Made by a program: the position numbers and the translations under genes
Shown: positions 1 through 64,000 of the stretch, piece after piece
Numbering within the stretch: the stretch's first letter is position 1
Layout: every line of letters begins with the position of its first letter
Notes under the pieces: model-generated
Told to the model about the DNA's origin: nothing
Seen by the model: the letters and a program-made list of their open reading frames with translations, nothing else
The model's database searches: none
Assembly (NCBI GenBank): GCA_937867305.1
Contig: CALMKJ010000131.1
Span: forward strand, 1-64,000
DNA: 64,000 nt
Source of the DNA: an uncultured Ectothiorhodospiraceae bacterium
GTDB lineage: Bacteria; Pseudomonadota; Gammaproteobacteria; JAABTG01
Direction: 5' to 3'

Positions 1-31
1 GGGCACGGTGGTCGCCGCGCCCGCCATCTGT

Positions 32-58
32 GCCACCTGGGCGGGGTGGGTGGCACAG
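32..58 (+). promoter_or_regulatory. Class C promoter-like signal (GCCACC-N13-TGGCACAG)
   Basis: GCCACC at 32-37 and TGGCACAG at 51-58 are 13 nt apart. The ATG at 66 lies 7 nt further on, the same geometry as other class C sites. It fixes the start of the first gene and suggests a leaderless message. Confidence 0.55.
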
Positions 59-65
59 ATGGCGC

Positions 66-614
66 ATGAGCACTCCTCAGTCAGTCAGTTTCCACGGTCG
101 GGTCGTCCTGGCTGTCAGCCTGGTCCTCGTACTGTTCTTCCTTCTTGCTCAGTGCGGCGATGAGGGCGGATCGGAGTCGGAGTCGGCTGGGGTTTCATCC
201 GCCGATATTCAGGCGACTGAGGAACAGGAGACTGAGGAGCGCGCCGAGGCAGCCGCTGAGAAGAAGGCGAAGGAGAAAGCTCGCAAGGCACGGAAGGCCG
301 AGCAGCGTCGGAAGGTTGCGGCGGAGAAGCGGCGGAGCGAAGCCGAAGCCGAACGTCGGCGTATCGCTGTGGAGAAAGCTGCCGCGGCGCAGGCGGAGAA
401 GGAACGCCGGGCTGCAGAACGCCGCCGCGCCCTGGCCGAGGCGCGCGCCCTGGCCGAAGCGCGCGCCCTGGCCGAAGCGAGCTCCCCGACGTTGTACAGC
501 ACCTGCGAGGACGCCAACAACGCCGGTTCGGGCGACTACGTCCGCGGGGTCGACCCCGAGTACGACCACTACGAAGACAGGGACGGCGACGGGGTCGTCT
601 GCGAGATGAGCTGA
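66..614 (+). CDS. Excalibur-domain lipoprotein with a long charged helix
   Basis: The protein has 182 residues. A hydrophobic N-terminus ends in a lipobox-like LLAQC (Cys about residue 30), so it is probably an outward-facing lipoprotein. Residues 45-140 are an Ala/Glu/Lys/Arg-rich probable coiled coil. The C-terminal 35 residues (Cys, DxDxDG, then VVCEMS) match the excalibur calcium-binding domain found on secreted actinobacterial proteins. The start at 66 is preferred to upstream codons because the class C signal sits at the usual distance. It may be a surface or conjugation-associated calcium-binding protein. The exact role is unknown. Confidence 0.8.
   Translation: MSTPQSVSFHGRVVLAVSLVLVLFFLLAQCGDEGGSESESAGVSSADIQATEEQETEERAEAAAEKKAKEKARKARKAEQRRKVAAEKRRSEAEAERRRIAVEKAAAAQAEKERRAAERRRALAEARALAEARALAEASSPTLYSTCEDANNAGSGDYVRGVDPEYDHYEDRDGDGVVCEMS
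429..482 (+). repeat. Three tandem 18-bp units encoding ALAEAR
   Basis: Three consecutive near-identical 18-bp units lie inside the coiled-coil part of the excalibur lipoprotein gene. Each encodes Ala-Leu-Ala-Glu-Ala-Arg/Ser. This is an in-frame expansion and probably length-variable between relatives. Confidence 0.8.
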
Positions 615-616
615 AC

Positions 617-1192
617 GTGGTCCAGTTCCGGAAGTCGAAGAGGTTCGGACCGTTCCGGTTCACCCTCTCTCGCAGAGGGTTCGGGGCCAGTGTCGGCGGC
701 GGCCCAATCAGCCTGTCCCTGGGTGCCGACGGCAAGGTGCGGCGCACGTTCCGCGTCCCCGGCCTTAGCGTGTGGGACACGAAAGTCGTGGGCGACCGCA
801 CCGACCGTCGGTCAGGTCCGCCCGAGAGTGAAACCAGCGCTCCCCCGGTGCAGGGCGTGGCCCGGTACCAGTCGATCGACCTGCCCCACCCTGTCAGCGC
901 CAAGGGTCACATGGGGTCGGTCGCGTTCGACGGGACATGGATCCTGCTGAACCACCACGGTCCGCGTGCCAAGGTGAACGGTCTCGTCGACCAGCGCGTC
1001 AACGTCAACGACCTAACGGGCCTGATGTGGCGTCCACCCACCTTCTTCGTTAACGGCTCCCTCACGTTCGTGCTCGACAGTGCAGACCTGTCCGCCGACC
1101 CGATGCCGAACCCGCGGGCTGTGATCGTCACCCGGTCGCAGAGTCGACGCTTCGTCAACCTCATCCAGGTGTTCGAGGCAGCGAAGCTCTGA
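617..1192 (+). CDS. DUF4236-like protein
   Basis: The protein has 191 residues with a GTG start 2 nt after the previous stop. The first 50 residues (FRKSKRFGPFRFTLSRRG followed by a Gly-rich segment and VPG) look like the short DUF4236 domain often seen in actinobacterial small proteins. The remaining part has no motif I recognise. It has no signal peptide, so it is probably cytoplasmic. It is co-transcribed with the lipoprotein gene. Confidence 0.65.
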   Translation: MVQFRKSKRFGPFRFTLSRRGFGASVGGGPISLSLGADGKVRRTFRVPGLSVWDTKVVGDRTDRRSGPPESETSAPPVQGVARYQSIDLPHPVSAKGHMGSVAFDGTWILLNHHGPRAKVNGLVDQRVNVNDLTGLMWRPPTFFVNGSLTFVLDSADLSADPMPNPRAVIVTRSQSRRFVNLIQVFEAAKL

Positions 1193-1215
1193 CGCGGAGC
1201 AGTCGCGGTGTGCAG

Positions 1216-1228
1216 TTTGCGCATGGTG
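1216..1228 (+). promoter_or_regulatory. Class A signal TTTGCGCATGGTG
   Basis: One of 11 near-identical 13-bp copies in the window. It lies 32 nt before the first prepilin ATG, which has its own ribosome-binding site (AGGAG). GAGCAG lies 14 nt upstream of the TTGCGCAT core. Confidence 0.6.
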
Positions 1229-1260
1229 AACCGTGAACCCCGCCCCACAGGAGAAGCCCC

Positions 1261-1791
1261 ATGTCCCGACTGCAACACACGCTCGCTGCGCGGCGGGCCG
1301 CCAGGCGCAACGGCGAGACCGGCCTGGCCCTGCTCGACGTCCTCCTCGGCATGGCGATCTTCGCCCTCATCGCCCTCATCGCCGTCCAGTCGATGGGCCT
1401 GTACCGGCAGCGCGGGTACCAGTCCCAAGCAACCTCGGCAGCGAAAGACCTCGGCCTCCTGCTGTCCGCCCAGTTCACGAACAACAACGAGCTGCCGCCG
1501 GTCGGAACCGACACCGGGCCGCCCGAAGTGACGTACCCCGACTGGGGTCCCGGCGCGTCCCCGACGGACGTGTCCGGCATCGAAGGCGCCAACCTGACCA
1601 CCGGCATCGAAGTGGGCCGCTACATCGTCTACCCGGACCAGAAGTCGTTCGCGTTCTGCATGATCCACCGCACCGACGACGGGTCCGTTGACGCGTACGC
1701 CGCCTACCACAGCCCGTCCGGGTCGATCACCCAGTCCGAGACCGGTGCCCCGCCGGGTTCCGGTGGCAACCCGTGTGACGGGGTCTCATGA
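1261..1791 (+). CDS. Type IV prepilin-like protein 1
   Basis: The protein has 176 residues. A short basic leader ends ETG, followed by LALLDVLLGM and a hydrophobic helix (residues 22-45). This fits a class III prepilin signal cleaved after Gly21 by a prepilin peptidase. Position +5 of the mature protein is Asp26 instead of the usual Glu. The C-terminal half is Gly/Pro/Ser-rich with two Cys (in FCMI and PCDG) that may form a disulfide loop. AGGAG precedes the ATG. It starts the pilin operon and its N-terminus is nearly identical in DNA to those of prepilins 2 and 3. No assembly ATPase or prepilin peptidase gene is in the window. Confidence 0.82.
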   Translation: MSRLQHTLAARRAARRNGETGLALLDVLLGMAIFALIALIAVQSMGLYRQRGYQSQATSAAKDLGLLLSAQFTNNNELPPVGTDTGPPEVTYPDWGPGASPTDVSGIEGANLTTGIEVGRYIVYPDQKSFAFCMIHRTDDGSVDAYAAYHSPSGSITQSETGAPPGSGGNPCDGVS

Positions 1792-2786
1792 ACCACCCCT
1801 GGGCCGTCCGGGTCGCGCGGCTCGGGGCGGCAGTCGCCGCGGTGTTCTTCCTGTCCGGCTGCTACGCGGCCGACCTGGACGCCGAGGTCAGCGAGGAAGG
1901 CACCATCAGCGGCACGTTGTTCGTCGGCGTCGCCACCACGTCACCTGAAGGCAACGGGGAGACCAACGGGGTACCCATCTTCGACGAGAACGAGACGAAG
2001 GTGATGTTCCCCGGTTCGACCGTCGAGTCGGTCGTGACCGACACCGGGTTCCTGGGGCAGAAGGTCACGTTCCGTGACGCCCCGTTGAACTACTTCGACA
2101 CGTTGCCGATCCAGAACGCCCTGGGGACCAGGCTCACCATCACCCGTGAAGGCACCGAGTTCGTCGTCGACGGCACCCAGAACATCTCGTTCATCACCCC
2201 GTCCATCGGCGACGGCATCCCCGAACCCAGGGTCGAGATGTCGTTGACGTTCCCCGGTGAAGTGTCGGCCACGAACGGCGAAGCCGACGGCAGGACCGTC
2301 ACCTGGGTGAACCCGTCGACGATGACGGCACGTGCCGGGGCGTCGAAGGTGTTCCCGTTCCAGCTTGTCGGGGCAGCGGTCGGCGTGACCGTCGTACTCA
2401 TCGGCGGGGTCGCGTACCTGGTTCGCCGCCGCAAGGGCGGCGTGGAACCCGTGACTCTCGACCGTGACGACGACGAGCTGACGCCGGCCAAGGCCCGCCG
2501 GCTGCCGAAGCGCCGGCAACCGAAGACGCAGAAGAAGCGGCGGGTCGTGGTCCCCGAACGCGAGATCGTGTTGGCACCGGCCGACTGGTGGCTTGCCGCC
2601 CCAACCCCCGGCACCGTGACCGCGCCCGGCCACGACCCGATCGAGCTGGGCCCGGCAACAGACCACGAACCCGTTACCGAAGTGCGCGACGTCGGGGCCG
2701 ACGAACTGGAACAGATCGACGAAGACGTCGACATGCTCGTCCCGGACCTGTTCACCGTGCCAGACAAGCGCCGGCGCGGACGGTGA
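1788..2786 (+). CDS. LppM-like membrane-anchored lipoprotein
   Basis: The protein has 332 residues and overlaps the upstream gene by ATGA. A signal peptide ends in a lipobox (LSGC, Cys about residue 25). The ectodomain (about 25-185) has the all-beta look of the LppM/DUF3153 family. A transmembrane helix follows (about 190-212), then RRRKGG and a charged cytoplasmic tail. Lipid anchor plus C-terminal helix is typical of actinobacterial LppM proteins. Its place between prepilin genes suggests a role at the envelope end of the pilus; this is inference. Confidence 0.72.
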   Translation: MNHPWAVRVARLGAAVAAVFFLSGCYAADLDAEVSEEGTISGTLFVGVATTSPEGNGETNGVPIFDENETKVMFPGSTVESVVTDTGFLGQKVTFRDAPLNYFDTLPIQNALGTRLTITREGTEFVVDGTQNISFITPSIGDGIPEPRVEMSLTFPGEVSATNGEADGRTVTWVNPSTMTARAGASKVFPFQLVGAAVGVTVVLIGGVAYLVRRRKGGVEPVTLDRDDDELTPAKARRLPKRRQPKTQKKRRVVVPEREIVLAPADWWLAAPTPGTVTAPGHDPIELGPATDHEPVTEVRDVGADELEQIDEDVDMLVPDLFTVPDKRRRGR

Positions 2787-3211
2787 ACGCTGTGCCCGAC
2801 GACTCGTTGCAGCTCGTCGCCCCGGTCACGACCCGTCACCTGGACAGCCTCATGGCGCTGTTCGCCCAAACATGGTGGGCGCGGGACCGGGAGTACCGGC
2901 GGGTCGAACGGACACTGTCCACCGCACCCGTCACCGTCGGGCTCGCTGACCAGGACGGACAACTCGTCGCGTTCGCCCGCGCCGTCACCGACCACGAGTT
3001 CAAGGCGCTCGTCCTCGACGTGGTCGTCGACTCGGGCCGGCGCAACGAAGGGCTCGGGCAACACGTGGTGCAAGCACTCCTCGACCATCCCGCGTTGTCA
3101 CAGGTCGACGACATCGAGCTGTACTGCGAACCGGGTCTCGTCGGGTACTACAAGCGGCTCGGTTTCGACGAGCCGGACCGCACCCGTTTCCTGCGGCGCA
3201 CCCGCCCCTGA
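2783..3211 (+). CDS. GNAT-family N-acetyltransferase
   Basis: The protein has 142 residues with a GTG start overlapping the previous stop (GTGA). A second GTG at 2792 is possible. RRNEGLG followed by QHVV matches the acetyl-CoA-binding Q/R-x-x-G-x-G/A motif, and YYKRLGFDE near the end is the usual GNAT C-terminal strand and helix. The substrate cannot be told. Placement inside the pilin operon hints at modification of a pilin or envelope component. Confidence 0.82.
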   Translation: MNAVPDDSLQLVAPVTTRHLDSLMALFAQTWWARDREYRRVERTLSTAPVTVGLADQDGQLVAFARAVTDHEFKALVLDVVVDSGRRNEGLGQHVVQALLDHPALSQVDDIELYCEPGLVGYYKRLGFDEPDRTRFLRRTRP

Positions 3212-3258
3212 CCGCACGGTTCAGCCCCGTCACCGACACGGTGCAGGAAACCGAAAAG

Positions 3259-3271
3259 TTTGCGCATGGTG
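3259..3271 (+). promoter_or_regulatory. Class A signal TTTGCGCATGGTG
   Basis: Perfect copy in the gap before prepilin 2, about 100 nt ahead of its start. GTGCAG lies 13 nt upstream of TTGCGCAT, the same spacing as in class B sites. Confidence 0.6.
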
Positions 3272-3372
3272 CTAAGTGTCCGGATCCCGCAAGGGAACCT
3301 GCACCAGCCCCCGGCCCCGCAGACGGACACCCAACCCACAGCCCTGCGGGGCACGAACGAGGAGACACCAAC

Positions 3373-3813
3373 GTGTACACCCTGAAGTCCAAGATCGACG
3401 CCCGCCTGGAGGCCCGCCGCAACGGTGAGACCGGTCTGGCCCTGCTCGACGTCCTGCTCGGCATGGCGATCTTCGCCCTGATCGCGGTCATCGCGGTTCA
3501 GGCGATGGGCCAGTTCCGTGAGCGGGCCTACGTCTCGCAGGTCACCAGCGACGTCAAGCAGCTCGCGACCGGCATCGAGGGCACCCTGACCGAGCCCAAC
3601 GCCGTGTGGGCCGACGTGAACGACGCCACCGCCGCCTTCTCGGCCACCGAGATCGAGGCCCTGGGTGTCAACCTGACCGGCGCGAACACCGCGACCGTCG
3701 TGTCCGGTGGCATCGGTGACTACGTCATCTGCGTGACCGGCAACGACAAGGAGGCTCGTTACGACGCCGAGCAGGGCAAGGTCATCAGCTCCGGTGACGG
3801 CGACTGCTCCTGA
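3373..3813 (+). CDS. Type IV prepilin-like protein 2, candidate major pilin
   Basis: The protein has 146 residues with a GTG start after GAGGAG. Leader and helix are RRNGETG then LALLDVLLGM, with probable cleavage after Gly21 and Asp at +5. The mature protein is compact, with two Cys (VICV and the terminal DCS) that could close the D-region loop typical of pilins. It has its own class A signal and is the only pilin gene followed by a strong hairpin terminator. That pattern suggests a separate, abundant transcript and hence the major subunit. Confidence 0.8.
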   Translation: MYTLKSKIDARLEARRNGETGLALLDVLLGMAIFALIAVIAVQAMGQFRERAYVSQVTSDVKQLATGIEGTLTEPNAVWADVNDATAAFSATEIEALGVNLTGANTATVVSGGIGDYVICVTGNDKEARYDAEQGKVISSGDGDCS

Positions 3814-3848
3814 TCCATCGCGGCCTGGCCGCACAGCACGACCTCAAC

Positions 3849-3890
3849 GAGAGGGTCCGGTCCTTCGGGGCCGGGCCCTCTCGGGTGCTT
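3849..3890 (+). terminator. Hairpin terminator with a UUCG loop after prepilin 2
   Basis: A 15-bp stem (GAGAGGGTCCGG arm with two G-T pairs) closes on a TTCG loop and is followed by a short T-containing tail. It lies 35 nt after the prepilin 2 stop and would separate it from prepilin 3. Confidence 0.72.
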
Positions 3891-3987
3891 TCCCGTTGAA
3901 GACGGCGACGCGCCGGCAACAACACCTGCGTTCGGCACGTCCCTACAGGTAGACGCCCCGCAAACCGGGGTGCCGGTCGGCGTGCGG

Positions 3988-4000
3988 TTTGCGCATGGTG
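3988..4000 (+). promoter_or_regulatory. Class A signal TTTGCGCATGGTG
   Basis: Perfect copy 90 nt ahead of prepilin 3. GTGCCG lies 13 nt upstream of the TTGCGCAT core. Confidence 0.6.
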
Positions 4001-4090
4001 TCAAGTGCCCGCGGGCCGGTTCGGCACCCCCTGCCGTTCCGTGGGCCACAACGCCACCACACCGCCCAGGCCGAAGGCCGGAGGACACGC

Positions 4091-4582
4091 ATGGTCACCA
4101 CACCCCGACACCGACTCACCCGCACCAGCCGGCGGCACGACCAGACCGGTCTGGCCCTGCTCGACGTTCTCCTCGGCATGGCGATCTTCGCCCTGATCGC
4201 GGTCATCGCGGTCCAGTCGATGGCGATGTTCCGGTCCCGCGCGTACGTCACCGGGGCCAGCTCGGACGCCCAACAGCTCGCCACCGGCATCGAGTCGTAC
4301 CTGACCGACAACTCGACGGTCCCCGACGCCATCACCGTCGGCCCCGCCGACTCCGACCCGGACACCGTCACGACCGGCGACCTGGGCGTCAACCTGACGA
4401 ACAACAACTCGTTGCACCGGTACACGGTCAACGGCCCCAACTACACATTCTGCGTCCTGCACATGAGCGACACCGACGTCGACGGGTGGGTGTTCTACAA
4501 CTCGGTCGGCGGCGCGATCGCCGACTCGGACACCGGTGCACCCGGCCCGTTCGACGCGGACGACTCGCCGTGCGGGCCGTGA
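4091..4582 (+). CDS. Type IV prepilin-like protein 3
   Basis: The protein has 163 residues with an ATG after CCGGAGGAC. Leader ends HDQTG, then LALLDVLLGM; cleavage is expected after Gly20 with Asp25 at +5. The mature region carries YLTDNSTVPDA, FCVLHM and a terminal PCGP, so a Cys-Cys loop is again possible. It is a paralogue of prepilins 1 and 2; about 60 bp encoding the signal and helix are almost identical between the three genes. Confidence 0.8.
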   Translation: MVTTPRHRLTRTSRRHDQTGLALLDVLLGMAIFALIAVIAVQSMAMFRSRAYVTGASSDAQQLATGIESYLTDNSTVPDAITVGPADSDPDTVTTGDLGVNLTNNNSLHRYTVNGPNYTFCVLHMSDTDVDGWVFYNSVGGAIADSDTGAPGPFDADDSPCGP

Positions 4583-4605
4583 CCCGGTGCCGTCGACACC
4601 CGTGA

Positions 4606-4618
4606 TTGGCGCATGGTG
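4606..4618 (+). promoter_or_regulatory. Class A signal TTGGCGCATGGTG
   Basis: Copy 46 nt before the minor pilin at 4665. GTGCCG lies 14 nt upstream of the TGGCGCAT core. Confidence 0.58.
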
Positions 4619-4628
4619 CCAGTCGAGG

Positions 4629-4636
4629 TGGCACAG
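4629..4636 (+). promoter_or_regulatory. TGGCACAG box between class A signal and minor pilin
   Basis: A class C core without a recognisable upstream hexamer, 28 nt before the ATG. It may be incidental. Confidence 0.25.
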
Positions 4637-4664
4637 GGAGAACCCGCGACCTGGGAGGCCCGAC

Positions 4665-5234
4665 ATGACCCGCAACCGGTACCACCGACTGGTACACGCC
4701 TTCGGTTCGTTCAAACGCGCCCGCGCGCGTGACGAAACCGGGTCGATCCTCATCGAAGCCCTCGTCGGCATGGCCATGGTCACCGTCGTGGTCGCCGGGT
4801 CCCTCGGTGTGTCCAGCAACGTGCAAGCGTCGCTGCGGCACCACGAGTCGGTCGACGCGGTCGACCAGTACCTGACCGGTCTCGCCGAAGAGACCATGGC
4901 GTTGCCGTGGGCCTCCGTCGCACACTGCGGCGCCGGCACCGACGAAGGAGCCGGTTCGTCGACCACGCTCGTCGACTGGCCGGACGCGGAATGCCCGCCC
5001 GTCACCATCGAACGGACCCGCGAACACACCGTCGAAGACGTCGACATCACCATCACGACGACCGTCGACTGGGTCGGCACACCCGCACAGGACCCGTCCG
5101 GTTTCGGGCGCAAACAGGTCACCATGACCGCCACCTGGACCCCCGCCGGCGACACCCGGCAACGCAGCGTCACCGAGACGATCACACGGACCGCGACCCC
5201 GTCCGAAGCGATCCCGACCGAAGGCACGCTATGA
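4665..5234 (+). CDS. Minor type IV pilin-like protein (canonical Glu5)
   Basis: The protein has 189 residues with GGGAGG before the ATG. The leader ends RDETG, then SILIEALVGMAMV, giving Gly26 at -1 and Glu31 at +5, the canonical pilin signature that the three major-like prepilins lack. The rest is a beta-rich pilin-sized domain. The gene is followed by two more pilin-like genes with ATGA overlaps, as in minor pilin operons whose products prime assembly. Confidence 0.78.
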   Translation: MTRNRYHRLVHAFGSFKRARARDETGSILIEALVGMAMVTVVVAGSLGVSSNVQASLRHHESVDAVDQYLTGLAEETMALPWASVAHCGAGTDEGAGSSTTLVDWPDAECPPVTIERTREHTVEDVDITITTTVDWVGTPAQDPSGFGRKQVTMTATWTPAGDTRQRSVTETITRTATPSEAIPTEGTL

Positions 5235-6484
5235 GCACCCGGACCCGCGACGAGAACGGGTTCATCGCCGTTCAAGCGATGGGCATTGTCGTCATCCTGC
5301 TCGGCACGATGCTGCTCATCGTCGGTGCCGCCGCATCCTCGAGGAACGCCGCCCGCGAGTCCCGCGAGTTCACCGAAGCGTCCCGTGCCGTCGACCAGGC
5401 GCAGTCCCAGCTCCTCTACGACTGGAACACCGGCGTTTCGACCCCGTTCGCGGCCGGTGAGTCCGGTGGCGGAACCCTCGCCGCCACATCCACGTTCACG
5501 ACCTGGTACACCACCGACGTCGAGGCACAGACGGTCACGTTCAACGCGACCGCGAACACGAACGGGGTCGCCGAAGACACCGAGGAGAACGCCACGTTCC
5601 CGGTCCGGTCCCGCCTCGTGTCGTCGTCCCAGGACTCCGGTGACGGCAACGCCGCCGGGATCCCGGCCGGGCCACGCCAAGCCGGGATCGAAGGTCCCGA
5701 CACCCTCGGTGCGTGGGGCGCCGCGGTCGCCACCGGCAACGACGCTGTCTCGACCGTGTACGGCACCGTCAACGGTCAGTGGGACGCTTACGGCGGCAGC
5801 ATCGACGAGGCCGGCGGAGCCAACCTCGTGTCGTACTCCGACCAGGTCGCACCCCCGAGCAACGCCGGCATCAACGCGTACGCCGAACCCGGCACGTTCG
5901 ACCGGTCCAGCTTGAACGCCTACCTGGACAAGACCCAACTCGACGACCTAATGGCGAACGCCGAAACGTGCCCCGGCAGCCAGGCGCTCACCGTCGCGAA
6001 CCTGAACGCCGCCGCTTCCGGTTCTTATCTGTGCTCCGACGCCAGCACCATCCTCGGGACGGTCAACCGGAGCGCCACCGGTGTCGTCACCGCGGTCGTG
6101 AAAGGCAACCTGCGCATCACCGGGTCCATCTCGACCGGCCTCAGCGGCGAACTGCACCTGTACGTCGACGGCGACGTGCTGTTCCACGGCCCCGGCGTTC
6201 ACCGCATCCTCAACCGCGTCTACATCTACGCACCCAGGGGCACCTGCTACAACGCCCCGTACAACCCTGACGCCCCCGCCGCCGCGGCATCCGTCTCACT
6301 CACCGGGTCGCTCGCGTGCGGCCGAGTCGTCCTCAACGAAGCCACCGCCGGGTCCAGTTCGGTCACCTGGCAGCGCCCCCGGTATCAGCCGGCCGGCGCC
6401 CCGTACACCAGCAACGTAGAGGCACCCACACCCGTCTACTTCCTGGAGAAGACCGGGTTCGTCGACAGCTTGCCTCGGCCATGA
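5231..6484 (+). CDS. Minor pilin-like protein with a large passenger domain (PilX-like position)
   Basis: The protein has 417 residues with an ATGA overlap to the previous gene. DENG followed by FIAVQAMGIVVILLG resembles a prepilin signal (Gly10 at -1, Gln at +5) with a helix to about residue 35. About 370 residues follow, rich in Ser/Thr/Gly, including GSISTGLSGELHLYVDGDVLF, which looks like a beta-helix or beta-roll segment. Order and form resemble the large second pilin-like protein of minor pilin operons. The function is inferred from context. Confidence 0.7.
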   Translation: MSTRTRDENGFIAVQAMGIVVILLGTMLLIVGAAASSRNAARESREFTEASRAVDQAQSQLLYDWNTGVSTPFAAGESGGGTLAATSTFTTWYTTDVEAQTVTFNATANTNGVAEDTEENATFPVRSRLVSSSQDSGDGNAAGIPAGPRQAGIEGPDTLGAWGAAVATGNDAVSTVYGTVNGQWDAYGGSIDEAGGANLVSYSDQVAPPSNAGINAYAEPGTFDRSSLNAYLDKTQLDDLMANAETCPGSQALTVANLNAAASGSYLCSDASTILGTVNRSATGVVTAVVKGNLRITGSISTGLSGELHLYVDGDVLFHGPGVHRILNRVYIYAPRGTCYNAPYNPDAPAAAASVSLTGSLACGRVVLNEATAGSSSVTWQRPRYQPAGAPYTSNVEAPTPVYFLEKTGFVDSLPRP

Positions 6485-6510
6485 CCCCGCACCACCGGAA
6501 GGACACCACC

Positions 6511-9500
6511 ATGCAGACCACGCCACGGCACCCGTGGGCCCGCAACGAGCGCGGAGAGTCCGTGGTCGCTGTGATGATCGGTGCCCTCATCGGGTCGATC
6601 GTCATCGGCGGGTTCTTCACGTTCTGGCTTCGCACCAACGACTCCGGCACCCAGGTCGCCGACCACGCCGCACAGCAGTCCGCCGGCGTCGAGTCGCTCA
6701 ACCGGATCAGCCGCGACGTGCGTGCCGCCCACGTCGTGTTGAACGCCGGCCGCGGGGAGCTCGTCCTGCAGAAGAAGAACGCCGACCAGACCCTCACCCG
6801 GACGTACTACCGGGTCGCCGGCGAAGGCAACGACGGCACGTTGGAGTCGCTCACCTTGAACAACCTGCCGTCCTCGACCGGTTTCGACGCCGACGCGGCA
6901 TGGGAGTCGGACAAGGTGATCGCCCGGAAGGTGAACACCGACAACACCCGGTTCGGGTACAAGGACAAGGACGGGGCCACGCTCGACCCCGACGACGACA
7001 TCGAATCCGACGTCAAGCTCGTCACCACCGACTTCGACGCCCACGCCGGCACCACCGGGCGGGTCGCGCTTCGTTCCGCTGCCGCGTTGGACGCCGCAGA
7101 AGGCGACACGGTCAACCCTGGTGACCGCAGCGACCCCGCCGCCCACGACGACGCCGTGCAGGTCCGCAAAGGCGGGTCCACGGTCACCGTGAACGTGATC
7201 TCGAACGACGAATGCCCGGCCGGTTCCGGCGCCGGCACGTGCAACCCCGGCCAGGTGACCGTCGCCCAGACCGCGACCGCGTTGCCGACCGGTCTCACCG
7301 TCACCCCGAACGGGGTCGGCGGCTTCACCGTCTCCGTGACGTCGTCCTACGCCGGCGCAGACGCATCTTCGGCCACCGAGACGTTCGGGTACATCCTGGC
7401 CGACGCCGAAGGCGACACCGACTCGGCGACCGTCACCGTCACGATCAACCCGCCGCCGCGGGCCCCCGACGCGACCGACAACTCGCTGGCTCAGCGTGTC
7501 GGGTCCACCGAGACCACGAACGTGCTCGGCAACGACCAGTGCGACAACGGGTCCGGTGTGCTCGTCCTCGGGTGCCCCAGCCCGGCCGACCCGATCGTCT
7601 CGATCGTGCGGGTCGTCGCGAAAGGCCCCGACAACACGTGGGGTACCGCCGACGACATCAACAACCCGACCGGTCTGACCGTGACCGTGAACGGGTCCGA
7701 CGCTGTCGTCACCACGCTGGACGAGTCGTACGGCGGCACCGGGGTGAAGACGGTCGGTGCCGACGACGTGCGGATCTTCTACCGCCTCGTCGACGGTCAC
7801 AACCCGACCCTGGACGGCAACGACTCGAACACGACCGCAGGTGACGACGCCGTCTTCACCGTGTACCCGGGCCCGGCCGCCCGTGACGACATCGCGACCG
7901 TCCAAGCCGACGTCGGCGGTGTCGCGAGCATCCTCGCCAACGACCGGATGAACACCGGCACCACGCTCACGTGGGTGACCGCGCTCCCCTCCTGGGTGAC
8001 CGCGGACGCCAGCGGGAACGTGACCCTCGACCCTGACGACGGCCAGGTCGGCACCCACACGTTCACGTACCGGGTCACCGACCCGCGCGGCGGCTGGGCG
8101 AACCAGACCGACACCGCCACGTTCACCGTGACCGTGACGGCCGGCCCGCCTGTCGTGACCGTGACCGCCGGGGCGTACAACTACCGCTCGAACCGGGTCT
8201 CCATCAGCGGCGGCAACGGTGCGTACAAGCTGTACCGGGCCACCGGCGTCAACGCGTCCGGCCAGCCGACCGGCACGGTCGTCAAGGTGTGCGACTCGAC
8301 CGACTCCGACCCCGGCAACGACTGCGCCAACCCGTTCAACGACACCACGGTCGGGCTCGGCTCGACGTGGGTGTACGCCGCCTACGACTCCCGCACCCCC
8401 AACCCGGAGGCTGCTGCCCCGTCGAAGGCACGACGCTACGCCACGGGCACGGTCCTCCAGTTCCCCGACGACCCGACCATGTACGGCATCGGTTCGGACA
8501 CCGACGAGAACACGACCGTCGACCAGTGGGGCGTGGCCAGCCTGCGGTGGACGCTGCCGACCGGGGCGACCCGGCTCGGGTTGAAGACGTACCTGTCGTT
8601 CGACTTCTTCGGCCCGTTCCTGCGTGCCCCCCAAGACGTCGGCGTGTGGTCGATGTCGCCGTCCTCGGGCGCCAACCCGTGCCCGTCCGGATGGTCGGAC
8701 TGCCTGCGACTGGGCGGCTACCAGGCCGGCACCGAACAGATCTTCCAGCCGTACTCGCTCAACGAGTGCACGCTGGTCCCTGGGTCTCCGGTGGCCGTGA
8801 AGGTCTCCGGCGGTGTCTCGTACTGCCCGTCTCCGGCGTTGACCGCAACCATCCCGGCGTACTCGAACACCACCGCCGGGAAGGCCAACCACACCGACGG
8901 CGACAGCTCCGCGACCGGTGCGGAAGCGGTGCGCACCTACCAGGCGCCGGCAGCCCCGGCAACGTTCACGGTCGGGAACGGCACCGCCGACGCGTGCCGT
9001 GACGTGGCCGACTCGGACACCAACGGCGTCTACAACTGCGACAACAACTCCGCGACCGCCCGCCTCCTCGTCGACGGCGACGTCGTCGGTTCCAACGGCG
9101 ACGGGGAACGGTCGTGCAGTTGGGCGACGTACAACACCTGCTACGGCCAGGTGCTGCGCAACGGGTCGGTGCTGCAGAACGGGCTCCAGAACACGGCGTC
9201 CGGTTGGTCGATCGTGCCGTCGGCCAGCACAGTGTTCGCTGGGGCGTACGGCGCCACGGAGACGCTGGTGGGCCGAAGCTGCAACCCCGGCGGCTGCGGT
9301 GCCGGCGTCACGCACACGGTGAACTCCTACCCGAAGCGGGTCTCCATCTCCGTCACCCAGGACAACGGGAACCAGTACCGGTCGTGGTGGTCGCAGGAGG
9401 CCCGCCCCAACCAGAACGCCGCCCTCGGGCACGCCTGCTGGGACACCAACAGCTCCGACTGCTTCACCGACGAGGCGGCGACCGCGACGTTCACCTGGAC

Positions 9501-10614
9501 CGCGTCCGAGGGTCACAACCACTACTCGCTGGGCGGGTACCAGCACCTCGCGAACTCGTGGGGCTACGACCAGGGCGGGGGCGCCTGCTACAACTTCGGG
9601 CTCCGCTCCAAGTGGCGCAACGACGACGCGGCGGCCGTGGGCAGCCCGGACGTGCACACCGACGGCGACGTGTACGTGAACTGGCACGCCAACGGCACCG
9701 ACGGGTCCGGGAACGTGACCGGCTACAAGCAGTGCCAGTGGACCCTGGGTGGTCCGGCCGGTGTTCCGGCGAACTACTCCCAGTGGACTGTTCCTGTTCC
9801 CGCGACGGCGGCGTTCGAGCTGGCCGCGGACCCGGTGGGCAACAACTGGCTGCGGCAGCGTTCGAGCGTCACGCTGTGGACCGCTCCCCCGCCGGTCTCG
9901 TACCTGTCGGACGCGCCGTTCTGCAACCCCGGCGTGGACGGTTGGCGGCTGGGCGGCCAGTGGCGGGCCACCAACGGCTACAAGGACTCGACCGGCACGA
10001 ACCAGACCGAGTACGCGTCGGCGTACCAGTTCTACTACTGGTACGGGGCGACCGCTACCGCCGAGAACGAAGACGGCGTCCCGTTCTTCGCCGGGCTCGC
10101 GCAGGCGGGCACCAACTACGTGCCGAACCCGGCGGGCGCGACCTGGGGTGAACCGAACGGGTACCGGTTCAACACCACGTACAGCGTCGGCAACGACGGC
10201 AACCCGGGGACGCCGGACATCGGGTGGGACCTGCAGGAGTTCATGATCGGCAACGGCGACCCGTACTACACGGTCCCGGCCAAGAGGACCATGACCGGGA
10301 TCTTTGCGGTCCGGTCGTTCCAGGGTCCCGGATTCATCGCCAGCCTGGAAGCCGGGACCGGGTGGGAGAATCCCGGGAACGCCCGGAGCTGGAACCGCAC
10401 CGGGTTCCGGTGGCCGGTCGACGGGGCGCTGAGCTGCACTCGTGCGACGTACGACTGGAACGTGTTCGCGACCGGGTCGGAGTCGTGGCGCAGCCCGGAC
10501 GGCGGCGTGTACGTGAGCCGTCGCGGCGGCCCGGGCGAGCCGTGGCGCAACGCCACCCCGAAGCTGTTCCCGTCGCACGTGCCCAGCTACATGTCCTGGA
10601 ACGGGGTCTACTGA
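6511..10614 (+). CDS. Giant pilin-like tip adhesin with Ig-like repeats
   Basis: The protein has 1,367 residues. The ATG at 6511 has GGAAGGA at the right distance; an ATG at 6481 (ATGA overlap) is the alternative. NERG followed by ESVVAVMIGALIGSIVIGGF is a pilin-like signal and helix without Glu5. Three repeats with the signature A-x-D-D...V-x-V-x-x-N-D (about residues 205-320, 318-455, 455-545) match bacterial Ig-like/cadherin-like (Big_9/VCBS-type) domains of surface adhesins. A module around 548-680 follows, then about 680 residues rich in Trp, Tyr, Gly and Asn with no family I recognise. I infer a pilus-tip adhesin, perhaps for recipient-cell contact. Confidence 0.75.
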   Translation: MQTTPRHPWARNERGESVVAVMIGALIGSIVIGGFFTFWLRTNDSGTQVADHAAQQSAGVESLNRISRDVRAAHVVLNAGRGELVLQKKNADQTLTRTYYRVAGEGNDGTLESLTLNNLPSSTGFDADAAWESDKVIARKVNTDNTRFGYKDKDGATLDPDDDIESDVKLVTTDFDAHAGTTGRVALRSAAALDAAEGDTVNPGDRSDPAAHDDAVQVRKGGSTVTVNVISNDECPAGSGAGTCNPGQVTVAQTATALPTGLTVTPNGVGGFTVSVTSSYAGADASSATETFGYILADAEGDTDSATVTVTINPPPRAPDATDNSLAQRVGSTETTNVLGNDQCDNGSGVLVLGCPSPADPIVSIVRVVAKGPDNTWGTADDINNPTGLTVTVNGSDAVVTTLDESYGGTGVKTVGADDVRIFYRLVDGHNPTLDGNDSNTTAGDDAVFTVYPGPAARDDIATVQADVGGVASILANDRMNTGTTLTWVTALPSWVTADASGNVTLDPDDGQVGTHTFTYRVTDPRGGWANQTDTATFTVTVTAGPPVVTVTAGAYNYRSNRVSISGGNGAYKLYRATGVNASGQPTGTVVKVCDSTDSDPGNDCANPFNDTTVGLGSTWVYAAYDSRTPNPEAAAPSKARRYATGTVLQFPDDPTMYGIGSDTDENTTVDQWGVASLRWTLPTGATRLGLKTYLSFDFFGPFLRAPQDVGVWSMSPSSGANPCPSGWSDCLRLGGYQAGTEQIFQPYSLNECTLVPGSPVAVKVSGGVSYCPSPALTATIPAYSNTTAGKANHTDGDSSATGAEAVRTYQAPAAPATFTVGNGTADACRDVADSDTNGVYNCDNNSATARLLVDGDVVGSNGDGERSCSWATYNTCYGQVLRNGSVLQNGLQNTASGWSIVPSASTVFAGAYGATETLVGRSCNPGGCGAGVTHTVNSYPKRVSISVTQDNGNQYRSWWSQEARPNQNAALGHACWDTNSSDCFTDEAATATFTWTASEGHNHYSLGGYQHLANSWGYDQGGGACYNFGLRSKWRNDDAAAVGSPDVHTDGDVYVNWHANGTDGSGNVTGYKQCQWTLGGPAGVPANYSQWTVPVPATAAFELAADPVGNNWLRQRSSVTLWTAPPPVSYLSDAPFCNPGVDGWRLGGQWRATNGYKDSTGTNQTEYASAYQFYYWYGATATAENEDGVPFFAGLAQAGTNYVPNPAGATWGEPNGYRFNTTYSVGNDGNPGTPDIGWDLQEFMIGNGDPYYTVPAKRTMTGIFAVRSFQGPGFIASLEAGTGWENPGNARSWNRTGFRWPVDGALSCTRATYDWNVFATGSESWRSPDGGVYVSRRGGPGEPWRNATPKLFPSHVPSYMSWNGVY

Positions 10615-11393
10615 CGGCTGATCTTGGCCCCTCGCGACTTGGAACCGGCCCAGTCCTGGTACTTCTCGGTGACCGCGCGGATCTTGACCGACTTGCCGCG
10701 GCGGGCCGGGGTCGCGAACGTGATCTGGGCGAGGCCGTCCTTGTCGGTGGTGCCAGCAGAGCCAGGGATGGGGCGCCACTTGCCAGCACGCCGTGCCTGG
10801 ATGAACACCTTGCGTCCGGGTGCGGTGAGGACGCCGCCGCCGGGTGCGTCCATGGTCACCGTGACCTGCACAGTGGTCTTCTTCCACGTCGTCTGCGGTG
10901 CCGACAACGCGGTCATCGAAGTCCCTTGACGCACCGTGAACGGCACCTGATGCGTGGTGACTTGCGGGACCTTCCCGGGCCCGTACGTGGTGACGGTGAA
11001 CGTGTAGACGTAGTCGCCGTACGGCGCAGTGTCGGTGTTCAGGCTGTAGAACAGGGTGCCAACTGGCGGGAACGTGATCGCGTAGCCGCCGATCAGCTCG
11101 GACGATGAGTAGTGCAGCACCCCGCACCCGGAGTACCCCTTCGGGCCAGTGCAGGAGCCTTCGATCCGCCAGTCGTCCGGGTACGCCGGGTTCGGGGCCA
11201 CCTGGTAGCGGAAGTAGTCACGACCCATGCGGTCGCGCAGCAGCGCGTACTCGTCAACCTCGAACTTCGTCACCGTCGGCAGCTCAGTCGCCGCGGCCCC
11301 GTCAGACGGGCTGTAAGCCGCCACCTGCCCCTGCACCGGCAGAACCGCCAGCATCCCGAGCAGCACAGCAGTAATCACGCCTCGCAAGGTCAT
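10608..11393 (-). CDS. Exported protein with Ig-like C-terminal domain
   Basis: The protein has 261 residues. A signal peptide (TLRGVITAVLLGMLAVLPV, then QGQVAA) precedes a mature region with Cys-GPKGYSGC and a C-terminal segment (VTMDAPGGGVL, KVFIQARRAGKWRPI, GLAQITF, VKIRAV) typical of bacterial Ig-like domains. It converges on the adhesin gene with a 7-bp overlap. GGAGG lies before the ATG, and a TCGCACAC box (one mismatch to class B) lies about 50 nt upstream. The role is unknown; probably surface or secreted. Confidence 0.6.
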   Translation of the reverse strand: MTLRGVITAVLLGMLAVLPVQGQVAAYSPSDGAAATELPTVTKFEVDEYALLRDRMGRDYFRYQVAPNPAYPDDWRIEGSCTGPKGYSGCGVLHYSSSELIGGYAITFPPVGTLFYSLNTDTAPYGDYVYTFTVTTYGPGKVPQVTTHQVPFTVRQGTSMTALSAPQTTWKKTTVQVTVTMDAPGGGVLTAPGRKVFIQARRAGKWRPIPGSAGTTDKDGLAQITFATPARRGKSVKIRAVTEKYQDWAGSKSRGAKISRQ

Positions 11394-11504
11394 TCGTCAG
11401 CCTCCGTACGCCCCCTCACGGGGCTCGTGGGTCGCAAGTGTGTGCGAAACACACGCTAGCGCCACGGCACAGCAGGCGAGTCCGATAACCCCGAAACGAT
11501 ACGG

Positions 11505-12812
11505 CTAAGGCTTCGGGGCTTCGGCGTACGTCGGCGACTCCCGTTCGATCTCCGGGGTCGGCACCCGCGTCGACTCGTCGTCGTACGGATCCGGGTAGTC
11601 CGACTGCTTCACGTCATCCGGTGAGTCGGCCGTCGGTGTCGGGGTCGCATCCAGCGACGGCTGGACCGGCAGCTTGTCGTCACCGGACTGTGCATCCGTC
11701 GACGCACCCACCTGCGGTTCCGTCGTCATCGTGCCCCCGACGAGCCACGACGCGAACATGTCGAACGGGGCGTCGAAGTGCGACACCAGGCCACCGGACA
11801 CCGCGGCCCGGAACCCCAGGTCGGTCACCAGGATGAAGTCCGTCCCGTCCGGCACCCCCGACGGCGCCAACGCGGACGCCCCCAAGTCGTTCTTCGCCGT
11901 ACGGTCCAGCTCAGGGGTGTCGACCCCGTCCAACGTGAACAGCACATGGTCGGTCAGCAGACCCTGGTCGGAGACATACGGCTTCAACGCCGCCGCCGCC
12001 TTCTCCGAGTCCACCTGGTCGGCGTCCCACCCGGTCAGCGTCCCGACCCAACGGCCCGGGTCACGGGTCACCGCCTGCCAGGAGGCGCCCGCGAACCCCA
12101 GGTGCTTCCAGAACGCCCGGTACCCGGACGGCAGCAACGCGTCCGGTGCCTCCAACGCGACCCGGTTGCGGTAGTCGACCGACCAGAAACCAGTCGTCTG
12201 CTTCACGTCCGCGATCCTCGCCAACCGTTGCGGGAACGGCTCCCGGTACTGGTTGAGGGTCGAAGGAACGATGGAGACGACGTTGCCGCGGACCACCGGC
12301 ATGACGGCCATCCCGGTCGGCAGCGAGTTCATCCATTCGACCGCGGCCTCTTCGTCAGGGAACGCCAGGTGCACCGCCGGGTAGACGTGCACGCCGGTCG
12401 CGTCCAACTGCCGCACCGACCGCGCCCAGGTGACCGCGTACCAGTTCACGTTCTTCGGGGCCGGCACCCGGTACAGGAACAGGTCGGCAGCGTACGACGT
12501 CGCAACGTCCCACCACTCCTCGCCGGGCGGGGTCACCATGATGCTGACCGCGTTGCGGGCCGACTTCTCCGGCAGGAGCTTGTCGGTGAGCCCTGTGGCG
12601 ATGTTCTGGGCCTGCTCCGCTTCATCGCGTTCGGCGTCGCTGACCGCGTTGTCGCCGTCCAGGTCGCCGGCCACCGTCACCGTCAACGGGCCGGGGCCCG
12701 CAGGGTCGTTGCCGACCTTGTCGTCGCCGCTGCCGTAGAACGTGACGACCGCGAGCATCGCGACCGCGCAGGTTGCGGCGCCCGCGGTCGTGAGCCGTCG
12801 TCGTCGAGTCAT
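11505..12812 (-). CDS. Exported protein of unknown function with acidic Pro-rich tail
   Basis: The protein has 435 residues. RRRR, then a hydrophobic segment (about 8-27), makes it a signal peptide or single-pass anchor. Residues 30-350 form a folded-looking domain I do not recognise. The last 70 residues are acidic and Pro/Thr-rich, ending in PTPEIERESPTYAEAPKP. A truncated copy of this tail is found at 51422-51499. The ATG overlaps the stop of a small upstream frame (ATGA). Confidence 0.6.
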   Translation of the reverse strand: MTRRRRLTTAGAATCAVAMLAVVTFYGSGDDKVGNDPAGPGPLTVTVAGDLDGDNAVSDAERDEAEQAQNIATGLTDKLLPEKSARNAVSIMVTPPGEEWWDVATSYAADLFLYRVPAPKNVNWYAVTWARSVRQLDATGVHVYPAVHLAFPDEEAAVEWMNSLPTGMAVMPVVRGNVVSIVPSTLNQYREPFPQRLARIADVKQTTGFWSVDYRNRVALEAPDALLPSGYRAFWKHLGFAGASWQAVTRDPGRWVGTLTGWDADQVDSEKAAAALKPYVSDQGLLTDHVLFTLDGVDTPELDRTAKNDLGASALAPSGVPDGTDFILVTDLGFRAAVSGGLVSHFDAPFDMFASWLVGGTMTTEPQVGASTDAQSGDDKLPVQPSLDATPTPTADSPDDVKQSDYPDPYDDESTRVPTPEIERESPTYAEAPKP

Positions 12813-12925
12813 CGGGGTAGCGAGCGGCGGAAACCTGGCCGTTCAGGGCCGGGAGGAGCCGCGTCACCACGTTCGCGCGCGGAGCGCGAGACACCATGGA
12901 GGACACGGACCGCTCGTCCTTTCAC
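12809..12925 (-). CDS. Possible 38-residue leader peptide
   Basis: A GTG at 12925 lies 6 nt after a TGGCACAG box, close to the geometry of other class C leaderless starts. The frame encodes a basic peptide (MKGRAVRVLHGVSRS...) and ends in an ATGA overlap with the exported protein. It may be a small coupled leader gene or a chance frame. Confidence 0.3.
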   Translation of the reverse strand: MKGRAVRVLHGVSRSARERGDAAPPGPERPGFRRSLPR

Positions 12926-12931
12926 GATGCC

Positions 12932-12939
12932 CTGTGCCA
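12932..12939 (-). promoter_or_regulatory. Class C core TGGCACAG
   Basis: It precedes the 38-residue frame and the exported protein gene. The upstream hexamer is poor (CCTCCT). Confidence 0.4.
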
Positions 12940-13001
12940 CCAGGCCGACACCAGGAGGCCCGTCTTCGCGACAGCAGCCACTAGTTGCCGACACCGGTAG
13001 G

Positions 13002-13029
13002 TCATAGTGTATGATCGTGTCTATGACAC
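13002..13029 (+). repeat. GTCATAG/CTATGAC inverted repeat at the TnpB start
   Basis: GTCATAG and CTATGAC flank 13 nt and include the start of the TnpB gene. Subterminal hairpins of this kind mark ends of IS200/IS605-type elements; it may be the left end. Confidence 0.4.
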
Positions 13030-14357
13030 GACTGGTGAAGCGGGCTTACAAGTTCCGCTTCTACCCCGACGCCGAGCAAGAGGCACTCCTTGCGCGCACG
13101 TTCGGATGCACCAGGTTCGTGTACAACCGGGCGCTGGCCGCCCGCACCGCCGCCTGGAAAGACGAACACCGACGGATCTCCTACGTCGAGACCTCGGCCC
13201 TGCTCACCGAATGGAAACGCGACCCCGACCTGGACTGGCTCAACGAGGTGTCCTCGGTGCCGTTGCAGCAGGCCCTGCGCCACCTCAACACCGCGTTCAT
13301 GAACTTCTGGGACAAACGAGCCGCCTACCCCACCTTCAAGGCCAAGCGCCGGTCCCGTGATTCGGCCGAGTTCACCTACCGGGCGTTCTCCTACACCCGC
13401 GACCCGGCCGGTGACCCGGTCCTCAAACTCGCCAAGACCACCCGCCCGCTCGACGTGGTCTGGCACCGGGCCGTGCCCGCCGACACCACCCCGTCCACGG
13501 TCACCGTGACCCGTGACCCGGCCGGCCGCTGGTTCGCGTCCCTGCTCTTCGACGCCCCCGTCGACCCGATGCCCGCCCCAGCCGGCGCCTCACCGGGCCG
13601 GGTGGCCGGAGTGGACATGGGACAAGTCGACACGATCACCGTGTCCACCGAACACACCGACGGAACCATCGCCACCGCCAAGACCCCCGGCCTGATGCCG
13701 AGGCAGACGTTGGAAGACAAGCTCGCCCGAGCACAACGCCGCATGGCCCGCACACAGAAAGGCTCGAAGAACCGCGCCAAGGCCGCCCGCACAGTGGCCC
13801 GACTGCACGCCAAGATCGCCGACAGGCGACGCGACCACCTGCACAAGACCAGCTACCGGCTCGTTCGTGACAACCAAGCGATCGGACTCGAAGACCTGGA
13901 CGTGCGGGGAATGACACGCACCGGCCGAGGAACCGTGGAGAACCCCGGCACGAACGTGGCACGAACAGCAGCCCGCAACCGACGCAACCTCGGCGTCGGC
14001 TACCGGGAACTGCGCACCATGATCGAGTACAAAGCCGACTGGCACGACGTCGACATCGTCCACGTCGACCGGTTCTACCCCTCCACCCGGATGTGCTCGA
14101 CCAACGGATGCGGCCACATCACCGGCCCCATCCCCACCAAGGTCAGGTCCTGGACCTGCCCGCACTGCCACACCCTCCACGACCGCGACATCAACGCGGC
14201 CACCAACATCAGAGCCGCGGCTACCGCGGTGCTCGCCTGCGGAGACGGAGTCAGGCTCCGAGGAGGACAACCCTCCCGGAGAACACACCCCGCCGATGAA
14301 ACAGGAAACTTGGGACCGCGAGGCCCCAAGCCCGACCCTTCAGGGCCGGGTAGTTGA
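13023..14357 (+). CDS. tnpB: TnpB RNA-guided nuclease (IS200/IS605-type), orphan
   Basis: The protein has 444 residues from ATG 13023; 13011 is an alternative. The RuvC-like core is complete: Asp198 in GVDMGQ, Glu290 in GLEDL and Asp389 in HDRDINAATN. The zinc ribbon has Cys358, Cys363, Cys379 and Cys382. The N-terminal segment (YKFRFYP...) is typical of TnpB. No tnpA transposase gene is adjacent, so it cannot move alone. TnpB proteins use an RNA read from their own 3' end to cut target DNA and keep the element in place. It sits between two - strand genes. Confidence 0.9.
   Translation: MTRLVKRAYKFRFYPDAEQEALLARTFGCTRFVYNRALAARTAAWKDEHRRISYVETSALLTEWKRDPDLDWLNEVSSVPLQQALRHLNTAFMNFWDKRAAYPTFKAKRRSRDSAEFTYRAFSYTRDPAGDPVLKLAKTTRPLDVVWHRAVPADTTPSTVTVTRDPAGRWFASLLFDAPVDPMPAPAGASPGRVAGVDMGQVDTITVSTEHTDGTIATAKTPGLMPRQTLEDKLARAQRRMARTQKGSKNRAKAARTVARLHAKIADRRRDHLHKTSYRLVRDNQAIGLEDLDVRGMTRTGRGTVENPGTNVARTAARNRRNLGVGYRELRTMIEYKADWHDVDIVHVDRFYPSTRMCSTNGCGHITGPIPTKVRSWTCPHCHTLHDRDINAATNIRAAATAVLACGDGVRLRGGQPSRRTHPADETGNLGPRGPKPDPSGPGS
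14290..14357 (+). ncRNA. Candidate omega (right-end) RNA scaffold of TnpB
   Basis: The 3' end of the tnpB gene contains two consecutive hairpins: CTTGGG...CCCAAG and CCCGACCC-TTCA-GGGCCGGG. Guide RNAs of TnpB are made from exactly this part of such elements. The guide would be the sequence after the right end. Exact ends are not visible. Confidence 0.45.
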
Positions 14358-14359
14358 CC

Positions 14360-14905
14360 TCAGGCGTCGCCGTGCACGTAGAGGTTGATGATGCCCAGGC
14401 CCGCCAACGACTGCAGGAAGATCGCCTCGTCGGACGGGTCGATCCACATCACGTTGCCGGCCGGGGGCGCATGGGTGCTGTACGGGGCGTAGTCGGTCGT
14501 CAGCACGACCAGCGGCACCGGGTGCTCCCACTTGTCGATGTTCAGCACCGGGATGGTCCGGTCCCCCAGCAGCGCCGTCAGCGTCGCCTCAGACTCGTTC
14601 TCCGGGTTGAAGTTCCCTTCGGCGGTCGCGTCCGCGCACAGCATCGCCTGCACCATCGAACAGACCAGCACAGCCTGCTCGACCCGGGAGACCAGCGCCT
14701 GGTCGTCGCCTTCCTCGTCGTCAGGGATCTCGTCGTACCCTTCGATCAGGTGTCCGAGGAGGACGGTCGGCGAGTCCGCCAGAATCGTCTGCGGGCCACG
14801 GGTCAGCGCGTACTTCCACGGTGTCCCGTCAGCGTGCGCATGTTCGGGTCCGGGTACGCCGTCCACGGTGAGGGAGTCGGGCTCCGGGTAGTCGACGTCG
14901 GTCAT
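14360..14905 (-). CDS. Conserved-looking acidic protein, unknown function
   Basis: The protein has 181 residues with ATG preceded by AAGAGAG. It is soluble and acidic, with no motif I recognise. The C-terminal half alternates hydrophobic strands and helices (VLNIDKWEHPVPLVVLTTDY, SLAGLGIINLYV), similar in feel to SseB-like small alpha/beta proteins. It converges on tnpB with 2 nt between stops, so the TnpB element probably inserted just downstream. Confidence 0.55.
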   Translation of the reverse strand: MTDVDYPEPDSLTVDGVPGPEHAHADGTPWKYALTRGPQTILADSPTVLLGHLIEGYDEIPDDEEGDDQALVSRVEQAVLVCSMVQAMLCADATAEGNFNPENESEATLTALLGDRTIPVLNIDKWEHPVPLVVLTTDYAPYSTHAPPAGNVMWIDPSDEAIFLQSLAGLGIINLYVHGDA

Positions 14906-14983
14906 GTCGTGCTCTCTTCTGGTCGGTACTGCGGGGGCATGCAAGGGCGTTGCGACCGATCTGTTGCACGGTCACGCTTGTCC

Positions 14984-14991
14984 TGTGCCTG
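14984..14991 (-). promoter_or_regulatory. Class C-like box AGGCACAG
   Basis: One mismatch to TGGCACAG, about 80 nt ahead of the ATG at 14905. Weak. Confidence 0.25.
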
Positions 14992-15033
14992 CCCAACCTG
15001 GTCAGCGGCAGAGTGGCGACACGCGGGCGCAGC

Positions 15034-16119
15034 TCACCGGCCGCGGCGGCGCCGCAGAATCCGGTCAGCCAAACTCCGGGCCGCCTCGTCGTGCACCCGG
15101 TTCGAGGACCGGATCTCCTGCGACGGGGCCGCGTGGCCGGTCGGGCACCGGTGCGGACGAGCTGACGGGTACACCCGGTGGCAGGAGCCGCATTCGGTCA
15201 CGTCGACCTGCGGTGCCTTCGTCGGGTGACCCTTCTGGGTCTTCACCAGCTCGTTGTAGACCCGGCCCGGGCTCGTCGACGTCGCGATCTGCTCGAACAC
15301 GCTCTTGGGCACCGAGTAGCCGTACACGCGACCCGTCAGCGTCTTCATCGTCATCATGCCTTCGACGTCGGAGTAGTTGACCCCGGCCATCCACTGCGAA
15401 CGCAGGTTCGGGCTCATCTCGACGCCTTCGGCGGCCATGTTGTCACGGGCACGGGCCGCCAAACCACCCGTGTACGACGGGACCATCGTGGGCCTGCGCG
15501 CCTCCAGCATGGCCTGGACGCCGGCGGCCGCCATCGCAGCCTTCTCGCCGCCCACACCGAGCGGCGTGACCGCCCACAGCCCGTTCACGCCTTTCGTGAT
15601 CCGCATCTCCATCTCGACCGGGCGGCCCTGGTCGTCGGTCGCGTTCACCGTCATGTCGAGGGTCCGGGTGTTCATCTCCGCCATGTCGCGCAGGATCGAC
15701 GTCTTCGAGCCGCCGAGACGGAACGTCCACCCGTCGACCTCGTAGGACTTGCGGTACGTACGACGCAGACCGGTGACCGAACGGCCTGGCAACTGGCCCG
15801 GGGATGAGTCGACGCGCGCTTTGGGGACCTGGGTGTCACCGCCGTGACCGGCGACGATGAACCGCTGCGCCCAGTCCTCCTCGATCCGGTCGCGGGACGA
15901 AGCCGGGGTGAGGGCCACCAGGGCGGTCGGCGGGGCGTACCCGAGGTTCACCAGGGCCTCATGCCGGGCCAGGTCGCCTTCCATCCGTGCCGCGTACGTC
16001 AACTGGTCCTCGGACAGGTCGATCAGGGTCGCCTCGCCGCGCAACTGGACGCCGAACTCGCCGTTGGCCTGGCGGTACGCCTCACGTGCCTGCTTCGCAG
16101 CATCCGAAATGGGTTTCAT
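15034..16119 (-). CDS. Tagged protein with C-terminal zinc ribbon, unknown function
   Basis: The protein has 361 residues. The ATG at 16119 is fixed by a class B signal exactly 9 nt upstream. Residues 18-35 (ANGEFGVQL then RGEATLIDL) fit the N-terminal segment shared with the metalloprotease, the sigma-like protein, Fic and two others. The middle is helix-rich. Near the C-terminus, CGSC...CPTGH could bind zinc. No catalytic motif is evident. It is the last gene of a - strand run beginning with the metalloprotease. A translocated or injected factor is one possibility; this is inference. Confidence 0.6.
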   Translation of the reverse strand: MKPISDAAKQAREAYRQANGEFGVQLRGEATLIDLSEDQLTYAARMEGDLARHEALVNLGYAPPTALVALTPASSRDRIEEDWAQRFIVAGHGGDTQVPKARVDSSPGQLPGRSVTGLRRTYRKSYEVDGWTFRLGGSKTSILRDMAEMNTRTLDMTVNATDDQGRPVEMEMRITKGVNGLWAVTPLGVGGEKAAMAAAGVQAMLEARRPTMVPSYTGGLAARARDNMAAEGVEMSPNLRSQWMAGVNYSDVEGMMTMKTLTGRVYGYSVPKSVFEQIATSTSPGRVYNELVKTQKGHPTKAPQVDVTECGSCHRVYPSARPHRCPTGHAAPSQEIRSSNRVHDEAARSLADRILRRRRGR

Positions 16120-16128
16120 GCCCCGTCG

Positions 16129-16154
16129 GTGTGCGGGGCGCACACGAAGTGATC
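16129..16154 (-). promoter_or_regulatory. Class B promoter-like signal (GATCAC-N12-CCGCACAC)
   Basis: CCGCACAC (16129-16136) lies 9 nt before the ATG at 16119. GATCAC is 12 nt upstream and overlaps the end of the methyltransferase gene. Confidence 0.65.
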
Positions 16155-17739
16155 ACCGGCGGCTGCGGCGCATCCTCCGGTCCCGCAACGACACCCACGC
16201 GTCCCGGCACCGGGCCACCAGTTCCGGGTCGAGGCCCGCCTGCTTGACCAGAACCTCGTGGTCGACCAGGTCGAGCGCTTTCACCGTGTCGCCGGCACGC
16301 AAGAGCCGGTCCACGTCCCCGATGAGCTCCCCGGTGGCCCATGACGGTGACGGGATCGGTAACGACTCGACTTCGCGAGGCACCATGTTGAGTACCCCGC
16401 CTCCGTAGCTGCGACCGGACACCTCAGCGAACGCGAACGTGACGCTGTTGTAGAACACGGCTGCGAACCCGACCGGGTTCACCCCGATGTTCGCGCGGAC
16501 CCGCAAGATCGTCGACGTGACCGTCGCCCCAGCCGTGTTCGCCACGAACCTGGGTGCCAGGTGGGTGTGCACCGCCAAGAACAGGTCGGGCACCCACAAC
16601 GACGGGGTGGACCACCACGGGTCACGGATCGAGCACTTGAACCGTCGGTGCACCCCCGCCGTCTCCCCCGCGGCCACGTGCGCAGCCAACGCCGGGTCGG
16701 TCAGCTCGCCGGGCGCGTTCAGCAGCCAGGTGCGGTGCGGAAGACCCAGGTCACGGTCACGGGCCTCCTTGTCGTACACCAGGCCCGTCAACTGGGCGCT
16801 GCGGCCCACCAACGGCACACAGTGCTCACGCACCCCCGCCGCGGCAGCGGCGGCGTCAGAGAACGTGAAGAAGTCGTTGCACCCGGTCAGGATCCCGGCC
16901 TCCACAGCCCCGAAGTCACGGAACCGGTTCATCCGGGGCGTGGCCTCCACGTCCCGCAGCGCCTCCACCTGCGTCGGTTCCAAGAAGTGCCGGGTCCACT
17001 TCTCGTGCTCGTGCAACACGACCGGTGCCGGCGCAGTGTCCAGCACCAGGCCGTCGAGACCGTCCGTGTCGTCCAGGCGAACCGTTCGGACCCGGGCAGG
17101 GCCGTCGCCGCGGACCCCGCAGAACACGACCACTTCGACGAGTGCCCCGTCGAACACGAGCCGCTCGAACGCGACCAGCGTGATTTCGGTGAACGAACGG
17201 ACCAGGAAGTCCCGCAACGGTGCCGCGTACCCGACCTGCAACAGCTCAGCCGGCAACACCAACCCGACCCGGCCACCGGGCCTGGTCACCGCGGTCGACG
17301 CCACCACGAACGGCACCCACGCGTTCGTGAGCTTGTTCGGGTCCAACCCGTGTACGCGCATCAGGTCCAGCGCCGGTTCCCGCTGGACCGGCGGCCAGTT
17401 CCCGAACGAGATGTACGGCGGGTTACCCGCCACCCCGTCCCAGACCTGGTGACCGTTCCCGGCCAACCAGTCGAACAGGCTCGTCGCGTCCACGGGGGCG
17501 AACACCCGGGCTTTCGCCGCTTCGATCTCGACGAGCTCGACACCATGGGCCTGGTCGGTGTGGGCGGCCAGATGCCGCAGGATCCGCCCGTCACCGCACG
17601 AAGGTTCCAACAGCCGCGGGCCGGCGCCGGCAACCCACCTGGCCACGAACTCGGCCAACGGTTCCGGGGTGTAGTAGCCGCCCCTGACCTTGTCGGCAGA
17701 GGCGTCGGCACGGAGCGTGAACGACCTCGTTGCGGTCAC
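16153..17739 (-). CDS. N6-adenine class DNA methyltransferase
   Basis: The protein has 528 residues with a GTG start overlapping the upstream stop (GTGA). GGYYTP (about residues 20-25) is motif X, LEPSCGDG (44-51) the SAM-binding motif I, and NPPY (106-109) the catalytic motif IV, in the order found in gamma-class adenine methyltransferases of TaqI/type IIG form. The C-terminal 250 residues would be the target recognition part. No restriction subunit is adjacent, so it is probably a solitary enzyme that masks the element's DNA from host restriction, although a fused or distant nuclease cannot be ruled out. Confidence 0.88.
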   Translation of the reverse strand: MTATRSFTLRADASADKVRGGYYTPEPLAEFVARWVAGAGPRLLEPSCGDGRILRHLAAHTDQAHGVELVEIEAAKARVFAPVDATSLFDWLAGNGHQVWDGVAGNPPYISFGNWPPVQREPALDLMRVHGLDPNKLTNAWVPFVVASTAVTRPGGRVGLVLPAELLQVGYAAPLRDFLVRSFTEITLVAFERLVFDGALVEVVVFCGVRGDGPARVRTVRLDDTDGLDGLVLDTAPAPVVLHEHEKWTRHFLEPTQVEALRDVEATPRMNRFRDFGAVEAGILTGCNDFFTFSDAAAAAAGVREHCVPLVGRSAQLTGLVYDKEARDRDLGLPHRTWLLNAPGELTDPALAAHVAAGETAGVHRRFKCSIRDPWWSTPSLWVPDLFLAVHTHLAPRFVANTAGATVTSTILRVRANIGVNPVGFAAVFYNSVTFAFAEVSGRSYGGGVLNMVPREVESLPIPSPSWATGELIGDVDRLLRAGDTVKALDLVDHEVLVKQAGLDPELVARCRDAWVSLRDRRMRRSRR

Positions 17740-18086
17740 CGTGACGGCTCCGGTTCGTGGTCGTAGGAGTCACCGGCGCACTCGTAGGTGTTCTCCACCC
17801 ACCAGTCGCGGACCTGGTCGGGCCACCGCACGATCCGGGTCCGACCCGGGTGCTCGTACATGAGCGCGGTCAACGCCGCGATCGCGGTGCGCCGGCCCGC
17901 AGTCAACGGCGCCGGCAACCGACCCCATTCGACCCGGTAGTGACCGTCCGCCGCCTCGTCCGCGTGGGCGACAAGGGCCGGGTCACCGCCGAACACACCA
18001 CTGGGCAGCCACCACGCCAGACGGCCGTCCAGCTCGACGACCACATAGGCGCGCCGGCTGTCAGTCGGTGACGGGGTGGGCTCCAT
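17736..18086 (-). CDS. Small protein of unknown function upstream of the methyltransferase
   Basis: The protein has 116 residues. The ATG at 18086 lies 7 nt after a class C signal. It contains VVVELDGRLAWWLPSGVFGG and a Trp-rich C-terminal half (RWPDQVRDWWVENTYE). No family recognised. It is translationally coupled to the methyltransferase gene by a GTGA overlap. Confidence 0.6.
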   Translation of the reverse strand: MEPTPSPTDSRRAYVVVELDGRLAWWLPSGVFGGDPALVAHADEAADGHYRVEWGRLPAPLTAGRRTAIAALTALMYEHPGRTRIVRWPDQVRDWWVENTYECAGDSYDHEPEPSR

Positions 18087-18093
18087 GTACACC

Positions 18094-18120
18094 CTGTGCC
18101 AGCACGACCCAGCCGGCGGC
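18094..18120 (-). promoter_or_regulatory. Class C promoter-like signal (GCCGCC-N13-TGGCACAG)
   Basis: TGGCACAG at 18094-18101 lies 7 nt before the ATG at 18086, with GCCGCC 13 nt upstream. Confidence 0.5.
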
Positions 18121-20025
18121 TCACACGTTGCGGGACGCCATCCCGGCACTGGCGAAGCAACCCAGAATGAACGCCCGCATGTCCGGGTCAGGCTTGTCGC
18201 TGCGAGACAAACCGATCAGGCCGCCTTGACGGCCCCCGAACACCGAGTCGGCACCCATCGAGAACACCTCGGTCGCACCACGGAACGACTCCGCGGTCTT
18301 GCCGTTCGTCCCGTGGTCGTACACCTTCCCGACGTAGTGATCGGGGAACTCGTCGCGGTAGCCCTTCTCCCGGGTGCCCCGGTAGATGGTCGCCAACGTG
18401 CGCCCGTCCTCCGTCGGTGACTCCTCGACTCGGCGTTTGCGCCACGAATGCGTCATCTCCGACAGGTTCGGCACCAGGTACTCCATCCGGTGACCGAACT
18501 CGTGGACCGCGACCGGGTAACGGGCGTCCCGCCGCGGCAGACCGCCACCTGACGACGACAACCGGATCTGGGACACGGTCTCGTACCCGTCGCTGTTGGC
18601 CCGGATCTTCTTCTTCCGGTAGAACGGCTCCCCGTTGTTGTACCGAGGGTCGGTGGCCAGCTCCCACCCTCGAGTGGTGCGGTCCGCTGCCGCCTCGCCC
18701 CTCGTGGACCGGTTGTAGTCGGCCAGCCTTGCCATCTCGTCGGCCGAGATGACGGACCATTCTTTGCCGACGACAGCATCCTTCGTGTCCGACTCGGACT
18801 TCCCCGGGTACCGTGCAGCCTTCTCTTCGTCGCTCATCGGCTCGTAGAACGTGACATCGTGGATGTACGTCCCGGCCCCGTAGTGGTACTGGTAGCCGCG
18901 ACGCTTCGGCTCCAAGGAGATCTCGCCGCTGTAGAACGTCCGGCCCATGAGCACCTCGGTGCCTTGGCCGCGGGTCTTCATCCGTTCCAGCTTGTGGTGC
19001 ACGTAGTGCCCGCGACGGTTGGAAGCGCCGATGTGCAGCGGGGTGGCCGCGCGGTTGTGCACGTCCAACCAGTCGGCCGGCCACAACCCGGCGGTCGACG
19101 CCATCACTTTCGCGCCCGGCTTCGACGACTTCTCGTGCAGCTTCAACTCGCCGCCCATCGGGCGCACCTCGGCCAGCACCCGCAGGTACGCGTCCGTCAT
19201 GTCTTCGAGCGCCTGCTGCGTCTTCTCGTCCCGAGCCGATTCGAGGTTCACCAGGTCCGGCGACTTGTAGTACGTCGCGCCCGGCATGCATTCGCCGTTC
19301 GCCTGCGCCCGGTCGAACGCGGCCCGCTCGTCGGCTTCCAGCTCCATGCGCCGGTCCAGCCACCACTTCTCGGTCGCCTCGGCACCCCCGTGGGCATACC
19401 CGTCAGCGACCTGGTCGGCGCGTTTCGCGACCGCGGCACCCAACGCGACAATCGCCCGGTCCTCGGTGCCGTACACCTGGGCCAGGACGTTCCGGGCGCT
19501 GCGGGACTTCGGAGACAACGACCCGTCCATGCTGCGGCGTGTGGTGAACGCCTCGTCGATCGCGGTCGCGACCCGCCGCAGGTCTTCGGCGGTCGGGTCG
19601 TCCGGCAACGTCACGTCTTCGGCGCGGACCCGGTTCGCCAACGCCTCCTCTTCGGCTTCGAGCGCAGCCCAGTACGCCTCAGACCGGGTGTCGATGTCGT
19701 TCTGCGTGAGGCCAGCCAACGCGTCCCGGTTCCACGCGGTGACCTTGATCGGGTCCAGATAGAGGTTCTCGCCGTTCTCGTCGACGGCCTTGACGTAGCG
19801 GCGGTACAACCCGGAGGGCTCGCCCACAGCCGGGAAGTCGTCCGGCACCACCTGCGCAGGTTCCGGCTCTGGTTCGACCGCGGTCGGCGGAGGTGCCGGG
19901 TCGCCCCACAAGTCGTCGATGTCGACCGGGGCGGCCGGCAGCTCGTCCAGCGTCGCCTCCGGGGCATGGAACGGCGCGAAGCGACCACCGTTGCCGTCCA
20001 GGTGAAGATCCTTGCGTCGTGCCAT
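18121..20025 (-). CDS. Tagged metalloprotease-like protein (HEFGH)
   Basis: The protein has 634 residues. The start is fixed by a class B signal 9 nt upstream. The N-terminus (RRKDLHLDGNGGRFAPFHAPE, then a VDIDDLWG segment) closely matches that of the sigma-like protein, although the rest differs. Residues 508-512 are HEFGH, a zinc-metalloprotease HExxH motif; Glu586 in ATEVFSMG could be the third ligand. About 350 residues between tag and protease are charged and helical with some resemblance to phage head-morphogenesis/toxin modules. It may act in the recipient cell or in virion-like particles; the substrate is unknown. Confidence 0.7.
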   Translation of the reverse strand: MARRKDLHLDGNGGRFAPFHAPEATLDELPAAPVDIDDLWGDPAPPPTAVEPEPEPAQVVPDDFPAVGEPSGLYRRYVKAVDENGENLYLDPIKVTAWNRDALAGLTQNDIDTRSEAYWAALEAEEEALANRVRAEDVTLPDDPTAEDLRRVATAIDEAFTTRRSMDGSLSPKSRSARNVLAQVYGTEDRAIVALGAAVAKRADQVADGYAHGGAEATEKWWLDRRMELEADERAAFDRAQANGECMPGATYYKSPDLVNLESARDEKTQQALEDMTDAYLRVLAEVRPMGGELKLHEKSSKPGAKVMASTAGLWPADWLDVHNRAATPLHIGASNRRGHYVHHKLERMKTRGQGTEVLMGRTFYSGEISLEPKRRGYQYHYGAGTYIHDVTFYEPMSDEEKAARYPGKSESDTKDAVVGKEWSVISADEMARLADYNRSTRGEAAADRTTRGWELATDPRYNNGEPFYRKKKIRANSDGYETVSQIRLSSSGGGLPRRDARYPVAVHEFGHRMEYLVPNLSEMTHSWRKRRVEESPTEDGRTLATIYRGTREKGYRDEFPDHYVGKVYDHGTNGKTAESFRGATEVFSMGADSVFGGRQGGLIGLSRSDKPDPDMRAFILGCFASAGMASRNV

Positions 20026-20034
20026 GCCCCCACG

Positions 20035-20060
20035 GTGTGCGGGGGCGCCACGGAACGCTC
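20035..20060 (-). promoter_or_regulatory. Class B promoter-like signal (GAGCGT-N12-CCGCACAC)
   Basis: CCGCACAC (20035-20042) is 9 nt before the metalloprotease ATG. Confidence 0.6.
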
Positions 20061-21192
20061 AGGCAGCGGCGAACCCCCGCTCGGTGCGAGCCATCAGGTC
20101 GGAGAACTGCTCCCGGATGCGGGCCACGTCCAACTTGGACCCCTTCGGTCGGGCCGAAGTCAGCAGCGTCCGTGCAGCCGGGATCGCCACGTCGGGCTTG
20201 CCGCACTCCGCGACCACCGCGACCACCTCGATCGCCTTCTCCCACGTCCGGGCGTCCCCACGGAACCGGGTCAGGGCCTCCACGGACGCGAGCATCGCGA
20301 ACACCCGGTCGGGGCGCTCGATGCGCCAGTTCACGCAGTGGGGGTCGGCGAGCACCGCTTCCGGGTCGGCCAGGTCGGACACGGCCAGCCACGCGAAGAA
20401 CTCCTTGGCGGCACCTTCCCCGACGAGACCCTTCACCACGAGCGCCGCCACTTCCTCGTCGTCGGCGGGAACCTCCGACAGCACCGAGATCACGTTCGTC
20501 CAGGCACGCGGCGACGGCCACGCCCGACCGGCGATCGTCGGGTCGGTCGGCACCTCGGGGGCCAGCAGGTCGGGGCGGTGACGCAGGAACCCGGTCACCC
20601 AACCGCCCGCACGAGCCTTGTCGACCATCGTTCCGGCCTGAACCATGTCGTCGAACGACGTGGTGTCGGTGTGGGCGAACCCGGTCGTCACGTGGGTCAG
20701 CCACTCGTCGGCGTCGAAGCGCCACTCGATGTGCCCGAGCCGGTTCGCGATCGGGGCGGGCAGGTCCCACCCGTCCACCGCGGTCTCGGGCGGGTTCGCG
20801 ATCGCGAGCATCCGGACACCGTCCGCCAACGGCAGGTCGCCGGCGAACCGCTCCTGCAGCACCCGCAGCATCGCCTTCATGGTCGACGGGGCGGTCGTGG
20901 TGAGCTCGTCGAAGATGAGCAGCGCCTTGTCGGCTTCGTTCGCTTGCCGCGCCCACGCCGGGGGCGCGTACGTGACACCACCGTCGGTCTCCATCGGTAG
21001 GCCCAGGTAGTCCGACGACTCACGGATTGACCCGATGATCGTGTTCGTCCAGTACCCGGACTTGCGTCCGGCTGCCTCGATCTTGGCCGACTTCGCCTGA
21101 CCGGGCTCACCCCACACGACAGCGGGAACGTTGCCCTTCACGAACGCGGCAATGGTGCGCATCGTGGGGCTGGTGACCTTGTTGACCGACAC
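20059..21192 (-). CDS. MoxR-type AAA+ ATPase
   Basis: The protein has 377 residues; GTG start with AAGGAG upstream. Walker A is GEPGQAKS (28-35) and Walker B LLIFDE (91-96). The segment FAGDLPLADGVRMLAIANPPE and the lid-like C-terminal helices fit the MoxR/RavA group. MoxR ATPases act as chaperones with VWA-domain partners, and such a partner is encoded upstream at 22563-25187. The pair may remodel or insert metal into a target on the element. The gene has a leadered class B promoter. Confidence 0.87.
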   Translation of the reverse strand: MSVNKVTSPTMRTIAAFVKGNVPAVVWGEPGQAKSAKIEAAGRKSGYWTNTIIGSIRESSDYLGLPMETDGGVTYAPPAWARQANEADKALLIFDELTTTAPSTMKAMLRVLQERFAGDLPLADGVRMLAIANPPETAVDGWDLPAPIANRLGHIEWRFDADEWLTHVTTGFAHTDTTSFDDMVQAGTMVDKARAGGWVTGFLRHRPDLLAPEVPTDPTIAGRAWPSPRAWTNVISVLSEVPADDEEVAALVVKGLVGEGAAKEFFAWLAVSDLADPEAVLADPHCVNWRIERPDRVFAMLASVEALTRFRGDARTWEKAIEVVAVVAECGKPDVAIPAARTLLTSARPKGSKLDVARIREQFSDLMARTERGFAAA

Positions 21193-21238
21193 GGGGTGCT
21201 CCTTGAAGTGGTTGCGTCAGGTTGTTGACACCCTGTTT

Positions 21239-21265
21239 GTGTGCGGGGATGCGGCGTGCGTGCAC
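21239..21265 (-). promoter_or_regulatory. Class B signal with a leader (GTGCAC-N13-CCGCACAC)
   Basis: It lies 46 nt ahead of the MoxR start, which has its own ribosome-binding site. This copy shows the signal does not need to touch the start codon, which favours a promoter over a translation signal. Confidence 0.55.
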
Positions 21266-21347
21266 CCGCACGGCGAGTTCTCGCGTCGACGCCCGTCACT
21301 CCCGACAGGACACGGGACGCCCCGATAGCGGCCTACTCTCCTGGCGC

Positions 21348-21436
21348 GCAGACACCGTTGACACCGGTGTCCCTCTTCGGCCTCGCTCCGGGTCGCGCCG
21401 GTCGAAATCCAAAGCCGAAGACAAGAAAGGAGGTGG
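21348..21436 (+). promoter_or_regulatory. Leader with palindromes before a small peptide gene
   Basis: The stretch holds a 12-bp perfect palindrome (GACACCGGTGTC) and a TCTTCGGC/GCCGAAGA inverted repeat about 35 nt apart, just ahead of a consensus ribosome-binding site. It may be an operator or a folded leader. No clear promoter box is seen. Confidence 0.3.
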
Positions 21437-21441
21437 CACCC

Positions 21442-21549
21442 ATGAAGAAGTACAAGCGCCCTGACGACGAGAAGAAGGGCTTGTCGACCTGGACGATCTT
21501 GGTCTTTCACGTAGTCAAGATCCTTGTTCTCCTCGACGGAGAATGGTGA
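21442..21549 (+). CDS. Small hydrophobic peptide, 35 residues
   Basis: The ATG follows a consensus AAGGAGGT with 7-nt spacing. The peptide has a charged N-terminus (MKKYKRPDDEKKG) and a hydrophobic stretch (TWTILVFHVVKILVLL) ending DGEW. It stands alone between oppositely oriented genes and is followed by a strong terminator. That arrangement fits a single-pass membrane peptide such as a type I toxin or a small regulatory peptide; the function is not known. Confidence 0.6.
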   Translation: MKKYKRPDDEKKGLSTWTILVFHVVKILVLLDGEW

Positions 21550-21557
21550 CCCACCGG

Positions 21558-21604
21558 CAGGCGGCTCGTTGGACGTATCCGACGAGCCGCCTGCTCCTGT
21601 TTAC
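21558..21604 (+). terminator. Rho-independent terminator after the small peptide gene
   Basis: A perfect 13-bp stem (GCAGGCGGCTCGT) with a 12-nt loop is followed by TCCTGTTTA. The stem starts 9 nt after the peptide stop codon. Confidence 0.8.
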
Positions 21605-21635
21605 CCCTGCCCAGCGGCGAGTGGGAGCCGCAGCG

Positions 21636-22103
21636 TCACCTGGCGTTCAACCAGGCGGTCAACGCGTCCTCGTCGTCGACGACGGTGCGGAGCTGCTTCG
21701 GCCAATGGGTGCCGACCCGGATCAGTGACTCGGCCGGATACACCCCGGTCGCGACCGTCGGGTACGAGACGATCATCCGGCCGGCCGCGTGGTCCACGCC
21801 GGCTTCCCACAGCCCGCGGGTGTCCCGTTCGCCGTACTGCGCCGGCCCGTACACCCACCCCTCGAAGTACACGCGGACCTGACCGTCGTCGGTCGGGTAG
21901 CCCACGACAGCGGACCGCGGCGCGAACCTGCCGGAAGAACCAGGGGCAGGCACGTACACCGCCACCTCGCATGCGTTAGGCACGTACTCGAACCGGTCCG
22001 GGTACGACGGGCCGGCACCACACACACCGCATTCGGGCCACCCGAGCCGTGTGAGCTCGGTGGTGTCGTGGGCCGGGTCGCGCCAGCAGGTCCAGGTGGT
22101 CAC
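21636..22103 (-). CDS. Small zinc-ribbon-like protein, unknown function
   Basis: The protein has 155 residues; GTG start with GGAGACACC before it and overlapping the upstream stop. The N-terminus (TCW...H...ECGVCG) could bind zinc. The rest is beta-rich with no family recognised. It is the last of a four-gene overlapping run that begins with the VWA protein. Confidence 0.55.
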   Translation of the reverse strand: MTTWTCWRDPAHDTTELTRLGWPECGVCGAGPSYPDRFEYVPNACEVAVYVPAPGSSGRFAPRSAVVGYPTDDGQVRVYFEGWVYGPAQYGERDTRGLWEAGVDHAAGRMIVSYPTVATGVYPAESLIRVGTHWPKQLRTVVDDEDALTAWLNAR

Positions 22104-22309
22104 GGTGTCTCCTTGGTCGGGTTGTTGTCGAGCTCGAACGCGTCGGTGAAGAAGTCGGCCAGCGTGTCGACGGAGTGCTCCCGCAGCAGGTCGACCATCT
22201 TGCGGCCCTCCGTCTGCGACACCGACCCGAGCAGGCGCCCTTCGGACAGGATCGCGAACCGGGTTGCGCCGTCAGGTTCCACCGCTGTGGGTGTGTCGAG
22301 GTTCGTCAC
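22100..22309 (-). CDS. Small protein, 69 residues, unknown function
   Basis: GTG start in a GTGA overlap with the preceding gene; GGAGACACC upstream. The sequence (RFAILSEGRLLGSVSQ..., LREHSVDTLADFF) is alpha/beta with no recognised family. Reality is supported by the overlaps on both sides. Confidence 0.5.
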   Translation of the reverse strand: MTNLDTPTAVEPDGATRFAILSEGRLLGSVSQTEGRKMVDLLREHSVDTLADFFTDAFELDNNPTKETP

Positions 22310-22566
22310 GGTGTCTCCTGTTGGTTCGGTGTGCGGGTGAGGACGTCGAAGTGCTCTGTCAGCTCGGCGGCGTCGGCCGGGTTGCCGGGGAAGAAGTATC
22401 CGATCGCGTGGAGGGCGGCTCCGCACCGCAGGCAGTACGCCGAGTCGGGTTCCGGGCGTGCATCCGGGTTGGCGGCGCTGACGTCGAAGGTGCCGACGAC
22501 GACAGCCGGAACCGGTTCGGTGTGGACGTTGGACCGGCAGACACGAACCGGGGGCGGGGCGTTCAC
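22306..22566 (-). CDS. Small CxxC protein, 86 residues
   Basis: GTG start in a GTGA overlap with the VWA gene. YCLRCGAALH may be half of a zinc site. Function unknown; translationally coupled to its neighbours. Confidence 0.5.
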   Translation of the reverse strand: MNAPPPVRVCRSNVHTEPVPAVVVGTFDVSAANPDARPEPDSAYCLRCGAALHAIGYFFPGNPADAAELTEHFDVLTRTPNQQETP

Positions 22567-25187
22567 TGGTCACCCGGTTCGACGACGACACCCTTGATGA
22601 ACGGCGGCAGCTTGTCCACGAGTCCCTCGGCAGCCTCCACACCGCCACTGCTCTGCGGGACGATCGCGGCGACCACCGGGACGGTCGGGCGCTCGTTGGG
22701 CCACGGGGTGTACCCGTCGGTGATCACGACGATCACCGTGGGGCGTTCCCGCATCTGGCATCCGGCCTCGATGCCGACCCGCATGTCGGTGCCGCCGCGT
22801 CCGGCGACCTTCTCGATGCTCTTGCGGTCCTTGTACGGCACGACCTGGTGGGCACCAGCGTCGACGTCCATGACGAGCAGGTCGTCACCGCGGACCCCGA
22901 CCTGCTTCGCGATCGTCTCGATCTCGCGGCCCGCTGCGGCGATGTCGTCGGCGTTCATCGACCCGGACGTGTCCCGGACGACCAGGACACGCGGGACCGG
23001 CTGAACGTAACCGGGGACGACGAGCCGCTTGCGGCCCGTCGCCGTCTGGATCGTGGCGGCGTGGTGGCGGCGTGAACGACGGGCACGGTCGGTGTCGTAG
23101 GACCCCAGCTTGGATCCCAACGCCCGCTTCACGTGCGACCGGAGAACCTGCTGCCACGGCGTCTTTGACGGGGCGAGGTGCCGGTCGGCGGTCTCGACGA
23201 GCCCTCCCGGAACCGTTCCGCGGCCCTTGGCCACGTAGTCACGGATCGCGGCAGCGGTCGCGACGTTGATGTTCCCTTTCTCGATCTCGCTCGCGGCGGG
23301 TGCGGTGCCGCCGAGGTCGTCGGAAGGGTCCAGCTCGCACGGGGCTGCTTCGCCGCCGGAACCGGAACCGCAGCCCTTGAACTCGGGCTGGTTGCCCTGG
23401 CACGTGCACTCCCCGCCCTGGCTGCCACCGGCGCCCTGCTGGTCACCCTGCGCACCGCCGCTCTGCGACTGCGAACCGGACTGGTCGCCCTGGTCGCCTT
23501 CGGTCTCCGGCTGACCGCTGTCCTGACCGGCGTCGGTCTGGTTCCCCTGGTTCTGGTCCCCGTGCTGGGGGCAGTCCGGGTTCGTGCTCGGCTGCGACTG
23601 CTGCTGGTTCTGCGTGTTCTTCTGCTGAGCCTGCTGCAACTCCATGATCTTGCGGAAGTAGTGCATCGGCGTCTGGTAGTCCTCGCAACCCAGCGACTCG
23701 GGCAGGACACCGAACGCCGCGACCTCCGAACACCCGGCGTCCCGCAGGTCGTCGTTGATGGCTGCATCACAGTTGTGGACGAGGAATCCGTGCGTGATGT
23801 AGGTGTGCGAGTCGGTCTCCATGTTGAACACGGGTCCGACGAAACCGCGTCGCGACACGCTCTTGACCGGGTACCACACACCGTCGTCGTCAGACTTCCA
23901 ACGGTGAGAGCATGAGGTGACGACCCGACCGTTCAGGGTGCGTTCCGTCTTGGCGCACCCGTCAGGGTTCCACTCGACGCCGTACAGACGGCCACTCGGC
24001 AACGACCGACCGCGCACGATGCGCCCCTCCCGCTGACGCATCATGAACGTGCTACCCCCGATGCCGTCCTGAGCCAGCAGTAGTACGAGGTCGTGCATGA
24101 GCGACTTGGACGCGGTGCCGACCTTGACAGCGGTCGTGGAGGAATCCTTGCGCTTATGGGTGTGCCCGTCGCCGTCGACCAGACCCTGAATGAACGCCGC
24201 CCGAATGTCCCGGTCGTAGTGGTGGAGGATCACGTCGGGAATGTGCTTCTCGTGCGCTCGAGGTCCGCAGTGCTCCTTCAACCAGCGCCCGAACACGACG
24301 TTCCCGAGGGTGACCTCGGCCGACCCACAGTCCTTGCTGTACGTACGTGAAGCGGACATGTTGATGCTGGCGGCGATCTTCTCGACCCGGTCCATGATCT
24401 CGTCCTCGTGGGAGCCGAGAGAGAACCTCACGGCTGGTGACGACGAACCCTCGGCAACGTACAGCCCGATGAGCCACGCCGTGTCCGGGTTCAGCGGGAC
24501 GCTCTTGACCGCTCGGTTTCCGAAAGTGTGGCGTCCCAGGGAGTCGGTGCCCTGCTGGACATACCCGGACAGGTCGATGCATGTGTCGGCTCGCTTCTCG
24601 CTCAACCGCGGGACGCACAGGTAGTCGCCTTCGCGAACGTCCTCAGCCAGTACCCATTGAGCCTCGTTGAGGACGATGGGGTGCAGACCCTTCTTGTGGC
24701 GCCGCCGCCGGACGAAGAAGGGGTGCTCGGTCGTCGCCTCGATGTGACCGCCGGTGGATTCGATCCGGACAAGCTCGCCGTCGTAGTCGCGGACCATCGT
24801 GGCGACAGACTCGATGGGAGTGTTCCCGGGGAGCAGGGTTCCTGCCGGGAAACAAGCCGCGTTCCAAGCCTTGTGGTGTTGGGGGGTGACCGCCAGGTCC
24901 CGGGCGGTGCGGGCGTGCTCCTGGAACAGGTGCGACGCCTCATGCAGCAGCGCCTCCGCGCAGAACCGGGGGCCTTTCGGTGCCATCGCGTCGAAGTCGA
25001 TGTACAGCCGGAACCGGTCGTCGACCGCGAACGTGCGCAGGCCGGGAGCGGACACGATCCGCAACGAGAACAGGATGCGCGACAGGTACGGCATGATCGC
25101 CAACGCGTCGGCACGCCACGCCTGCACCAGCAGAGCCTGCTCGTCGGACAGGTCGGCGGTGAGGCGGTCGCGGGTGCTCGTGGTCAT
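22563..25187 (-). CDS. Metallopeptidase-like / VWA domain protein interrupted by an intein
   Basis: The precursor has 874 residues; the ATG is set by a class B signal 9 nt upstream. Residues 82-91 (HEASHLFQEH) and the WNAA/CDAAIND segment are the conserved core of the DUF2201-type putative metallopeptidase domain. A Gln/Gly-rich linker with clustered Cys follows, then a VWA domain with MIDAS motif DTSGS and TDG. Residues 112-472 are an intein; the mature protein is about 513 residues. Proteins of this form work with MoxR ATPases, and one is encoded next door. The complex probably matures or disassembles a partner; which one is unknown. Confidence 0.87.
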   Translation of the reverse strand: MTTSTRDRLTADLSDEQALLVQAWRADALAIMPYLSRILFSLRIVSAPGLRTFAVDDRFRLYIDFDAMAPKGPRFCAEALLHEASHLFQEHARTARDLAVTPQHHKAWNAACFPAGTLLPGNTPIESVATMVRDYDGELVRIESTGGHIEATTEHPFFVRRRRHKKGLHPIVLNEAQWVLAEDVREGDYLCVPRLSEKRADTCIDLSGYVQQGTDSLGRHTFGNRAVKSVPLNPDTAWLIGLYVAEGSSSPAVRFSLGSHEDEIMDRVEKIAASINMSASRTYSKDCGSAEVTLGNVVFGRWLKEHCGPRAHEKHIPDVILHHYDRDIRAAFIQGLVDGDGHTHKRKDSSTTAVKVGTASKSLMHDLVLLLAQDGIGGSTFMMRQREGRIVRGRSLPSGRLYGVEWNPDGCAKTERTLNGRVVTSCSHRWKSDDDGVWYPVKSVSRRGFVGPVFNMETDSHTYITHGFLVHNCDAAINDDLRDAGCSEVAAFGVLPESLGCEDYQTPMHYFRKIMELQQAQQKNTQNQQQSQPSTNPDCPQHGDQNQGNQTDAGQDSGQPETEGDQGDQSGSQSQSGGAQGDQQGAGGSQGGECTCQGNQPEFKGCGSGSGGEAAPCELDPSDDLGGTAPAASEIEKGNINVATAAAIRDYVAKGRGTVPGGLVETADRHLAPSKTPWQQVLRSHVKRALGSKLGSYDTDRARRSRRHHAATIQTATGRKRLVVPGYVQPVPRVLVVRDTSGSMNADDIAAAGREIETIAKQVGVRGDDLLVMDVDAGAHQVVPYKDRKSIEKVAGRGGTDMRVGIEAGCQMRERPTVIVVITDGYTPWPNERPTVPVVAAIVPQSSGGVEAAEGLVDKLPPFIKGVVVEPGDQ
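23772..24854 (-). mobile_element. Intein with LAGLIDADG homing endonuclease
   Basis: 361 residues, starting CFPAGT and ending LVHN with Cys as the first downstream residue. TTEHPFF is the block B Thr/His motif. LIGLYVAEG and FIQGLVDGDG are the two dodecapeptide motifs of a LAGLIDADG endonuclease, so both splicing and homing functions look intact. It sits inside the conserved WNAA/CDAAIND motif, a typical choice of an invariant site. Confidence 0.9.
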
Positions 25188-25190
25188 GGC

Positions 25191-25676
25191 CTACTTGTGT
25201 GCGGGGCGGGGTGTCCCGTGCACCATCGCACCGGGCACCGACACGAGACCGGGGTCGACGACGAACACCCGGCACGGCCGGTCGGCCAACCGGTCCGCGG
25301 TGACCCGGTGGGTGCCGTCCAAGGCCGCGTACCCGTCCCGGTGCGGTGTCACGACCGGGTGGCCCTGCCCGAACCAGCCGTCCGGGTCCACCAAGGTGCC
25401 CCGGTCCTGCACGTACGCATTCACGTAGGCGAGGTTGACGAGACCTTGGACGGTGTACCGGACCTGGTTCGGGTCCACGTCGACCAGGTCGTCCTCGTCG
25501 AACACGGTGACCGAGGCGATGCGACGTGCGAGCACCAGCCCGATGCCGATCGTGCGGGTCCACCCGTAGTCGGTCACCGGCCGCATCCATACCGGGTCGT
25601 CGTCCAACGCGTCGTTCCACACCGGCAACGTCTTCACGTACGCCGCCAGCTCGGCCGGACCCTGCGGCGACGTCAC
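25191..25676 (-). CDS. ParB/Srx-like fold small protein
   Basis: The protein has 161 residues with a GTG start overlapping the upstream stop. The C-terminal half contains YAALDGTHRVTADRLADRP followed by CRVFVVD, which resembles the D-G-x-H-R core of ParB/sulfiredoxin-like domains that bind or cleave nucleotides or DNA. The N-terminal half is unassigned. It is coupled to the Cys/His protein upstream and lies just after the helicase. Confidence 0.55.
   Translation of the reverse strand: MTSPQGPAELAAYVKTLPVWNDALDDDPVWMRPVTDYGWTRTIGIGLVLARRIASVTVFDEDDLVDVDPNQVRYTVQGLVNLAYVNAYVQDRGTLVDPDGWFGQGHPVVTPHRDGYAALDGTHRVTADRLADRPCRVFVVDPGLVSVPGAMVHGTPRPAHK
25197..25223 (-). promoter_or_regulatory. Class B promoter-like signal (GTGCAC-N13-CCGCACAC)
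   Basis: CCGCACAC (25197-25204) is 9 nt before the VWA protein ATG; it overlaps the end of the ParB-like gene. Confidence 0.65.
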
Positions 25677-26143
25677 GACCGGACCCTGATCAGGACATCC
25701 ATCGGGGTGGCCCCGGCAGCCAACGCGGCCTGGATCACCGAGACCCGGACGTTGCCCCATCTCCGGGTCGCCTTGTCGGCGAACGACCCCGGTGCCGAAG
25801 CAACCGGGATGCCGTAGTAGTCGCTGGCCTGCTCGTACCCGGGCGTGCATTCGACAAGGACCCGCCCCGTGACCGGGTGGTCGTGTTCGACCCAGGCGTG
25901 GAACGACGGGCCGGACGCGCCCCGACGCCGGCACACGCCTTCGACGTACGTTCCCCCGGTTCGCCGGGCCAGGTTCCAGGCGTGGGTCCAGCAGTCGCTC
26001 TCACCGTCGGCGGCGACCGGGTCCTGCACGTCAAGACGCTTCGCTGCCGGGGCGGGCCGGCCGGACCGGCGCACCAGCATCAGGTACACCCGTTCGACTT
26101 CGGTGACCCCGGTCAACGGTGCCGGTGGGCGGGCGACCATCAT
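25673..26143 (-). CDS. Cys/His small protein, possible papain-like fold
   Basis: The protein has 156 residues with an ATGA overlap to the helicase gene. SDCWTHAWNLARR, then FHAWVEHD and LVECTPGYEQ, give a Cys...His...Glu order that resembles transglutaminase/papain-like small proteins. No family is certain. It is part of the helicase operon. Confidence 0.5.
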   Translation of the reverse strand: MMVARPPAPLTGVTEVERVYLMLVRRSGRPAPAAKRLDVQDPVAADGESDCWTHAWNLARRTGGTYVEGVCRRRGASGPSFHAWVEHDHPVTGRVLVECTPGYEQASDYYGIPVASAPGSFADKATRRWGNVRVSVIQAALAAGATPMDVLIRVRS

Positions 26144-27462
26144 CGGCCCCCGGTCGCGGTGAGGCCGCGACGCACCGCGATGCCGTTGGCGACCCGTGTC
26201 GGGGACTCTTCGGTGTACGCGGTCAACCGGCGCTCCCAATCGGGCACCGTCACCCACACGAGCGAGGACATGTGACGGCTCGCCATGACACATAACCGGC
26301 CTTCGGCCAACTGGTGCTCCGACAGCGACGTGTGACCCACGAGCGGGTCCAGGGCGACCACGGCGTGCCACTGGCCGCCCTGCAACGAGTCGGCTGTCCC
26401 GACCGTGATGCCGTCCATGCCCATGGAGCCCAGCAGTGCCGCCACGGTCGCCTGCTGGACGTTGTGCGGCACAACCACGGCGACGTCCCGCTCCCGGAGG
26501 CGTTCGACGGTCACGGTGCCGTCCGGCTCGGTCTGGTGAAGGCTGGTGCCGACGAACGCCGCGGCCTGGGTCGCCACGACCCGCAGCATGGGCAGGTCGG
26601 CGGTCTGCGCGGCCTCGTCGACGAGCACGTGGTCGAGTTCGGGCACCACGGTGCCGTCACGCCGCGTCAGGTGCCGGTCGGGTCGCTTGGAGTCGAACGG
26701 GAAGTCGTACAGCGGTGCGATCGCGTCCACGGTCTCCTGCCCGAGCCGGTAGGAGGACCCGAGCCGCAGCAGCGTCTTGTCCTCGAACCCGGCGAACACT
26801 TCCGGGGCACGGCGGTGCGGGGCGGCACGCATCTGGTCCCACATGGTCGTCTTGACGGTGACGACCGGGCCGATCTGACCGGGGTCCCCGATCATGACGA
26901 CCTGTGCGGCGTTGTCGGCCGCGGCGGACACGTCCGCGAACGTCGCCTGGTACGCCTCGTCGAACACCATCAGGTCGCACTTGACCGGGTTCTTCGCCGC
27001 CGCACACGACGCGATGGTCCGCACGGTCACGTACCGGTCCTCGCTGGGCCTTGCCGTCGTGAACGCACCCGCGGGCGGGTTAGCGCCTCGAACCCTGAAC
27101 ACGACCTTGGGCTGCTTCTTCGCCCCGACCGTCGCCGCCTTCAACTCTGTGGCGAGCCGCCCGGCCACGTCGTACGCGCCGTTGCGGGTCGGGGTCGCCA
27201 CGATGATCTGTAGGTCGGTGCGGGTGACCAGCTCGACGAGCAGGTCGACGAGCAGCGAGGTCTTACCGGCGCCCGGAGGGGCGTCGATCAGGACGACCGG
27301 GTCTCCGCTCCACACCGAGAACAAGGCGCGGGACATGGACGACCCCGGCACGAGTCCCCGGCGTTGGCCGGGTGCAGTGACCGGGTCAGACACGACGACG
27401 GTGCCGGCTGAGGAGGACGCTGAGGTGCTCGGTTCGATACCGAGGTCTGAAAGGTCGATCAT
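26140..27462 (-). CDS. Superfamily 1-like helicase/ATPase
   Basis: The protein has 440 residues, with the ATG fixed by a class B signal 9 nt upstream. Walker A is APPGAGKT (61-68), Walker B VFDEA (167-171), and VVMIGDPGQIGPV is the motif III of SF1 enzymes. Near the C-terminus, TADSLQGGQWHAVVAL and LCVMASRH correspond to motifs V and VI of UvrD/AAA_12-like helicases. It probably unwinds DNA or RNA during replication or transfer of the element. It heads a three-gene overlapping unit. Confidence 0.83.
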   Translation of the reverse strand: MIDLSDLGIEPSTSASSSAGTVVVSDPVTAPGQRRGLVPGSSMSRALFSVWSGDPVVLIDAPPGAGKTSLLVDLLVELVTRTDLQIIVATPTRNGAYDVAGRLATELKAATVGAKKQPKVVFRVRGANPPAGAFTTARPSEDRYVTVRTIASCAAAKNPVKCDLMVFDEAYQATFADVSAAADNAAQVVMIGDPGQIGPVVTVKTTMWDQMRAAPHRRAPEVFAGFEDKTLLRLGSSYRLGQETVDAIAPLYDFPFDSKRPDRHLTRRDGTVVPELDHVLVDEAAQTADLPMLRVVATQAAAFVGTSLHQTEPDGTVTVERLRERDVAVVVPHNVQQATVAALLGSMGMDGITVGTADSLQGGQWHAVVALDPLVGHTSLSEHQLAEGRLCVMASRHMSSLVWVTVPDWERRLTAYTEESPTRVANGIAVRRGLTATGGR

Positions 27463-27471
27463 GCACAGTGT

Positions 27472-27498
27472 GTGTGCGGGGAACCGGCTGGCGTGCTC
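27472..27498 (-). promoter_or_regulatory. Class B promoter-like signal (GAGCAC-N13-CCGCACAC)
   Basis: CCGCACAC (27472-27479) is 9 nt before the helicase ATG. Confidence 0.68.
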
Positions 27499-27500
27499 CC

Positions 27501-28751
27501 TCAGACCAACTCGGGTGCCTCGGCCAGAGCAACGTCGATCGGCATGTCGCTGCGCTGCGGGCGGGTCGTCTCCCTGGACATCCACCGGCCCGTCGTCGTG
27601 GGGGGCGCCCCGAACGGCAGGTACGGGGCAGCGGCCATGTACAGCGGGTGGCGCAGGCGCTGGGCGTCGATGACCATGGACTTGGCCTGGTCGGTGACCG
27701 CGGTGACCTTCACCCACACCTCGTCGGAGACCGGGTCGATGCCGACCTCCTTGATCGTGCAGTCGCACGGCGCAATGTTCGGGGCACCGGCGTTGAACAG
27801 GATCACCTTGGCACCCGCCTTCATCTTGAAGCCTTCGGAGACGGTGTACGTGTGCGAACCGGCCGTCGACTTGCCTTGCATGAGGGTGAGCTTGGACGCG
27901 GCCCCGGTGACCGTGTTCAGGTCCACCAGGAGCGCGTCACAGTCGGCCAGAGCCTGCGCGGCGTCCGCAACCGTGTTCAGGTGACGGAACGCCTTCGCGG
28001 CTGACGCCGGTCCGGGGAAGCACGCCGAGATCGTCCCGTACCTCTCCGAGCCGATGAGGGCCTCCGCGTACTTCGCGTTGACCGGTCCGGTGTTCGCGGC
28101 CACGAGCAGCGCCACGACCCGGTGCGCGGTGGACCCGGTGAACCCGAACGAGTCGGCCCACTCTTCGACGTTGTCGGGGTTCGCACCGGACGGCAGCCAG
28201 TACGCGGACGCGAGGGCTTCGGTGAGGACCGGCAGTCGTCCGGACGCGGCCAGCATCCCGCGGTATTCGAGGATGGAGGACACCCGGCCCACCTCGAAGC
28301 TGTTGGGGGCCTTCTTCGCGGCCCGGACAGCGGACGCGGCGATCTTGCGGGCCTGGTTCAACGAGGCCCGGTCAGCGAACACTGCGGCGACACCGGTCGC
28401 GGGACCGAACATGGTCTCGGCGTGGTGCAGGGCTGCCTTCGCCTCCGGGTCGTGGGCCTGGGTCATGATCCGTTCCAGGAGCCCGAAGTCGACCGGGGCG
28501 CCGGGCGTCAGGGTCGGGACGGGGACAGTCAGGTCGTCGAACGTGACCTTGCCGTGGGCCGTGTCGTCGGAGACGAACTCGCTGGCCATGAGCTTGCCGC
28601 CTGTGCCGAGGAACAGCAGCCAGCGAACCGGGGCGGACAGCAGCATCCCGCGCTGGCGGGTGCGGCGCACCGGACGACCTGCGGCTTTCGCGTGTGCACG
28701 TCGGGCTGCGGCGATCCGGGCGACCTGTTCGGTGGTGGTGAGGGGCGTCAT
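27501..28751 (-). CDS. Conserved-looking protein of unknown function (416 residues)
   Basis: The ATG is fixed by a class B signal 9 nt upstream. The N-terminus is basic (ARRAHAKAAGRPVRRTRQRG), and the middle is Ala-rich and helical. Two Cys lie in APCDCTIKEVG. No catalytic motif or membrane segment is seen. It is the first - strand gene after the candidate origin and is read toward the helicase, so a replication or partition role is possible; I cannot support one from sequence. Confidence 0.55.
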   Translation of the reverse strand: MTPLTTTEQVARIAAARRAHAKAAGRPVRRTRQRGMLLSAPVRWLLFLGTGGKLMASEFVSDDTAHGKVTFDDLTVPVPTLTPGAPVDFGLLERIMTQAHDPEAKAALHHAETMFGPATGVAAVFADRASLNQARKIAASAVRAAKKAPNSFEVGRVSSILEYRGMLAASGRLPVLTEALASAYWLPSGANPDNVEEWADSFGFTGSTAHRVVALLVAANTGPVNAKYAEALIGSERYGTISACFPGPASAAKAFRHLNTVADAAQALADCDALLVDLNTVTGAASKLTLMQGKSTAGSHTYTVSEGFKMKAGAKVILFNAGAPNIAPCDCTIKEVGIDPVSDEVWVKVTAVTDQAKSMVIDAQRLRHPLYMAAAPYLPFGAPPTTTGRWMSRETTRPQRSDMPIDVALAEAPELV

Positions 28752-28760
28752 GCCTGGTAT

Positions 28761-28787
28761 GTGTGCGGGGTCCAGGGTTCCGTGCTC
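28761..28787 (-). promoter_or_regulatory. Class B promoter-like signal (GAGCAC-N13-CCGCACAC)
   Basis: CCGCACAC (28761-28768) is 9 nt before the ATG at 28751. Confidence 0.68.
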
Positions 28788-28878
28788 CCCGGTCACTGGG
28801 GCCATGTCGCACCTCGTCCCGTGCCGGCGCTGTCACCGTGGACGCTAACGAGGCCCTCCGACACCTCTGAGAGCTCGT

Positions 28879-28915
28879 GTTCTTGCCACGAGCGGAAACG
28901 GTTCGTGGCAAGAAC
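28879..28915. repeat. Perfect 13-bp inverted repeat in the iteron region
   Basis: GTTCTTGCCACGA and its complement are separated by 11 nt. Each arm contains one GTGGCAA iteron extended to GTGGCAAGAAC. The extended form recurs at 29244-29254. Confidence 0.8.
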
Positions 28916-29088
28916 ACCCGGTTTCTGGGCTGTTCTTTACGCTCAGCACCCCAGATCTTGCCACTTTGCCACGAACGGCCGAAAAAAGTGGCAAACACGT
29001 TTCCGCAGGTCAGAGGCCCTTTTAGTAGGTATGTAGAGATCTCTTACCACTTTAGGTAGAGGTAGTAGTACGTATGGGGTCTCACAGG

Positions 29089-29114
29089 GGTATACCCACG
29101 CAGGTATACCCCTC
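29089..29114. repeat. Twin GGTATACC palindromes
   Basis: GGGTATACCC, five bases, then GGTATACCCC. The whole block reads almost the same on both strands and lies in the AT-rich core of the candidate origin. Confidence 0.65.
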
Positions 29115-29297
29115 CCTCATATGTGTATCCACCCCCGGCTGGCAAAGTGGCAAAACTGGCGAACCGGGCCGGCGTGAGGGGGTGTTCTCGCAGGTCGGCG
29201 GCTGCCCTACGGTTTGCCACTTCCGTCGAGTGTTCGTGACAAAGTGGCAAGAACGGGCCCCGCTGAGCGTGAACCGGGTCGATCGTTCGTGGCGAAG

Positions 29298-29324
29298 GAG
29301 CACGCGACCAGCTCTCCCGCACAC
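29298..29324 (+). promoter_or_regulatory. Class B promoter-like signal (GAGCAC-N13-CCGCACAC)
   Basis: CCGCACAC (29317-29324) is 9 nt before the ATG at 29334. Confidence 0.68.
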
Positions 29325-29333
29325 CAGTACGGC

Positions 29334-29549
29334 ATGACCACCAACCACACCGCACCCGTCGTCGACTTGTTCGGCGAGCAGGCCACCGAGCACCGGCACC
29401 GTCCCGCCCCGACTCCCCGGCCCAAGGCCGCCAGACGGCCCGCCCAGGCGTCCGACAACGGGTGTGCCACGTGCGACCCGGCCGACCCCGCCCCCGACTA
29501 CGGGTCGTGCCTGCTGTGCGAATGCATCCACCCGATCGCCCTCGGCTGA
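29334..29549 (+). CDS. Small Cys-rich zinc-ribbon protein, 71 residues
   Basis: The start is fixed by class B spacing. The C-terminal part has CATC...CLLCEC, likely a zinc ribbon; the middle is Pro/Arg-rich. It is the first + strand gene after the candidate origin. It could bind nucleic acid; no family recognised. Confidence 0.6.
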   Translation: MTTNHTAPVVDLFGEQATEHRHRPAPTPRPKAARRPAQASDNGCATCDPADPAPDYGSCLLCECIHPIALG

Positions 29550-29559
29550 CCCCGCACAC
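29534..29559 (+). promoter_or_regulatory. Class B promoter-like signal (GATCGC-N12-CCGCACAC)
   Basis: CCGCACAC (29552-29559) is 9 nt before the ATG at 29569; it overlaps the stop of the previous gene. Confidence 0.6.
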
Positions 29560-29568
29560 CACCACGGC

Positions 29569-30093
29569 ATGACGACTCGACCAGTCAACGTCCCGCAACG
29601 ACGGGACCTTCTCGGACGCTACGCACCCATGGCGCTGCCCGACGCGGACGTGCACCTGCACGCGACCGGCACCACCGCGTGGCCGGCACCCGCCGAAGAC
29701 CCGGACGAAGCCCAAGCGATGCTGTACGAGATCGCCTGGGACAGCACCCGCCCCGACAAGGAGCGAGCGTTGGCTGCCCGCGGCGCCATCGCGTGCGCCC
29801 GTGAGATCCACGGCCCGAGCGCCGGTGCTCTGCCGCCCGGCGACGAAGCCGAAGGGCACCTGGCCGACGCGGTCGTGTCCAACGACGAGGTGCTTGACGC
29901 GGTGACCGAGCTGGGACCGGTCCCGTACCCGCAGTCGCGGGCGTTCGGTTCGATGCTGGCCGGCCGGCTCTACGACACCCGCACGACCCAGCGCGACCGG
30001 CTGCTCGCTGTCCAGGAACGGTTCCTTGCCGACCAGGTGCTCCCGCCCGAATCCGAGGCGTCACGCCTCGCGGCCGACGACAGGCGCCGTTGA
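29569..30093 (+). CDS. Tagged helical protein, terminase-small-subunit-like length, unknown function
   Basis: The protein has 174 residues with a class B start. Residues 11-30 (RRDLLGRYAPMALPDADVHL) belong to the shared N-terminal segment group. The rest is helical and acidic. ARGAIACAREIHGP and YDTRTTQRDRLLAVQERFLADQ have no family I can name. Size and helix content alone do not justify a terminase call. Confidence 0.6.
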   Translation: MTTRPVNVPQRRDLLGRYAPMALPDADVHLHATGTTAWPAPAEDPDEAQAMLYEIAWDSTRPDKERALAARGAIACAREIHGPSAGALPPGDEAEGHLADAVVSNDEVLDAVTELGPVPYPQSRAFGSMLAGRLYDTRTTQRDRLLAVQERFLADQVLPPESEASRLAADDRRR

Positions 30094-30120
30094 CCACCCG
30101 ATCGAGACCACCTGGCACAG
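30093..30120 (+). promoter_or_regulatory. Class C promoter-like signal (ACCACC-N14-TGGCACAG)
   Basis: TGGCACAG (30113-30120) is 7 nt before the ATG at 30128. Confidence 0.5.
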
Positions 30121-30127
30121 GGTGGGC

Positions 30128-30409
30128 ATGACGTCGACAACGACCGCGTACCTCGCCGGTCTGGCCACGCTTCCCGTGCTCGGGGTGGCGTTCGTTGTTC
30201 TCGTGCTGGTCTTCGACAAGGGCGCGACCACGTACTCGTGCTCGTTCTGCGACCGGGTCTCGGAGCCGCGCCGTGGTGTTCCGCAGTGGGCCCGGTCCCT
30301 GGCCGTCGCCGTCCACATCCGTTCACGTCACGGCGCCGACCTGCGGGTGTGGCAGGCCGAGCACACGGCCAAGCCCACCTGGCACTCGCGAAGGCGGTTC
30401 GTCGCGTGA
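30128..30409 (+). CDS. Small membrane protein with a zinc-finger-like tail
   Basis: The protein has 93 residues; class C start. One membrane helix (about 8-30) is followed by CSFC and HIRSRHG, a CxxC...H...H arrangement that may bind zinc on the inner face. It is coupled to the deaminase gene by a GTGA overlap. Function unknown. Confidence 0.6.
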   Translation: MTSTTTAYLAGLATLPVLGVAFVVLVLVFDKGATTYSCSFCDRVSEPRRGVPQWARSLAVAVHIRSRHGADLRVWQAEHTAKPTWHSRRRFVA

Positions 30410-30942
30410 ACCCGTCACCGTTGTTCGCCGCCGCGATGGGTGCGCTCGAGGAGCTCCGTCAGGACACGTTCCCGGACCGGGTCACCAAGGACGAGGACGG
30501 GGTGCTGGTCGCCATGTCGGTGGCGTTGCGTGCCGACTGCACCCGCCGCAGGGTCGGTGCCGTCATCGTCGACGTGCACGGGCGGATCGTCGGGACAGGC
30601 CGCAACGGGGCCCCGGCCGGCCGACCCGGTTGCTTGACCGCCGGCGCATGCCCACGAGGCACCCGCACTTACACCGAAGTCGCACCCGGGTCGTCGTACA
30701 CGGGCGGGGCGGGTGCCTGTATCGCGTTGCACGCCGAGCTGAACGCGTTGCTGTACACCGACCCGATGGCCCGCCGCGGCGGGGTCCTGTACGTGACGGA
30801 TGCGCCGTGCGACTCGTGTTCGTTGCACCTGGCCGGGTCCGGGTTGGCCCGGGTCGTGTGGCCGGTTCAGGTCGACGGTTCCTGGTCGCTTCAGGATCGG
30901 CTCCTCGGGCCGGAGCACCCGATCGGAGGTCACTACTCGTGA
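30406..30942 (+). CDS. Deoxycytidylate deaminase-like enzyme
   Basis: The protein has 178 residues, GTG start. HAELNALL (His and catalytic Glu) and PCDSC (two zinc Cys) are the active site of the cytidine/dCMP deaminase family. An inserted loop with Cys (GCLTAGACPRGT) precedes HAE, as in dCMP deaminases with an extra zinc site. It would make dUMP from dCMP and so feed dTTP supply for replication of the element. Genes on both sides overlap by 4 bp. Confidence 0.88.
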   Translation: MNPSPLFAAAMGALEELRQDTFPDRVTKDEDGVLVAMSVALRADCTRRRVGAVIVDVHGRIVGTGRNGAPAGRPGCLTAGACPRGTRTYTEVAPGSSYTGGAGACIALHAELNALLYTDPMARRGGVLYVTDAPCDSCSLHLAGSGLARVVWPVQVDGSWSLQDRLLGPEHPIGGHYS

Positions 30943-31247
30943 ACACGAACGAGCTCGCCGAGCAGATCCTGGACGCGATGGGGTCGCGCGGTATCGAGGG
31001 CGCCACGATGGCGGACGCCTTGTTCGTCGCCGACGCGATCGCCTCGGACCTTCCTCGAGTCGACACGGTTCACGACCTGGTTGCGGACCTGGCGAAGCCG
31101 ACAGCGTCCGAAGACGGCGACCTGCGGCGTGCGTACGACCGGGACGCGTGGGCGCACGAATGGAACAGCCTTCCCACAGCCATCGACCGGGTCCTGGCCG
31201 ACCATGTCGAACGGACCGCCGAACGTCTCACCCGGGAGGCGTCGTGA
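30939..31247 (+). CDS. Small helical protein, 102 residues
   Basis: GTG start in overlap with the deaminase and GTGA overlap with the macro-domain gene. Acidic, helical, no motif recognised. Strict coupling on both sides supports it as a real gene. Confidence 0.55.
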   Translation: MNTNELAEQILDAMGSRGIEGATMADALFVADAIASDLPRVDTVHDLVADLAKPTASEDGDLRRAYDRDAWAHEWNSLPTAIDRVLADHVERTAERLTREAS

Positions 31248-31693
31248 ACGCCGTCGAGCACGTCACCGGGGACCTGTTCACCTACCCGGGCCTGGACGCG
31301 ATCGGGCACGGCGTGAACTGCCAAGGCGTCATGGGTGCCGGGATCGCCCGGGCGTTCCGGGCCCTCGACGAGAACATGTACCGCCAGTACCGGGACCTGT
31401 GTTCGCGCAGCGTCCTGCGCGTCGGCGACATGCACCCGTGGCGGCTTGCCGACGGCCGGTGGGTGTACAACCTGGCGTCCCAGTTCCGAACCGGCCGTGA
31501 CGCGCGGCTGTCCGCCATCGAGACCGCTCTGGACCGTGCCCTCGAACACGCGACCGACCACCAGCTGACCAGCCTCGGGTTGCCGCGGATCGGGTGCGGC
31601 ATCGGCGGTCTCACCTGGGCTGAGGTGTCTGCCGTCATCGAAACCGTCGCCGCCCGGCACCCGGTCCGGGTCGTCACCGTCACCCCTGCCTGA
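31244..31693 (+). CDS. Macro-domain ADP-ribose-binding protein
   Basis: The protein has 149 residues and is essentially a single macro domain. GHGVNCQGVMGAGIARAF is the first ADP-ribose loop and GLPRIGCGIGGL the second, in the form found in Poa1p/DarG-like macro proteins that remove or bind ADP-ribose. It may reverse ADP-ribosylation of DNA or proteins, for example as anti-toxin or anti-defence activity. No partner DarT gene is seen nearby. Confidence 0.88.
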   Translation: MNAVEHVTGDLFTYPGLDAIGHGVNCQGVMGAGIARAFRALDENMYRQYRDLCSRSVLRVGDMHPWRLADGRWVYNLASQFRTGRDARLSAIETALDRALEHATDHQLTSLGLPRIGCGIGGLTWAEVSAVIETVAARHPVRVVTVTPA

Positions 31694-31723
31694 CCCCACC
31701 ACCCACCGCAAGGAGACAGCACC

Positions 31724-31849
31724 ATGTCCGACACCACCCTCGACCGCCGCCCTGTGTCGTTGACGTTGGCGGTCTTCCAGTCCCACGGCGACCCGGTCAT
31801 GCAGTGCCGGCACGGGGTGAGCCTGTTCGAGCCCTGCGAGGACTGCTGA
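31724..31849 (+). CDS. Small Cys/His peptide, 41 residues
   Basis: ATG with AAGGAG 8 nt upstream. The peptide ends CRHG...EPCEDC, a compact zinc-binding pattern. Too short for any family assignment. Confidence 0.5.
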   Translation: MSDTTLDRRPVSLTLAVFQSHGDPVMQCRHGVSLFEPCEDC

Positions 31850-31861
31850 ACCGTCTCCTGG

Positions 31862-31874
31862 TTGGCGCATGGTG
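31862..31874 (+). promoter_or_regulatory. Class A signal TTGGCGCATGGTG
   Basis: Copy 83 nt ahead of the gene at 31958. CTGCTG lies 14 nt upstream of the core. Confidence 0.58.
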
Positions 31875-31957
31875 CACCACGGAGGCGTGCCCGCACACAG
31901 AAGGTGCACGAACGCCGCAACCGGCGGCACCGCATCGTTGCAAGGAGCACGACACCC

Positions 31958-32191
31958 ATGGGCAAGAAGGCGAACCGCCGCAACCAGACCAACCCGCGCA
32001 AGGCGGTCCTGGCGGCTCACCGTGTCGGTTCGACCGACGAGGCGTTGCGTCAGAGCTTGGAACTGCGCCGTTCCGGTGCGGCCGGCGCCCACGCCGACTC
32101 GGGTGTGCTGCCTTCGGTGGCTGCCGGTCGCAAGAGCCGGATGGGGTCTCGTGCGGCCCGCCGGACCGCGGCCGTGAAGGACTCGCTCTGA
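31958..32191 (+). CDS. Small very basic protein, 77 residues
   Basis: ATG with CAAGGAG upstream. N-terminus MGKKANRRNQTNPRK and a basic C-terminus suggest nucleic-acid binding. The class A signal and overlap (TGATG) with the next gene support it. No family recognised. Confidence 0.55.
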   Translation: MGKKANRRNQTNPRKAVLAAHRVGSTDEALRQSLELRRSGAAGAHADSGVLPSVAAGRKSRMGSRAARRTAAVKDSL

Positions 32192-32622
32192 TGTCGTACT
32201 GCCGCTTCTCGACCGACGACCACACGTCGGACGTGTACGTGTACGAGTCCGACCAAGGGTTCGAGGTGATGGTCGCGTCGAACCGCCGCGTGTTGACCGA
32301 ACCGTTGCCGAGAGTCGACGTCCGGGAACTCTCCGACGTCGACTTCGATGCGGCGAAGGCCGGGAACGAGGTCGAGCAGGCGAAGATCGACGACTGGTTG
32401 GCCCGGGGCAAGGAACGGTCCCGGGTCTTGGATGAGGCCGAACTGGTGCCGATCGGTGGGTCGTACGACGGGGCACAGTTCACCTACGACGAACCGGGTC
32501 GGGCGACGTCCGCGTTGCGGCACCTGCGCGCGTCCGGGTACCACGTCCCTGCCGGGGTGATCGAGTCGTTGGATTCCGAGCAGGACGACATCGAGGCCGC
32601 GGCCATGAAGGCTCGGTCGTGA
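32191..32622 (+). CDS. Small soluble protein, 143 residues, beta-rich N-terminus
   Basis: MSYCRFSTDD, then a segment VYVYESDQGFEVMVASNRR, resembles small proteins found repeatedly on actinophages and plasmids. The helical C-terminal half includes ALRHLRASGYHVP. Function unknown. It is coupled on both sides. Confidence 0.6.
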   Translation: MSYCRFSTDDHTSDVYVYESDQGFEVMVASNRRVLTEPLPRVDVRELSDVDFDAAKAGNEVEQAKIDDWLARGKERSRVLDEAELVPIGGSYDGAQFTYDEPGRATSALRHLRASGYHVPAGVIESLDSEQDDIEAAAMKARS

Positions 32623-32837
32623 CCGGGCTGTTCCGGCGCAAGTCGGCACCCCGACCTGTGACGCCGCTCTGGTACACGTGCGGTGTGTGTGACGTGGTGT
32701 GGCGCAGCGTGTCCGCGTCGTGCTGGATGTGCGGGTCCTCGAAGCATGCGACGTCGCGCGGTTCGCACACGCACCGACCGGTTCTCGACGACGACTGGTG
32801 CATCGAAGGCCCTCACCCGCACACAGGTGCGGCATGA
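32619..32837 (+). CDS. Small zinc-ribbon protein, 72 residues
   Basis: GTG start overlapping the previous stop. CGVC and CWMC form a clear four-Cys zinc ribbon. Function unknown. Confidence 0.6.
   Translation: MTGLFRRKSAPRPVTPLWYTCGVCDVVWRSVSASCWMCGSSKHATSRGSHTHRPVLDDDWCIEGPHPHTGAA
32798..32824 (+). promoter_or_regulatory. Class B promoter-like signal (GTGCAT-N13-CCGCACAC)
   Basis: CCGCACAC (32817-32824) is 9 nt before the ATG at 32834. The signal lies inside the coding end of the zinc-ribbon gene. Confidence 0.65.
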
Positions 32838-33259
32838 CCGACCACGCCGAGTACCCCGCACCGGTGTCGGACCTCGAACGGATGCGCGCGATCAGTGCCG
32901 AACAGGACGCGCTGGCGTCTGAGGCCGGCGAACTCTTCAGGTGCCACGAGTCGTGGCTCTCGAACTGGCTGCCGCGGGCATGGGGAGACTTCCTGCAGGC
33001 TGTGGAACGCGAAACCGGGGCGTACTTCCAGTCGGTGTACGAGTACGAAGACCGGAAGTACGCCGCGCGCCCACACGCCGACGGCATGAGGTACAGCGAC
33101 CGCCACGAGTTCGACGCGTACGTGATCCCGTGGGGGTTCGTGTACCCGGAGACCCGGGAGTCGTTCAAGGCGCAGGTGCTCGCCGATGTGAAGGCCGAGA
33201 AGGCGGAACGCGACACGTCGCGCCGGCTCCGCACGAGCACGGGCGGCACGCAGCTCTGA
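32834..33259 (+). CDS. Soluble protein, 141 residues, unknown function
   Basis: Class B start; also an ATGA overlap with the zinc-ribbon gene. Aromatic-rich middle (FQSVYEYEDRKYAARP) and a charged helical end. No family recognised. Confidence 0.55.
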   Translation: MTDHAEYPAPVSDLERMRAISAEQDALASEAGELFRCHESWLSNWLPRAWGDFLQAVERETGAYFQSVYEYEDRKYAARPHADGMRYSDRHEFDAYVIPWGFVYPETRESFKAQVLADVKAEKAERDTSRRLRTSTGGTQL

Positions 33260-33264
33260 CGCCG

Positions 33265-33277
33265 TTGGCGCATGGTG
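33265..33277 (+). promoter_or_regulatory. Class A signal TTGGCGCATGGTG
   Basis: Copy 43 nt ahead of the GTG at 33321. Confidence 0.55.
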
Positions 33278-33320
33278 CCTGGTGTAACCCCTCAACCCGC
33301 CAGGGAAGGTCTTCTTCGAC

Positions 33321-33596
33321 GTGTTCGACCAGTTCCGTGCCGTGAAGCGCCGGCCCCCGCCGGGGCCGGGTGTGGCACCGGCGCGTGCTTCGGTTCCCGG
33401 CGGGTACGACCCGGTCGCGTCAGCGTGCACGGTCATCTTGACCGCGTCCGGTGTGACGTCGTGGCCACCCGGCAAAGACGACCAGCGCAAAGTGCTGAGG
33501 AAGGCCCGTGCCAAGACCCATCCCGACCTGCACAACGGTGACCGGACCGGGTGGGACAGGGTCGAAGACGCGGCCCGCACGTTGAGGCTCGCGTGA
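33321..33596 (+). CDS. Minimal J-domain-like protein
   Basis: The protein has 91 residues; GTG start after GGGAAGG. VLRKARAKTHPDLHNGD followed by VEDAARTL corresponds to helix II, the HPD loop and helix III of DnaJ J-domains; helix I is replaced or absent. J-domains stimulate Hsp70 ATPase, so this may recruit the host DnaK during replication or transfer. It is short and isolated from any DnaK or GrpE gene. Confidence 0.6.
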   Translation: MFDQFRAVKRRPPPGPGVAPARASVPGGYDPVASACTVILTASGVTSWPPGKDDQRKVLRKARAKTHPDLHNGDRTGWDRVEDAARTLRLA

Positions 33597-33724
33597 TGGA
33601 CGCCTGGTGGGACCGGGTGCAGTCCTCCGGGTTGTTCGCCGGCACCTGGGTGGACGTGGTGGTGACGGTCGCGGCCCTCGGTTTCGGGGGTTGGTTGCTC
33701 CTGCACCTGCTGTTCGACGGCTGA
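33596..33724 (+). CDS. Single-pass membrane peptide, 42 residues
   Basis: The ATG overlaps the previous stop (TGATG). MDAWWDRVQ is followed by a hydrophobic helix (VVVTVAALGFGGWLLLHLLF). The coupling suggests it is real. Function unknown. Confidence 0.5.
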   Translation: MDAWWDRVQSSGLFAGTWVDVVVTVAALGFGGWLLLHLLFDG

Positions 33725-33740
33725 CTCGTCTTCCGCCTGG

Positions 33741-33767
33741 GTGCGTCACGTCACGTCTCCCGCACAC
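33741..33767 (+). promoter_or_regulatory. Class B signal with leader (GTGCGT-N13-CCGCACAC)
   Basis: It lies 49 nt ahead of the RNase H ATG, so the message would carry a leader. Confidence 0.5.
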
Positions 33768-33816
33768 CAGTCAGGTGAGGGCCTGCACTGGGCGGGCCGG
33801 ACTGGAGACGTAGGCG

Positions 33817-34833
33817 ATGACGACCGCACCTTCCCCGGAACAGCTCCCTTTGTCCCCGTTGACGTTGGGCCGGCGCCGGTTGGCGTCCGCGGCACCCGTG
33901 GACACCGCAACGGAACGGGTCGTGGACGTGATGGTCGCGTCCGCCAGGATCGGTGAGGACGCCGCGTACCTGGTTCTGGTCGACGGGTTCGGGCCGTTGG
34001 GGTCCACCCTGGTCCGGGGTGCCCGCACCGCTGACGCTCTCGCTGCCGCGTTCGCCCGGTGGGTGGTCGCGTTGCCGACGGACCGGGTGTGGCGGGTAGG
34101 GGTGTCGAACACCCGGTTCCTGGTCGCGTTGGCGCCGTTGGCGTCCGCGTGGCCGCACATCGAGGTCGTGACGGTTCCTGCTGCCCACCCGGTCATGGAG
34201 TTCGCGTTGGGTGAGCTGGACCGGCTGTTCGGTGTCCGACCCGCGCCCGTCGAGCCCGTCGAGACTGGCGACCAGGTTCGCCCGGCACCGGCATCGGTGC
34301 CGACCCGCAGGTGGGTGGTGGCTACCGACGGCTCGTCTGGCAACCGTGGATCCAAGATGCACGGCGGGTTCGGGTGGATGGACGAGCAGGGCCGGTTCGG
34401 GTGCGGGGTGTTGCGTTCCGCGAGCCCGTTGGACGCCGAGCTGACCGCGATCATCAAGATGTTGAGCGCGACCCGGCAGAACCGGCCTTTGCGGGTGCTG
34501 GTCGACTCGGAGGTGGCGATCGTGGTGGCGAAGGCTGCGGCAGCCAGGAAGCCGGTCTGCCCGCGCCGCAACGTCGGTTCGGGCCTGTACAGCCGTCTCG
34601 TGCTGCTGTTGCAGGGGCGTGACGTGGAGTTCGTCCGGGTGAAGGGCCACACGGGTCACCCGTTGAACGAGGGCGCGGACCGGTTGTCGCGTCACGCGCG
34701 CCGCGCCAACGACATGGGGGTGGACGAGTCGTTGTCCGCGTCGTTGCAGGCACAGATCGTCAAGGAGCAGTTGGTTCAGTGGCGGGAGTTGCGTGCCGGT
34801 CAGAGGACCCCGAACGTGCGTACGGCCGGTTGA
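33817..34833 (+). CDS. Ribonuclease H-like protein with N-terminal extension
   Basis: The protein has 338 residues. A type 1 RNase H domain fills about residues 165-310: Asp in VATDGSSGN, Glu in PLDAELTAI, Asp in VLVDSEVA and Asp in LNEGADRLS, with KGHTGH before the last. All four catalytic acids are present, so it should cut RNA in RNA-DNA hybrids, e.g. replication primers. The first 160 residues resemble a degenerate second copy of the same fold without the acids. Confidence 0.85.
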   Translation: MTTAPSPEQLPLSPLTLGRRRLASAAPVDTATERVVDVMVASARIGEDAAYLVLVDGFGPLGSTLVRGARTADALAAAFARWVVALPTDRVWRVGVSNTRFLVALAPLASAWPHIEVVTVPAAHPVMEFALGELDRLFGVRPAPVEPVETGDQVRPAPASVPTRRWVVATDGSSGNRGSKMHGGFGWMDEQGRFGCGVLRSASPLDAELTAIIKMLSATRQNRPLRVLVDSEVAIVVAKAAAARKPVCPRRNVGSGLYSRLVLLLQGRDVEFVRVKGHTGHPLNEGADRLSRHARRANDMGVDESLSASLQAQIVKEQLVQWRELRAGQRTPNVRTAG

Positions 34834-34859
34834 GCCCGGCACCGCGGAGGCGGCGGGTT

Positions 34860-35513
34860 CTACGAAGTGGTGTCGGGTTCGGGGGTACCGAACGATCCCA
34901 CTTTCACGCCGTTGCGCCGGTACGCCTCGTGTTTGACGGCCAGACGAGCCGCCTTCAACGCCTTCTGGTGCAAACCGCCCCACACGCCCGCTGAGGACGA
35001 CTCGGGGTTGGTGAGCGCGTATTCGAGGCATTGGGCGCGGACCGGGCACCAGCCGCACATGAGTTTCGCGTTGGCGAGCTCGTTCCGGGTCACAGCGAAC
35101 ACGGTCGAGTCGGCGCCGATGCACGCGCTCTGGTGCCGCCATTCGCCCGGGGACGCCCCGTACGTGGCGTTGATGATGTCCCACAGCCCGCTTGTGTCGC
35201 CGGTCCTGATGTCGCCGGGGTGCCGGCTGCGCAACAGGTCGGTCCGTTCACCGGCCAGGTGGGCGGCGACTGTGGCAGCCAGTTCGGCGGTCACACGTTC
35301 GATGACGGCTTCGTCGGCGGTCGTGCAGACCCCGCACGCCCCGTTCCGGGGCCCGAGACCGTTGTCGGCCCACGCCTGCTGTTGTTCGGTACTGGCGTGA
35401 CGCCACGCCAGGTCGTGGATGTGGATGGTGTGGCAGCCGGGGCACTTGACGGTGACGACCGCGAACGGTGCCCGTGGCATCGGCACGTGGACGAGTGGTT
35501 CGGCGGTGGTCAT
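34860..35513 (-). CDS. WhiB-family iron-sulfur regulator with N-terminal zinc-ribbon extension
   Basis: The protein has 217 residues; ATGA overlap with the upstream nuclease gene. The C-terminal part has SACIGAD, then CGWCPVRAQC, and GVWGG, the four-Cys cluster and turn motif of WhiB proteins, followed by a basic tail. The N-terminal 110 residues have CPGC and CGVC, an unusual addition; most WhiB proteins are under 140 residues. WhiB proteins bind the primary sigma factor and switch promoters. This one may redirect host transcription toward the element. Confidence 0.87.
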   Translation of the reverse strand: MTTAEPLVHVPMPRAPFAVVTVKCPGCHTIHIHDLAWRHASTEQQQAWADNGLGPRNGACGVCTTADEAVIERVTAELAATVAAHLAGERTDLLRSRHPGDIRTGDTSGLWDIINATYGASPGEWRHQSACIGADSTVFAVTRNELANAKLMCGWCPVRAQCLEYALTNPESSSAGVWGGLHQKALKAARLAVKHEAYRRNGVKVGSFGTPEPDTTS

Positions 35514-36097
35514 GGGACCGCCACCCGCTCCTGGTCGAACGGCACAACGCCAGTGTGCTGGTGCTGCCTGGTGTCCCGGTAGGCGGCCACCCACGCTTCA
35601 ACGGGGGCGAGGAGCACCGGTTCGGTGTTCCCGCCGGTGAGTATGGCGATCCGAAGCTCACGCGGGTACGCCATGAAGCCGTGCGGCCCGTCGTCGTCGC
35701 GCAGCCACGTCAACGCGCGGGACACCATGGCGAACGGGACCGGGTCGACCAGTAGCGGTACCGGCCATTCTTTGACGCAGGCGACCCACTTGACGGAGCC
35801 GTTGCGGGCCCTCGGGTACGGCACCAACCCCAACGCGAGCGGGCGGTCGCCGTTGCTGGCCTGGATACACGCGTCTTTCGCCGAGGAGCGGATGGCTGTG
35901 CCGATCTGGGACATGGCGTAGTTGCGGACCTGGATGGCCACGTCACCGAAGACGTGCAGGTCACCGACGTCCTCTGCCCGGCCGGCCCCTAGGAGGCGTT
36001 GCGCTTTCGGCAGGCACAGCTCCGGGCACTGTTCCTGGAACATCCGGACGGCGTCCAGCTCGGCCCGGTCGCCTTTGGTCTTCGAGGGGTTCGCCAT
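35510..36097 (-). CDS. PD-(D/E)xK nuclease / Holliday-junction resolvase-like protein
   Basis: The protein has 195 residues; ATG 7 nt after a class C signal. SKTKGDRAELDAVRMF, LGAGRAEDVGDLHVFGDVAIQVRNY give the E...GD...QVRN pattern of the restriction-endonuclease-like fold used by resolvases and VRR-Nuc proteins (Gln replaces the usual Glu/Asp before the Lys/Arg). It may process branched DNA in replication or recombination. Activity is uncertain because of the altered motif. Confidence 0.68.
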   Translation of the reverse strand: MANPSKTKGDRAELDAVRMFQEQCPELCLPKAQRLLGAGRAEDVGDLHVFGDVAIQVRNYAMSQIGTAIRSSAKDACIQASNGDRPLALGLVPYPRARNGSVKWVACVKEWPVPLLVDPVPFAMVSRALTWLRDDDGPHGFMAYPRELRIAILTGGNTEPVLLAPVEAWVAAYRDTRQHQHTGVVPFDQERVAVP

Positions 36098-36104
36098 GCC
36101 CGTC

Positions 36105-36131
36105 CTGTGCCATCGGCACCGGCCCGGTGGC
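36105..36131 (-). promoter_or_regulatory. Class C promoter-like signal (GCCACC-N13-TGGCACAG)
   Basis: TGGCACAG (36105-36112) is 7 nt before the ATG at 36097. The hexamer is identical to the copy at position 32. Confidence 0.58.
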
Positions 36132-36165
36132 GCGGAACGAGTTCGGTGCGCGGTGTGCGCAGGCG

Positions 36166-36178
36166 TTGGCGCATGGTG
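36166..36178 (+). promoter_or_regulatory. Class A signal TTGGCGCATGGTG
   Basis: Copy 54 nt ahead of the ATG at 36233. It faces away from the class C signal of the nuclease gene, so the two form a divergent pair. Confidence 0.58.
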
Positions 36179-36232
36179 TGGGACAGACCCGGAGGCAACG
36201 CCTGCGGTTTCCCGTCCCGCCGAGGAGAGAGC

Positions 36233-37135
36233 ATGAACCCAGTACCCCGCCGAGTGGGCCAGCAGGCCCCTGGGACGCAACTGCTGTTGGACGAAGACAT
36301 CATCGAGTCTTCTCGTCGTGCTCGGGCGTTCAGCGAGTTCAGTGGTGTCGCCGTCCGCGACATGGTGCTGACCCCGTTGTCGTCGCTGCCGGTGCCGATC
36401 TACAACTTCGCCACCACTCCCGAAGGCCGCGCCACCGGTCTTCGGCGTTGGGCCGGCACGAAACCGGACGCCATGTGGCACCCGCTCATGTGGTTGCCGC
36501 CGCGGCTGAGCCGCCGGTTCCGGTACAAGGACCTGGCCGGGCGGGAGGTGTACGAGTCGGACCACTTGTGGGCGGCACGGGTTGCGATGGAGCTGCACGC
36601 GTCCGGTCTGTACGACTCGGAGACCGGGCAGTGGGCTGACGTGCTCGCCATGTCGGGGCTCGACGTGACCGACGAGCTGGACCTGGCCCGTGTGGAAGAC
36701 TGGCTGGCCGGCGACCCGGACGACGTGCTGGACGAGATCTCGTTGGACGGGTTCTTCAACACCGACGACCCGACGTGGGCGCTCGTGTCGTTGCTGGCAC
36801 TCGAAGACATGCTGTGGCAGGCGTCTTGGGCGATCACGTCCGACACACTGATCGACCTGGTCGTCTCGGCCCGCGACGTGGACCCGGACCTGGCTGTCTC
36901 AGCCGGTTCGGTGGCCGCGTCGATGGGGTTGTCGCTGCTCAGCGGCGCGGTCGGCGCCGGCGACCCGGTCACCTTGTCGGAGAGGTTCCTGTCCTTGTAC
37001 ACGGTCCTCGAGGAGACGCCTTCGTCTTCTCCGGCAGCCGGGGAAGCACTCGACTCACTCGTCGACGTGCTGGCGTCGGTGCGTGACGCGCATTGGCCGG
37101 CCTTGGACGCCCTGCACACTGCTGACGCGGCCTGA
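36233..37135 (+). CDS. Unknown acidic helical protein, 300 residues
   Basis: ATG with GAGGAGAG upstream and a class A signal. Two parts: a basic/aromatic N-terminal half (LPPRLSRRFRYKDLAGREVY) and an acidic all-helical C-terminal half. No motif recognised. Coupled to the next gene by TGATG. Confidence 0.55.
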   Translation: MNPVPRRVGQQAPGTQLLLDEDIIESSRRARAFSEFSGVAVRDMVLTPLSSLPVPIYNFATTPEGRATGLRRWAGTKPDAMWHPLMWLPPRLSRRFRYKDLAGREVYESDHLWAARVAMELHASGLYDSETGQWADVLAMSGLDVTDELDLARVEDWLAGDPDDVLDEISLDGFFNTDDPTWALVSLLALEDMLWQASWAITSDTLIDLVVSARDVDPDLAVSAGSVAASMGLSLLSGAVGAGDPVTLSERFLSLYTVLEETPSSSPAAGEALDSLVDVLASVRDAHWPALDALHTADAA

Positions 37136-37551
37136 TGAGCGAAACCGACCTGGTCCCTGCGGCGATCCGCCGGTCCCCGACCGGTCGGCTTGTCGTGTCC
37201 GTGGCCGAGATGGTCCTGTGTGAGGACCCGACGTTGGCGGCTGCGGTGTCCCGCCTGTGCACGTACTCGGTTCGCGCCCAGGTGCCGCTGATCGCGACGG
37301 TCGCGTCCGGTGCCGGGAAACGTCACCTGCTGATCGGGGTCGACGGTGTCGTGCACCCGGTTGCGGCTCCGGCCCCGTCGCGCACCGACTACGTCCCGGT
37401 TCCGTTGCCTGACCAGCGCCGTGACCTGGGTGAGTCGGAGACCGACGACCTGACGTCCGCGGAATGGGTCGACCGGTTCATCCTCGACCCGTCTGCCGGC
37501 GAAGAGGAGCCTCCGGTGCGCCGCCGGCGCCGGATCTTCGGCCGGAACTGA
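37135..37551 (+). CDS. Small protein with basic C-terminus, 138 residues
   Basis: The ATG overlaps the previous stop. Central alpha/beta part (LVVSVAEMVLCEDPT, LIATVASGAGKRHLL) and a tail ending RRRRRIFGRN. No family recognised. It lies just ahead of dnaE but is probably in a separate unit because two signals intervene. Confidence 0.5.
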   Translation: MSETDLVPAAIRRSPTGRLVVSVAEMVLCEDPTLAAAVSRLCTYSVRAQVPLIATVASGAGKRHLLIGVDGVVHPVAAPAPSRTDYVPVPLPDQRRDLGESETDDLTSAEWVDRFILDPSAGEEEPPVRRRRRIFGRN

Positions 37552-37556
37552 ACGCG

Positions 37557-37583
37557 GAGCACCCGACGCCGGTTCCCGCACAC
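37557..37583 (+). promoter_or_regulatory. Class B signal with leader (GAGCAC-N13-CCGCACAC)
   Basis: Canonical spacing, but the next start is 74 nt away and is served by a nearer class C box. Tandem signals ahead of dnaE are possible. Confidence 0.5.
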
Positions 37584-37622
37584 CTTCCGAATACACGTAC
37601 ACACCACCGACCCCACGGGTCG

Positions 37623-37649
37623 TCGACCCGCCACCACCAGGTGGCACAG
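37623..37649 (+). promoter_or_regulatory. Class C promoter-like signal (TCGACC-N13-TGGCACAG)
   Basis: TGGCACAG (37642-37649) is 8 nt before the dnaE ATG. Confidence 0.5.
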
Positions 37650-37657
37650 GACCAGAC

Positions 37658-40600
37658 ATGACCACCACCGCCGGCACCGCCACCCCTGACGGGGTCGGTT
37701 CTGGCGGGTTCGTGCACCTGCACGTCCACACCGAGCACAGCAAGCAGGACGGCCTGGCCCGGATCAAAGACCTGGTCCGCAAGGTTGCAGCGTCGGGTCA
37801 GACGGCTGTGGCGATGACCGATCACGGCACGCTCGGTGGGGCATGGAAGTTCCACAAGGCGTGCACCGAGGCCGGCGTGAAGCCGATCCTGGGGGTGGAG
37901 GCGTACCTGGCGTTGGTGCCGGACGGGTCGGACCCGGACGCCCCGGCGCTGGCGTGGGACGACGAGCAGGTGCGGTTCGCGCGCACGTTCCGGATGGAGC
38001 CGGACGCCGAGTCGGGCAAGGTGAAGCGGAACACGAACAACCACTTGACGCTGCTGGCCCGCACCGAGACCGGGTGGCGCAACCTGTGCCGGGTCATGAA
38101 CGCGGCCCAGCAGTCGGTGTACTACAAGCCGCTCATCGACTACGCGCTGTTGAAGCAGCACAGCGAAGGTCTCATCGTGCTGACCGGCTGCCTGGGCGGC
38201 CCGGTCGCGTCGCGAGTGTCGATGGCTCGCACGGACGTGACCCACGACGACGGCACCACAGGCACCATGTGGGACGAGAAGGTCTTGGACGAGGCCCGGG
38301 CCAACTTGGGCCATCTGGCCGAGTGCGTCGGCGCCGAGAACGTGTACGTGGAGCTCATGGAGCACGGCCTGAAAGCCGAGGGCCGCGAACACATCCGGAA
38401 GCTGACCGAGCTCGCCGACGAGGCCGGTGTGAAGGTCGTGGCCACGAACGACTCCCACTTCGTCGACTGCGACGAGCACGAGCACCACGACGAATGGCTG
38501 GTCGCCGGCGAATGGGCGCGCGGCAACAAGGTGTCGTTGGACGACCCGGACCGGTGGCGGTTCAACGGTCACGGGTTCCACCTGAAGACCGAGGCCGAGA
38601 TGCGGTCCATCTACGCCGGTCGCAGGTGGCAGGAGGCGTGCGACAACACTGTCGAGCTGGCGGTCCGCATCGACGACAACGTGCTCCCGGTGACGGGGCT
38701 GCGCATCCCGGTGTTCCCGGTTCCCGACGCCGATGTCTCCGTGTGGGAGGCCGGTGGACCGTGCGAGTCGGTGGTCCGTGACCGCCCGGTGCCGGCGCGT
38801 CGGGTCGGCGGCAAGGTGTTCCCGTCGCCGTCGGCGATGGTGTTGCACCAGCGGGTGCTGGCGGGTGCGAAACGCAAGTACGGGGCGTCGTTCAGCGACG
38901 AGTTGAAAGCCCGGTTGCGGTTCGAGGAAGACGTCGTGTTCACGATGGGTCTGCCCGACTACTTCCTGATCGTCGCGGACGCCGTCGACTGGGCGCGTTC
39001 GGACCGCGGGTACCCGACCCCGGAGTACCCGTTGGGTGAGCCTGGGTGCAAGAAGCCGATCCAGGTGGGTCCGGGCCGCGGGTCCGCTGCCGGGTCCGCC
39101 ATCGCGTACTGCCTCGACATCACCCGTGTGGAGCCGTTGTCGAACGGTCTGCTGTTCGAGCGGTTCCTGGCGACCGACCGGTTGGAGATGCCGGACATCG
39201 ACGTCGACTTCGAGCAGGCGCGCCGCGACGAGGTGTACCTGTACTTGGGGTACCGGTACGGGCACGACAAGGTGGCACGGATCGGTGCGTTCCAGGGGAT
39301 GAAGTCGAAGCGTGCCGTGAAGGACGCGGCACGGATCCACGGGTTCCCGGCCAAGTTCGGGGACAACTTGGCGTCGCTGATCCCGAAAGACGGTGCCGAG
39401 CCGATGCCGTTCGCCCGGATCTTCGAGGAGATCCTCGACCCGGACACCGGCCTGCCGGTCCCGTGCCCGCAAGCCCAGGAGTTCCGTGAGTTCGTCGCCG
39501 GGAACGACGACGCGGTGAAGGTGCTGGCGACTGCTCGCGCGTTCGAGAACGTGGTCGCGGGTGAGGGTCTGCACGCGGCCGGGGTGATCGTGTCGGACGA
39601 GCCGTTGGACGGGCTCATCCCGTTGCGGTGGCAGAAAGCCAAAGGCAGCGACGACGTGTTCCCGATCGCGTTGTGGGACGGCGTCGACATCGACTCGTTC
39701 GGCATGTTGAAGCTGGACGCGTTGGGTCTGGTCAACCTCGACTACATGACGGCGTGCCTGGACAACATCGAGGCGACGACGGGGGTCCGCCTGGACCCGT
39801 ACGTCGACATCCCGCACCCGGACACGGTCGGCGACCCGAAGGTCGACAAGGCGTTCGCGTTGATCCGGGCCGGCCGGACCCAGTCGGTGTTCCAGTTGGC
39901 GTCGTCGGGGATCACCGAGCTGTGCCGCAACGTCGCACCGACCGGGTTCGAGGATCTGTCGGCGATCCTGGCGTTGTACCGGCCGGGCCCGATGGGCGCG
40001 AACATGCACAACATCTACGCGGACCGGAAGAACGGGCGCGAGCAGGTCGACTACAACATCTTCACCTTCGACCCGGCCGAGCAGGCGGTCATCAAGCAGT
40101 CGCTGGCCGACACGTTCGGGGCCGTGGTCTACCAGGAGAGCCTCATGGACCTGGGGTACCGGGTCGCCGGGTTCGACGCACCGCAACGGAACCTGCTGCG
40201 CAAAGCCGTGTCGAAGAAGAAAGCCGACATGGTTGCGAAAGCCCGGACCGCGTTCATGGCGCAAGGCGTCGTCGAGATGACGTTGCCTGACGGCACCCGC
40301 AAGCCGGCGTTCCGGCCCGAGACGTTGGAGACGTTGTGGGTCACGTTCGAGGCGTCCGCCAAGTACCTCTTCAACAAGTCGCACACGATCGCGTACGGCT
40401 ACCTGTCGTACCTGACCGCGTACTTGAAGGCGAACTACCCGACCGAGTACGCCGCGGCCGTGCTGGCGGTGGAGACGAAGGACGAGCGCCGGCTCGCGAT
40501 CATCGCGGACGCCTTGGACGAAGGCATCACGGTGTTGCCGCCGGACGTGAACCGGTCCGCGGTGAAGACGATGCCGGACCCCCACGACCTGCACGCGGTG

Positions 40601-42187
40601 CGGTTCGGCCTCGGCGAGATCCGGGACGTGAAGTCGAACGCGGAGACGATCGTCGCGCACCGTGGCGACCAGCCGTACACCTCGCTCGGCGACCTGCTGG
40701 TCCGGACCCGCGACGAGGAAGGCAGGCTCGGTGTCACGGCGACCGCGGTCGAAGGTCTCGTCGAAGCGGGCGCTTTGGACTCGTTCGGTCCCCGGTTGGG
40801 CCACATGACGGTGGCTCGTGCCGTCGGGTTCGCACCCGACCTGCAGGTCCCGTCCGCCGAATGGGGCGCGTTGGAGAAGGCGAACCGGCAACGGCACCGC
40901 CTCGGGTTCACGGTCGGTGAACACCCGACGGTCACGTACAAGGACGTCATCGAGGAACGCAAAGGCGCGGTGACCGAAGACTTCGACACCGGGGAGGACT
41001 GCTCGACGTTCCAGCGTGTGACGGTCGACGAGGCGGTGAACGCCCCGACGCACCGGGCAACGGTGCTGGGTCTGTTGACCGGGTGGTCTGAACGCATCAC
41101 CAGGTCGGGCGGCCGGATGGCGAACTTCACGATGGAAGGCGAGCGGACCCGGTTGGAAGGTGTCGTGTTCCCGTCGACGTACCAGCGGCTGGTGCGCGCC
41201 GGGTCGGTCCCGTCACCGGGCACGTTGGTCGCGTTGTCGGGGTCGTTGCGGATCGCCCAGGTGTTCAACCGGGACGACGAGGACGAGACCGAGGAGGAGG
41301 AGCGCGTCGAGCTGTACGCCGACCACGCTGCCCGGTTGGACGTGGTGAACGTCCCGGCGTACGCCGAAACCCGGAGCCTGGTGAAGTGGTGCGCCGACAA
41401 CGACGAGAAGCCGTTCGACTACATGCACAAGGTGAAGCTGGCCCGGTTCCTGGTCGACCAGCCCCCTGCCCCCGTGACGCCGCCACCTCCCCCGCCGACC
41501 CGGTTGGACGTGGCGAAGCGCGCGAAGGAGCCGAAGGCTGCGGCAGCGGTCGAGGAGGCCCCGGACACGGGTGTGGTTGCTACGGTCACCGTGCTTGCGA
41601 GCCGTCCGCGGGTCCGGTTCGACAGCACCACGTCGAGCAACGACGGGGTGATCCTGGTGGACGCGGCAGATGACTGCCAGGCGCTCACGGTGGACTCGTT
41701 CGACAGGTTCACCGACGACATCCGGGCCCGGTACTTCAAGGACTCGGCAGGGTTCGACGACGCGTTGCCGCCCCGGACTCTGCCGACGTACGCGCACAGG
41801 TTGAGGAACAAGGGACGGGTAGTCGCTTTGCGGGTCCGGTCCTTGTGCACCGACGCGCCCGGGCACAGGCCCAGCGACCTGCATGAGGACTCCACCGACT
41901 TCGACTGCCAGCACAAGGAGTGCCCGCCCCGGTTCGTGTACCTGCTGGTCAACACCGAGCACAACAACGAGCTGTGCGGGCCGAAGAACCCGAACCCTGC
42001 GATCCGTCTGCTGGCACGCACCATCGAGCAGATCGACGAGGACCAGTGGACGTCGTGTTCGACGCTGCTCAAGGTCGGGCAGGACAAGAACCCGCGACGG
42101 TTCTGGTTCCACGCGTTCACGGGCGACGAAGTGGACGCCGCGATCGCGGAGAACAAGGCGGACCAGACCCTCCTGGTTCAGTCTTGA
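37658..42187 (+). CDS. dnaE: DNA polymerase III alpha subunit with a C-terminal extension
   Basis: The protein has 1,509 residues; bacterial DnaE is usually 1,050-1,200. An N-terminal PHP domain starts HLHVHTEHS (20-28) with MTDHG, so its metal ligands look present. The polymerase core has GRGSAAGSA (about 472) and the catalytic PDIDVDF (about 511-517). An OB-like fold (GVVFPSTYQRL...) lies near 1165. After a Pro-rich linker (about 1270-1280) comes a 230-residue domain with clustered Cys that I do not recognise; it may tether SSB, a clamp or the helicase. It suggests the element replicates with its own C-family polymerase. Confidence 0.93.
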   Translation: MTTTAGTATPDGVGSGGFVHLHVHTEHSKQDGLARIKDLVRKVAASGQTAVAMTDHGTLGGAWKFHKACTEAGVKPILGVEAYLALVPDGSDPDAPALAWDDEQVRFARTFRMEPDAESGKVKRNTNNHLTLLARTETGWRNLCRVMNAAQQSVYYKPLIDYALLKQHSEGLIVLTGCLGGPVASRVSMARTDVTHDDGTTGTMWDEKVLDEARANLGHLAECVGAENVYVELMEHGLKAEGREHIRKLTELADEAGVKVVATNDSHFVDCDEHEHHDEWLVAGEWARGNKVSLDDPDRWRFNGHGFHLKTEAEMRSIYAGRRWQEACDNTVELAVRIDDNVLPVTGLRIPVFPVPDADVSVWEAGGPCESVVRDRPVPARRVGGKVFPSPSAMVLHQRVLAGAKRKYGASFSDELKARLRFEEDVVFTMGLPDYFLIVADAVDWARSDRGYPTPEYPLGEPGCKKPIQVGPGRGSAAGSAIAYCLDITRVEPLSNGLLFERFLATDRLEMPDIDVDFEQARRDEVYLYLGYRYGHDKVARIGAFQGMKSKRAVKDAARIHGFPAKFGDNLASLIPKDGAEPMPFARIFEEILDPDTGLPVPCPQAQEFREFVAGNDDAVKVLATARAFENVVAGEGLHAAGVIVSDEPLDGLIPLRWQKAKGSDDVFPIALWDGVDIDSFGMLKLDALGLVNLDYMTACLDNIEATTGVRLDPYVDIPHPDTVGDPKVDKAFALIRAGRTQSVFQLASSGITELCRNVAPTGFEDLSAILALYRPGPMGANMHNIYADRKNGREQVDYNIFTFDPAEQAVIKQSLADTFGAVVYQESLMDLGYRVAGFDAPQRNLLRKAVSKKKADMVAKARTAFMAQGVVEMTLPDGTRKPAFRPETLETLWVTFEASAKYLFNKSHTIAYGYLSYLTAYLKANYPTEYAAAVLAVETKDERRLAIIADALDEGITVLPPDVNRSAVKTMPDPHDLHAVRFGLGEIRDVKSNAETIVAHRGDQPYTSLGDLLVRTRDEEGRLGVTATAVEGLVEAGALDSFGPRLGHMTVARAVGFAPDLQVPSAEWGALEKANRQRHRLGFTVGEHPTVTYKDVIEERKGAVTEDFDTGEDCSTFQRVTVDEAVNAPTHRATVLGLLTGWSERITRSGGRMANFTMEGERTRLEGVVFPSTYQRLVRAGSVPSPGTLVALSGSLRIAQVFNRDDEDETEEEERVELYADHAARLDVVNVPAYAETRSLVKWCADNDEKPFDYMHKVKLARFLVDQPPAPVTPPPPPPTRLDVAKRAKEPKAAAAVEEAPDTGVVATVTVLASRPRVRFDSTTSSNDGVILVDAADDCQALTVDSFDRFTDDIRARYFKDSAGFDDALPPRTLPTYAHRLRNKGRVVALRVRSLCTDAPGHRPSDLHEDSTDFDCQHKECPPRFVYLLVNTEHNNELCGPKNPNPAIRLLARTIEQIDEDQWTSCSTLLKVGQDKNPRRFWFHAFTGDEVDAAIAENKADQTLLVQS

Positions 42188-42189
42188 AT

Positions 42190-42212
42190 CCTCCCCACGG
42201 CTGAAGCCGGGG
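42190..42212. repeat. IS200/IS605-like end hairpin after dnaE
   Basis: Stem CCCC-A-CGGCT / AGCCGGGGG with one bulged A and a GA loop, within TCCTCCCCACGGCTGAAGCC. This sequence type is common at ends of IS200/IS605 elements. It may be a relic, or it may simply act as the dnaE transcript end. Confidence 0.45.
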
Positions 42213-42253
42213 GCTTCACGCCCCAGACCCCGTCACCAGTGAACGCGTTCAGG

Positions 42254-42280
42254 GTGCATGACCCGGGTGCTCCCGCACAC
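42254..42280 (+). promoter_or_regulatory. Class B promoter-like signal (GTGCAT-N13-CCGCACAC)
   Basis: CCGCACAC (42273-42280) is 9 nt before the ATG at 42290. Confidence 0.66.
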
Positions 42281-42289
42281 GAACAAGGC

Positions 42290-42514
42290 ATGAGTACAGC
42301 TACCGCTGAGACGACCGACGAGTTCACGTTGCTCAACGCCGACCGTTGCGACAGGTGCGGGGCACCCGCGTTGGTGGCGACCGCGCACCTGGCCGGTGTG
42401 TTGATGTTCTGCGCCCACCACGCCAACGAGCACTTGCCGGCGTTGCTGGCCGACGACCGGGTCACCGTGATCGCCGACCAGCGTCACCGGCTCAGTGACG
42501 GGGTTCGGTCGTGA
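42290..42514 (+). CDS. DUF7455-like small zinc protein
   Basis: The protein has 74 residues, class B start. LLNADRCDRCGAPALVATA then MFCAHHANEH matches the short actinobacterial family (DRCDRCG...LxFCxHHxxE) usually annotated as hypothetical or DUF7455. Likely one zinc site. Biological role unknown; common in host chromosomes, so perhaps captured. Confidence 0.72.
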   Translation: MSTATAETTDEFTLLNADRCDRCGAPALVATAHLAGVLMFCAHHANEHLPALLADDRVTVIADQRHRLSDGVRS

Positions 42515-42816
42515 GCGCGTCCGTCACCGACTTCGCGGTCATCACCGCGTCTTCGGTCGAGCCTGCTGTCGCGGACACGGCACCTGACCCGGATGCGCGG
42601 ACCCGCCCTGTGAAGGACTGGTTCTCCGGGTTCTGCGGCCCCGGCAGCGAACCGTGCCGGGACGGGTCCATCGTCAACAAGGTCGGCGAACCGATCCGCT
42701 GGTGCCGCTACATGGCCACGAACGGGTCGAACGCCCCGCTGTTGCACCTGTACTGCGCGTGCGAGTGCCACGACAGCGAACGGGTCCCCGACGACCCGGC
42801 GTACCAGCAGAGCTGA
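42511..42816 (+). CDS. Small Cys-rich protein, 101 residues
   Basis: GTG start overlapping the previous stop. Cys at FCGPGSEPC, WCRY and YCACECH suggest a zinc fold. No family recognised. Confidence 0.55.
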   Translation: MSASVTDFAVITASSVEPAVADTAPDPDARTRPVKDWFSGFCGPGSEPCRDGSIVNKVGEPIRWCRYMATNGSNAPLLHLYCACECHDSERVPDDPAYQQS

Positions 42817-42858
42817 CCCCGCACCCCTCCACCCTGACCTGACAAGGAAGCAACCCCG

Positions 42859-43107
42859 GTGTCCACGACCGACCGTTACGACGACCTGCTCGACGGCCTC
42901 GACCTGTTCGAGGCGTACCTGTCCGGTGACCCCGGCGCTGTCGAAGCGTTCTTGGCGTCGGGCAGTCCCGAGGACCGTTTGGAGTCGGTGCTCACCGTCG
43001 CGCAGATCGTGACGCACACGTTGGAGTCGACCAGCGGCCACGGCACCGGCGAAGTGGTGGAGGCGGTTCGCCGTCAGCTCGTCCACGAACGCGGCAAGAC
43101 CGGCTGA
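42859..43107 (+). CDS. Small acidic helical protein, 82 residues
   Basis: GTG start after AAGGAAG. Acidic helices (YDDLLDGLDLFEAYLSG). No motif. It may belong with the ssb unit. Confidence 0.5.
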   Translation: MSTTDRYDDLLDGLDLFEAYLSGDPGAVEAFLASGSPEDRLESVLTVAQIVTHTLESTSGHGTGEVVEAVRRQLVHERGKTG

Positions 43108-43130
43108 CCGGCCGGCCCTGCAACGCCTCT

Positions 43131-43157
43131 GCCGCCGGGTCGAACCGGGTGGCACAG
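43131..43157 (+). promoter_or_regulatory. Class C signal with leader (GCCGCC-N13-TGGCACAG)
   Basis: TGGCACAG (43150-43157) lies about 100 nt ahead of ssb, giving a long leader with twin hairpins. Confidence 0.45.
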
Positions 43158-43202
43158 GAAGAACGACCGAGGACCCAGCGGCACCGGGTTCGGAGTCATC
43201 AC

Positions 43203-43241
43203 AGGCCCTTCGGGGCGACCAACAGAGGCCCTTCGGGGCGA
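43203..43241 (+). repeat. Twin GGCCCTTCGGGGC mini-hairpins in the ssb leader
   Basis: Two direct copies of a 16-bp unit, 43203-43218 and 43226-43241. Each contains GCCC-TTCG-GGGC, a stem closed by a stable UUCG loop. They sit 16-54 nt ahead of the ssb ATG and could protect the message or bind a protein. Confidence 0.6.
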
Positions 43242-43256
43242 AAGGGGCGTAAGCCC

Positions 43257-43718
43257 ATGACCAGTCACATCACCCTCACCGGCAACCTGGCCGCCGACCC
43301 GGTCCTGCGGACCAACCCGTCGGGCCAGTCTCGCGCCACGTTCCGGGTCGCGGTCGACTCCGGCGACAAGGAGAAGGGCACCGAGAAGACCCACTGGGTC
43401 GGTGTCACCGTGTTCGGTGCGCTCGCCGAGAACGTCGTCGCGTCGCTGTCGAAAGGCATGAACGTCACCGTCGCGGGTCGGATCGACTCCTACGACAAGG
43501 AGGTCGTGATCAACGGCGAGACGGTGAACCTGCAGATCCTGTCCGTGGTCGGCAACCAGGTCGGGCCCAACCTGCGGTGGCAGTCCGCCCAGGTGGCCAA
43601 GGTCGCCCGTGCCGCTGCCGCGGCTCCCGCCCAGGCTCCGGCTCAGGCCCCGGTGCAGGCGGCGGCTGCCCCTGCTGCGGTGCCCGCTGCCGCCGCGGTG
43701 GCGGACGACGACTTCTGA
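43257..43718 (+). CDS. ssb: Single-stranded DNA-binding protein
   Basis: The protein has 153 residues. The OB-fold part (SHITLTGNLAADPVLR, HWVGVTVFGALAENV, GMNVTVAGRID, KEVVINGETVNLQIL) is typical of SSB, followed by an Ala/Pro-rich tail and the acidic tip DDDF that recruits replication partners. Shorter than chromosomal actinobacterial SSB. It works with DnaE, RNase H and the helicase in replication, or coats the strand received in conjugation. Confidence 0.92.
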   Translation: MTSHITLTGNLAADPVLRTNPSGQSRATFRVAVDSGDKEKGTEKTHWVGVTVFGALAENVVASLSKGMNVTVAGRIDSYDKEVVINGETVNLQILSVVGNQVGPNLRWQSAQVAKVARAAAAAPAQAPAQAPVQAAAAPAAVPAAAAVADDDF

Positions 43719-43741
43719 GTCGTCTGCCCCTCGCACAACGT

Positions 43742-43774
43742 CGAAGGCGTCCGGTTTCGTGCCGGGCGCCTTCG
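43742..43774 (+). terminator. Hairpin after ssb
   Basis: CGAAGGCGTCCGG pairs with CCGGGCGCCTTCG (one G-T pair) over a short loop. No T-run follows, so termination strength is uncertain. A class A signal starts 6 nt later. Confidence 0.5.
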
Positions 43775-43780
43775 GTGCGT

Positions 43781-43793
43781 GTTGCGCATGGTG
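43781..43793 (+). promoter_or_regulatory. Class A signal GTTGCGCATGGTG
   Basis: Copy 34 nt ahead of the GTG at 43828. Confidence 0.57.
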
Positions 43794-43827
43794 TCGGGCG
43801 TACGAGCTGTCGACGAGGAGGTGGGCC

Positions 43828-44415
43828 GTGCACCTGATCCGCCGTCTGCTGTTCACGGCTGGTTGCCTGCTGTTCGGGTTACTCGTCTCCACGGTAACCT
43901 CTCCCCCGGCCGGTCACCCGGTTCCGGTGCGCGGGTTGCTCCGCGACACGCACCCGTTGCTGGGGTCGTCGGTCGAAGGTTTGTGGACGTTCTCGTGGGC
44001 GGTGTTCGACCACCCGTTGCTGTTCGGGGTGATCGCAGCCGTGTTGACGGTGCCGTGGCTGGTCGCCGTGTTGGTCTCCGCGCTTCCCCGGCGTGTCAAC
44101 AAGGACCCGCAGAGGTTGTTCACGACCGACCAGCGGCGTTACGGGGCGACACGGGCCGGTGACCGGTGCGAGATGGAGAGCATCTTCTTCACCCGGTGCC
44201 GGCGACCTGGTGAGCACGGCGACCACTGGTTCCCTCATTCGTTGGGCGGCGGGACCGTCATGGACAACTTCGTGTGGGCGTGCGCCCGGTGCAACACGAG
44301 CAAAGGCGCCCGGATCCCGACCTGGTGGGAGACGTCCCGGCTCGAATGGCGTCGCCGTCGCTACTTCACCCCGGACCAGACGACGAGACCTACCCGGCGA
44401 GCACGGGCCGGGTGA
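43828..44415 (+). CDS. Membrane-anchored HNH nuclease-like protein
   Basis: The protein has 195 residues; GTG start with GAGGAGG upstream. Two membrane helices (about 5-24 and 66-88) are followed by a cytoplasmic HNH domain: CEMESIFFTRCRRPGEHGDHWFPHSLGG, then NFVWACARCNTSKG. Zinc Cys pairs and the catalytic His region are visible. A membrane-tethered nuclease could act on DNA entering the cell, e.g. for exclusion of competing elements; this is inference. Confidence 0.75.
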   Translation: MHLIRRLLFTAGCLLFGLLVSTVTSPPAGHPVPVRGLLRDTHPLLGSSVEGLWTFSWAVFDHPLLFGVIAAVLTVPWLVAVLVSALPRRVNKDPQRLFTTDQRRYGATRAGDRCEMESIFFTRCRRPGEHGDHWFPHSLGGGTVMDNFVWACARCNTSKGARIPTWWETSRLEWRRRRYFTPDQTTRPTRRARAG

Positions 44416-44424
44416 ACCGCACAC
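44399..44424 (+). promoter_or_regulatory. Class B-like signal (GAGCAC-N12-CCGCACAC)
   Basis: It overlaps the end of the HNH gene; the next start is over 60 nt away. Spacing is as in other N12 copies. Confidence 0.4.
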
Positions 44425-44458
44425 CGCAGGGGTGCAGGGCGGCGTCGACCGCCGCGGC

Positions 44459-44471
44459 TTTGCGCATGGTG
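44459..44471 (+). promoter_or_regulatory. Class A signal TTTGCGCATGGTG
   Basis: Perfect copy 16 nt ahead of the GTG at 44488. Confidence 0.58.
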
Positions 44472-44487
44472 AACAGGGCAGGGACAT

Positions 44488-47400
44488 GTGAGAGGACGCC
44501 GACCCACAGTGAGCGACGACACCACCCCCGAGTTCCCCGACGGTGACACCGAAGGGGTCCTCGGCGAGCCTGCTTCCGGGGAGTCGCTGACCGACGACGT
44601 CTCGAAGGTCGCCTCGAGTGCGTCCCGGGGCGCCCAGTTGGGCACGAAGCTCGGCGGCGCGCACGGTGCCGCGATCGGTGCGGTCGCCGGCGGGTCGATG
44701 GGGGCGTTGCGCAGCAAACGGGGCAGGCGGCTCGTGTTGTTGGCCCTGGTCCCCCAGATCGCGATGCTGGTCGGGTTCATCCTGATGACCACGTCGGTGC
44801 TCACGATCGTGACCGACACCGATTCGGCTGCATCGGCCACCGAATGGAACAAGGCGCGAGCCGCCGCGGAACGTGACGGTGTGACGTCCGCAGCGTCGGA
44901 CCTGGCTGCGTCGGCCGCGGAAGGAACCGCTGTCCCGCCGTTGGTCATCATGGCGTCCGCGAAAGAGTCCGGGGTGTCGTTGGACGGCGAACCGGAACAG
45001 TACGACGACGAAGCGAAGACGGACGCGAAACAGGAAGGGACCCCGTTGGGTCCGCACGCGTTCGTGTACCACGACACGGTCGACCTGGCTGAGAAGCTCG
45101 GGTTGGGCAAACCGGCGTTCGAGGACCTTCTCGACCCGTACAAGTCGTCGCGGCTGTACGCCCGGATCCTCGGGTTGCTCGCCAACCGGGACAAGGTACC
45201 GACCCCGTTGAACCTGGGTGTCGGGGTCGTGTCGGTCGACACCGACGACGAAGCGGAACTCCCGGACACGGCGACAGCCGGCGACGGAGAAGAGTCGGTT
45301 GCTTCGGAGACGGGCGACGACAGCGCAACCCACGACACGTACCAGCTCAGCGACAACCCGAACGACCAGGCGGAAGCCGAGAAGGTCAAAGACGACTGGG
45401 TCGACATCCTCGGTGACACACCGGTCGAGGCGGCCTCGGAACGCGCCGAACGGATCTACGACCAGGCGTTCCAGTGGTACTTGGGCGAGTCCGGCGGGTG
45501 CCTGCCCGGGTCCGCCACGGGCGCGGCGTCCGGTCAGTGGGCCAACCCGATCGCCGCGATCGGCCCACCCGACGGGTACGGGGTGTTCGGGCCGCGGCCC
45601 ACGAGCATCGGCGGCGGGTCCGGGTACCACGACGGGGTCGACTTGAACGGCACCGCCGGCGAAGGGAGCCCCGTGTACGCGGCCGGTTCCGGCATCGTCA
45701 CGGTCGTCGACTCCGAAGGGTACGGACCCAACTGGGTGAAGATCGACCACGGCGGCGGCATCGTCACCGAGTACGGGCACATGGCGTCGGCGACGGTCAC
45801 GACCGGGGCGCAGGTGGGCGCCGGCACCCAGATCGGCACCGAAGGCAACATGGGCACCTGGTCGTCTGGGGCGCACTTGCACTTCTCCGTGTCGTGGCCC
45901 GCACAGGCCGCAGACGCGGCGTCGCGGGGGTACGTCGACCCGGAGGCTTTCTTCGCCGAACACGGCATCACGTTGGGTTCCGACGTGGTCGGGGTTGTAG
46001 TCGGTGGCGGTGACCCGACGACCGGAACCGGGACCGCTCCGCCGTCGCAGGTGGCGGCCGACGAGGTGCGCATCGTCCAGGCGAACATCAAGACGACGAC
46101 CCCGTTGTCGACGTACAACAAGCACGTCGACCAGGTCGTTGCCATGGCGCCCGACTTCATCTCGTTCAACGAGGTGTCGTCGCGGACCCCCGAACAGATC
46201 ACCCCGGACGGGTACGCGTCGTACCGGGATGTGCCCGTGTACCCGGCAGGTGAGTCCCGTGGCACCGCGGTCGCGTGGCGCACCGACAAGTGGACGATGA
46301 GCGACAAGGGCCGGATCCGGCTCACCGAGTCGCCGGTGCGGATCGACAACCGGTGGGCGACGTGGGTGACGGTCACCGGCAGCGGCGGAAACCAGGTCTC
46401 GTTCGTGTCGGTGCACGCGATGACGAACCCGCGCCTGTACGGGCCGAACAAGCCGGCCCGGCAAGCCAACTACCGGCTCGGCATGGAGAACCTCAACTCG
46501 CTCATCGACGCGTTGTCGGTGCGCGGGGCCGTGTTCGTGGCCGGCGACTTCAACTCCCGGCTCAGTCACGACGACCCGTGGGGCCCCGAAGTCATGTTGG
46601 CAGCCTCCGGCATGAAGTCGTCGTTCGACCTCCTCGGGTCGGTTCCTGCCGGGGTGTCGATCGACTACGTGTTCGCTCAACCGGGCGCCGGGGTCACGGC
46701 GCTGCGTCACGGGAGCTGGTCGTTGCCGGACCACCCGGCGTTGTGGGCCGACTTCAAGCTGGGCACGACGGTCGGTGACGGTTCGGTGTCTCCTGTCGGG
46801 AACGGCAGCGCGTTGCCGTCGTCGTGGGTGGCCCGCCCGTCGTCGGGCAGCCCGGTCACGTTGACGTCGAAACAGCTCGGGTACGCCGCCCAGATCGCGG
46901 CGGTGGGAGCCCAGATGGGTGTGTCGGACGACGCGGTCGTCGTCGCGTTCATGACGGTGCTCGTGGAGTCGAAGTTCCAGATGTACGCCTCGGACGTGTA
47001 CCCGGAGACGGTCGAGATGCCGCACGACGCGGTCGGGTCGGACCACGACTCGGTCGGGTTGTTCCAGCAGCGCCCGGAGTCCGGGTGGGGGTCCGCGTCG
47101 TCGTTGATGAGCGTGGAGTATTCGGCGAAGGCGTTCTTCGGCGGTCCGGGCGGCCCGAACGGCGGCAGCCCGCGTGGCCTCCTCGACGTCGCCGGGTGGG
47201 AGAGCATGCCGAAGGGCACAGCCGCCCAGTCGGTGCAGGTGTCGGCGTTCCCGGACAAGTACGCGTTGTGGGAGTCCGCCGCGACCGAGTTGCTCGCGTT
47301 GGTCGGGGGCACCACGGTCGCCACCAGTGCGTGCGGTGCGGCGACCGGCACCGGCGGCACGAGCTTCACGTTGGCCACGTTCAACGTGCTCGGCAACAGC

Positions 47401-48462
47401 CACACCGAACCGGGCGGCAACAAAGCCCACCTCGGGTTCGACCAGTACGGTCCGCGGCTCGACAGCGCCGTGTCGTACCTGTCCGAGTACGGGGTGTCGG
47501 TCGTCGGGTTGCAGGAGTTCGAGCCGGTCCAGAACCGGTACTTCGTCGACAACTACTCCGGTGCGTGGGATGTGTGGCCGAAGAACACGAACATGACGGA
47601 CGCGGTCGCGTGGCGCACCGACGAATGGACGTTCGTGTCCGGTGACACGTTCACGATCCCGTACTTCGGCGGCAACCCGAAACCGATGCCGTACGTGAAG
47701 CTGCGCAACAACACGACGAACCTGGAGTCGTACGTCGTCAACGTCCACAACCCGGCGGACGTGCAAGGGAACGCGGCCGGGTACCGGGCGACCGCCCTGG
47801 TTCGAGAGAAGGAGCTGGTCGCCGAGCTGGGGGCCGACGGGTCGGATGTGTTCCTGGTCGGCGACTTCAACGACGTCGACGAACCGCATTGTGCGTTGAC
47901 CCCGGAGCTGACCTCAGCGTTCGGTGCCGGCTCGACGGCCCCGTGCCGCGCCCCCGACGCGGTACACATCGACCAGATCTTCGGTGCCGGCGCGTCGACG
48001 CTCAGCAGCGGGACTCAACATCCGGAGACGAACAACCGGGCCACCAGCGACCACCCGTTGGTGACGGCGACGGTGACCACGTTGGGGTCGTCGAGCTCGT
48101 CGTACGACCTGGGAGCGGTTCACCCGGACGCGGCAGCGGTGGCGAACCTGCTCGGCCCCATGTTCAACATCGAGACGGTCGGCGGGATCGGGGTCCGGTC
48201 CCAGCCCACCTGCCACACCGAAGGGCTCGGCTTGGACTTCATGGTGCCGCTCAACGCCGCCGGCAAGGCACAGGGACAGCAGTTGGCTGACTACGCGGCA
48301 GCGCACGCGGTCGAACTGAAGATCAACGCCGTCATCTGGTACCAGCAGATCTGGTCCCAGGCGCACGCGGCTGAAGGGTGGCGGGGCATGGAAGACCGGG
48401 GCGACCCGACCCAGAACCATATGGACCACGTGCACCTGTCGATCGCCCCGTGCGAACTGTGA
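44488..48462 (+). CDS. Giant wall hydrolase with M23 peptidase, lysozyme-like and two exonuclease/endonuclease/phosphatase domains
   Basis: The protein has 1,324 residues (GTG 44488; GTG 44509 is an alternative). A membrane helix (about 82-105) anchors it. M23 peptidase: HDGVDL (about 380) and HLHFS (about 465). EEP domain 1 (about 531-757) has FNEVSS, GDFNSR and DHPAL. A lysozyme/transglycosylase-like domain (about 790-940) has the VESKF and VGLFQQRP motifs. EEP domain 2 (about 960-1200) has LQEFE, GDFNDVDEPH and SDHPL. A C-terminal domain ends HMDHVHLSI. It matches TcpG/VirB1-type conjugation hydrolases, but the two EEP nuclease-type domains are unusual. Start of the secretion cluster. Confidence 0.85.
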   Translation: MRGRRPTVSDDTTPEFPDGDTEGVLGEPASGESLTDDVSKVASSASRGAQLGTKLGGAHGAAIGAVAGGSMGALRSKRGRRLVLLALVPQIAMLVGFILMTTSVLTIVTDTDSAASATEWNKARAAAERDGVTSAASDLAASAAEGTAVPPLVIMASAKESGVSLDGEPEQYDDEAKTDAKQEGTPLGPHAFVYHDTVDLAEKLGLGKPAFEDLLDPYKSSRLYARILGLLANRDKVPTPLNLGVGVVSVDTDDEAELPDTATAGDGEESVASETGDDSATHDTYQLSDNPNDQAEAEKVKDDWVDILGDTPVEAASERAERIYDQAFQWYLGESGGCLPGSATGAASGQWANPIAAIGPPDGYGVFGPRPTSIGGGSGYHDGVDLNGTAGEGSPVYAAGSGIVTVVDSEGYGPNWVKIDHGGGIVTEYGHMASATVTTGAQVGAGTQIGTEGNMGTWSSGAHLHFSVSWPAQAADAASRGYVDPEAFFAEHGITLGSDVVGVVVGGGDPTTGTGTAPPSQVAADEVRIVQANIKTTTPLSTYNKHVDQVVAMAPDFISFNEVSSRTPEQITPDGYASYRDVPVYPAGESRGTAVAWRTDKWTMSDKGRIRLTESPVRIDNRWATWVTVTGSGGNQVSFVSVHAMTNPRLYGPNKPARQANYRLGMENLNSLIDALSVRGAVFVAGDFNSRLSHDDPWGPEVMLAASGMKSSFDLLGSVPAGVSIDYVFAQPGAGVTALRHGSWSLPDHPALWADFKLGTTVGDGSVSPVGNGSALPSSWVARPSSGSPVTLTSKQLGYAAQIAAVGAQMGVSDDAVVVAFMTVLVESKFQMYASDVYPETVEMPHDAVGSDHDSVGLFQQRPESGWGSASSLMSVEYSAKAFFGGPGGPNGGSPRGLLDVAGWESMPKGTAAQSVQVSAFPDKYALWESAATELLALVGGTTVATSACGAATGTGGTSFTLATFNVLGNSHTEPGGNKAHLGFDQYGPRLDSAVSYLSEYGVSVVGLQEFEPVQNRYFVDNYSGAWDVWPKNTNMTDAVAWRTDEWTFVSGDTFTIPYFGGNPKPMPYVKLRNNTTNLESYVVNVHNPADVQGNAAGYRATALVREKELVAELGADGSDVFLVGDFNDVDEPHCALTPELTSAFGAGSTAPCRAPDAVHIDQIFGAGASTLSSGTQHPETNNRATSDHPLVTATVTTLGSSSSSYDLGAVHPDAAAVANLLGPMFNIETVGGIGVRSQPTCHTEGLGLDFMVPLNAAGKAQGQQLADYAAAHAVELKINAVIWYQQIWSQAHAAEGWRGMEDRGDPTQNHMDHVHLSIAPCEL

Positions 48463-48476
48463 GAACCGGAGGAGAC

Positions 48477-49160
48477 ATGAAGAAGAACCCGGCCGTCATG
48501 TACGCGGTCGCCGCGACCCTGGTCGTCACCGTCCTGGGTTTGCAGTTCGCCGGCGTGTTCGCCCACGACACGGCACCGCAAGGCGCCACAGACCCGGCAC
48601 CGGCCGCCTCTGTCACGGTCGCCCCGTCGGTGCCCGACGGCGGCAACGAGGAGGCCGACGCCACGGAGCCGGCTGCGGAGTCGGTGGAAGACACGGTGCC
48701 CGGGTTCGACGAGCGGGTCGCGGTGAAGGCGGCGGTCGCACGTTCGACGTGGTCGTGGGAAGACGACGGGCCTTCTGAGTGGACGGACCGGTTGGCGGCC
48801 TTGTCGACCGACGACTACGCCGACCAGCTCGGCGACCTGCCGGTGACCGCGGTGGAGGAGTCGGACTGGGAGCGCGGTGTCGTCGCCCCGGAAGCGGTGT
48901 CGAAGGTCACGGGTGTGACGGTGCAGCACCTGGACGGGTCGGCTGCGTCCGGCACCGTGGACGTGGTGGTGAGGTACCGGGTCGAGGTGGCGTACGGGCG
49001 CCCGGACCTGGTGGACGCTCACGCCGGTGAAGGGTCGGTCGTCGAACGGGTGGTCCCGGGCGCCGGTGAGTGGGTCGAGCTGTACGCCCAGGAGGTCAAC
49101 ATGCGGTTCGTGTTCGACGGCCGGCGTTGGTTGTTGGACGCGACCGCGTACCCGGCATGA
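48477..49160 (+). CDS. TcpC/VirB8-like conjugation protein
   Basis: The protein has 227 residues; CCGGAGGAG before the ATG. N-terminal anchor (about 7-27), Pro/Glu-rich linker, then an NTF2-like domain (RVAVKAAVARSTWSW..., TVDVVVRYRVEVAYG, MRFVFDGRRWLLDATAY). This is the layout of TcpC/VirB8 proteins, which form the periplasm-side or wall-side scaffold of conjugation machines. It lies between the wall hydrolase and a second protein of the same form. Confidence 0.72.
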   Translation: MKKNPAVMYAVAATLVVTVLGLQFAGVFAHDTAPQGATDPAPAASVTVAPSVPDGGNEEADATEPAAESVEDTVPGFDERVAVKAAVARSTWSWEDDGPSEWTDRLAALSTDDYADQLGDLPVTAVEESDWERGVVAPEAVSKVTGVTVQHLDGSAASGTVDVVVRYRVEVAYGRPDLVDAHAGEGSVVERVVPGAGEWVELYAQEVNMRFVFDGRRWLLDATAYPA

Positions 49161-49173
49161 GAGGGGTCTGGTC

Positions 49174-49827
49174 GTGAACAAGACGGTCGGTGTGGCTGTG
49201 GCTGCCGCGATCCTGGCGGTGATCGGAGTCGTGCAGGGCGCGTCGATGCTCGGCGACGCCGGTGACGGCGCTCCGGGGCGTGCTGTGGAGCCGTCTGCGA
49301 CGCCGACAGTCGTGGTGGTGCCCCAGGAGCCCACGGGAACACGGAAACCGTCTGGTGGGCCCTCTGGGATGCCGGAGACGGCTTCTCCGGCCGAACCGTC
49401 CGGGACGGTGCAGGTGACGGCGCCGGACCCGTCTCTTGCGGAGGCGTTGGTGGTCGCGTACTACACGCGGTCGTGGCGTGACGAGTCGGTGCGGTCGTGG
49501 CAGGCCGCTGTCCTCGAGTTGGGTGACGGTGAGCTGCGACGCGGGTTGCACCACGAGTACGGGGACGCCCCGTCTGCGGCGGAGAAGCAGGAATGGGCGA
49601 ACGTGATCGCCGACCCACGCGGTTCGACGAGGGTCGTGGACGTGCAGGCGACCCCGCAACGGTCCACCGAGGACGGGCACGCGGTGTTCAAGGTGGAGTT
49701 CACGGTCGAGAAGAAGACGGAACAGCCGCCGGCTGACTGGGACGAGGTGTTCACGGACACGTGGCGTGTCGAGTACGCGTGGGACGGCGAACGGTGGCTC
49801 GCCCACACGATCGAAGTCGTGGACTGA
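49174..49827 (+). CDS. Second NTF2-like anchored protein (VirB8-like)
   Basis: The protein has 217 residues; GTG start. N-terminal anchor, Pro/Ser/Thr linker, then an NTF2-like domain ending FTDTWRVEYAWDGERWLAHTIEVVD. Paralogous in design to the previous gene; probably part of the same complex. Confidence 0.65.
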   Translation: MNKTVGVAVAAAILAVIGVVQGASMLGDAGDGAPGRAVEPSATPTVVVVPQEPTGTRKPSGGPSGMPETASPAEPSGTVQVTAPDPSLAEALVVAYYTRSWRDESVRSWQAAVLELGDGELRRGLHHEYGDAPSAAEKQEWANVIADPRGSTRVVDVQATPQRSTEDGHAVFKVEFTVEKKTEQPPADWDEVFTDTWRVEYAWDGERWLAHTIEVVD

Positions 49828-49868
49828 CCGGGCGGGTTGGCGTTCGTCGGTCCACGGCCCCTTGGGAA

Positions 49869-49960
49869 CCCACAACAGCGGAAGTTGCTGTTAGAGGAAA
49901 CTGAACTAACCTATAATAAGAGTCGTCACTGTTATAGTTTGTCCAAACATCCTTGAACGA
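49869..49960 (+). promoter_or_regulatory. AT-rich promoter region of fic
   Basis: A stretch with TATAAT (about 49913), TATAGT (about 49934) and an AACAGC/GCTGTT inverted repeat (about 49872-49890). Base composition and boxes are of ordinary sigma-70 type and unlike the rest of the window, which supports a separate origin for the downstream block. Confidence 0.5.
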
Positions 49961-49972
49961 GGGATCAGTCCA

Positions 49973-51313
49973 ATGAAGGATCAGGAGCGGGTCCCTCGCG
50001 GACGAGCCGACGCCGGCCAGTGGCGCGCCCAAGCGAGAGACGAGGCGGACGTCGAACTGGTGGACCCGTCCGAGCTGCCGGAACAGCCGTGGGCGCTGGA
50101 CTACGAAGACATGGTGTGGCGTACAGACCCCGACGAGCTGATGTCTCGTCGCCAACGCATGAAGTCCCGCGGCCCCTACAAGGCGTCCATCCCGCCTCAT
50201 GTCGCCGACCTGCCTGTCGACGTCGACCCGGGCACTGTCACCGACTCCACGGACGCGACCGCAGAGATCGTGCGCTTCGACTCCGAAACCACCGCCCGGA
50301 TGCGCAGCCTGCTGGGACCTGACGTGTACGGCGATGACGCCGCCGGATTCACGCCGCTGGCATCGGTCCTGCTGCGCACCGAGTCCGCGTCGAGCTCGCA
50401 GATCGAACAGATCACTGCCGGAGCCCGGGCACTGGCCCTGGAGTCCATCGGCGTGACCAAGGGGCGAAACGCGGCCCTGGTCGTATCCAACGCCGACGCC
50501 ATGAAACGCGCGATCGCACTGGCTGACGACATCAGCACCGGCACCGTCCTGGGCATCCACAAGGCGCTGCTGAACGACAGCGCCCCCGACATCGCCGGCC
50601 GCTTCCGTGACGGGCCCGTCTGGATCGGGTCCGGCGGCTCGACTCCCCACACCGCGTCGTTCGTCCCGCCGCGCCACGAGCGCGTCCCGAACCTGATGGA
50701 AGACCTGGTCGAGTTCAGTCGACGAACCGACGTCCCGCCACTGATCCACGCGGCCGTCGCACACGCCCAGTTCGAGACCATCCACCCGTTCCCCGACGGC
50801 AACGGCCGCGTGGGCCGGGCCTTGGTGCACGCCATGCTGCGCTCATCAGGCACGACCCGCAGCCTGACCGTACCCGTCTCCGCCGGTCTGCTGACCGGCG
50901 TCGAGGGGTACTACGAGGCACTGGGCGACTACCGCGAAGGCGACCTGAACCCGATCGTCGAGCGGTTCTCTGTCGCTTCCTTCCAGGCCGTGCGAAACGG
51001 ACGCCACCTGGTCGACGACCTGGCCGGGACGTACGAAGACTGGCTGACGCGCGTCCAGGCTCGTCGCGGCGCCGCCGCCTGGCGCGCGCTGCCTCACCTG
51101 CTGGTCCAGCCGGCCGTGACCGTCCAGTCTGTCGCGGACCAGACCAACGTGTCGTTCGCGGCAGCACAGACAGCGGTCGACACGTTGGAGACGGCCCAGG
51201 TTCTGATCCCAGTCGACAACCGTAAGCGCGGTCGCGTCTGGGTCGCCACCGAGATCACGACGGCCCTGGACGCCTTCGCGGAACGCGCTGGCCGGCGCCG
51301 CGTCGTCGGCTGA
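49973..51313 (+). CDS. fic: Fic-domain AMPylator with N-terminal tag-like segment
   Basis: The protein has 446 residues. HPFPDGNGRVGR (271-282) is the complete Fic active site, so transfer of AMP to a target is expected. SSSQIE (140-145) fits the class II inhibitory helix motif (S/T-x-x-x-E), so the enzyme is self-inhibited. The C-terminal 100 residues are a winged-helix-like domain (VQSVADQTNVSFAAAQTAVDTLE). Residues 10-30 (GRADAGQWRAQARDEADVEL) resemble the shared N-terminal segment. It may be a self-contained toxin or a signalling enzyme. Confidence 0.88.
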   Translation: MKDQERVPRGRADAGQWRAQARDEADVELVDPSELPEQPWALDYEDMVWRTDPDELMSRRQRMKSRGPYKASIPPHVADLPVDVDPGTVTDSTDATAEIVRFDSETTARMRSLLGPDVYGDDAAGFTPLASVLLRTESASSSQIEQITAGARALALESIGVTKGRNAALVVSNADAMKRAIALADDISTGTVLGIHKALLNDSAPDIAGRFRDGPVWIGSGGSTPHTASFVPPRHERVPNLMEDLVEFSRRTDVPPLIHAAVAHAQFETIHPFPDGNGRVGRALVHAMLRSSGTTRSLTVPVSAGLLTGVEGYYEALGDYREGDLNPIVERFSVASFQAVRNGRHLVDDLAGTYEDWLTRVQARRGAAAWRALPHLLVQPAVTVQSVADQTNVSFAAAQTAVDTLETAQVLIPVDNRKRGRVWVATEITTALDAFAERAGRRRVVG

Positions 51314-51341
51314 GGGCCCGTACCTACCGACCGGTCGACGG

Positions 51342-51422
51342 TCAGATGGTCGGCATCGCGTCGATGATCACGGAGCCGGTCTGGTGGAGCGAGTTGTCGA
51401 TGTGCTCGCGCAGGTCTTCGGT
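51342..51422 (-). pseudogene. Truncated copy of the 3' end of the 53440-54123 gene
   Basis: The minus strand encodes TEDLREHIDNSLHQTGS then VIIDAMPTI and a stop, nearly identical to the last residues of the tagged protein at 53440-54123. Only the tail remains, with no start. Confidence 0.75.
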
Positions 51423-51499
51423 ACGACGAGTCGACGCCGGTGCCGACCCCGGAGATCGAACAGGAGTCGCCGACGTACGCCGAAGCCCCGCAACTTTGA
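51422..51499 (+). pseudogene. Truncated copy of the 3' end of the exported protein gene at 11505
   Basis: Reads YDESTPVPTPEIEQESPTYAEAPQL and stop, matching the C-terminal tail of the 435-residue exported protein (about 40 kb away). It directly abuts the previous remnant, so two gene ends were joined here. Confidence 0.78.
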
Positions 51500-51583
51500 C
51501 CCGGGGATGCGGGAGGCTGACGACCTACTGCTCGATGGCATGGCCGCATGGTTGAACAACCCGGACAGTTCCCGGCGGCGAGC

Positions 51584-52945
51584 TCAAAGCCTCAGATCGC
51601 CTTCCGGACGCTCCCGTGCCTTGAAGGAACCTCGGTTGCTAGCCGGGGTCGTCTTCCCTCGGGCCGGTCCGGGCGTCTTCGACGCGGACGAGGCCGAGTA
51701 GCCAAACGGGCCGTCGCCGAGGAGCACCGTGGCCGGGTTCAGGAACTGGCGGCCGAACAGCAAGGAGCGGTCCTTTGTCGACAGGTGCCCGATGTCGGCA
51801 GCCTCGGCCCAGTCCTGCTGAATCGTCTCGACGATGTGGTCGACGCGTTCGCGTGCCTGCAACCGGTCGAGTCCGTAGACCCCGCTGACCCCGATCAGTG
51901 CCTCAAACCGGCTCTCCCTTTCGCCGCCCGGGCCGAAGCTCATCGCCTGGAAGGCGGTCTCGCCGGACCGATGACTTGGAGCGAGGTCGTACGCCGGCGT
52001 CAGGGTCAGGGATTCGTGACCGTCCCAGAACGCGGCGTGGTTGCGGGCGTGGTCGTCGAAGTTGCTCATCGCCATGTTGAACGCGATCCTGTCGAAGAGG
52101 ATCGGACCGGGGCGCGTTGCCGGCCCGTGACGCTCCAGGGCGTGGAGCAGCTCCGGGTAGGTGGCGTAACGACCGGCCATCTCGTCCAAGCCCAGCATCG
52201 TCAACCCGGAGACAACGAACCGACGTCTGCCTTCGCCGTGCCGGTCGAACCGTTTCACCAAGAGGACGTCACGTCCCAAGGACTCGGTGACCTCGAAGTC
52301 GGGGACTTCGATGCCGACGCGGCGGGCCAGTTCCAGGGCCGTAGCCTCCGCGTTCACGACCGAGAACACGCGGTCCGAAGCGGAAGACAGTTTCGCGATC
52401 CACTCCACACCGTCCCCGTCCCGCACGAGGACCTTGGGCCGCGCGCCGCCGATGCTGGTGCCGCGCACCAGTGCAGCCTCGGCTGCTGCGGACAGCGGGG
52501 CCCCGGACTGGAGCCGCTGCGCCGCTTCGTGCAGCTCGTCAAGGGTGGAGGTGTCCTCGCGGGCGAGGTACTCGGTCGGGCTCTCCTGGAAGTCGAGGGC
52601 ACCGAAGCGGTTGCTGCCAGACTCCAGCATGTAGTCGATCTCGGTCAGATCCTCGGTTCCCAGCCGGTCCTCGATGACCCGTCGACCCCAGGCGTCCGGC
52701 GTTCCGTCACGAAGGCACCCAGCCAGGATCATTCCCGGGAGCGGGTCGATGTCGCCGCGGGCGAGAGGAAGCTCCGGGGTGTAGATGCTGAGCGCGTCGG
52801 GGCGCGCCAGGTACGACTCGCCGTACCCGAACACCAGGCGTCCGTCCCGCAGTCCCCGCACGACCCCGGCCACAACGGGTTCGACGGCGCCAGGAAGCCA
52901 GACCCACACGTAGGCGCAGTCTCGTCGAGTCCGGTTAGAACTCAT
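51584..52945 (-). CDS. hipA: HipA-like toxin kinase
   Basis: The protein has 453 residues; the start overlaps the end of the antitoxin gene by 11 bp. SIGGARPKVLV is the Gly-rich loop, NFDDHARNHAAFWDG the catalytic loop with Asp, and LTPAYDLAPS the metal-binding motif of HipA kinases, which phosphorylate targets such as glutamyl-tRNA synthetase. The C-terminal 30 residues are basic and Ser/Gly-rich and may have been altered by the nearby rearrangement. Confidence 0.9.
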   Translation of the reverse strand: MSSNRTRRDCAYVWVWLPGAVEPVVAGVVRGLRDGRLVFGYGESYLARPDALSIYTPELPLARGDIDPLPGMILAGCLRDGTPDAWGRRVIEDRLGTEDLTEIDYMLESGSNRFGALDFQESPTEYLAREDTSTLDELHEAAQRLQSGAPLSAAAEAALVRGTSIGGARPKVLVRDGDGVEWIAKLSSASDRVFSVVNAEATALELARRVGIEVPDFEVTESLGRDVLLVKRFDRHGEGRRRFVVSGLTMLGLDEMAGRYATYPELLHALERHGPATRPGPILFDRIAFNMAMSNFDDHARNHAAFWDGHESLTLTPAYDLAPSHRSGETAFQAMSFGPGGERESRFEALIGVSGVYGLDRLQARERVDHIVETIQQDWAEAADIGHLSTKDRSLLFGRQFLNPATVLLGDGPFGYSASSASKTPGPARGKTTPASNRGSFKARERPEGDLRL

Positions 52946-53279
52946 GGCGGTCGACCCTCTCCTTGGCGCTGGGGCGAACCCGTTGCCCGATGAGCGCGAG
53001 ACGTTCTTCGCCGCGCCGCCGCATCTTGGTGAGCTCGACCCGGTCTTCGACCCCGAAGAGCGGCACGCCGGCCAGGACCGCCGCGTTGAAGACGGTCCCG
53101 ATGGCGGTGCCGGGCGCCCCCCGCTCCAGGGCGAGGACGGTCGGCACGGAGACACGCAACCGTTCGGCTAGCTGGGCTGCGGTCCAACCTCGTTCGTGGC
53201 GAGCGGTCCGGATCTGGTTGCCAAGGACGGCCAGGGCGTCCGCTGTCTCCGGCAACAGCACCGGGCTCTTTCTGGTCAC
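52935..53279 (-). CDS. hipB: HipB-like antitoxin, XRE-family repressor
   Basis: The protein has 114 residues from the GTG at 53279, which has GGAG 7 nt upstream; a GTG at 53285 is less well placed. IRTARHERGWTAAQLAERLRVSVPTVLALERG is a standard helix-turn-helix of HipB/XRE proteins. It should bind the palindrome upstream and neutralise HipA. Confidence 0.88.
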   Translation of the reverse strand: MTRKSPVLLPETADALAVLGNQIRTARHERGWTAAQLAERLRVSVPTVLALERGAPGTAIGTVFNAAVLAGVPLFGVEDRVELTKMRRRGEERLALIGQRVRPSAKERVDRHEF

Positions 53280-53292
53280 GACCACACTCCAA

Positions 53293-53327
53293 TAAACTTT
53301 CTCTTACTTGGCGTAAGAGCAAGTTTA
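53293..53327. promoter_or_regulatory. hipBA operator palindrome
   Basis: TAAACTT-n-CTCTTAC, 5 nt, then GTAAGAG-n-AAGTTTA: 14 of 15 positions per arm are complementary. It lies 14 nt upstream of the hipB start in an AT-rich patch, as expected for an autoregulatory operator. Confidence 0.82.
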
Positions 53328-53439
53328 TCTTGCCTGCTTGTGGCTGTCCATAGCCGCGGTGGCCCTCCTCCCCGTCAAGGGCCGCGGGTGGCGTGCCGGC
53401 TTCGAGGCGACGAACCAACGGCTGGGGCGAAGCTACTAC

Positions 53440-54123
53440 TCAGATCGCGTCGATGATGGCGGACCCGGTCTGGTGGAGCGAGTTGTCGATGTGCTCGCGC
53501 AGGTTCTCGGTCTCGCGTTGAAGCTGCTGGGTGACCTGCTGCAGGTCGTGCCGGGTGATCTGGTCGGCCCGGTAGGTCTCCGGGTCCACGATGGTCGGGG
53601 AGAACATCCCCAGCCCCCACTCACGGAACACCTCTCGGACCGTCTTGTCGCCGTTGGTGGTGTGGACCAGGGTGGCGCGGACCATGCTGTCCTCCGGTGC
53701 GCGTAGGTAGCGGGCTGCGTCGTTCATGCCGATGACCTTGGCGGCCACCCGAACGTCCCTGGGGTCGAGGGTCGCGGGCAAGTTGTTCAGGTGCAACTCG
53801 TACTCGTCCACGAACGCGCGTCGAGCCTCCTCGGACGTGTCGCGACCGGCGCGGTCGCGCATGGGCCGCTCGCTGTTGTCCCAGAGGAAGTCCGGGTAAC
53901 CCCTGGTTCCCGATGCGCGGGCCGCGGCGTAGTGCTCGGTGAGCTTCATGCACACCTCGTCGGGGATGTCGACGGTGTCGTAGAAGGCGACAACGGCGTC
54001 CGCCGAACCCAGCACGTCGTGGAACAGGTACGAGCCTTTCGGGGGCACCACCAAGGCGGCGTCCGCCTCACTCAGAAGGAACGGTCCGTACCTACCGTCG
54101 GGGTGCCGGGGCTGCTCAGTCAT
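53440..54123 (-). CDS. Tagged protein with coiled-coil C-terminus, unknown function
   Basis: The protein has 227 residues from the ATG at 54123, which has GGAGAG 6 nt upstream. That start puts the shared segment (DGRYGPFLLSEADAALVV) at the extreme N-terminus, as in its other carriers. An ATG at 54177 or GTG at 54186 would add a short CTDC zinc-like piece. The middle is helical and the last 60 residues (DLQQVTQQLQRETENLREHIDNS) a coiled coil. A truncated copy of its end lies at 51342-51422. Confidence 0.6.
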   Translation of the reverse strand: MTEQPRHPDGRYGPFLLSEADAALVVPPKGSYLFHDVLGSADAVVAFYDTVDIPDEVCMKLTEHYAAARASGTRGYPDFLWDNSERPMRDRAGRDTSEEARRAFVDEYELHLNNLPATLDPRDVRVAAKVIGMNDAARYLRAPEDSMVRATLVHTTNGDKTVREVFREWGLGMFSPTIVDPETYRADQITRHDLQQVTQQLQRETENLREHIDNSLHQTGSAIIDAI

Positions 54124-54245
54124 CGTCTCTCCGCAGTCCGTGCAAGCGAACCGATGCGTGTGACCCGAGTGCTCCATGGGACACACCGTAGTGCCTGCGC
54201 TGTGTCGTGACGCCGGTGTTCCGGTCGTCGTGTCTTGTCGTCGCG

Positions 54246-54271
54246 GTGTGCGGGGAACCCGCAGCCTGCTC
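54246..54271 (-). promoter_or_regulatory. Class B signal with leader (GAGCAG-N12-CCGCACAC)
   Basis: Upstream of the tagged gene at 53440-54123, with a leader of 60 to 115 nt depending on the start. It overlaps no gene. Confidence 0.5.
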
Positions 54272-54285
54272 GACGCCGGTCCTCA

Positions 54286-57150
54286 TCACGCCTCCCCCTG
54301 ACTCTGCTTGGCGCGTTCGCTGGCCAGCACCGGGCCCGGCACGACGACTTCGACCGGTGCTGGTGCCGATGGGCCCTGCCCGTCGTCCTCGTCCTCCCCG
54401 AACGCCGCTGGCGGGCCGGTCACGACAGGCTTCTTGTCCTCGCGCCGGGCTGCTTCCTCTGCACGACGCCGCTCGTCTTCCTGCTGACGCCGCGCCAACT
54501 CCTCGGCCATCTTCTGTCCCTCCCAGACCCGGTCTTTCGCGGACTGCGACCGCGCCGCGTCCACGACCTCACCGACTGTCGCGTTCCCGTGGGCTGCGCC
54601 GAGCGCACCGCGGGCCGCGGTGGACACGGTGCCCCACGCACCCGACGCCGCGGTCGAAGCACCGCGCTTGCCGACCAGAGAAGCTCCCGCGATACCGGCC
54701 AGCGCCGGCAGGCTCACCGAACCGAGCGCCACAGCACCCACGGTCGCACCAGCCGTGTACGCGACACCCTTCGCGATCGTGCGGACCGGCTTGTGCGCCA
54801 GGTCGTGACGCCACTTGTCCTTGATGTCGCGCACCCGTGTCCGCAACGCCTCGTCCGCCTGGTCGATCTTCGCCCCGGCCCGCGCCGCCTTCGGCACACT
54901 CAGCTCCGCCGCCAAAGCGGCCTTGCCTTCCTCGGAGTTCTCGAACTCGTCCCGGGCCGCCTTCTCGGCCGCCTTCTCGGCCGCCTTCTCCTCGTCCGCG
55001 AGGCGCTGCGCCGCGACCTTCTCCTCGGCAGTCCTCGGGACCGGGGTGCCGCCTTCGTTGTCGTGACCGTCGTCCTTCGGGCCCGTGCCGGTGTCCTTCG
55101 GAGGGCCGGCTGTCTTGTCGTCCGGCAACTGCTGCTTGCCCTGCCCGTCAGGGGCGGCCTTGCCACCAGGCAGCTTGCTCTTCGCGTACGCCTTCGCGGC
55201 TCGCGCCGTCTTCAACCGGGCACGGCGACCCCACTGGCTCATCAGCCCGGCCGTCGCACCACCGGCGACGCCACCAGCGACCGCGGACCCCAGGTTCCCG
55301 TTCGCTGCGGCCTTCCCCCACGCACCGGCTGCCTTCACCGACAACGGGGACGGGATGGACAACCGCTTGAACATGTAGTGCAACGCGACCGCGGCCACGA
55401 ACGGTGCGACCCCGACCCACAGCGTCGTCATGACGCCGCCCGGGCCGCCCGGCAACGTGGTCACGCCGATGGTGATGAGGATGTTCGCGATCAGGGTGAT
55501 GATCGCCAGCAGCAGGCCGGCACCGAACGCGTAGAAGCTGATGCCGATGTACTGCTTGAAGTAGGCGCCCACCCGGGTCGAGTCCCCGTTCGGTGTCATC
55601 GAGAACACCAGTGTGGCGAGCACACCGAGGATCATCATGAGCCCGAGAAGCTTCGCGAAGATGATGGACAGGGAGAACAGGCCGAAGACGAGCAGCAGCA
55701 GGAACGACGACAGCATGTAGGTGAGGCCGGCGACCAGTCCGCCGCCGCTCGCCTTGCCGTGCAGGTGCAGGATGAAGTCGCGGGCCGCCTCGGTCGCTTC
55801 CGTGCCGGACGCGCCAGTGGTCCCGATCTCGTCGATCTCGTTGTCGCCGGACTCCCAGTTGAACGCGTTGAAGTCCGGTTCGCTGTCGGAGAACGGTTGC
55901 GCGATCGAGTCGCAGACCTCGTCCTGGTCGCCGTCACGCAACAGCTCGGACCGGTCGTCGGGGACCGTCCACCCGGTTGTCGGGTCGGAGCTGTTGGCGC
56001 TGTTGTAGCAGGCGGCCCATGCGACGATCCACATGTCTTTCGCGTCGGTGCCGGTCGGTCGGGCGAAGAACCCGGTCGGCTCGGTCACCTTGACTCCGGC
56101 ACCGTTCATGATGCTGGACACGGTGCCCCACGCGACGGGGTTGGCGGCTACCCCTTCACCGACCTGCTGGTGGATGGGGGTGCCCCGGTTCGCTTCCAGC
56201 ATCCGGCACCACACGATGTTGGCGTAGTGGCTGCGCCCGAACTGGAGTCGCTTCCACGTTTGCAGACCGGACAGCTTCCAGTACGAGTTGATGGCCAACG
56301 GGACGGCTGCGGCCCCCGCGCCGTTGACGCCCATCGCGTCCTTGTAGCCGGTTTCCAACGACTTCGTGTACGACTCACACGAGTATTTGTTCTCCGGCCT
56401 CGGCTTCGGCGCGTCGATGTCGGCGGTCGCTTTCACCTGGAGCGCGTCGCTGTCCGACAGCGACGACACGATGCCGCCGGCGACCGCTGCTGTGACCGAG
56501 TCGATGCTGGTGATGAACCAGCCGGGTGACCCGGTTCCCGGGTTGTAGTCCGCCGACCCAGGACCGGTGCCGCCGGTGGATGCCGCGGACCCGACGAACA
56601 TGATGGCGAACAGGCCGACGACGAGCATCTTCTGCCAGATCATCTGGGCGAACCCGCCGCCGTTGGCTGCAAAGAGCCGCCACAGCCACACGACCAGGCT
56701 GAGCGCGGTCAACGCCGCTAGCAACGCGGAGTCGGCGATCGCTTTCGCGATGTCGTGGAACGCGTTGTCCATGGTGCCGCCGACATAGTTGACCGGGCAG
56801 AACGCGTACGCGTACTGGACGAGAGCAGTCGACCAGCCCCAGACGGCGTTGCCAACGTCGAGGGTCATGCTGGAGATTCCGTGTCGTGCCGCCTTGTCGA
56901 ACTGGTCGGAGACACCCCATCCGAGCCGGGAATGCAGGTCCATCGAGTCGTTCCAGCGCATCACCGGAAGCAGCGACTCGGCGCCGTTGCCGCTGCCGGC
57001 GCACACCCCGGCGACCGGGTTGTTGCCGCCGCCGCCGTTGTTGTCGTCGTCTTCGGCAGCGAACGCGGACGTGGACGAACCGAGTACGAACACGATGGTG
57101 GCAGCGAACGCGGCCAACAGAGACAGGGACCGGTGCAGGAAGGTGCTCAT
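54286..57150 (-). CDS. VirB6/TrbL-like polytopic conjugation protein
   Basis: The protein has 954 residues from the ATG in an ATGA overlap with the upstream gene; an ATG at 57162 is possible. A cleavable signal peptide (ending TSAFA) is followed by helices in two groups (about 130-200 and 470-620), the second with LVFGLFSLSIIFAKLLGLM, typical of TrbL/VirB6. A long hydrophilic tail (about 650-954) is Ala/Lys/Glu-rich with a coiled coil, ending QSQGEA. VirB6 proteins form the inner-membrane channel of type IV secretion. Large versions with tails are usual in actinobacterial conjugative elements. Confidence 0.78.
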   Translation of the reverse strand: MSTFLHRSLSLLAAFAATIVFVLGSSTSAFAAEDDDNNGGGGNNPVAGVCAGSGNGAESLLPVMRWNDSMDLHSRLGWGVSDQFDKAARHGISSMTLDVGNAVWGWSTALVQYAYAFCPVNYVGGTMDNAFHDIAKAIADSALLAALTALSLVVWLWRLFAANGGGFAQMIWQKMLVVGLFAIMFVGSAASTGGTGPGSADYNPGTGSPGWFITSIDSVTAAVAGGIVSSLSDSDALQVKATADIDAPKPRPENKYSCESYTKSLETGYKDAMGVNGAGAAAVPLAINSYWKLSGLQTWKRLQFGRSHYANIVWCRMLEANRGTPIHQQVGEGVAANPVAWGTVSSIMNGAGVKVTEPTGFFARPTGTDAKDMWIVAWAACYNSANSSDPTTGWTVPDDRSELLRDGDQDEVCDSIAQPFSDSEPDFNAFNWESGDNEIDEIGTTGASGTEATEAARDFILHLHGKASGGGLVAGLTYMLSSFLLLLVFGLFSLSIIFAKLLGLMMILGVLATLVFSMTPNGDSTRVGAYFKQYIGISFYAFGAGLLLAIITLIANILITIGVTTLPGGPGGVMTTLWVGVAPFVAAVALHYMFKRLSIPSPLSVKAAGAWGKAAANGNLGSAVAGGVAGGATAGLMSQWGRRARLKTARAAKAYAKSKLPGGKAAPDGQGKQQLPDDKTAGPPKDTGTGPKDDGHDNEGGTPVPRTAEEKVAAQRLADEEKAAEKAAEKAARDEFENSEEGKAALAAELSVPKAARAGAKIDQADEALRTRVRDIKDKWRHDLAHKPVRTIAKGVAYTAGATVGAVALGSVSLPALAGIAGASLVGKRGASTAASGAWGTVSTAARGALGAAHGNATVGEVVDAARSQSAKDRVWEGQKMAEELARRQQEDERRRAEEAARREDKKPVVTGPPAAFGEDEDDGQGPSAPAPVEVVVPGPVLASERAKQSQGEA

Positions 57151-57905
57151 CGGTGTCCCCATCGTCCGGTTGCGGGCATGTCGAACAGCTCGGAGGCATC
57201 GAAGTCGTCGTGTTCGTACTCGCCGTCCGGGAGCCGGCGGGTGAGCGGGTCGTCGACCGGGCCCGGGCCGGGGTCCGTTGCAGGTTCGAGAACAGCCGGC
57301 GGCGGGTCGGCCTCCACGACAGGCTCCGGCACGGGCTCCGGCACGGGCTCCGGCTCGGGCGCCACGAACACCGGGGTGACTACCTCCGGGGCTGGTTGCT
57401 CGACCACGGTAGGTGCCTCGGCGGTGCGCTCGGTGGCCCCGTCGAACGTGTGACCGTCCCCGCGGCGCGTGTCACGGGTCAGCACCGCGGTCGTTGCCAC
57501 CAACGCCTCGTACCGGGGCGCTTCGACCCGGTACGGGACCGTGTTGTGCCGCAACTGCTTGAAGTGCGTCGGTGCGATGTCGATCGGTTCCCCGCACAGG
57601 TAGAACTGACCGATGTCGCGGGCCCGGCGCTTGTCCAGGAACGTCTGGTAGGTCCGCAGCCTCATCCCTTTCGAGGACCGCTGGTAGAACAGCACCGACG
57701 CGGCGATCAGGACGACCGGGAACACCAGGACCGCATACTGGCTCAGGAACGGCCATGCGAACGCGGTGAGAATCACCCCGGGCACCGCTGAGGACGCCAA
57801 CACGATGAACAGTCGCCAGTTCATCTCGACGGTGCCGATGACGACGGTGCGCTTCTCAGCCGCCTCTTTCCCCGTCAACGGGGTGAGGACATGCAAAGGG
57901 TGCAC
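57147..57905 (-). CDS. VirB3/PrgI-like membrane protein with Pro-Glu-rich tail
   Basis: The protein has 252 residues; GTG start with GGAG before it. Two membrane helices (about 33-50 and 55-72) follow a short N-terminus, the layout of VirB3/PrgI proteins that contact VirB4. The tail carries PEPEPVPEPVPEPVVE and ends acidic. It is coupled to the VirB6-like gene. Confidence 0.62.
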   Translation of the reverse strand: MHPLHVLTPLTGKEAAEKRTVVIGTVEMNWRLFIVLASSAVPGVILTAFAWPFLSQYAVLVFPVVLIAASVLFYQRSSKGMRLRTYQTFLDKRRARDIGQFYLCGEPIDIAPTHFKQLRHNTVPYRVEAPRYEALVATTAVLTRDTRRGDGHTFDGATERTAEAPTVVEQPAPEVVTPVFVAPEPEPVPEPVPEPVVEADPPPAVLEPATDPGPGPVDDPLTRRLPDGEYEHDDFDASELFDMPATGRWGHR

Positions 57906-57947
57906 GGTCTGCTCCTGGTCTGGTTGTGGTGGGTGGCCGCCGTCAGG

Positions 57948-58265
57948 TCAGGCGCCCGCGGTCTTCTTCCAGATGTTGACCAGGGCGTTGATCACGACGT
58001 CGAACACTTCCAGTCCGGCGGGGATGACGAACCCGGGTGCGGACAGCAGCAGGCCGACGATCAGCGCGCCGGACAGTCCCTGGCCGCCACCGCCGCCCAT
58101 GCTCATGCCGCCGCGGCGCCGGTCCCACGCCCACTTCACGAACGCCCACGCGACGATCAGCATGCCGATCACCGCCAGCAGGTTCATGAGGGGTTTGATC
58201 GGTCCGAGCGCGCTCGTGAACGTGCTCCACTGGGTGCTCAGGTCAACCTTGCCCGAGTTGTCCAT
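57948..58265 (-). CDS. VirB2/TrbC-like small two-helix membrane protein
   Basis: The protein has 105 residues; AAGAAG before the ATG. Helix 1 (about 28-47, LLAVIGMLIVAWAFVKWAW), a Gly/Met-rich loop, helix 2 (about 66-85). This is the size and form of VirB2/TrbC pilins or their Gram-positive counterparts. It is the first gene of the unit that encodes the VirB3- and VirB6-like proteins. Confidence 0.6.
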   Translation of the reverse strand: MDNSGKVDLSTQWSTFTSALGPIKPLMNLLAVIGMLIVAWAFVKWAWDRRRGGMSMGGGGGQGLSGALIVGLLLSAPGFVIPAGLEVFDVVINALVNIWKKTAGA

Positions 58266-58317
58266 GTCCTACTTCTTTCTGTGCGGTGGTGCTGGGTTGG
58301 TGGTGTGTTCCGATGAA

Positions 58318-58330
58318 CACCATGCGCAAA
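58318..58330 (-). promoter_or_regulatory. Class A signal TTTGCGCATGGTG
   Basis: Perfect copy 52 nt ahead of the VirB2-like gene; GCGCCG lies 13 nt upstream of the core. It would drive the conjugation-channel genes. Confidence 0.6.
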
Positions 58331-58353
58331 CTCGAAACTTCGCGGCGCGACCC

Positions 58354-59463
58354 TCACGCCGACTTCTGGACACCTCGCGGGCGAGCCGCCGCCGCAACGG
58401 CAGCCGCCCAGAGCTTGTAGGCGTAGTCGGGGTACGCCTCCAACACGTTCACCGCGGACGCCTGGTCGCGGAGGTCGAGGTTGCTCCACGGCGCCATCAC
58501 CGCTTCGGTCTCCGGGGTGTCGTCCCCGTTCCCCCACGCCTCCAGAGCCGACCGCAGGTCTTCGGGGCCCTGGATGGCGGCGTGCGCCCTCGCGACGGCC
58601 CGGTGCCCCAGGTGCGGTTCGATGATCGGTGACCCGGGGGCCCGTTCGGCGACCGCGTTCCACACGTGCCGCAGAGCGGAGCGCTTCGTTCCGCCGTCGC
58701 CGTCGATGTACGACAACGCGACGTCGAGGTGCGAGTCGGGCTTGACGTAGTTGAGTGCGTGCACCGACCCGTGCATCGCGACGCTCTGGTCGAAGACCTC
58801 TTCAGTCATGTTCTCGGACCGCACTTTCTCCCACCCTTGGACGTTGTTCCGGAAGTCACGCGACGGCCGGTGGTTCCGGTCCGGCCAGTTGTCACGAATG
58901 TGCTGTGCCAGGTCGTCCTTCTCGCGTGTCGTGAGGTCGCGTCCGGCGATCGCGGTCAGCTCGGCGAGACGGGTCCGGAACTCCCGGTACGCCTTCATGT
59001 CTTCGGAGCGGACGTGGCGCCCGGCGCGGGACGCGATGTTCGCGGCCGACTTGTTCACGAGGCCGTACAGGTCGCGGATCTTGTCTTCGTTGCCGTTGGC
59101 GCGCATCGCCAGCACGGCGATCACCGCCTCTTGGGCCAGGTCGTCGACATCCATGCCGTTGTCGAACGCCCCACGTTTCGCACCCCACGACCGGGAGACC
59201 CGGCGGGACACCTTCATGAGCTCGCGGACCGCGGCGGGGTCTTCCCAGTCGATGACGGACCCGCTGGTCGCCGGCTCGGTGGGGGTGGTGGTGTCGGTGG
59301 CCGGCTGAACGGGCGGCAGGGGCTCAACGGAGGGGGTGCCCCACAGGTCGGTGATGTCGACGACAGGGGCGACCAGGTCGGTGATGTCGGATTCGGGGGC
59401 CTGGAACGGTGCGTACTGACCTCCGTTGCCCGGAAGCGCGACGTCTTTGCGGCGAGTGCTCAT
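58354..59463 (-). CDS. Sigma-factor-like protein with shared N-terminal tag
   Basis: The protein has 369 residues; class B start. Residues 1-45 (RRKDVALPGNGGQYAPFQAPE then VDITDLWG) match the metalloprotease N-terminus. Residues 77-150 look like sigma region 2: VRELMKVSRRVSRSW, then DVDDLAQEAVIAVLAM (the core-RNA-polymerase-binding signature D-L-x-Q-E), then DLYGLVNKSAANIASR. Residues 158-190 (YREFRTRLAELTAIAGRDL, TTREKDDLAQHI) resemble region 3. No clear region 4 helix-turn-helix is visible, so the -35 contact would be unusual. It may recognise the GC-rich signals used by the element, including its own. Confidence 0.6.
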   Translation of the reverse strand: MSTRRKDVALPGNGGQYAPFQAPESDITDLVAPVVDITDLWGTPSVEPLPPVQPATDTTTPTEPATSGSVIDWEDPAAVRELMKVSRRVSRSWGAKRGAFDNGMDVDDLAQEAVIAVLAMRANGNEDKIRDLYGLVNKSAANIASRAGRHVRSEDMKAYREFRTRLAELTAIAGRDLTTREKDDLAQHIRDNWPDRNHRPSRDFRNNVQGWEKVRSENMTEEVFDQSVAMHGSVHALNYVKPDSHLDVALSYIDGDGGTKRSALRHVWNAVAERAPGSPIIEPHLGHRAVARAHAAIQGPEDLRSALEAWGNGDDTPETEAVMAPWSNLDLRDQASAVNVLEAYPDYAYKLWAAAVAAAARPRGVQKSA

Positions 59464-59472
59464 ACCCGCGCG

Positions 59473-59498
59473 GTGTGCGGGGCGCCGGCGAAGTGATC
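59473..59498 (-). promoter_or_regulatory. Class B promoter-like signal (GATCAC-N12-CCGCACAC)
   Basis: CCGCACAC (59473-59480) is 9 nt before the sigma-like gene's ATG, so the gene may be autoregulated. The GATCACTTCG block is the same as in the copy at 16129. Confidence 0.66.
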
Positions 59499-59528
59499 TC
59501 TACTCCCGGAACCTGGGTCGCGAGCAGG

Positions 59529-59726
59529 TCAGTCGAAGGCCCCGGGAACGGCCAGGAGCCGACCTTCCTTGCTTCGCGGGTCGACTGCCTCGATGTTCAC
59601 GTCGACGATGTCGAGCGGGTGCGCGCCGTTGAGTCCCAACGCGATCTCCGCGGCGGCGTCCTTCGACGTAGCCCGGATCCGGCCCGTGTACGTGACGGTC
59701 ACGGTGACGAAGAACTCGCGGCTCAA
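59529..59726 (-). CDS. Small protein, 65 residues, TTG start
   Basis: The TTG overlaps the previous stop (TTGA). FFVTVTVTYTGRIRATSKDAA is a beta-strand-rich start with a helix and a further strand, like small ferredoxin-like or DUF proteins on actinophages. Function unknown. Confidence 0.55.
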   Translation of the reverse strand: MSREFFVTVTVTYTGRIRATSKDAAAEIALGLNGAHPLDIVDVNIEAVDPRSKEGRLLAVPGAFD

Positions 59727-60316
59727 AGCTCGTCGCCGAAGTCGGCCAGGTCGCCCGGGTCGACGACGTCAACGGTCGGATCGAGGTCCTCCTCCACCTC
59801 GTCCTGCAGTTCCTTGCCCGTGAACGCCGGCGCTATCACGTTGCCGTTCTCGTCGACCACCGTCTTGACCTGGGCAGGCACCTTCGCCTTCACCGGTTTC
59901 CCGTCGCACCCGGACGTCACCCGGCACCTCGTCGGCGCCTGACCCATGACGAGCTGCCACCCGTGGAACGCGACCTTCGTGTCGTTCGTGCCGACGACCT
60001 CACGTTGGCAGCACACCGGGCACACCGCCAACGACGTGAGCGGCTTGACCCGGACCAGCTTCAACACCGGGTCGTACGCGTCGAGCAACCCCCACTGCTC
60101 CGGGGTCAGGTCCAGCAACGCGAGCTGCTTCCACATGGTCTCGTTGCCCGGCACGCCCGAGTCGCGCGCCTTCTCCTGGAACTCGGCGAGCGTGTCGACC
60201 CTGACCCACCGGAGTACGGCGATGCACAACCCGGCCGCGGCAGCCATCGCCGGAACGTCGACAGGGGTGTCGAACCGGATCCGGGTCTGCTTCCTGCGAG
60301 GCTTCGAGGAGGTCAC
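59723..60316 (-). CDS. Zinc-ribbon protein with acidic tail, 197 residues
   Basis: GTG 7 nt after a class C signal. CPVCC and CRVTSGCDG give a probable zinc ribbon in the middle; the tail is strongly acidic (DEVEEDLDPTVDVVDPGD). The N-terminus is basic (SSKPRRKQTRIRF). It could bind nucleic acid or a transcription partner; no family recognised. Confidence 0.55.
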   Translation of the reverse strand: MTSSKPRRKQTRIRFDTPVDVPAMAAAAGLCIAVLRWVRVDTLAEFQEKARDSGVPGNETMWKQLALLDLTPEQWGLLDAYDPVLKLVRVKPLTSLAVCPVCCQREVVGTNDTKVAFHGWQLVMGQAPTRCRVTSGCDGKPVKAKVPAQVKTVVDENGNVIAPAFTGKELQDEVEEDLDPTVDVVDPGDLADFGDEL

Positions 60317-60323
60317 ACCCTTC

Positions 60324-60350
60324 CTGTGCCACCCGGTACCGGTCGGTGGA
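60324..60350 (-). promoter_or_regulatory. Class C promoter-like signal (TCCACC-N13-TGGCACAG)
   Basis: TGGCACAG (60324-60331) is 7 nt before the GTG at 60316. Confidence 0.53.
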
Positions 60351-60377
60351 CGACCCGTGACCGGGTGGCGGGGGACG

Positions 60378-61400
60378 TCAGTCGGCTGCCGCGGTCAGCA
60401 CCCGCTCCAACGCGGCCTTCTCCGGTGCGGTCACCCACAACCCGTACTTGGCTTTCACCTGGATCTGTCGGACCGCGTAGTCGGCCCGGTACGACTTGTT
60501 CGACGGGAGCCAGGTCGCGTAGTCGGCGTCACCCTTCTGACGGTTGCTGGACGGGTCCGCAGCCATCAGGTTGAGCGGGTCGTTGGCGACCAGGGCTCGC
60601 TTCTCCTCGTCCCAACCAGCACCGCCCGTCACCCACACGTTGCCGAGAGCCACGATGTGCTCGATGTCGAGGTCGGTCGCGTAGTCGTCGTCCTGGGAGT
60701 CGAACCGGTAGTTCTTCGTACCCGTGTACGGCTCGTAGGCGAGTACCCCGGACAACACCTTGCACGACCCGGTCTTGCTGGTGGTGCCCGGCGCACATTC
60801 GACGTCGACGAGGTCCCTGGACAGCACGTCGTTGCGGGTGTCGAGGCCGTTTCGGGACCACTTCCAGTCACCGACCGAGTCGTCCCATTCGGTACCGAAC
60901 TCGTCCCGGTCGTACCCGGTCATCGGCGACTTCCCTTTCACCGCGAGCGTGTCGAGCGTCTTCAACGCTTGCGCGTACACGGCTTTGCCGCCTGGCGCCG
61001 GCGACGGGTCGGGGTTCTTCGGCTGGGTCGGTTTGTGCGGCAGCTTCGCTTCGAGCTTCTTCTCGAACGCGTCGAAGTCGAAGTTCTTCGCCTGCTTCTT
61101 GTTCAAGTCGGACGGGACGAGGGCTGCCGCTTCGGGCCCGTACCGGCGGCGCACCTCCGCCTTCAACGCTTTGACCGCGGCCTTCCTGGCTTCCTCTTTC
61201 GCTTCACCGGCCAGCTCACCGGTCAACGCGCGAGCGTCAAGCAGCTCAGCGAGACCCGGGATCTCCCAGCTCGACCACCCGGCCGGCAACCCGGCGGCCT
61301 GACCCAGCATGCCGGTGACACCGAGTGTGTTGGCTGCGCCCCAGATGAACACGAGCACGGGAAGCATGATGAACAGCCGGATGGCGCGAGGGATCTGCAT
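60378..61400 (-). CDS. Secreted or anchored HNH nuclease (DUF1524/GmrSD C-terminal type)
   Basis: The protein has 340 residues; class B start. An N-terminal membrane segment (FIMLPVLVFIWGAANTLGV) suggests export or anchoring. The C-terminal 200 residues have YDRDEFGTEWDD, DLDIEHIVALGNVW and NDPLNLMAADPSSNRQKG, the D/HxxH...N HNH motif of DUF1524 proteins. It probably cuts DNA outside the membrane, as other secreted actinobacterial proteins of this type are thought to do. It is the gene next to the CRISPR array. Confidence 0.85.
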   Translation of the reverse strand: MQIPRAIRLFIMLPVLVFIWGAANTLGVTGMLGQAAGLPAGWSSWEIPGLAELLDARALTGELAGEAKEEARKAAVKALKAEVRRRYGPEAAALVPSDLNKKQAKNFDFDAFEKKLEAKLPHKPTQPKNPDPSPAPGGKAVYAQALKTLDTLAVKGKSPMTGYDRDEFGTEWDDSVGDWKWSRNGLDTRNDVLSRDLVDVECAPGTTSKTGSCKVLSGVLAYEPYTGTKNYRFDSQDDDYATDLDIEHIVALGNVWVTGGAGWDEEKRALVANDPLNLMAADPSSNRQKGDADYATWLPSNKSYRADYAVRQIQVKAKYGLWVTAPEKAALERVLTAAAD

Positions 61401-61409
61401 GTTGTGACG

Positions 61410-61436
61410 GTGTGCGGGGAGGTGCGCTCGGTGCTC
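61410..61436 (-). promoter_or_regulatory. Class B promoter-like signal (GAGCAC-N13-CCGCACAC)
   Basis: CCGCACAC (61410-61417) is 9 nt before the ATG at 61400. Confidence 0.67.
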
Positions 61437-61522
61437 CCTGAGTACGCCAGATGTCGTAGTAGAGCTCGAACTCACCCCGTGCGCGGCGACTTGTTTCTCG
61501 GCGCTGCGCAGCCTGTGGCCAC

Positions 61523-61734
61523 GGACTGCTCCTCGCGCATGTGGGGCTTACTCATCCAGCGGACGCAAGATGACCGCGGTGTGGGACCACTCCTCGCGCA
61601 CGTGGGGTCTACCACGCAGCGCACAGCACTGTGCTCAGACTGCTGGACCACTCCTCGCGCACGTGGGGCTTACCGCCTTCGTCGGCGGTGCCAACGGATT
61701 CGTACGGACCACTCCTCGCGCACGTGGGGCTTAC
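61523..61734 (-). CRISPR. Orphan type I-E-like mini CRISPR array (4 repeats, 3 spacers)
   Basis: 29-bp repeats at 61523-61551, 61584-61612, 61645-61673 and 61706-61734 with spacers of exactly 32 bp, the I-E dimensions. On the - strand a repeat begins GTAAGCCCC and ends GTGGTCC, like actinobacterial I-E repeats. The copy at 61523 has three changes and that at 61584 two, so the old end is at low coordinates and the array reads on the - strand. No cas genes are in the window; a host I-E system would be needed. No leader remains between the last repeat and the TnpB stop at 61775. Confidence 0.88.
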
Positions 61735-61774
61735 CCTTGCTGACCTGCGTGAACGCGAAGCCTGCGTAAGACCA

Positions 61775-63418
61775 CTATGCGTTTGTGAGGAGCAGGGGCC
61801 GGCTGTCCGGACCCCCATGGCTCGGCGAATCGCCGAAACCTATGCGCCCTCCCGACGCCTTGACGGCGTACCGTGGAGGCGGGTCGTGCGCACGGTCGCC
61901 CGGCGTCGTTTCCTGCCCCTGTGGCGCACCCGGCAGTCCCAGGTGGCGGTTACGAATATTGATGGCTGCGTTCACATCAGCGTTGTCGCCGTGGCCACAC
62001 GCGTCGCACCGGAAGTCCGCTTGACTCTTGCGGTTCTTCAAGGCGACGTAGCCGCAGGCTGCGCAACGCCGAGAGGTGTTCACAGGGTTGACGGTCTCTA
62101 GGGTGGACCCGTAGAGGACCGACTTGTACTCCAGTTGCCGCCGGATCTCGCGCATTCCGACGTCCAGCATGGAGCGGTTCAGACCGGACTTGGCAGCCCC
62201 ACGGTTGGGGAGGTAGTGCCCCGGGCGGTCCGGGTCCGGTTTCGGTGCGGCTCGCTTCGTCATCTGTGTGAGCTGCAGGTCTTCGATGACGACCGTCTCG
62301 CACGTGGTCGCCAGCTTCTTCGTCAGGTGGTGTTGCGCGGTCGCCCGCTTCAGCGCGACCAGGTGGTGCAGCTTCGCGATCCGGGTCTTGGCTTTCCGTG
62401 ACCCGTTGGAGCCCTTCTGCTTGCGGAGCAAGGCACGTTGCGCGCGCACCATCTTGTCGTGGGCGTCACGGGCCGGCTTCAACCGGTCTTCCATCTCGCC
62501 TTCGTTGGTCGCGGCAAGCACGGTGACCCCCAGGTCGACACCAACGACCCCGCGGGCACGTTGACGTTTGCTGGTGGGACGCGGCGCCACGTACGGGTTG
62601 TTCACGTCGAACGACACGGTGATGGACACGTACCAGCGGTCCGCGGCCTGGGTGAAGTGGGCTGTCTTCGGGACCCCGCCCTTCTTCACCATGCGACGCA
62701 ACCGGCGGATGTCGTTGAACACCCGGATCGAGCCAAGGCTGGGGAAGTACAGCCGGTGTGCCGAACTGGACCCGTCGTCGAGCACCTTGCGGGAGCCCCT
62801 AGTGCTCAGGTTCAGGATGGAGAACGCGCCGGGGTCGTGCTTCGACTTGAACGTCGGCCACCCGGACGGCATCCCGTCCTTCCTCTTACTCCTGCCATTG
62901 CGTGTCTTCGGGCGCGTGTAATAGTCGGCGACCGCCCGCTCCAAGGCGCGCAACGGCTGGTTGACAGCGTTCCGGCTCACACCGTGCTTCTCGGCCTTCC
63001 ACCACCCGAACGTGCGAGGGTCGCCGTCACGGGTGAACCCGTACGGGTCGCCGGAGGTCGCCAACTCGGTGAACCGCTTGTCGAACCCAGCGGCGGTGTA
63101 GTGGTGCGGGGTCGGGTGCGCCGCCTTCGCGGACACGTACGCGGCCTGGCTCCACTCCTTGTCCGCGAGCTTCTCGACGATGGCGTCGTGGGTGCCGTCG
63201 GTGGCGGACGCCGCCTGGTCACGAACGTGCAGCCGGACCTTGCGCTGCTGGTCGTTGATCTCCGCCAGAGCCCAGTTCCACACGGCGCGGCTCGTGCCGG
63301 CGTGCCGCTCGAACAGGACACGCTGATGGTCGGTGAGGGCTTTCGTGTCGATGCAGAACTTCACGACGCGGGTGACAGTCTTCTGCTTCGCGTCGGTTGC
63401 CGCGGCGGTGTCCGTCAT
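61775..63418 (-). CDS. tnpB: Long TnpB-family RNA-guided nuclease next to the CRISPR array
   Basis: The protein has 547 residues from the ATG at 63418 (GAGGAGG upstream); TnpB is usually near 400. The RuvC residues are complete: Asp295 in GVDLGV, Glu379 in VIEDL, Asp481 in NADVNAAIN. Zinc ribbon: Cys452, Cys455, Cys471, Cys474. The N-terminal 280 residues are longer than in standard TnpB, nearer the size of small Cas12-type proteins. No tnpA. An upstream class B signal suggests it is expressed as an element gene. It may be an ordinary orphan TnpB or a domesticated effector. Confidence 0.85.
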   Translation of the reverse strand: MTDTAAATDAKQKTVTRVVKFCIDTKALTDHQRVLFERHAGTSRAVWNWALAEINDQQRKVRLHVRDQAASATDGTHDAIVEKLADKEWSQAAYVSAKAAHPTPHHYTAAGFDKRFTELATSGDPYGFTRDGDPRTFGWWKAEKHGVSRNAVNQPLRALERAVADYYTRPKTRNGRSKRKDGMPSGWPTFKSKHDPGAFSILNLSTRGSRKVLDDGSSSAHRLYFPSLGSIRVFNDIRRLRRMVKKGGVPKTAHFTQAADRWYVSITVSFDVNNPYVAPRPTSKRQRARGVVGVDLGVTVLAATNEGEMEDRLKPARDAHDKMVRAQRALLRKQKGSNGSRKAKTRIAKLHHLVALKRATAQHHLTKKLATTCETVVIEDLQLTQMTKRAAPKPDPDRPGHYLPNRGAAKSGLNRSMLDVGMREIRRQLEYKSVLYGSTLETVNPVNTSRRCAACGYVALKNRKSQADFRCDACGHGDNADVNAAINIRNRHLGLPGAPQGQETTPGDRAHDPPPRYAVKASGGRIGFGDSPSHGGPDSRPLLLTNA

Positions 63419-63467
63419 CTTCTTCGCCCTCCTCTCCATGTCCGTGACTGGGGCGTTCGGACTGGTT

Positions 63468-63494
63468 GTGTGCGGGAGGCGAGGGTTCATGCAC
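63468..63494 (-). promoter_or_regulatory. Class B signal with leader (GTGCAT-N13-CCGCACAC)
   Basis: It lies 49 nt upstream of the TnpB start and has the canonical spacing. Confidence 0.52.
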
Positions 63495-63516
63495 CCTCGG
63501 GGCAAGAAAGTTCGGA

Positions 63517-63753
63517 TCAGTTTCCGTGGCGGGTCAGGTACTCGGCGGCACGACGTGCTGCGGGGCGTCGACCGAACTGGTCGCCGAAACACCATTCGCG
63601 GGTCACACCGCCTGCGCCGACCGTCTCGAACCCGTACCCGAGCACGGCGACCGTCGCCTCCACGGCCCCGGAGAACCGGACCCTGGTGCCGGGCGCGGCA
63701 GCGAGCAGCCGGTGCTCGATCTCGCTGATGCTGCCGGTCGTCGTGACGGTCAT
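63517..63753 (-). CDS. Small protein, 78 residues, unknown function
   Basis: ATG start. TVRFSGAVEATVAVLG-type strands and a basic helical end. It has a class A signal 40 nt upstream. No family recognised. Confidence 0.5.
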   Translation of the reverse strand: MTVTTTGSISEIEHRLLAAAPGTRVRFSGAVEATVAVLGYGFETVGAGGVTREWCFGDQFGRRPAARRAAEYLTRHGN

Positions 63754-63793
63754 GTCAGGTTCCCAGTGGTCGTGGTCGTCGTGTTCTGGTCGT

Positions 63794-63806
63794 CACCATG
63801 CGCAAA
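63794..63806 (-). promoter_or_regulatory. Class A signal TTTGCGCATGGTG
   Basis: Perfect copy 40 nt ahead of the gene at 63517-63753. Confidence 0.57.
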
Positions 63807-63812
63807 CATGGG

Positions 63813-64000
63813 TCATGGCCTCGCGAACCGGCCCAAGCCGATCGCGTGCAGCAGCCGGTCCGCGGCGGCCCGGTCGTCTTCTGTGACCACGAGCCCGGCA
63901 GTCCGGACCAGCTCGTTCACGTCGACCTCTTCGATGTCCGCTTCGCCGGCCTCCTCTTCGACGTAGCCCACCCACTTATCCCACTGGGGTCCCCAGTCGG
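63813..64000 (-). CDS. Partial acidic protein, 3' end only
   Basis: The frame is open to the window edge and ends at 63813. The visible 61 residues (WDKWVGYVEEEAGEADIEE..., DDRAAADRLLHAIGLGRFARP) are acidic and helical. No start or family can be seen. Confidence 0.5.
   Translation of the reverse strand, partial: DWGPQWDKWVGYVEEEAGEADIEEVDVNELVRTAGLVVTEDDRAAADRLLHAIGLGRFARP

Follow-up and report, generated by a model that had tools for sequence, protein, structure and literature searches.

The phage T4 protein gp55 recognises the -10 element only, and gp33 substitutes for region 4. gp55 is a highly divergent member of the sigma-70 family, modelled by regions 2.1-2.4 (PMC2988020). Regions 2 and 4 are the promoter-binding domains of the ECF (group IV) sigma factors, among which self-activation is common but not universal, and the SigO-RsoA pair of Bacillus subtilis is a two-part sigma, in which a protein with region 2 and no region 4 works with a partner (PMC8103513). 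The passages of PMC6751061 considered here describe a plasmid-borne case, SigN (ZpdN) of the B. subtilis plasmid pBS32, a weakly ECF-like factor shown by experiment to transcribe a pBS32 regulon and to activate its own gene.

The protein studied here (Table 1), encoded in a window of 64,000 nucleotides (the whole stretch of DNA analysed), resembles each of these systems in part. Like SigN, it is plasmid-encoded and weakly ECF-like, but the own-plasmid regulon and self-activation are experimental for SigN and inferred here, the host phylum and the plasmid type differ, the two are likened by description and not by sequence, and the SigN passages considered mention neither leaderless GC-rich promoters nor N-terminal tags. 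It shares with gp55 its place as a divergent sigma-70 member, and one of the 18 members of its family weakly matches the PHROG late sigma family phrog_234 (E 0.0026); however, it has a large helical C-terminal domain and its plasmid has a -35-like box. SigO-RsoA provides a precedent for a partnered protein that has region 2 and lacks region 4, but no region 4 partner was identified beside the present gene. The region 2 similarity of the family is highest to the ECF sigmas (hhalign, PDB profile and TIGR02937), whereas their defining region 4 was not found in the present protein by hhalign or fold search, and this protein has an additional region 3-like segment, a tag and the C-terminal domain.

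Table 1. Positions of the sigma-like gene, its domains and neighbours, and the associated signals in the window.
Feature	Position	Strand	Basis
Sigma-like protein P0001, 369 aa	58354..59463	-	ORF, ATG start at 59463; coding score 98.8; one of 18 aligned family members
N-terminal tag RRKDVALPGNGGQYAPF, residues 4-20	59404..59454	-	Also in protein 18121-20025(-)
Sigma region 2-like domain, residues 76-155	58999..59238	-	hhalign with ECF set (prob 94, partly circular); profile against PDB sigma factors
DVDDLAQEAVIAVLAM, region 2.2-like core-binding segment, residues 105-120	59104..59151	-	Aligned with DDxxQExxxxVL segment of ECF sigmas
Region 3-like segment GRxLTxxExxxLAxxIR, residues 153-192	58888..59007	-	In register with region 3 of RpoD/RpoS/FliA-like sigmas (E 1e-4, prob 55)
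Family-specific C-terminal helical domain, residues 238-369, where region 4 would be	58357..58752	-	Predicted model
-10-like box CCCCGCACAC of sigma-like gene, 9 nt then ATG	59473..59482	-	Sequence; counts on contig
-35-like box GATCAC (class B) of sigma-like gene	59493..59498	-	Class B geometry
Small membrane-like protein, 105 aa, next gene downstream	57948..58265	-	Gene order similar after homologue on Arthrobacter-group plasmids (likeness by position)
Large secreted/membrane-like protein, 958 aa, farther downstream	54286..57162	-	~1000-aa protein at matching place on Arthrobacter-group plasmids (likeness by position and size)
Class B signal + ATG, tagged protein (ORF 15034-16143; signal sets start at 16119)	16117..16136	-	Signal pattern, class B box
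Class B signal + ATG, tagged 634-aa protein 18121-20025	20023..20042	-	Signal pattern, class B box
CCGCACAC-N9-ATG, class B-like, GATCGC box	29552..29571	+	Signal pattern, class B-like box
Class A signal GGTGCA-N14-CCGCACAC-N9-ATG, VWA/intein protein 22563-25187	25185..25204	-	Signal pattern, class A box
Class A signal	27460..27479	-	Signal pattern, class A box
Class A signal	28749..28768	-	Signal pattern, class A box
Class A signal	29317..29336	+	Signal pattern, class A box
Class A signal	32817..32836	+	Signal pattern, class A box
Class A signal	42273..42292	+	Signal pattern, class A box
Class A signal, GmrSD_C-like protein upstream of sigma-like gene	61398..61417	-	Signal pattern, class A box; Pfam
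Class A signal, then leader with Shine-Dalgarno-like GGAG, no ATG at +9	21239..21246	-	Class A box

Used as a lone query, the 369-aa protein had no Pfam match at E values up to 5; judged on this one sequence, the sigma likeness would have been missed. A first genome scan with this query returned 0 loci. Repetition of the scan with an early family alignment gave six loci. A tblastn search of plasmid records identified eight relatives with 28-33% identity, all on plasmids of 375-608 kb from soil bacteria of the genera Arthrobacter, Pseudarthrobacter, Paenarthrobacter and Curtobacterium, and genome searches added further relatives to these. No relatives were found in the viral contigs searched, and the phage records yielded one weak match of doubtful meaning. 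The family alignment comprises 18 members, with one apparently frameshifted locus (L012) omitted.

The initial annotation had read DVDDLAQEAVIAVLAM as a region 2.2 signature of sigma-70 proteins and proposed a profile search, which found sigma likeness with the 18-member family and none with the lone protein. Pfam Sigma70_r2 (best E 3e-4) and TIGR02937 (sigma70-ECF) were each matched by 8 of the 18 members, one relative exceeding the Pfam region 2 cut-off. When the profile of the 18 sequences was compared with PDB sequences, the eight best matches were all sigma factors (best E 9e-4), and an earlier family profile, run on whole genomes, retrieved ECF-like sigma genes. hhalign aligned region 2 of the family with an ECF set (prob 94), a comparison that is partly circular, the members of the set having been recruited with the family profile; the comparison with an RpoD/RpoS/FliA-like set is independent of that profile but weaker, and aligned regions 2 to 3 (prob 55, E 1e-4). 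In both the hhalign and the PDB-profile alignments, the DVDDLAQExxxxVL segment of the family falls on region 2.2 of the ECF sigmas, and the signature is thus borne out. The region 3 that had been placed beside it may be retained in part: the likeness to canonical sigmas extends, more weakly, past region 2 in register with region 3, but Sigma70_r3 was matched by a single member (E 0.094). With the whole predicted model, Foldseek gave no match below 0.001 in PDB or BFVD; sigma factors were frequent among its top-ranked weak matches, and the best viral match was a phage sigma-70 (prob 0.80, E 0.11). Region 2 is highly variable among family members whose plasmids have identical -10 elements. At the level of the family, these comparisons make it very probable that the protein is sigma-like.

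Region 4 had been described as not visible, and this observation holds: hhalign of residues 238-369 with the two sigma sets found no region 4 similarity (prob 0.2 and 1.2). Seven helices are predicted in these 132 C-terminal residues (pLDDT 84, fair confidence), and a fold search of the domain against PDB gave no significant match.

The sigma-like gene had also been said to start with a class B signal, which agrees with the boxes in Table 1, the class B of the initial annotation being equated with this signal by position. On the 106-kb contig, CCCCGCACAC occurs in 22 exact copies (1.3 expected), 19 of which stand exactly 9 nt before an ATG. The more general CCGCACAC-N9-ATG pattern was found 15-82 times per homologue-bearing plasmid and 0-1 times with a reversed-pattern control, counts that are of non-independent events, because the plasmids and genes are related. 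As CCGCACAC had been picked after viewing the sequence, an unbiased k-mer/offset scan was run, in which the CCGCACAC pair came out first for this element and close to the top for pACHL01, a plasmid of Pseudarthrobacter chlorophenolicus A6 on which ACHL_RS22220 is the homologue (observed/expected 49/0.54 and 80/1.5, respectively). W07, a Curtobacterium plasmid read in part, has variants at the same offset (CCGCGCATAG and CCGCRCACA), as has a Pseudactinotalea locus (CCGCACAT); across the variants seen, an A is fixed at -11, if the A of the ATG is taken as +1. In the annotated stretch of pACHL01 that was read, the starts predicted by the signal coincide with the annotated CDS starts. We are highly confident, from sequence pattern and geometry, that these GC-rich signals are promoters, and the fixed distance between signal and start codon suggests leaderless initiation. 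A search of the open-access literature found nothing on the GC-rich signal or the N-terminal tag.

Two classes of signal have this -10 in common. In class A, on this element, a GGWGCA box (-37 to -32, counting the A of ATG as +1) lies exactly 14 nt upstream of CCGCACAC in 29 of 31 copies, the 31 being boxes within 11-15 nt; most of the GGWGCA-CCGCACAC copies have the start codon at +9, and several have instead a leader with a Shine-Dalgarno-like site. Class B has a GA(T/G)CA-like box one base closer to the -10. The classes divide the products: 24 of 25 genes with a GGWGCA box are untagged and 24 of 28 other signal genes are tagged (Fisher p 7e-10, indicative only, because the genes are related). 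On class B products the tag takes forms such as DxNGxxHGxxGRF and GNGGQYAPF. The sigma-like gene belongs to class B and its product is tagged, with 52% identity to protein 18121-20025(-) across residues 3-57; in its relatives the tag reads RVPxGVPxGGQFA. A similar division between tagged and untagged proteins was seen on pACHL01, with a -35 box of its own. An N-terminal GGQF/GRF tag is common to many otherwise unrelated proteins, including those at 18121-20025(-) and 15034-16143(-) and the products of genes on contigs C131, C17, C103 and C156 and on pACHL01, and a Fic/DOC-family protein at 49973-51313(+) has a tag-like N-terminus, RVPRGRADAGQW. It is conceivable, although we consider it quite improbable, that the tag marks proteins for sorting or export, and that the plasmid thereby sends the sigma-like factor and other tagged proteins into a recipient cell, switching on class B genes there at once.

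The assembly of the window contains gammaproteobacterial-type RpoD and RpoS-like sigmas (judged by eye), whereas all relatives of this element are actinobacterial, so the host of the assembly should not be equated with that of the plasmid. The window contig (G000:C131) is probably mis-binned, which a similar GC content would favour. Several other features of the window were recorded. A CRISPR-like set of four 30-nt repeats with 61-nt periodicity (61523-61735) directly adjoins a Cas12u4/TnpB-like gene of 606 aa at 61775-63595(-). A VWA/DUF2201 protein at 22563-25187(-), adjoining an AAA_5-like gene, is split by an intein that contains a LAGLIDADG homing endonuclease. DNA polymerase III alpha at 37658-42187(+) and SSB at 43149-43718(+) are plasmid-borne, and genes of the same kinds lie near the homologue on pACHL01. 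Three 180-nt repeats (1302-1481, 3414-3593 and 4129-4308) stand at the starts of prepilin-like genes.

The proposed link between protein and signal draws on conserved self-placement and co-occurrence. CCGCA[CT][AG][CT] lies 8-9 nt before the start in 15 of 21 family genes (per-position chance ~3.5e-4), including members at ~20-30% identity, and the signal was present on all eight homologue-bearing plasmids, on which the sigma-like family was the sole sigma-like family found throughout. Among 765 genomes (369 from the same class as the window's assembly and 396 Actinomycetales), more than nine signal copies were found in two only, the window's own assembly (50) and G370 (85), in which the homologue lies on contig C45 and nearly all copies on C45 and C56. 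A third genome, G763, had nine copies and a tagged protein, and no full homologue in the same search. Against a reading of the signals by this protein count the variability of region 2 among members with the same -10, the 6 of 21 family genes that have no signal before the start and the distant family carriers G567 and G527, which have 0 signal copies, besides the lack of a Pfam match for the lone protein and of a region 4. On balance, we favour, with some reserve, the view that the sigma-like protein reads the GC-rich signals. This grading, like those given above for the sigma likeness and for the promoters, is a matter of the author's judgement and was not calculated.

The explanation that we prefer, and hold to be somewhat probable, is that a plasmid-specific sigma-like factor without region 4 recognises the -10 element CCGCACAC and drives its own gene. 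The protein would act as a sigma-70-type specificity factor for RNA polymerase, encoded by the plasmid. Its region 2 domain, together with part of region 3, would bind host core polymerase through the DVDDLAQE helix and open the DNA at CCGCACAC(A). With region 4 replaced by the helical domain, the -35 contact may be made otherwise, through a partner, or be dispensable. The factor would recognise class B signals at least, and class B would drive the sigma-like gene itself together with a number of plasmid proteins that bear the N-terminal tag. Transcripts would begin with the A of the start codon or a base next to it, so that the mRNAs would lack a leader. From homology, signal geometry, replicon restriction and placement, we propose that the protein binds core, reads these promoters and activates its own gene, and we place the start site accordingly.

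The main rival readers are canonical sigmas on these plasmids. The signals might be promoters read by an RpoD-like sigma, a helicase-sigma fusion or a FliA-like sigma, the sigma-like protein being a co-factor, a partner half-sigma or the reader of a minor class. All eight plasmids carry canonical sigmas with region 2 above the Pfam cut-off, and the RpoD-like genes of plasmids W01, W04 and W06 are preceded by their own CCGCACAC-N9-ATG and are thereby equally placed as self-activating readers; moreover, two promoter classes with a common -10 could mean two readers. However, the canonical types differ among the plasmids and none is common to all eight, unlike the sigma-like family: RpoD-like genes occur on Arthrobacter-group plasmids and none was found on the three from Curtobacterium, while W01 and W05 showed no FliA-like gene. 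A canonical sigma was likewise not found on the readable ~151 kb (four contigs) of the present element, which is incomplete and in which ~71 kb of contig C156 is masked, so this plasmid may carry one as well. We regard this reading as unlikely, though to be taken seriously. The initial suggestion of a self-contained transcription programme was accordingly sound in placing the promoter set and the sigma-like protein on the same element and overstated as to self-containment: no RNA polymerase gene was noticed, and the related plasmids carry canonical sigmas, three with their own signal, so that two or more factors may run the programme jointly. Among the canonical sigmas, L025 (W05) and L026 (W01) each combine a helicase and an RpoD-like sigma in a single open frame of more than 900 aa; the frame at G370:C45:33706, of similar length and matching sigma region 2, is probably another such fusion.

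It is improbable that the protein is a sigma mimic, binding core polymerase or an anti-sigma through its region 2-like domain and blocking or diverting host transcription without initiation. The absence of region 4 and a tag common to unrelated plasmid proteins would suit a mimic, and a sigma-like domain is known from another protein, PhyR (PMC8103513), but a mimic needs neither the alignment through region 2 into region 3 nor the signal before the family's own genes. That the signals are operators or translation or mRNA 5'-end signals, with an unrelated sigma resemblance, is very improbable: the constant distance to the start codon also suits a translation signal, but the leadered copies retain the -35/-10 spacing, which argues for a promoter, the -35-like box stands at an exact spacing and the A at -11 is fixed.

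The plasmid probably controls some of its transcription by a programme of its own. If the preferred explanation of a plasmid-specific factor is correct, a nearly T-free -10 is read on a group of actinobacterial megaplasmids by a sigma-like factor that lacks region 4. Dozens of mRNAs would then be made leaderless, and the two promoter classes would separate proteins according to their N-terminal tag. Such a system would offer high-GC hosts a natural and orthogonal set of promoters and would serve as a test case for the opening of GC-rich DNA by a sigma domain, and start sites and regulons would become assignable for many unannotated plasmid genes.
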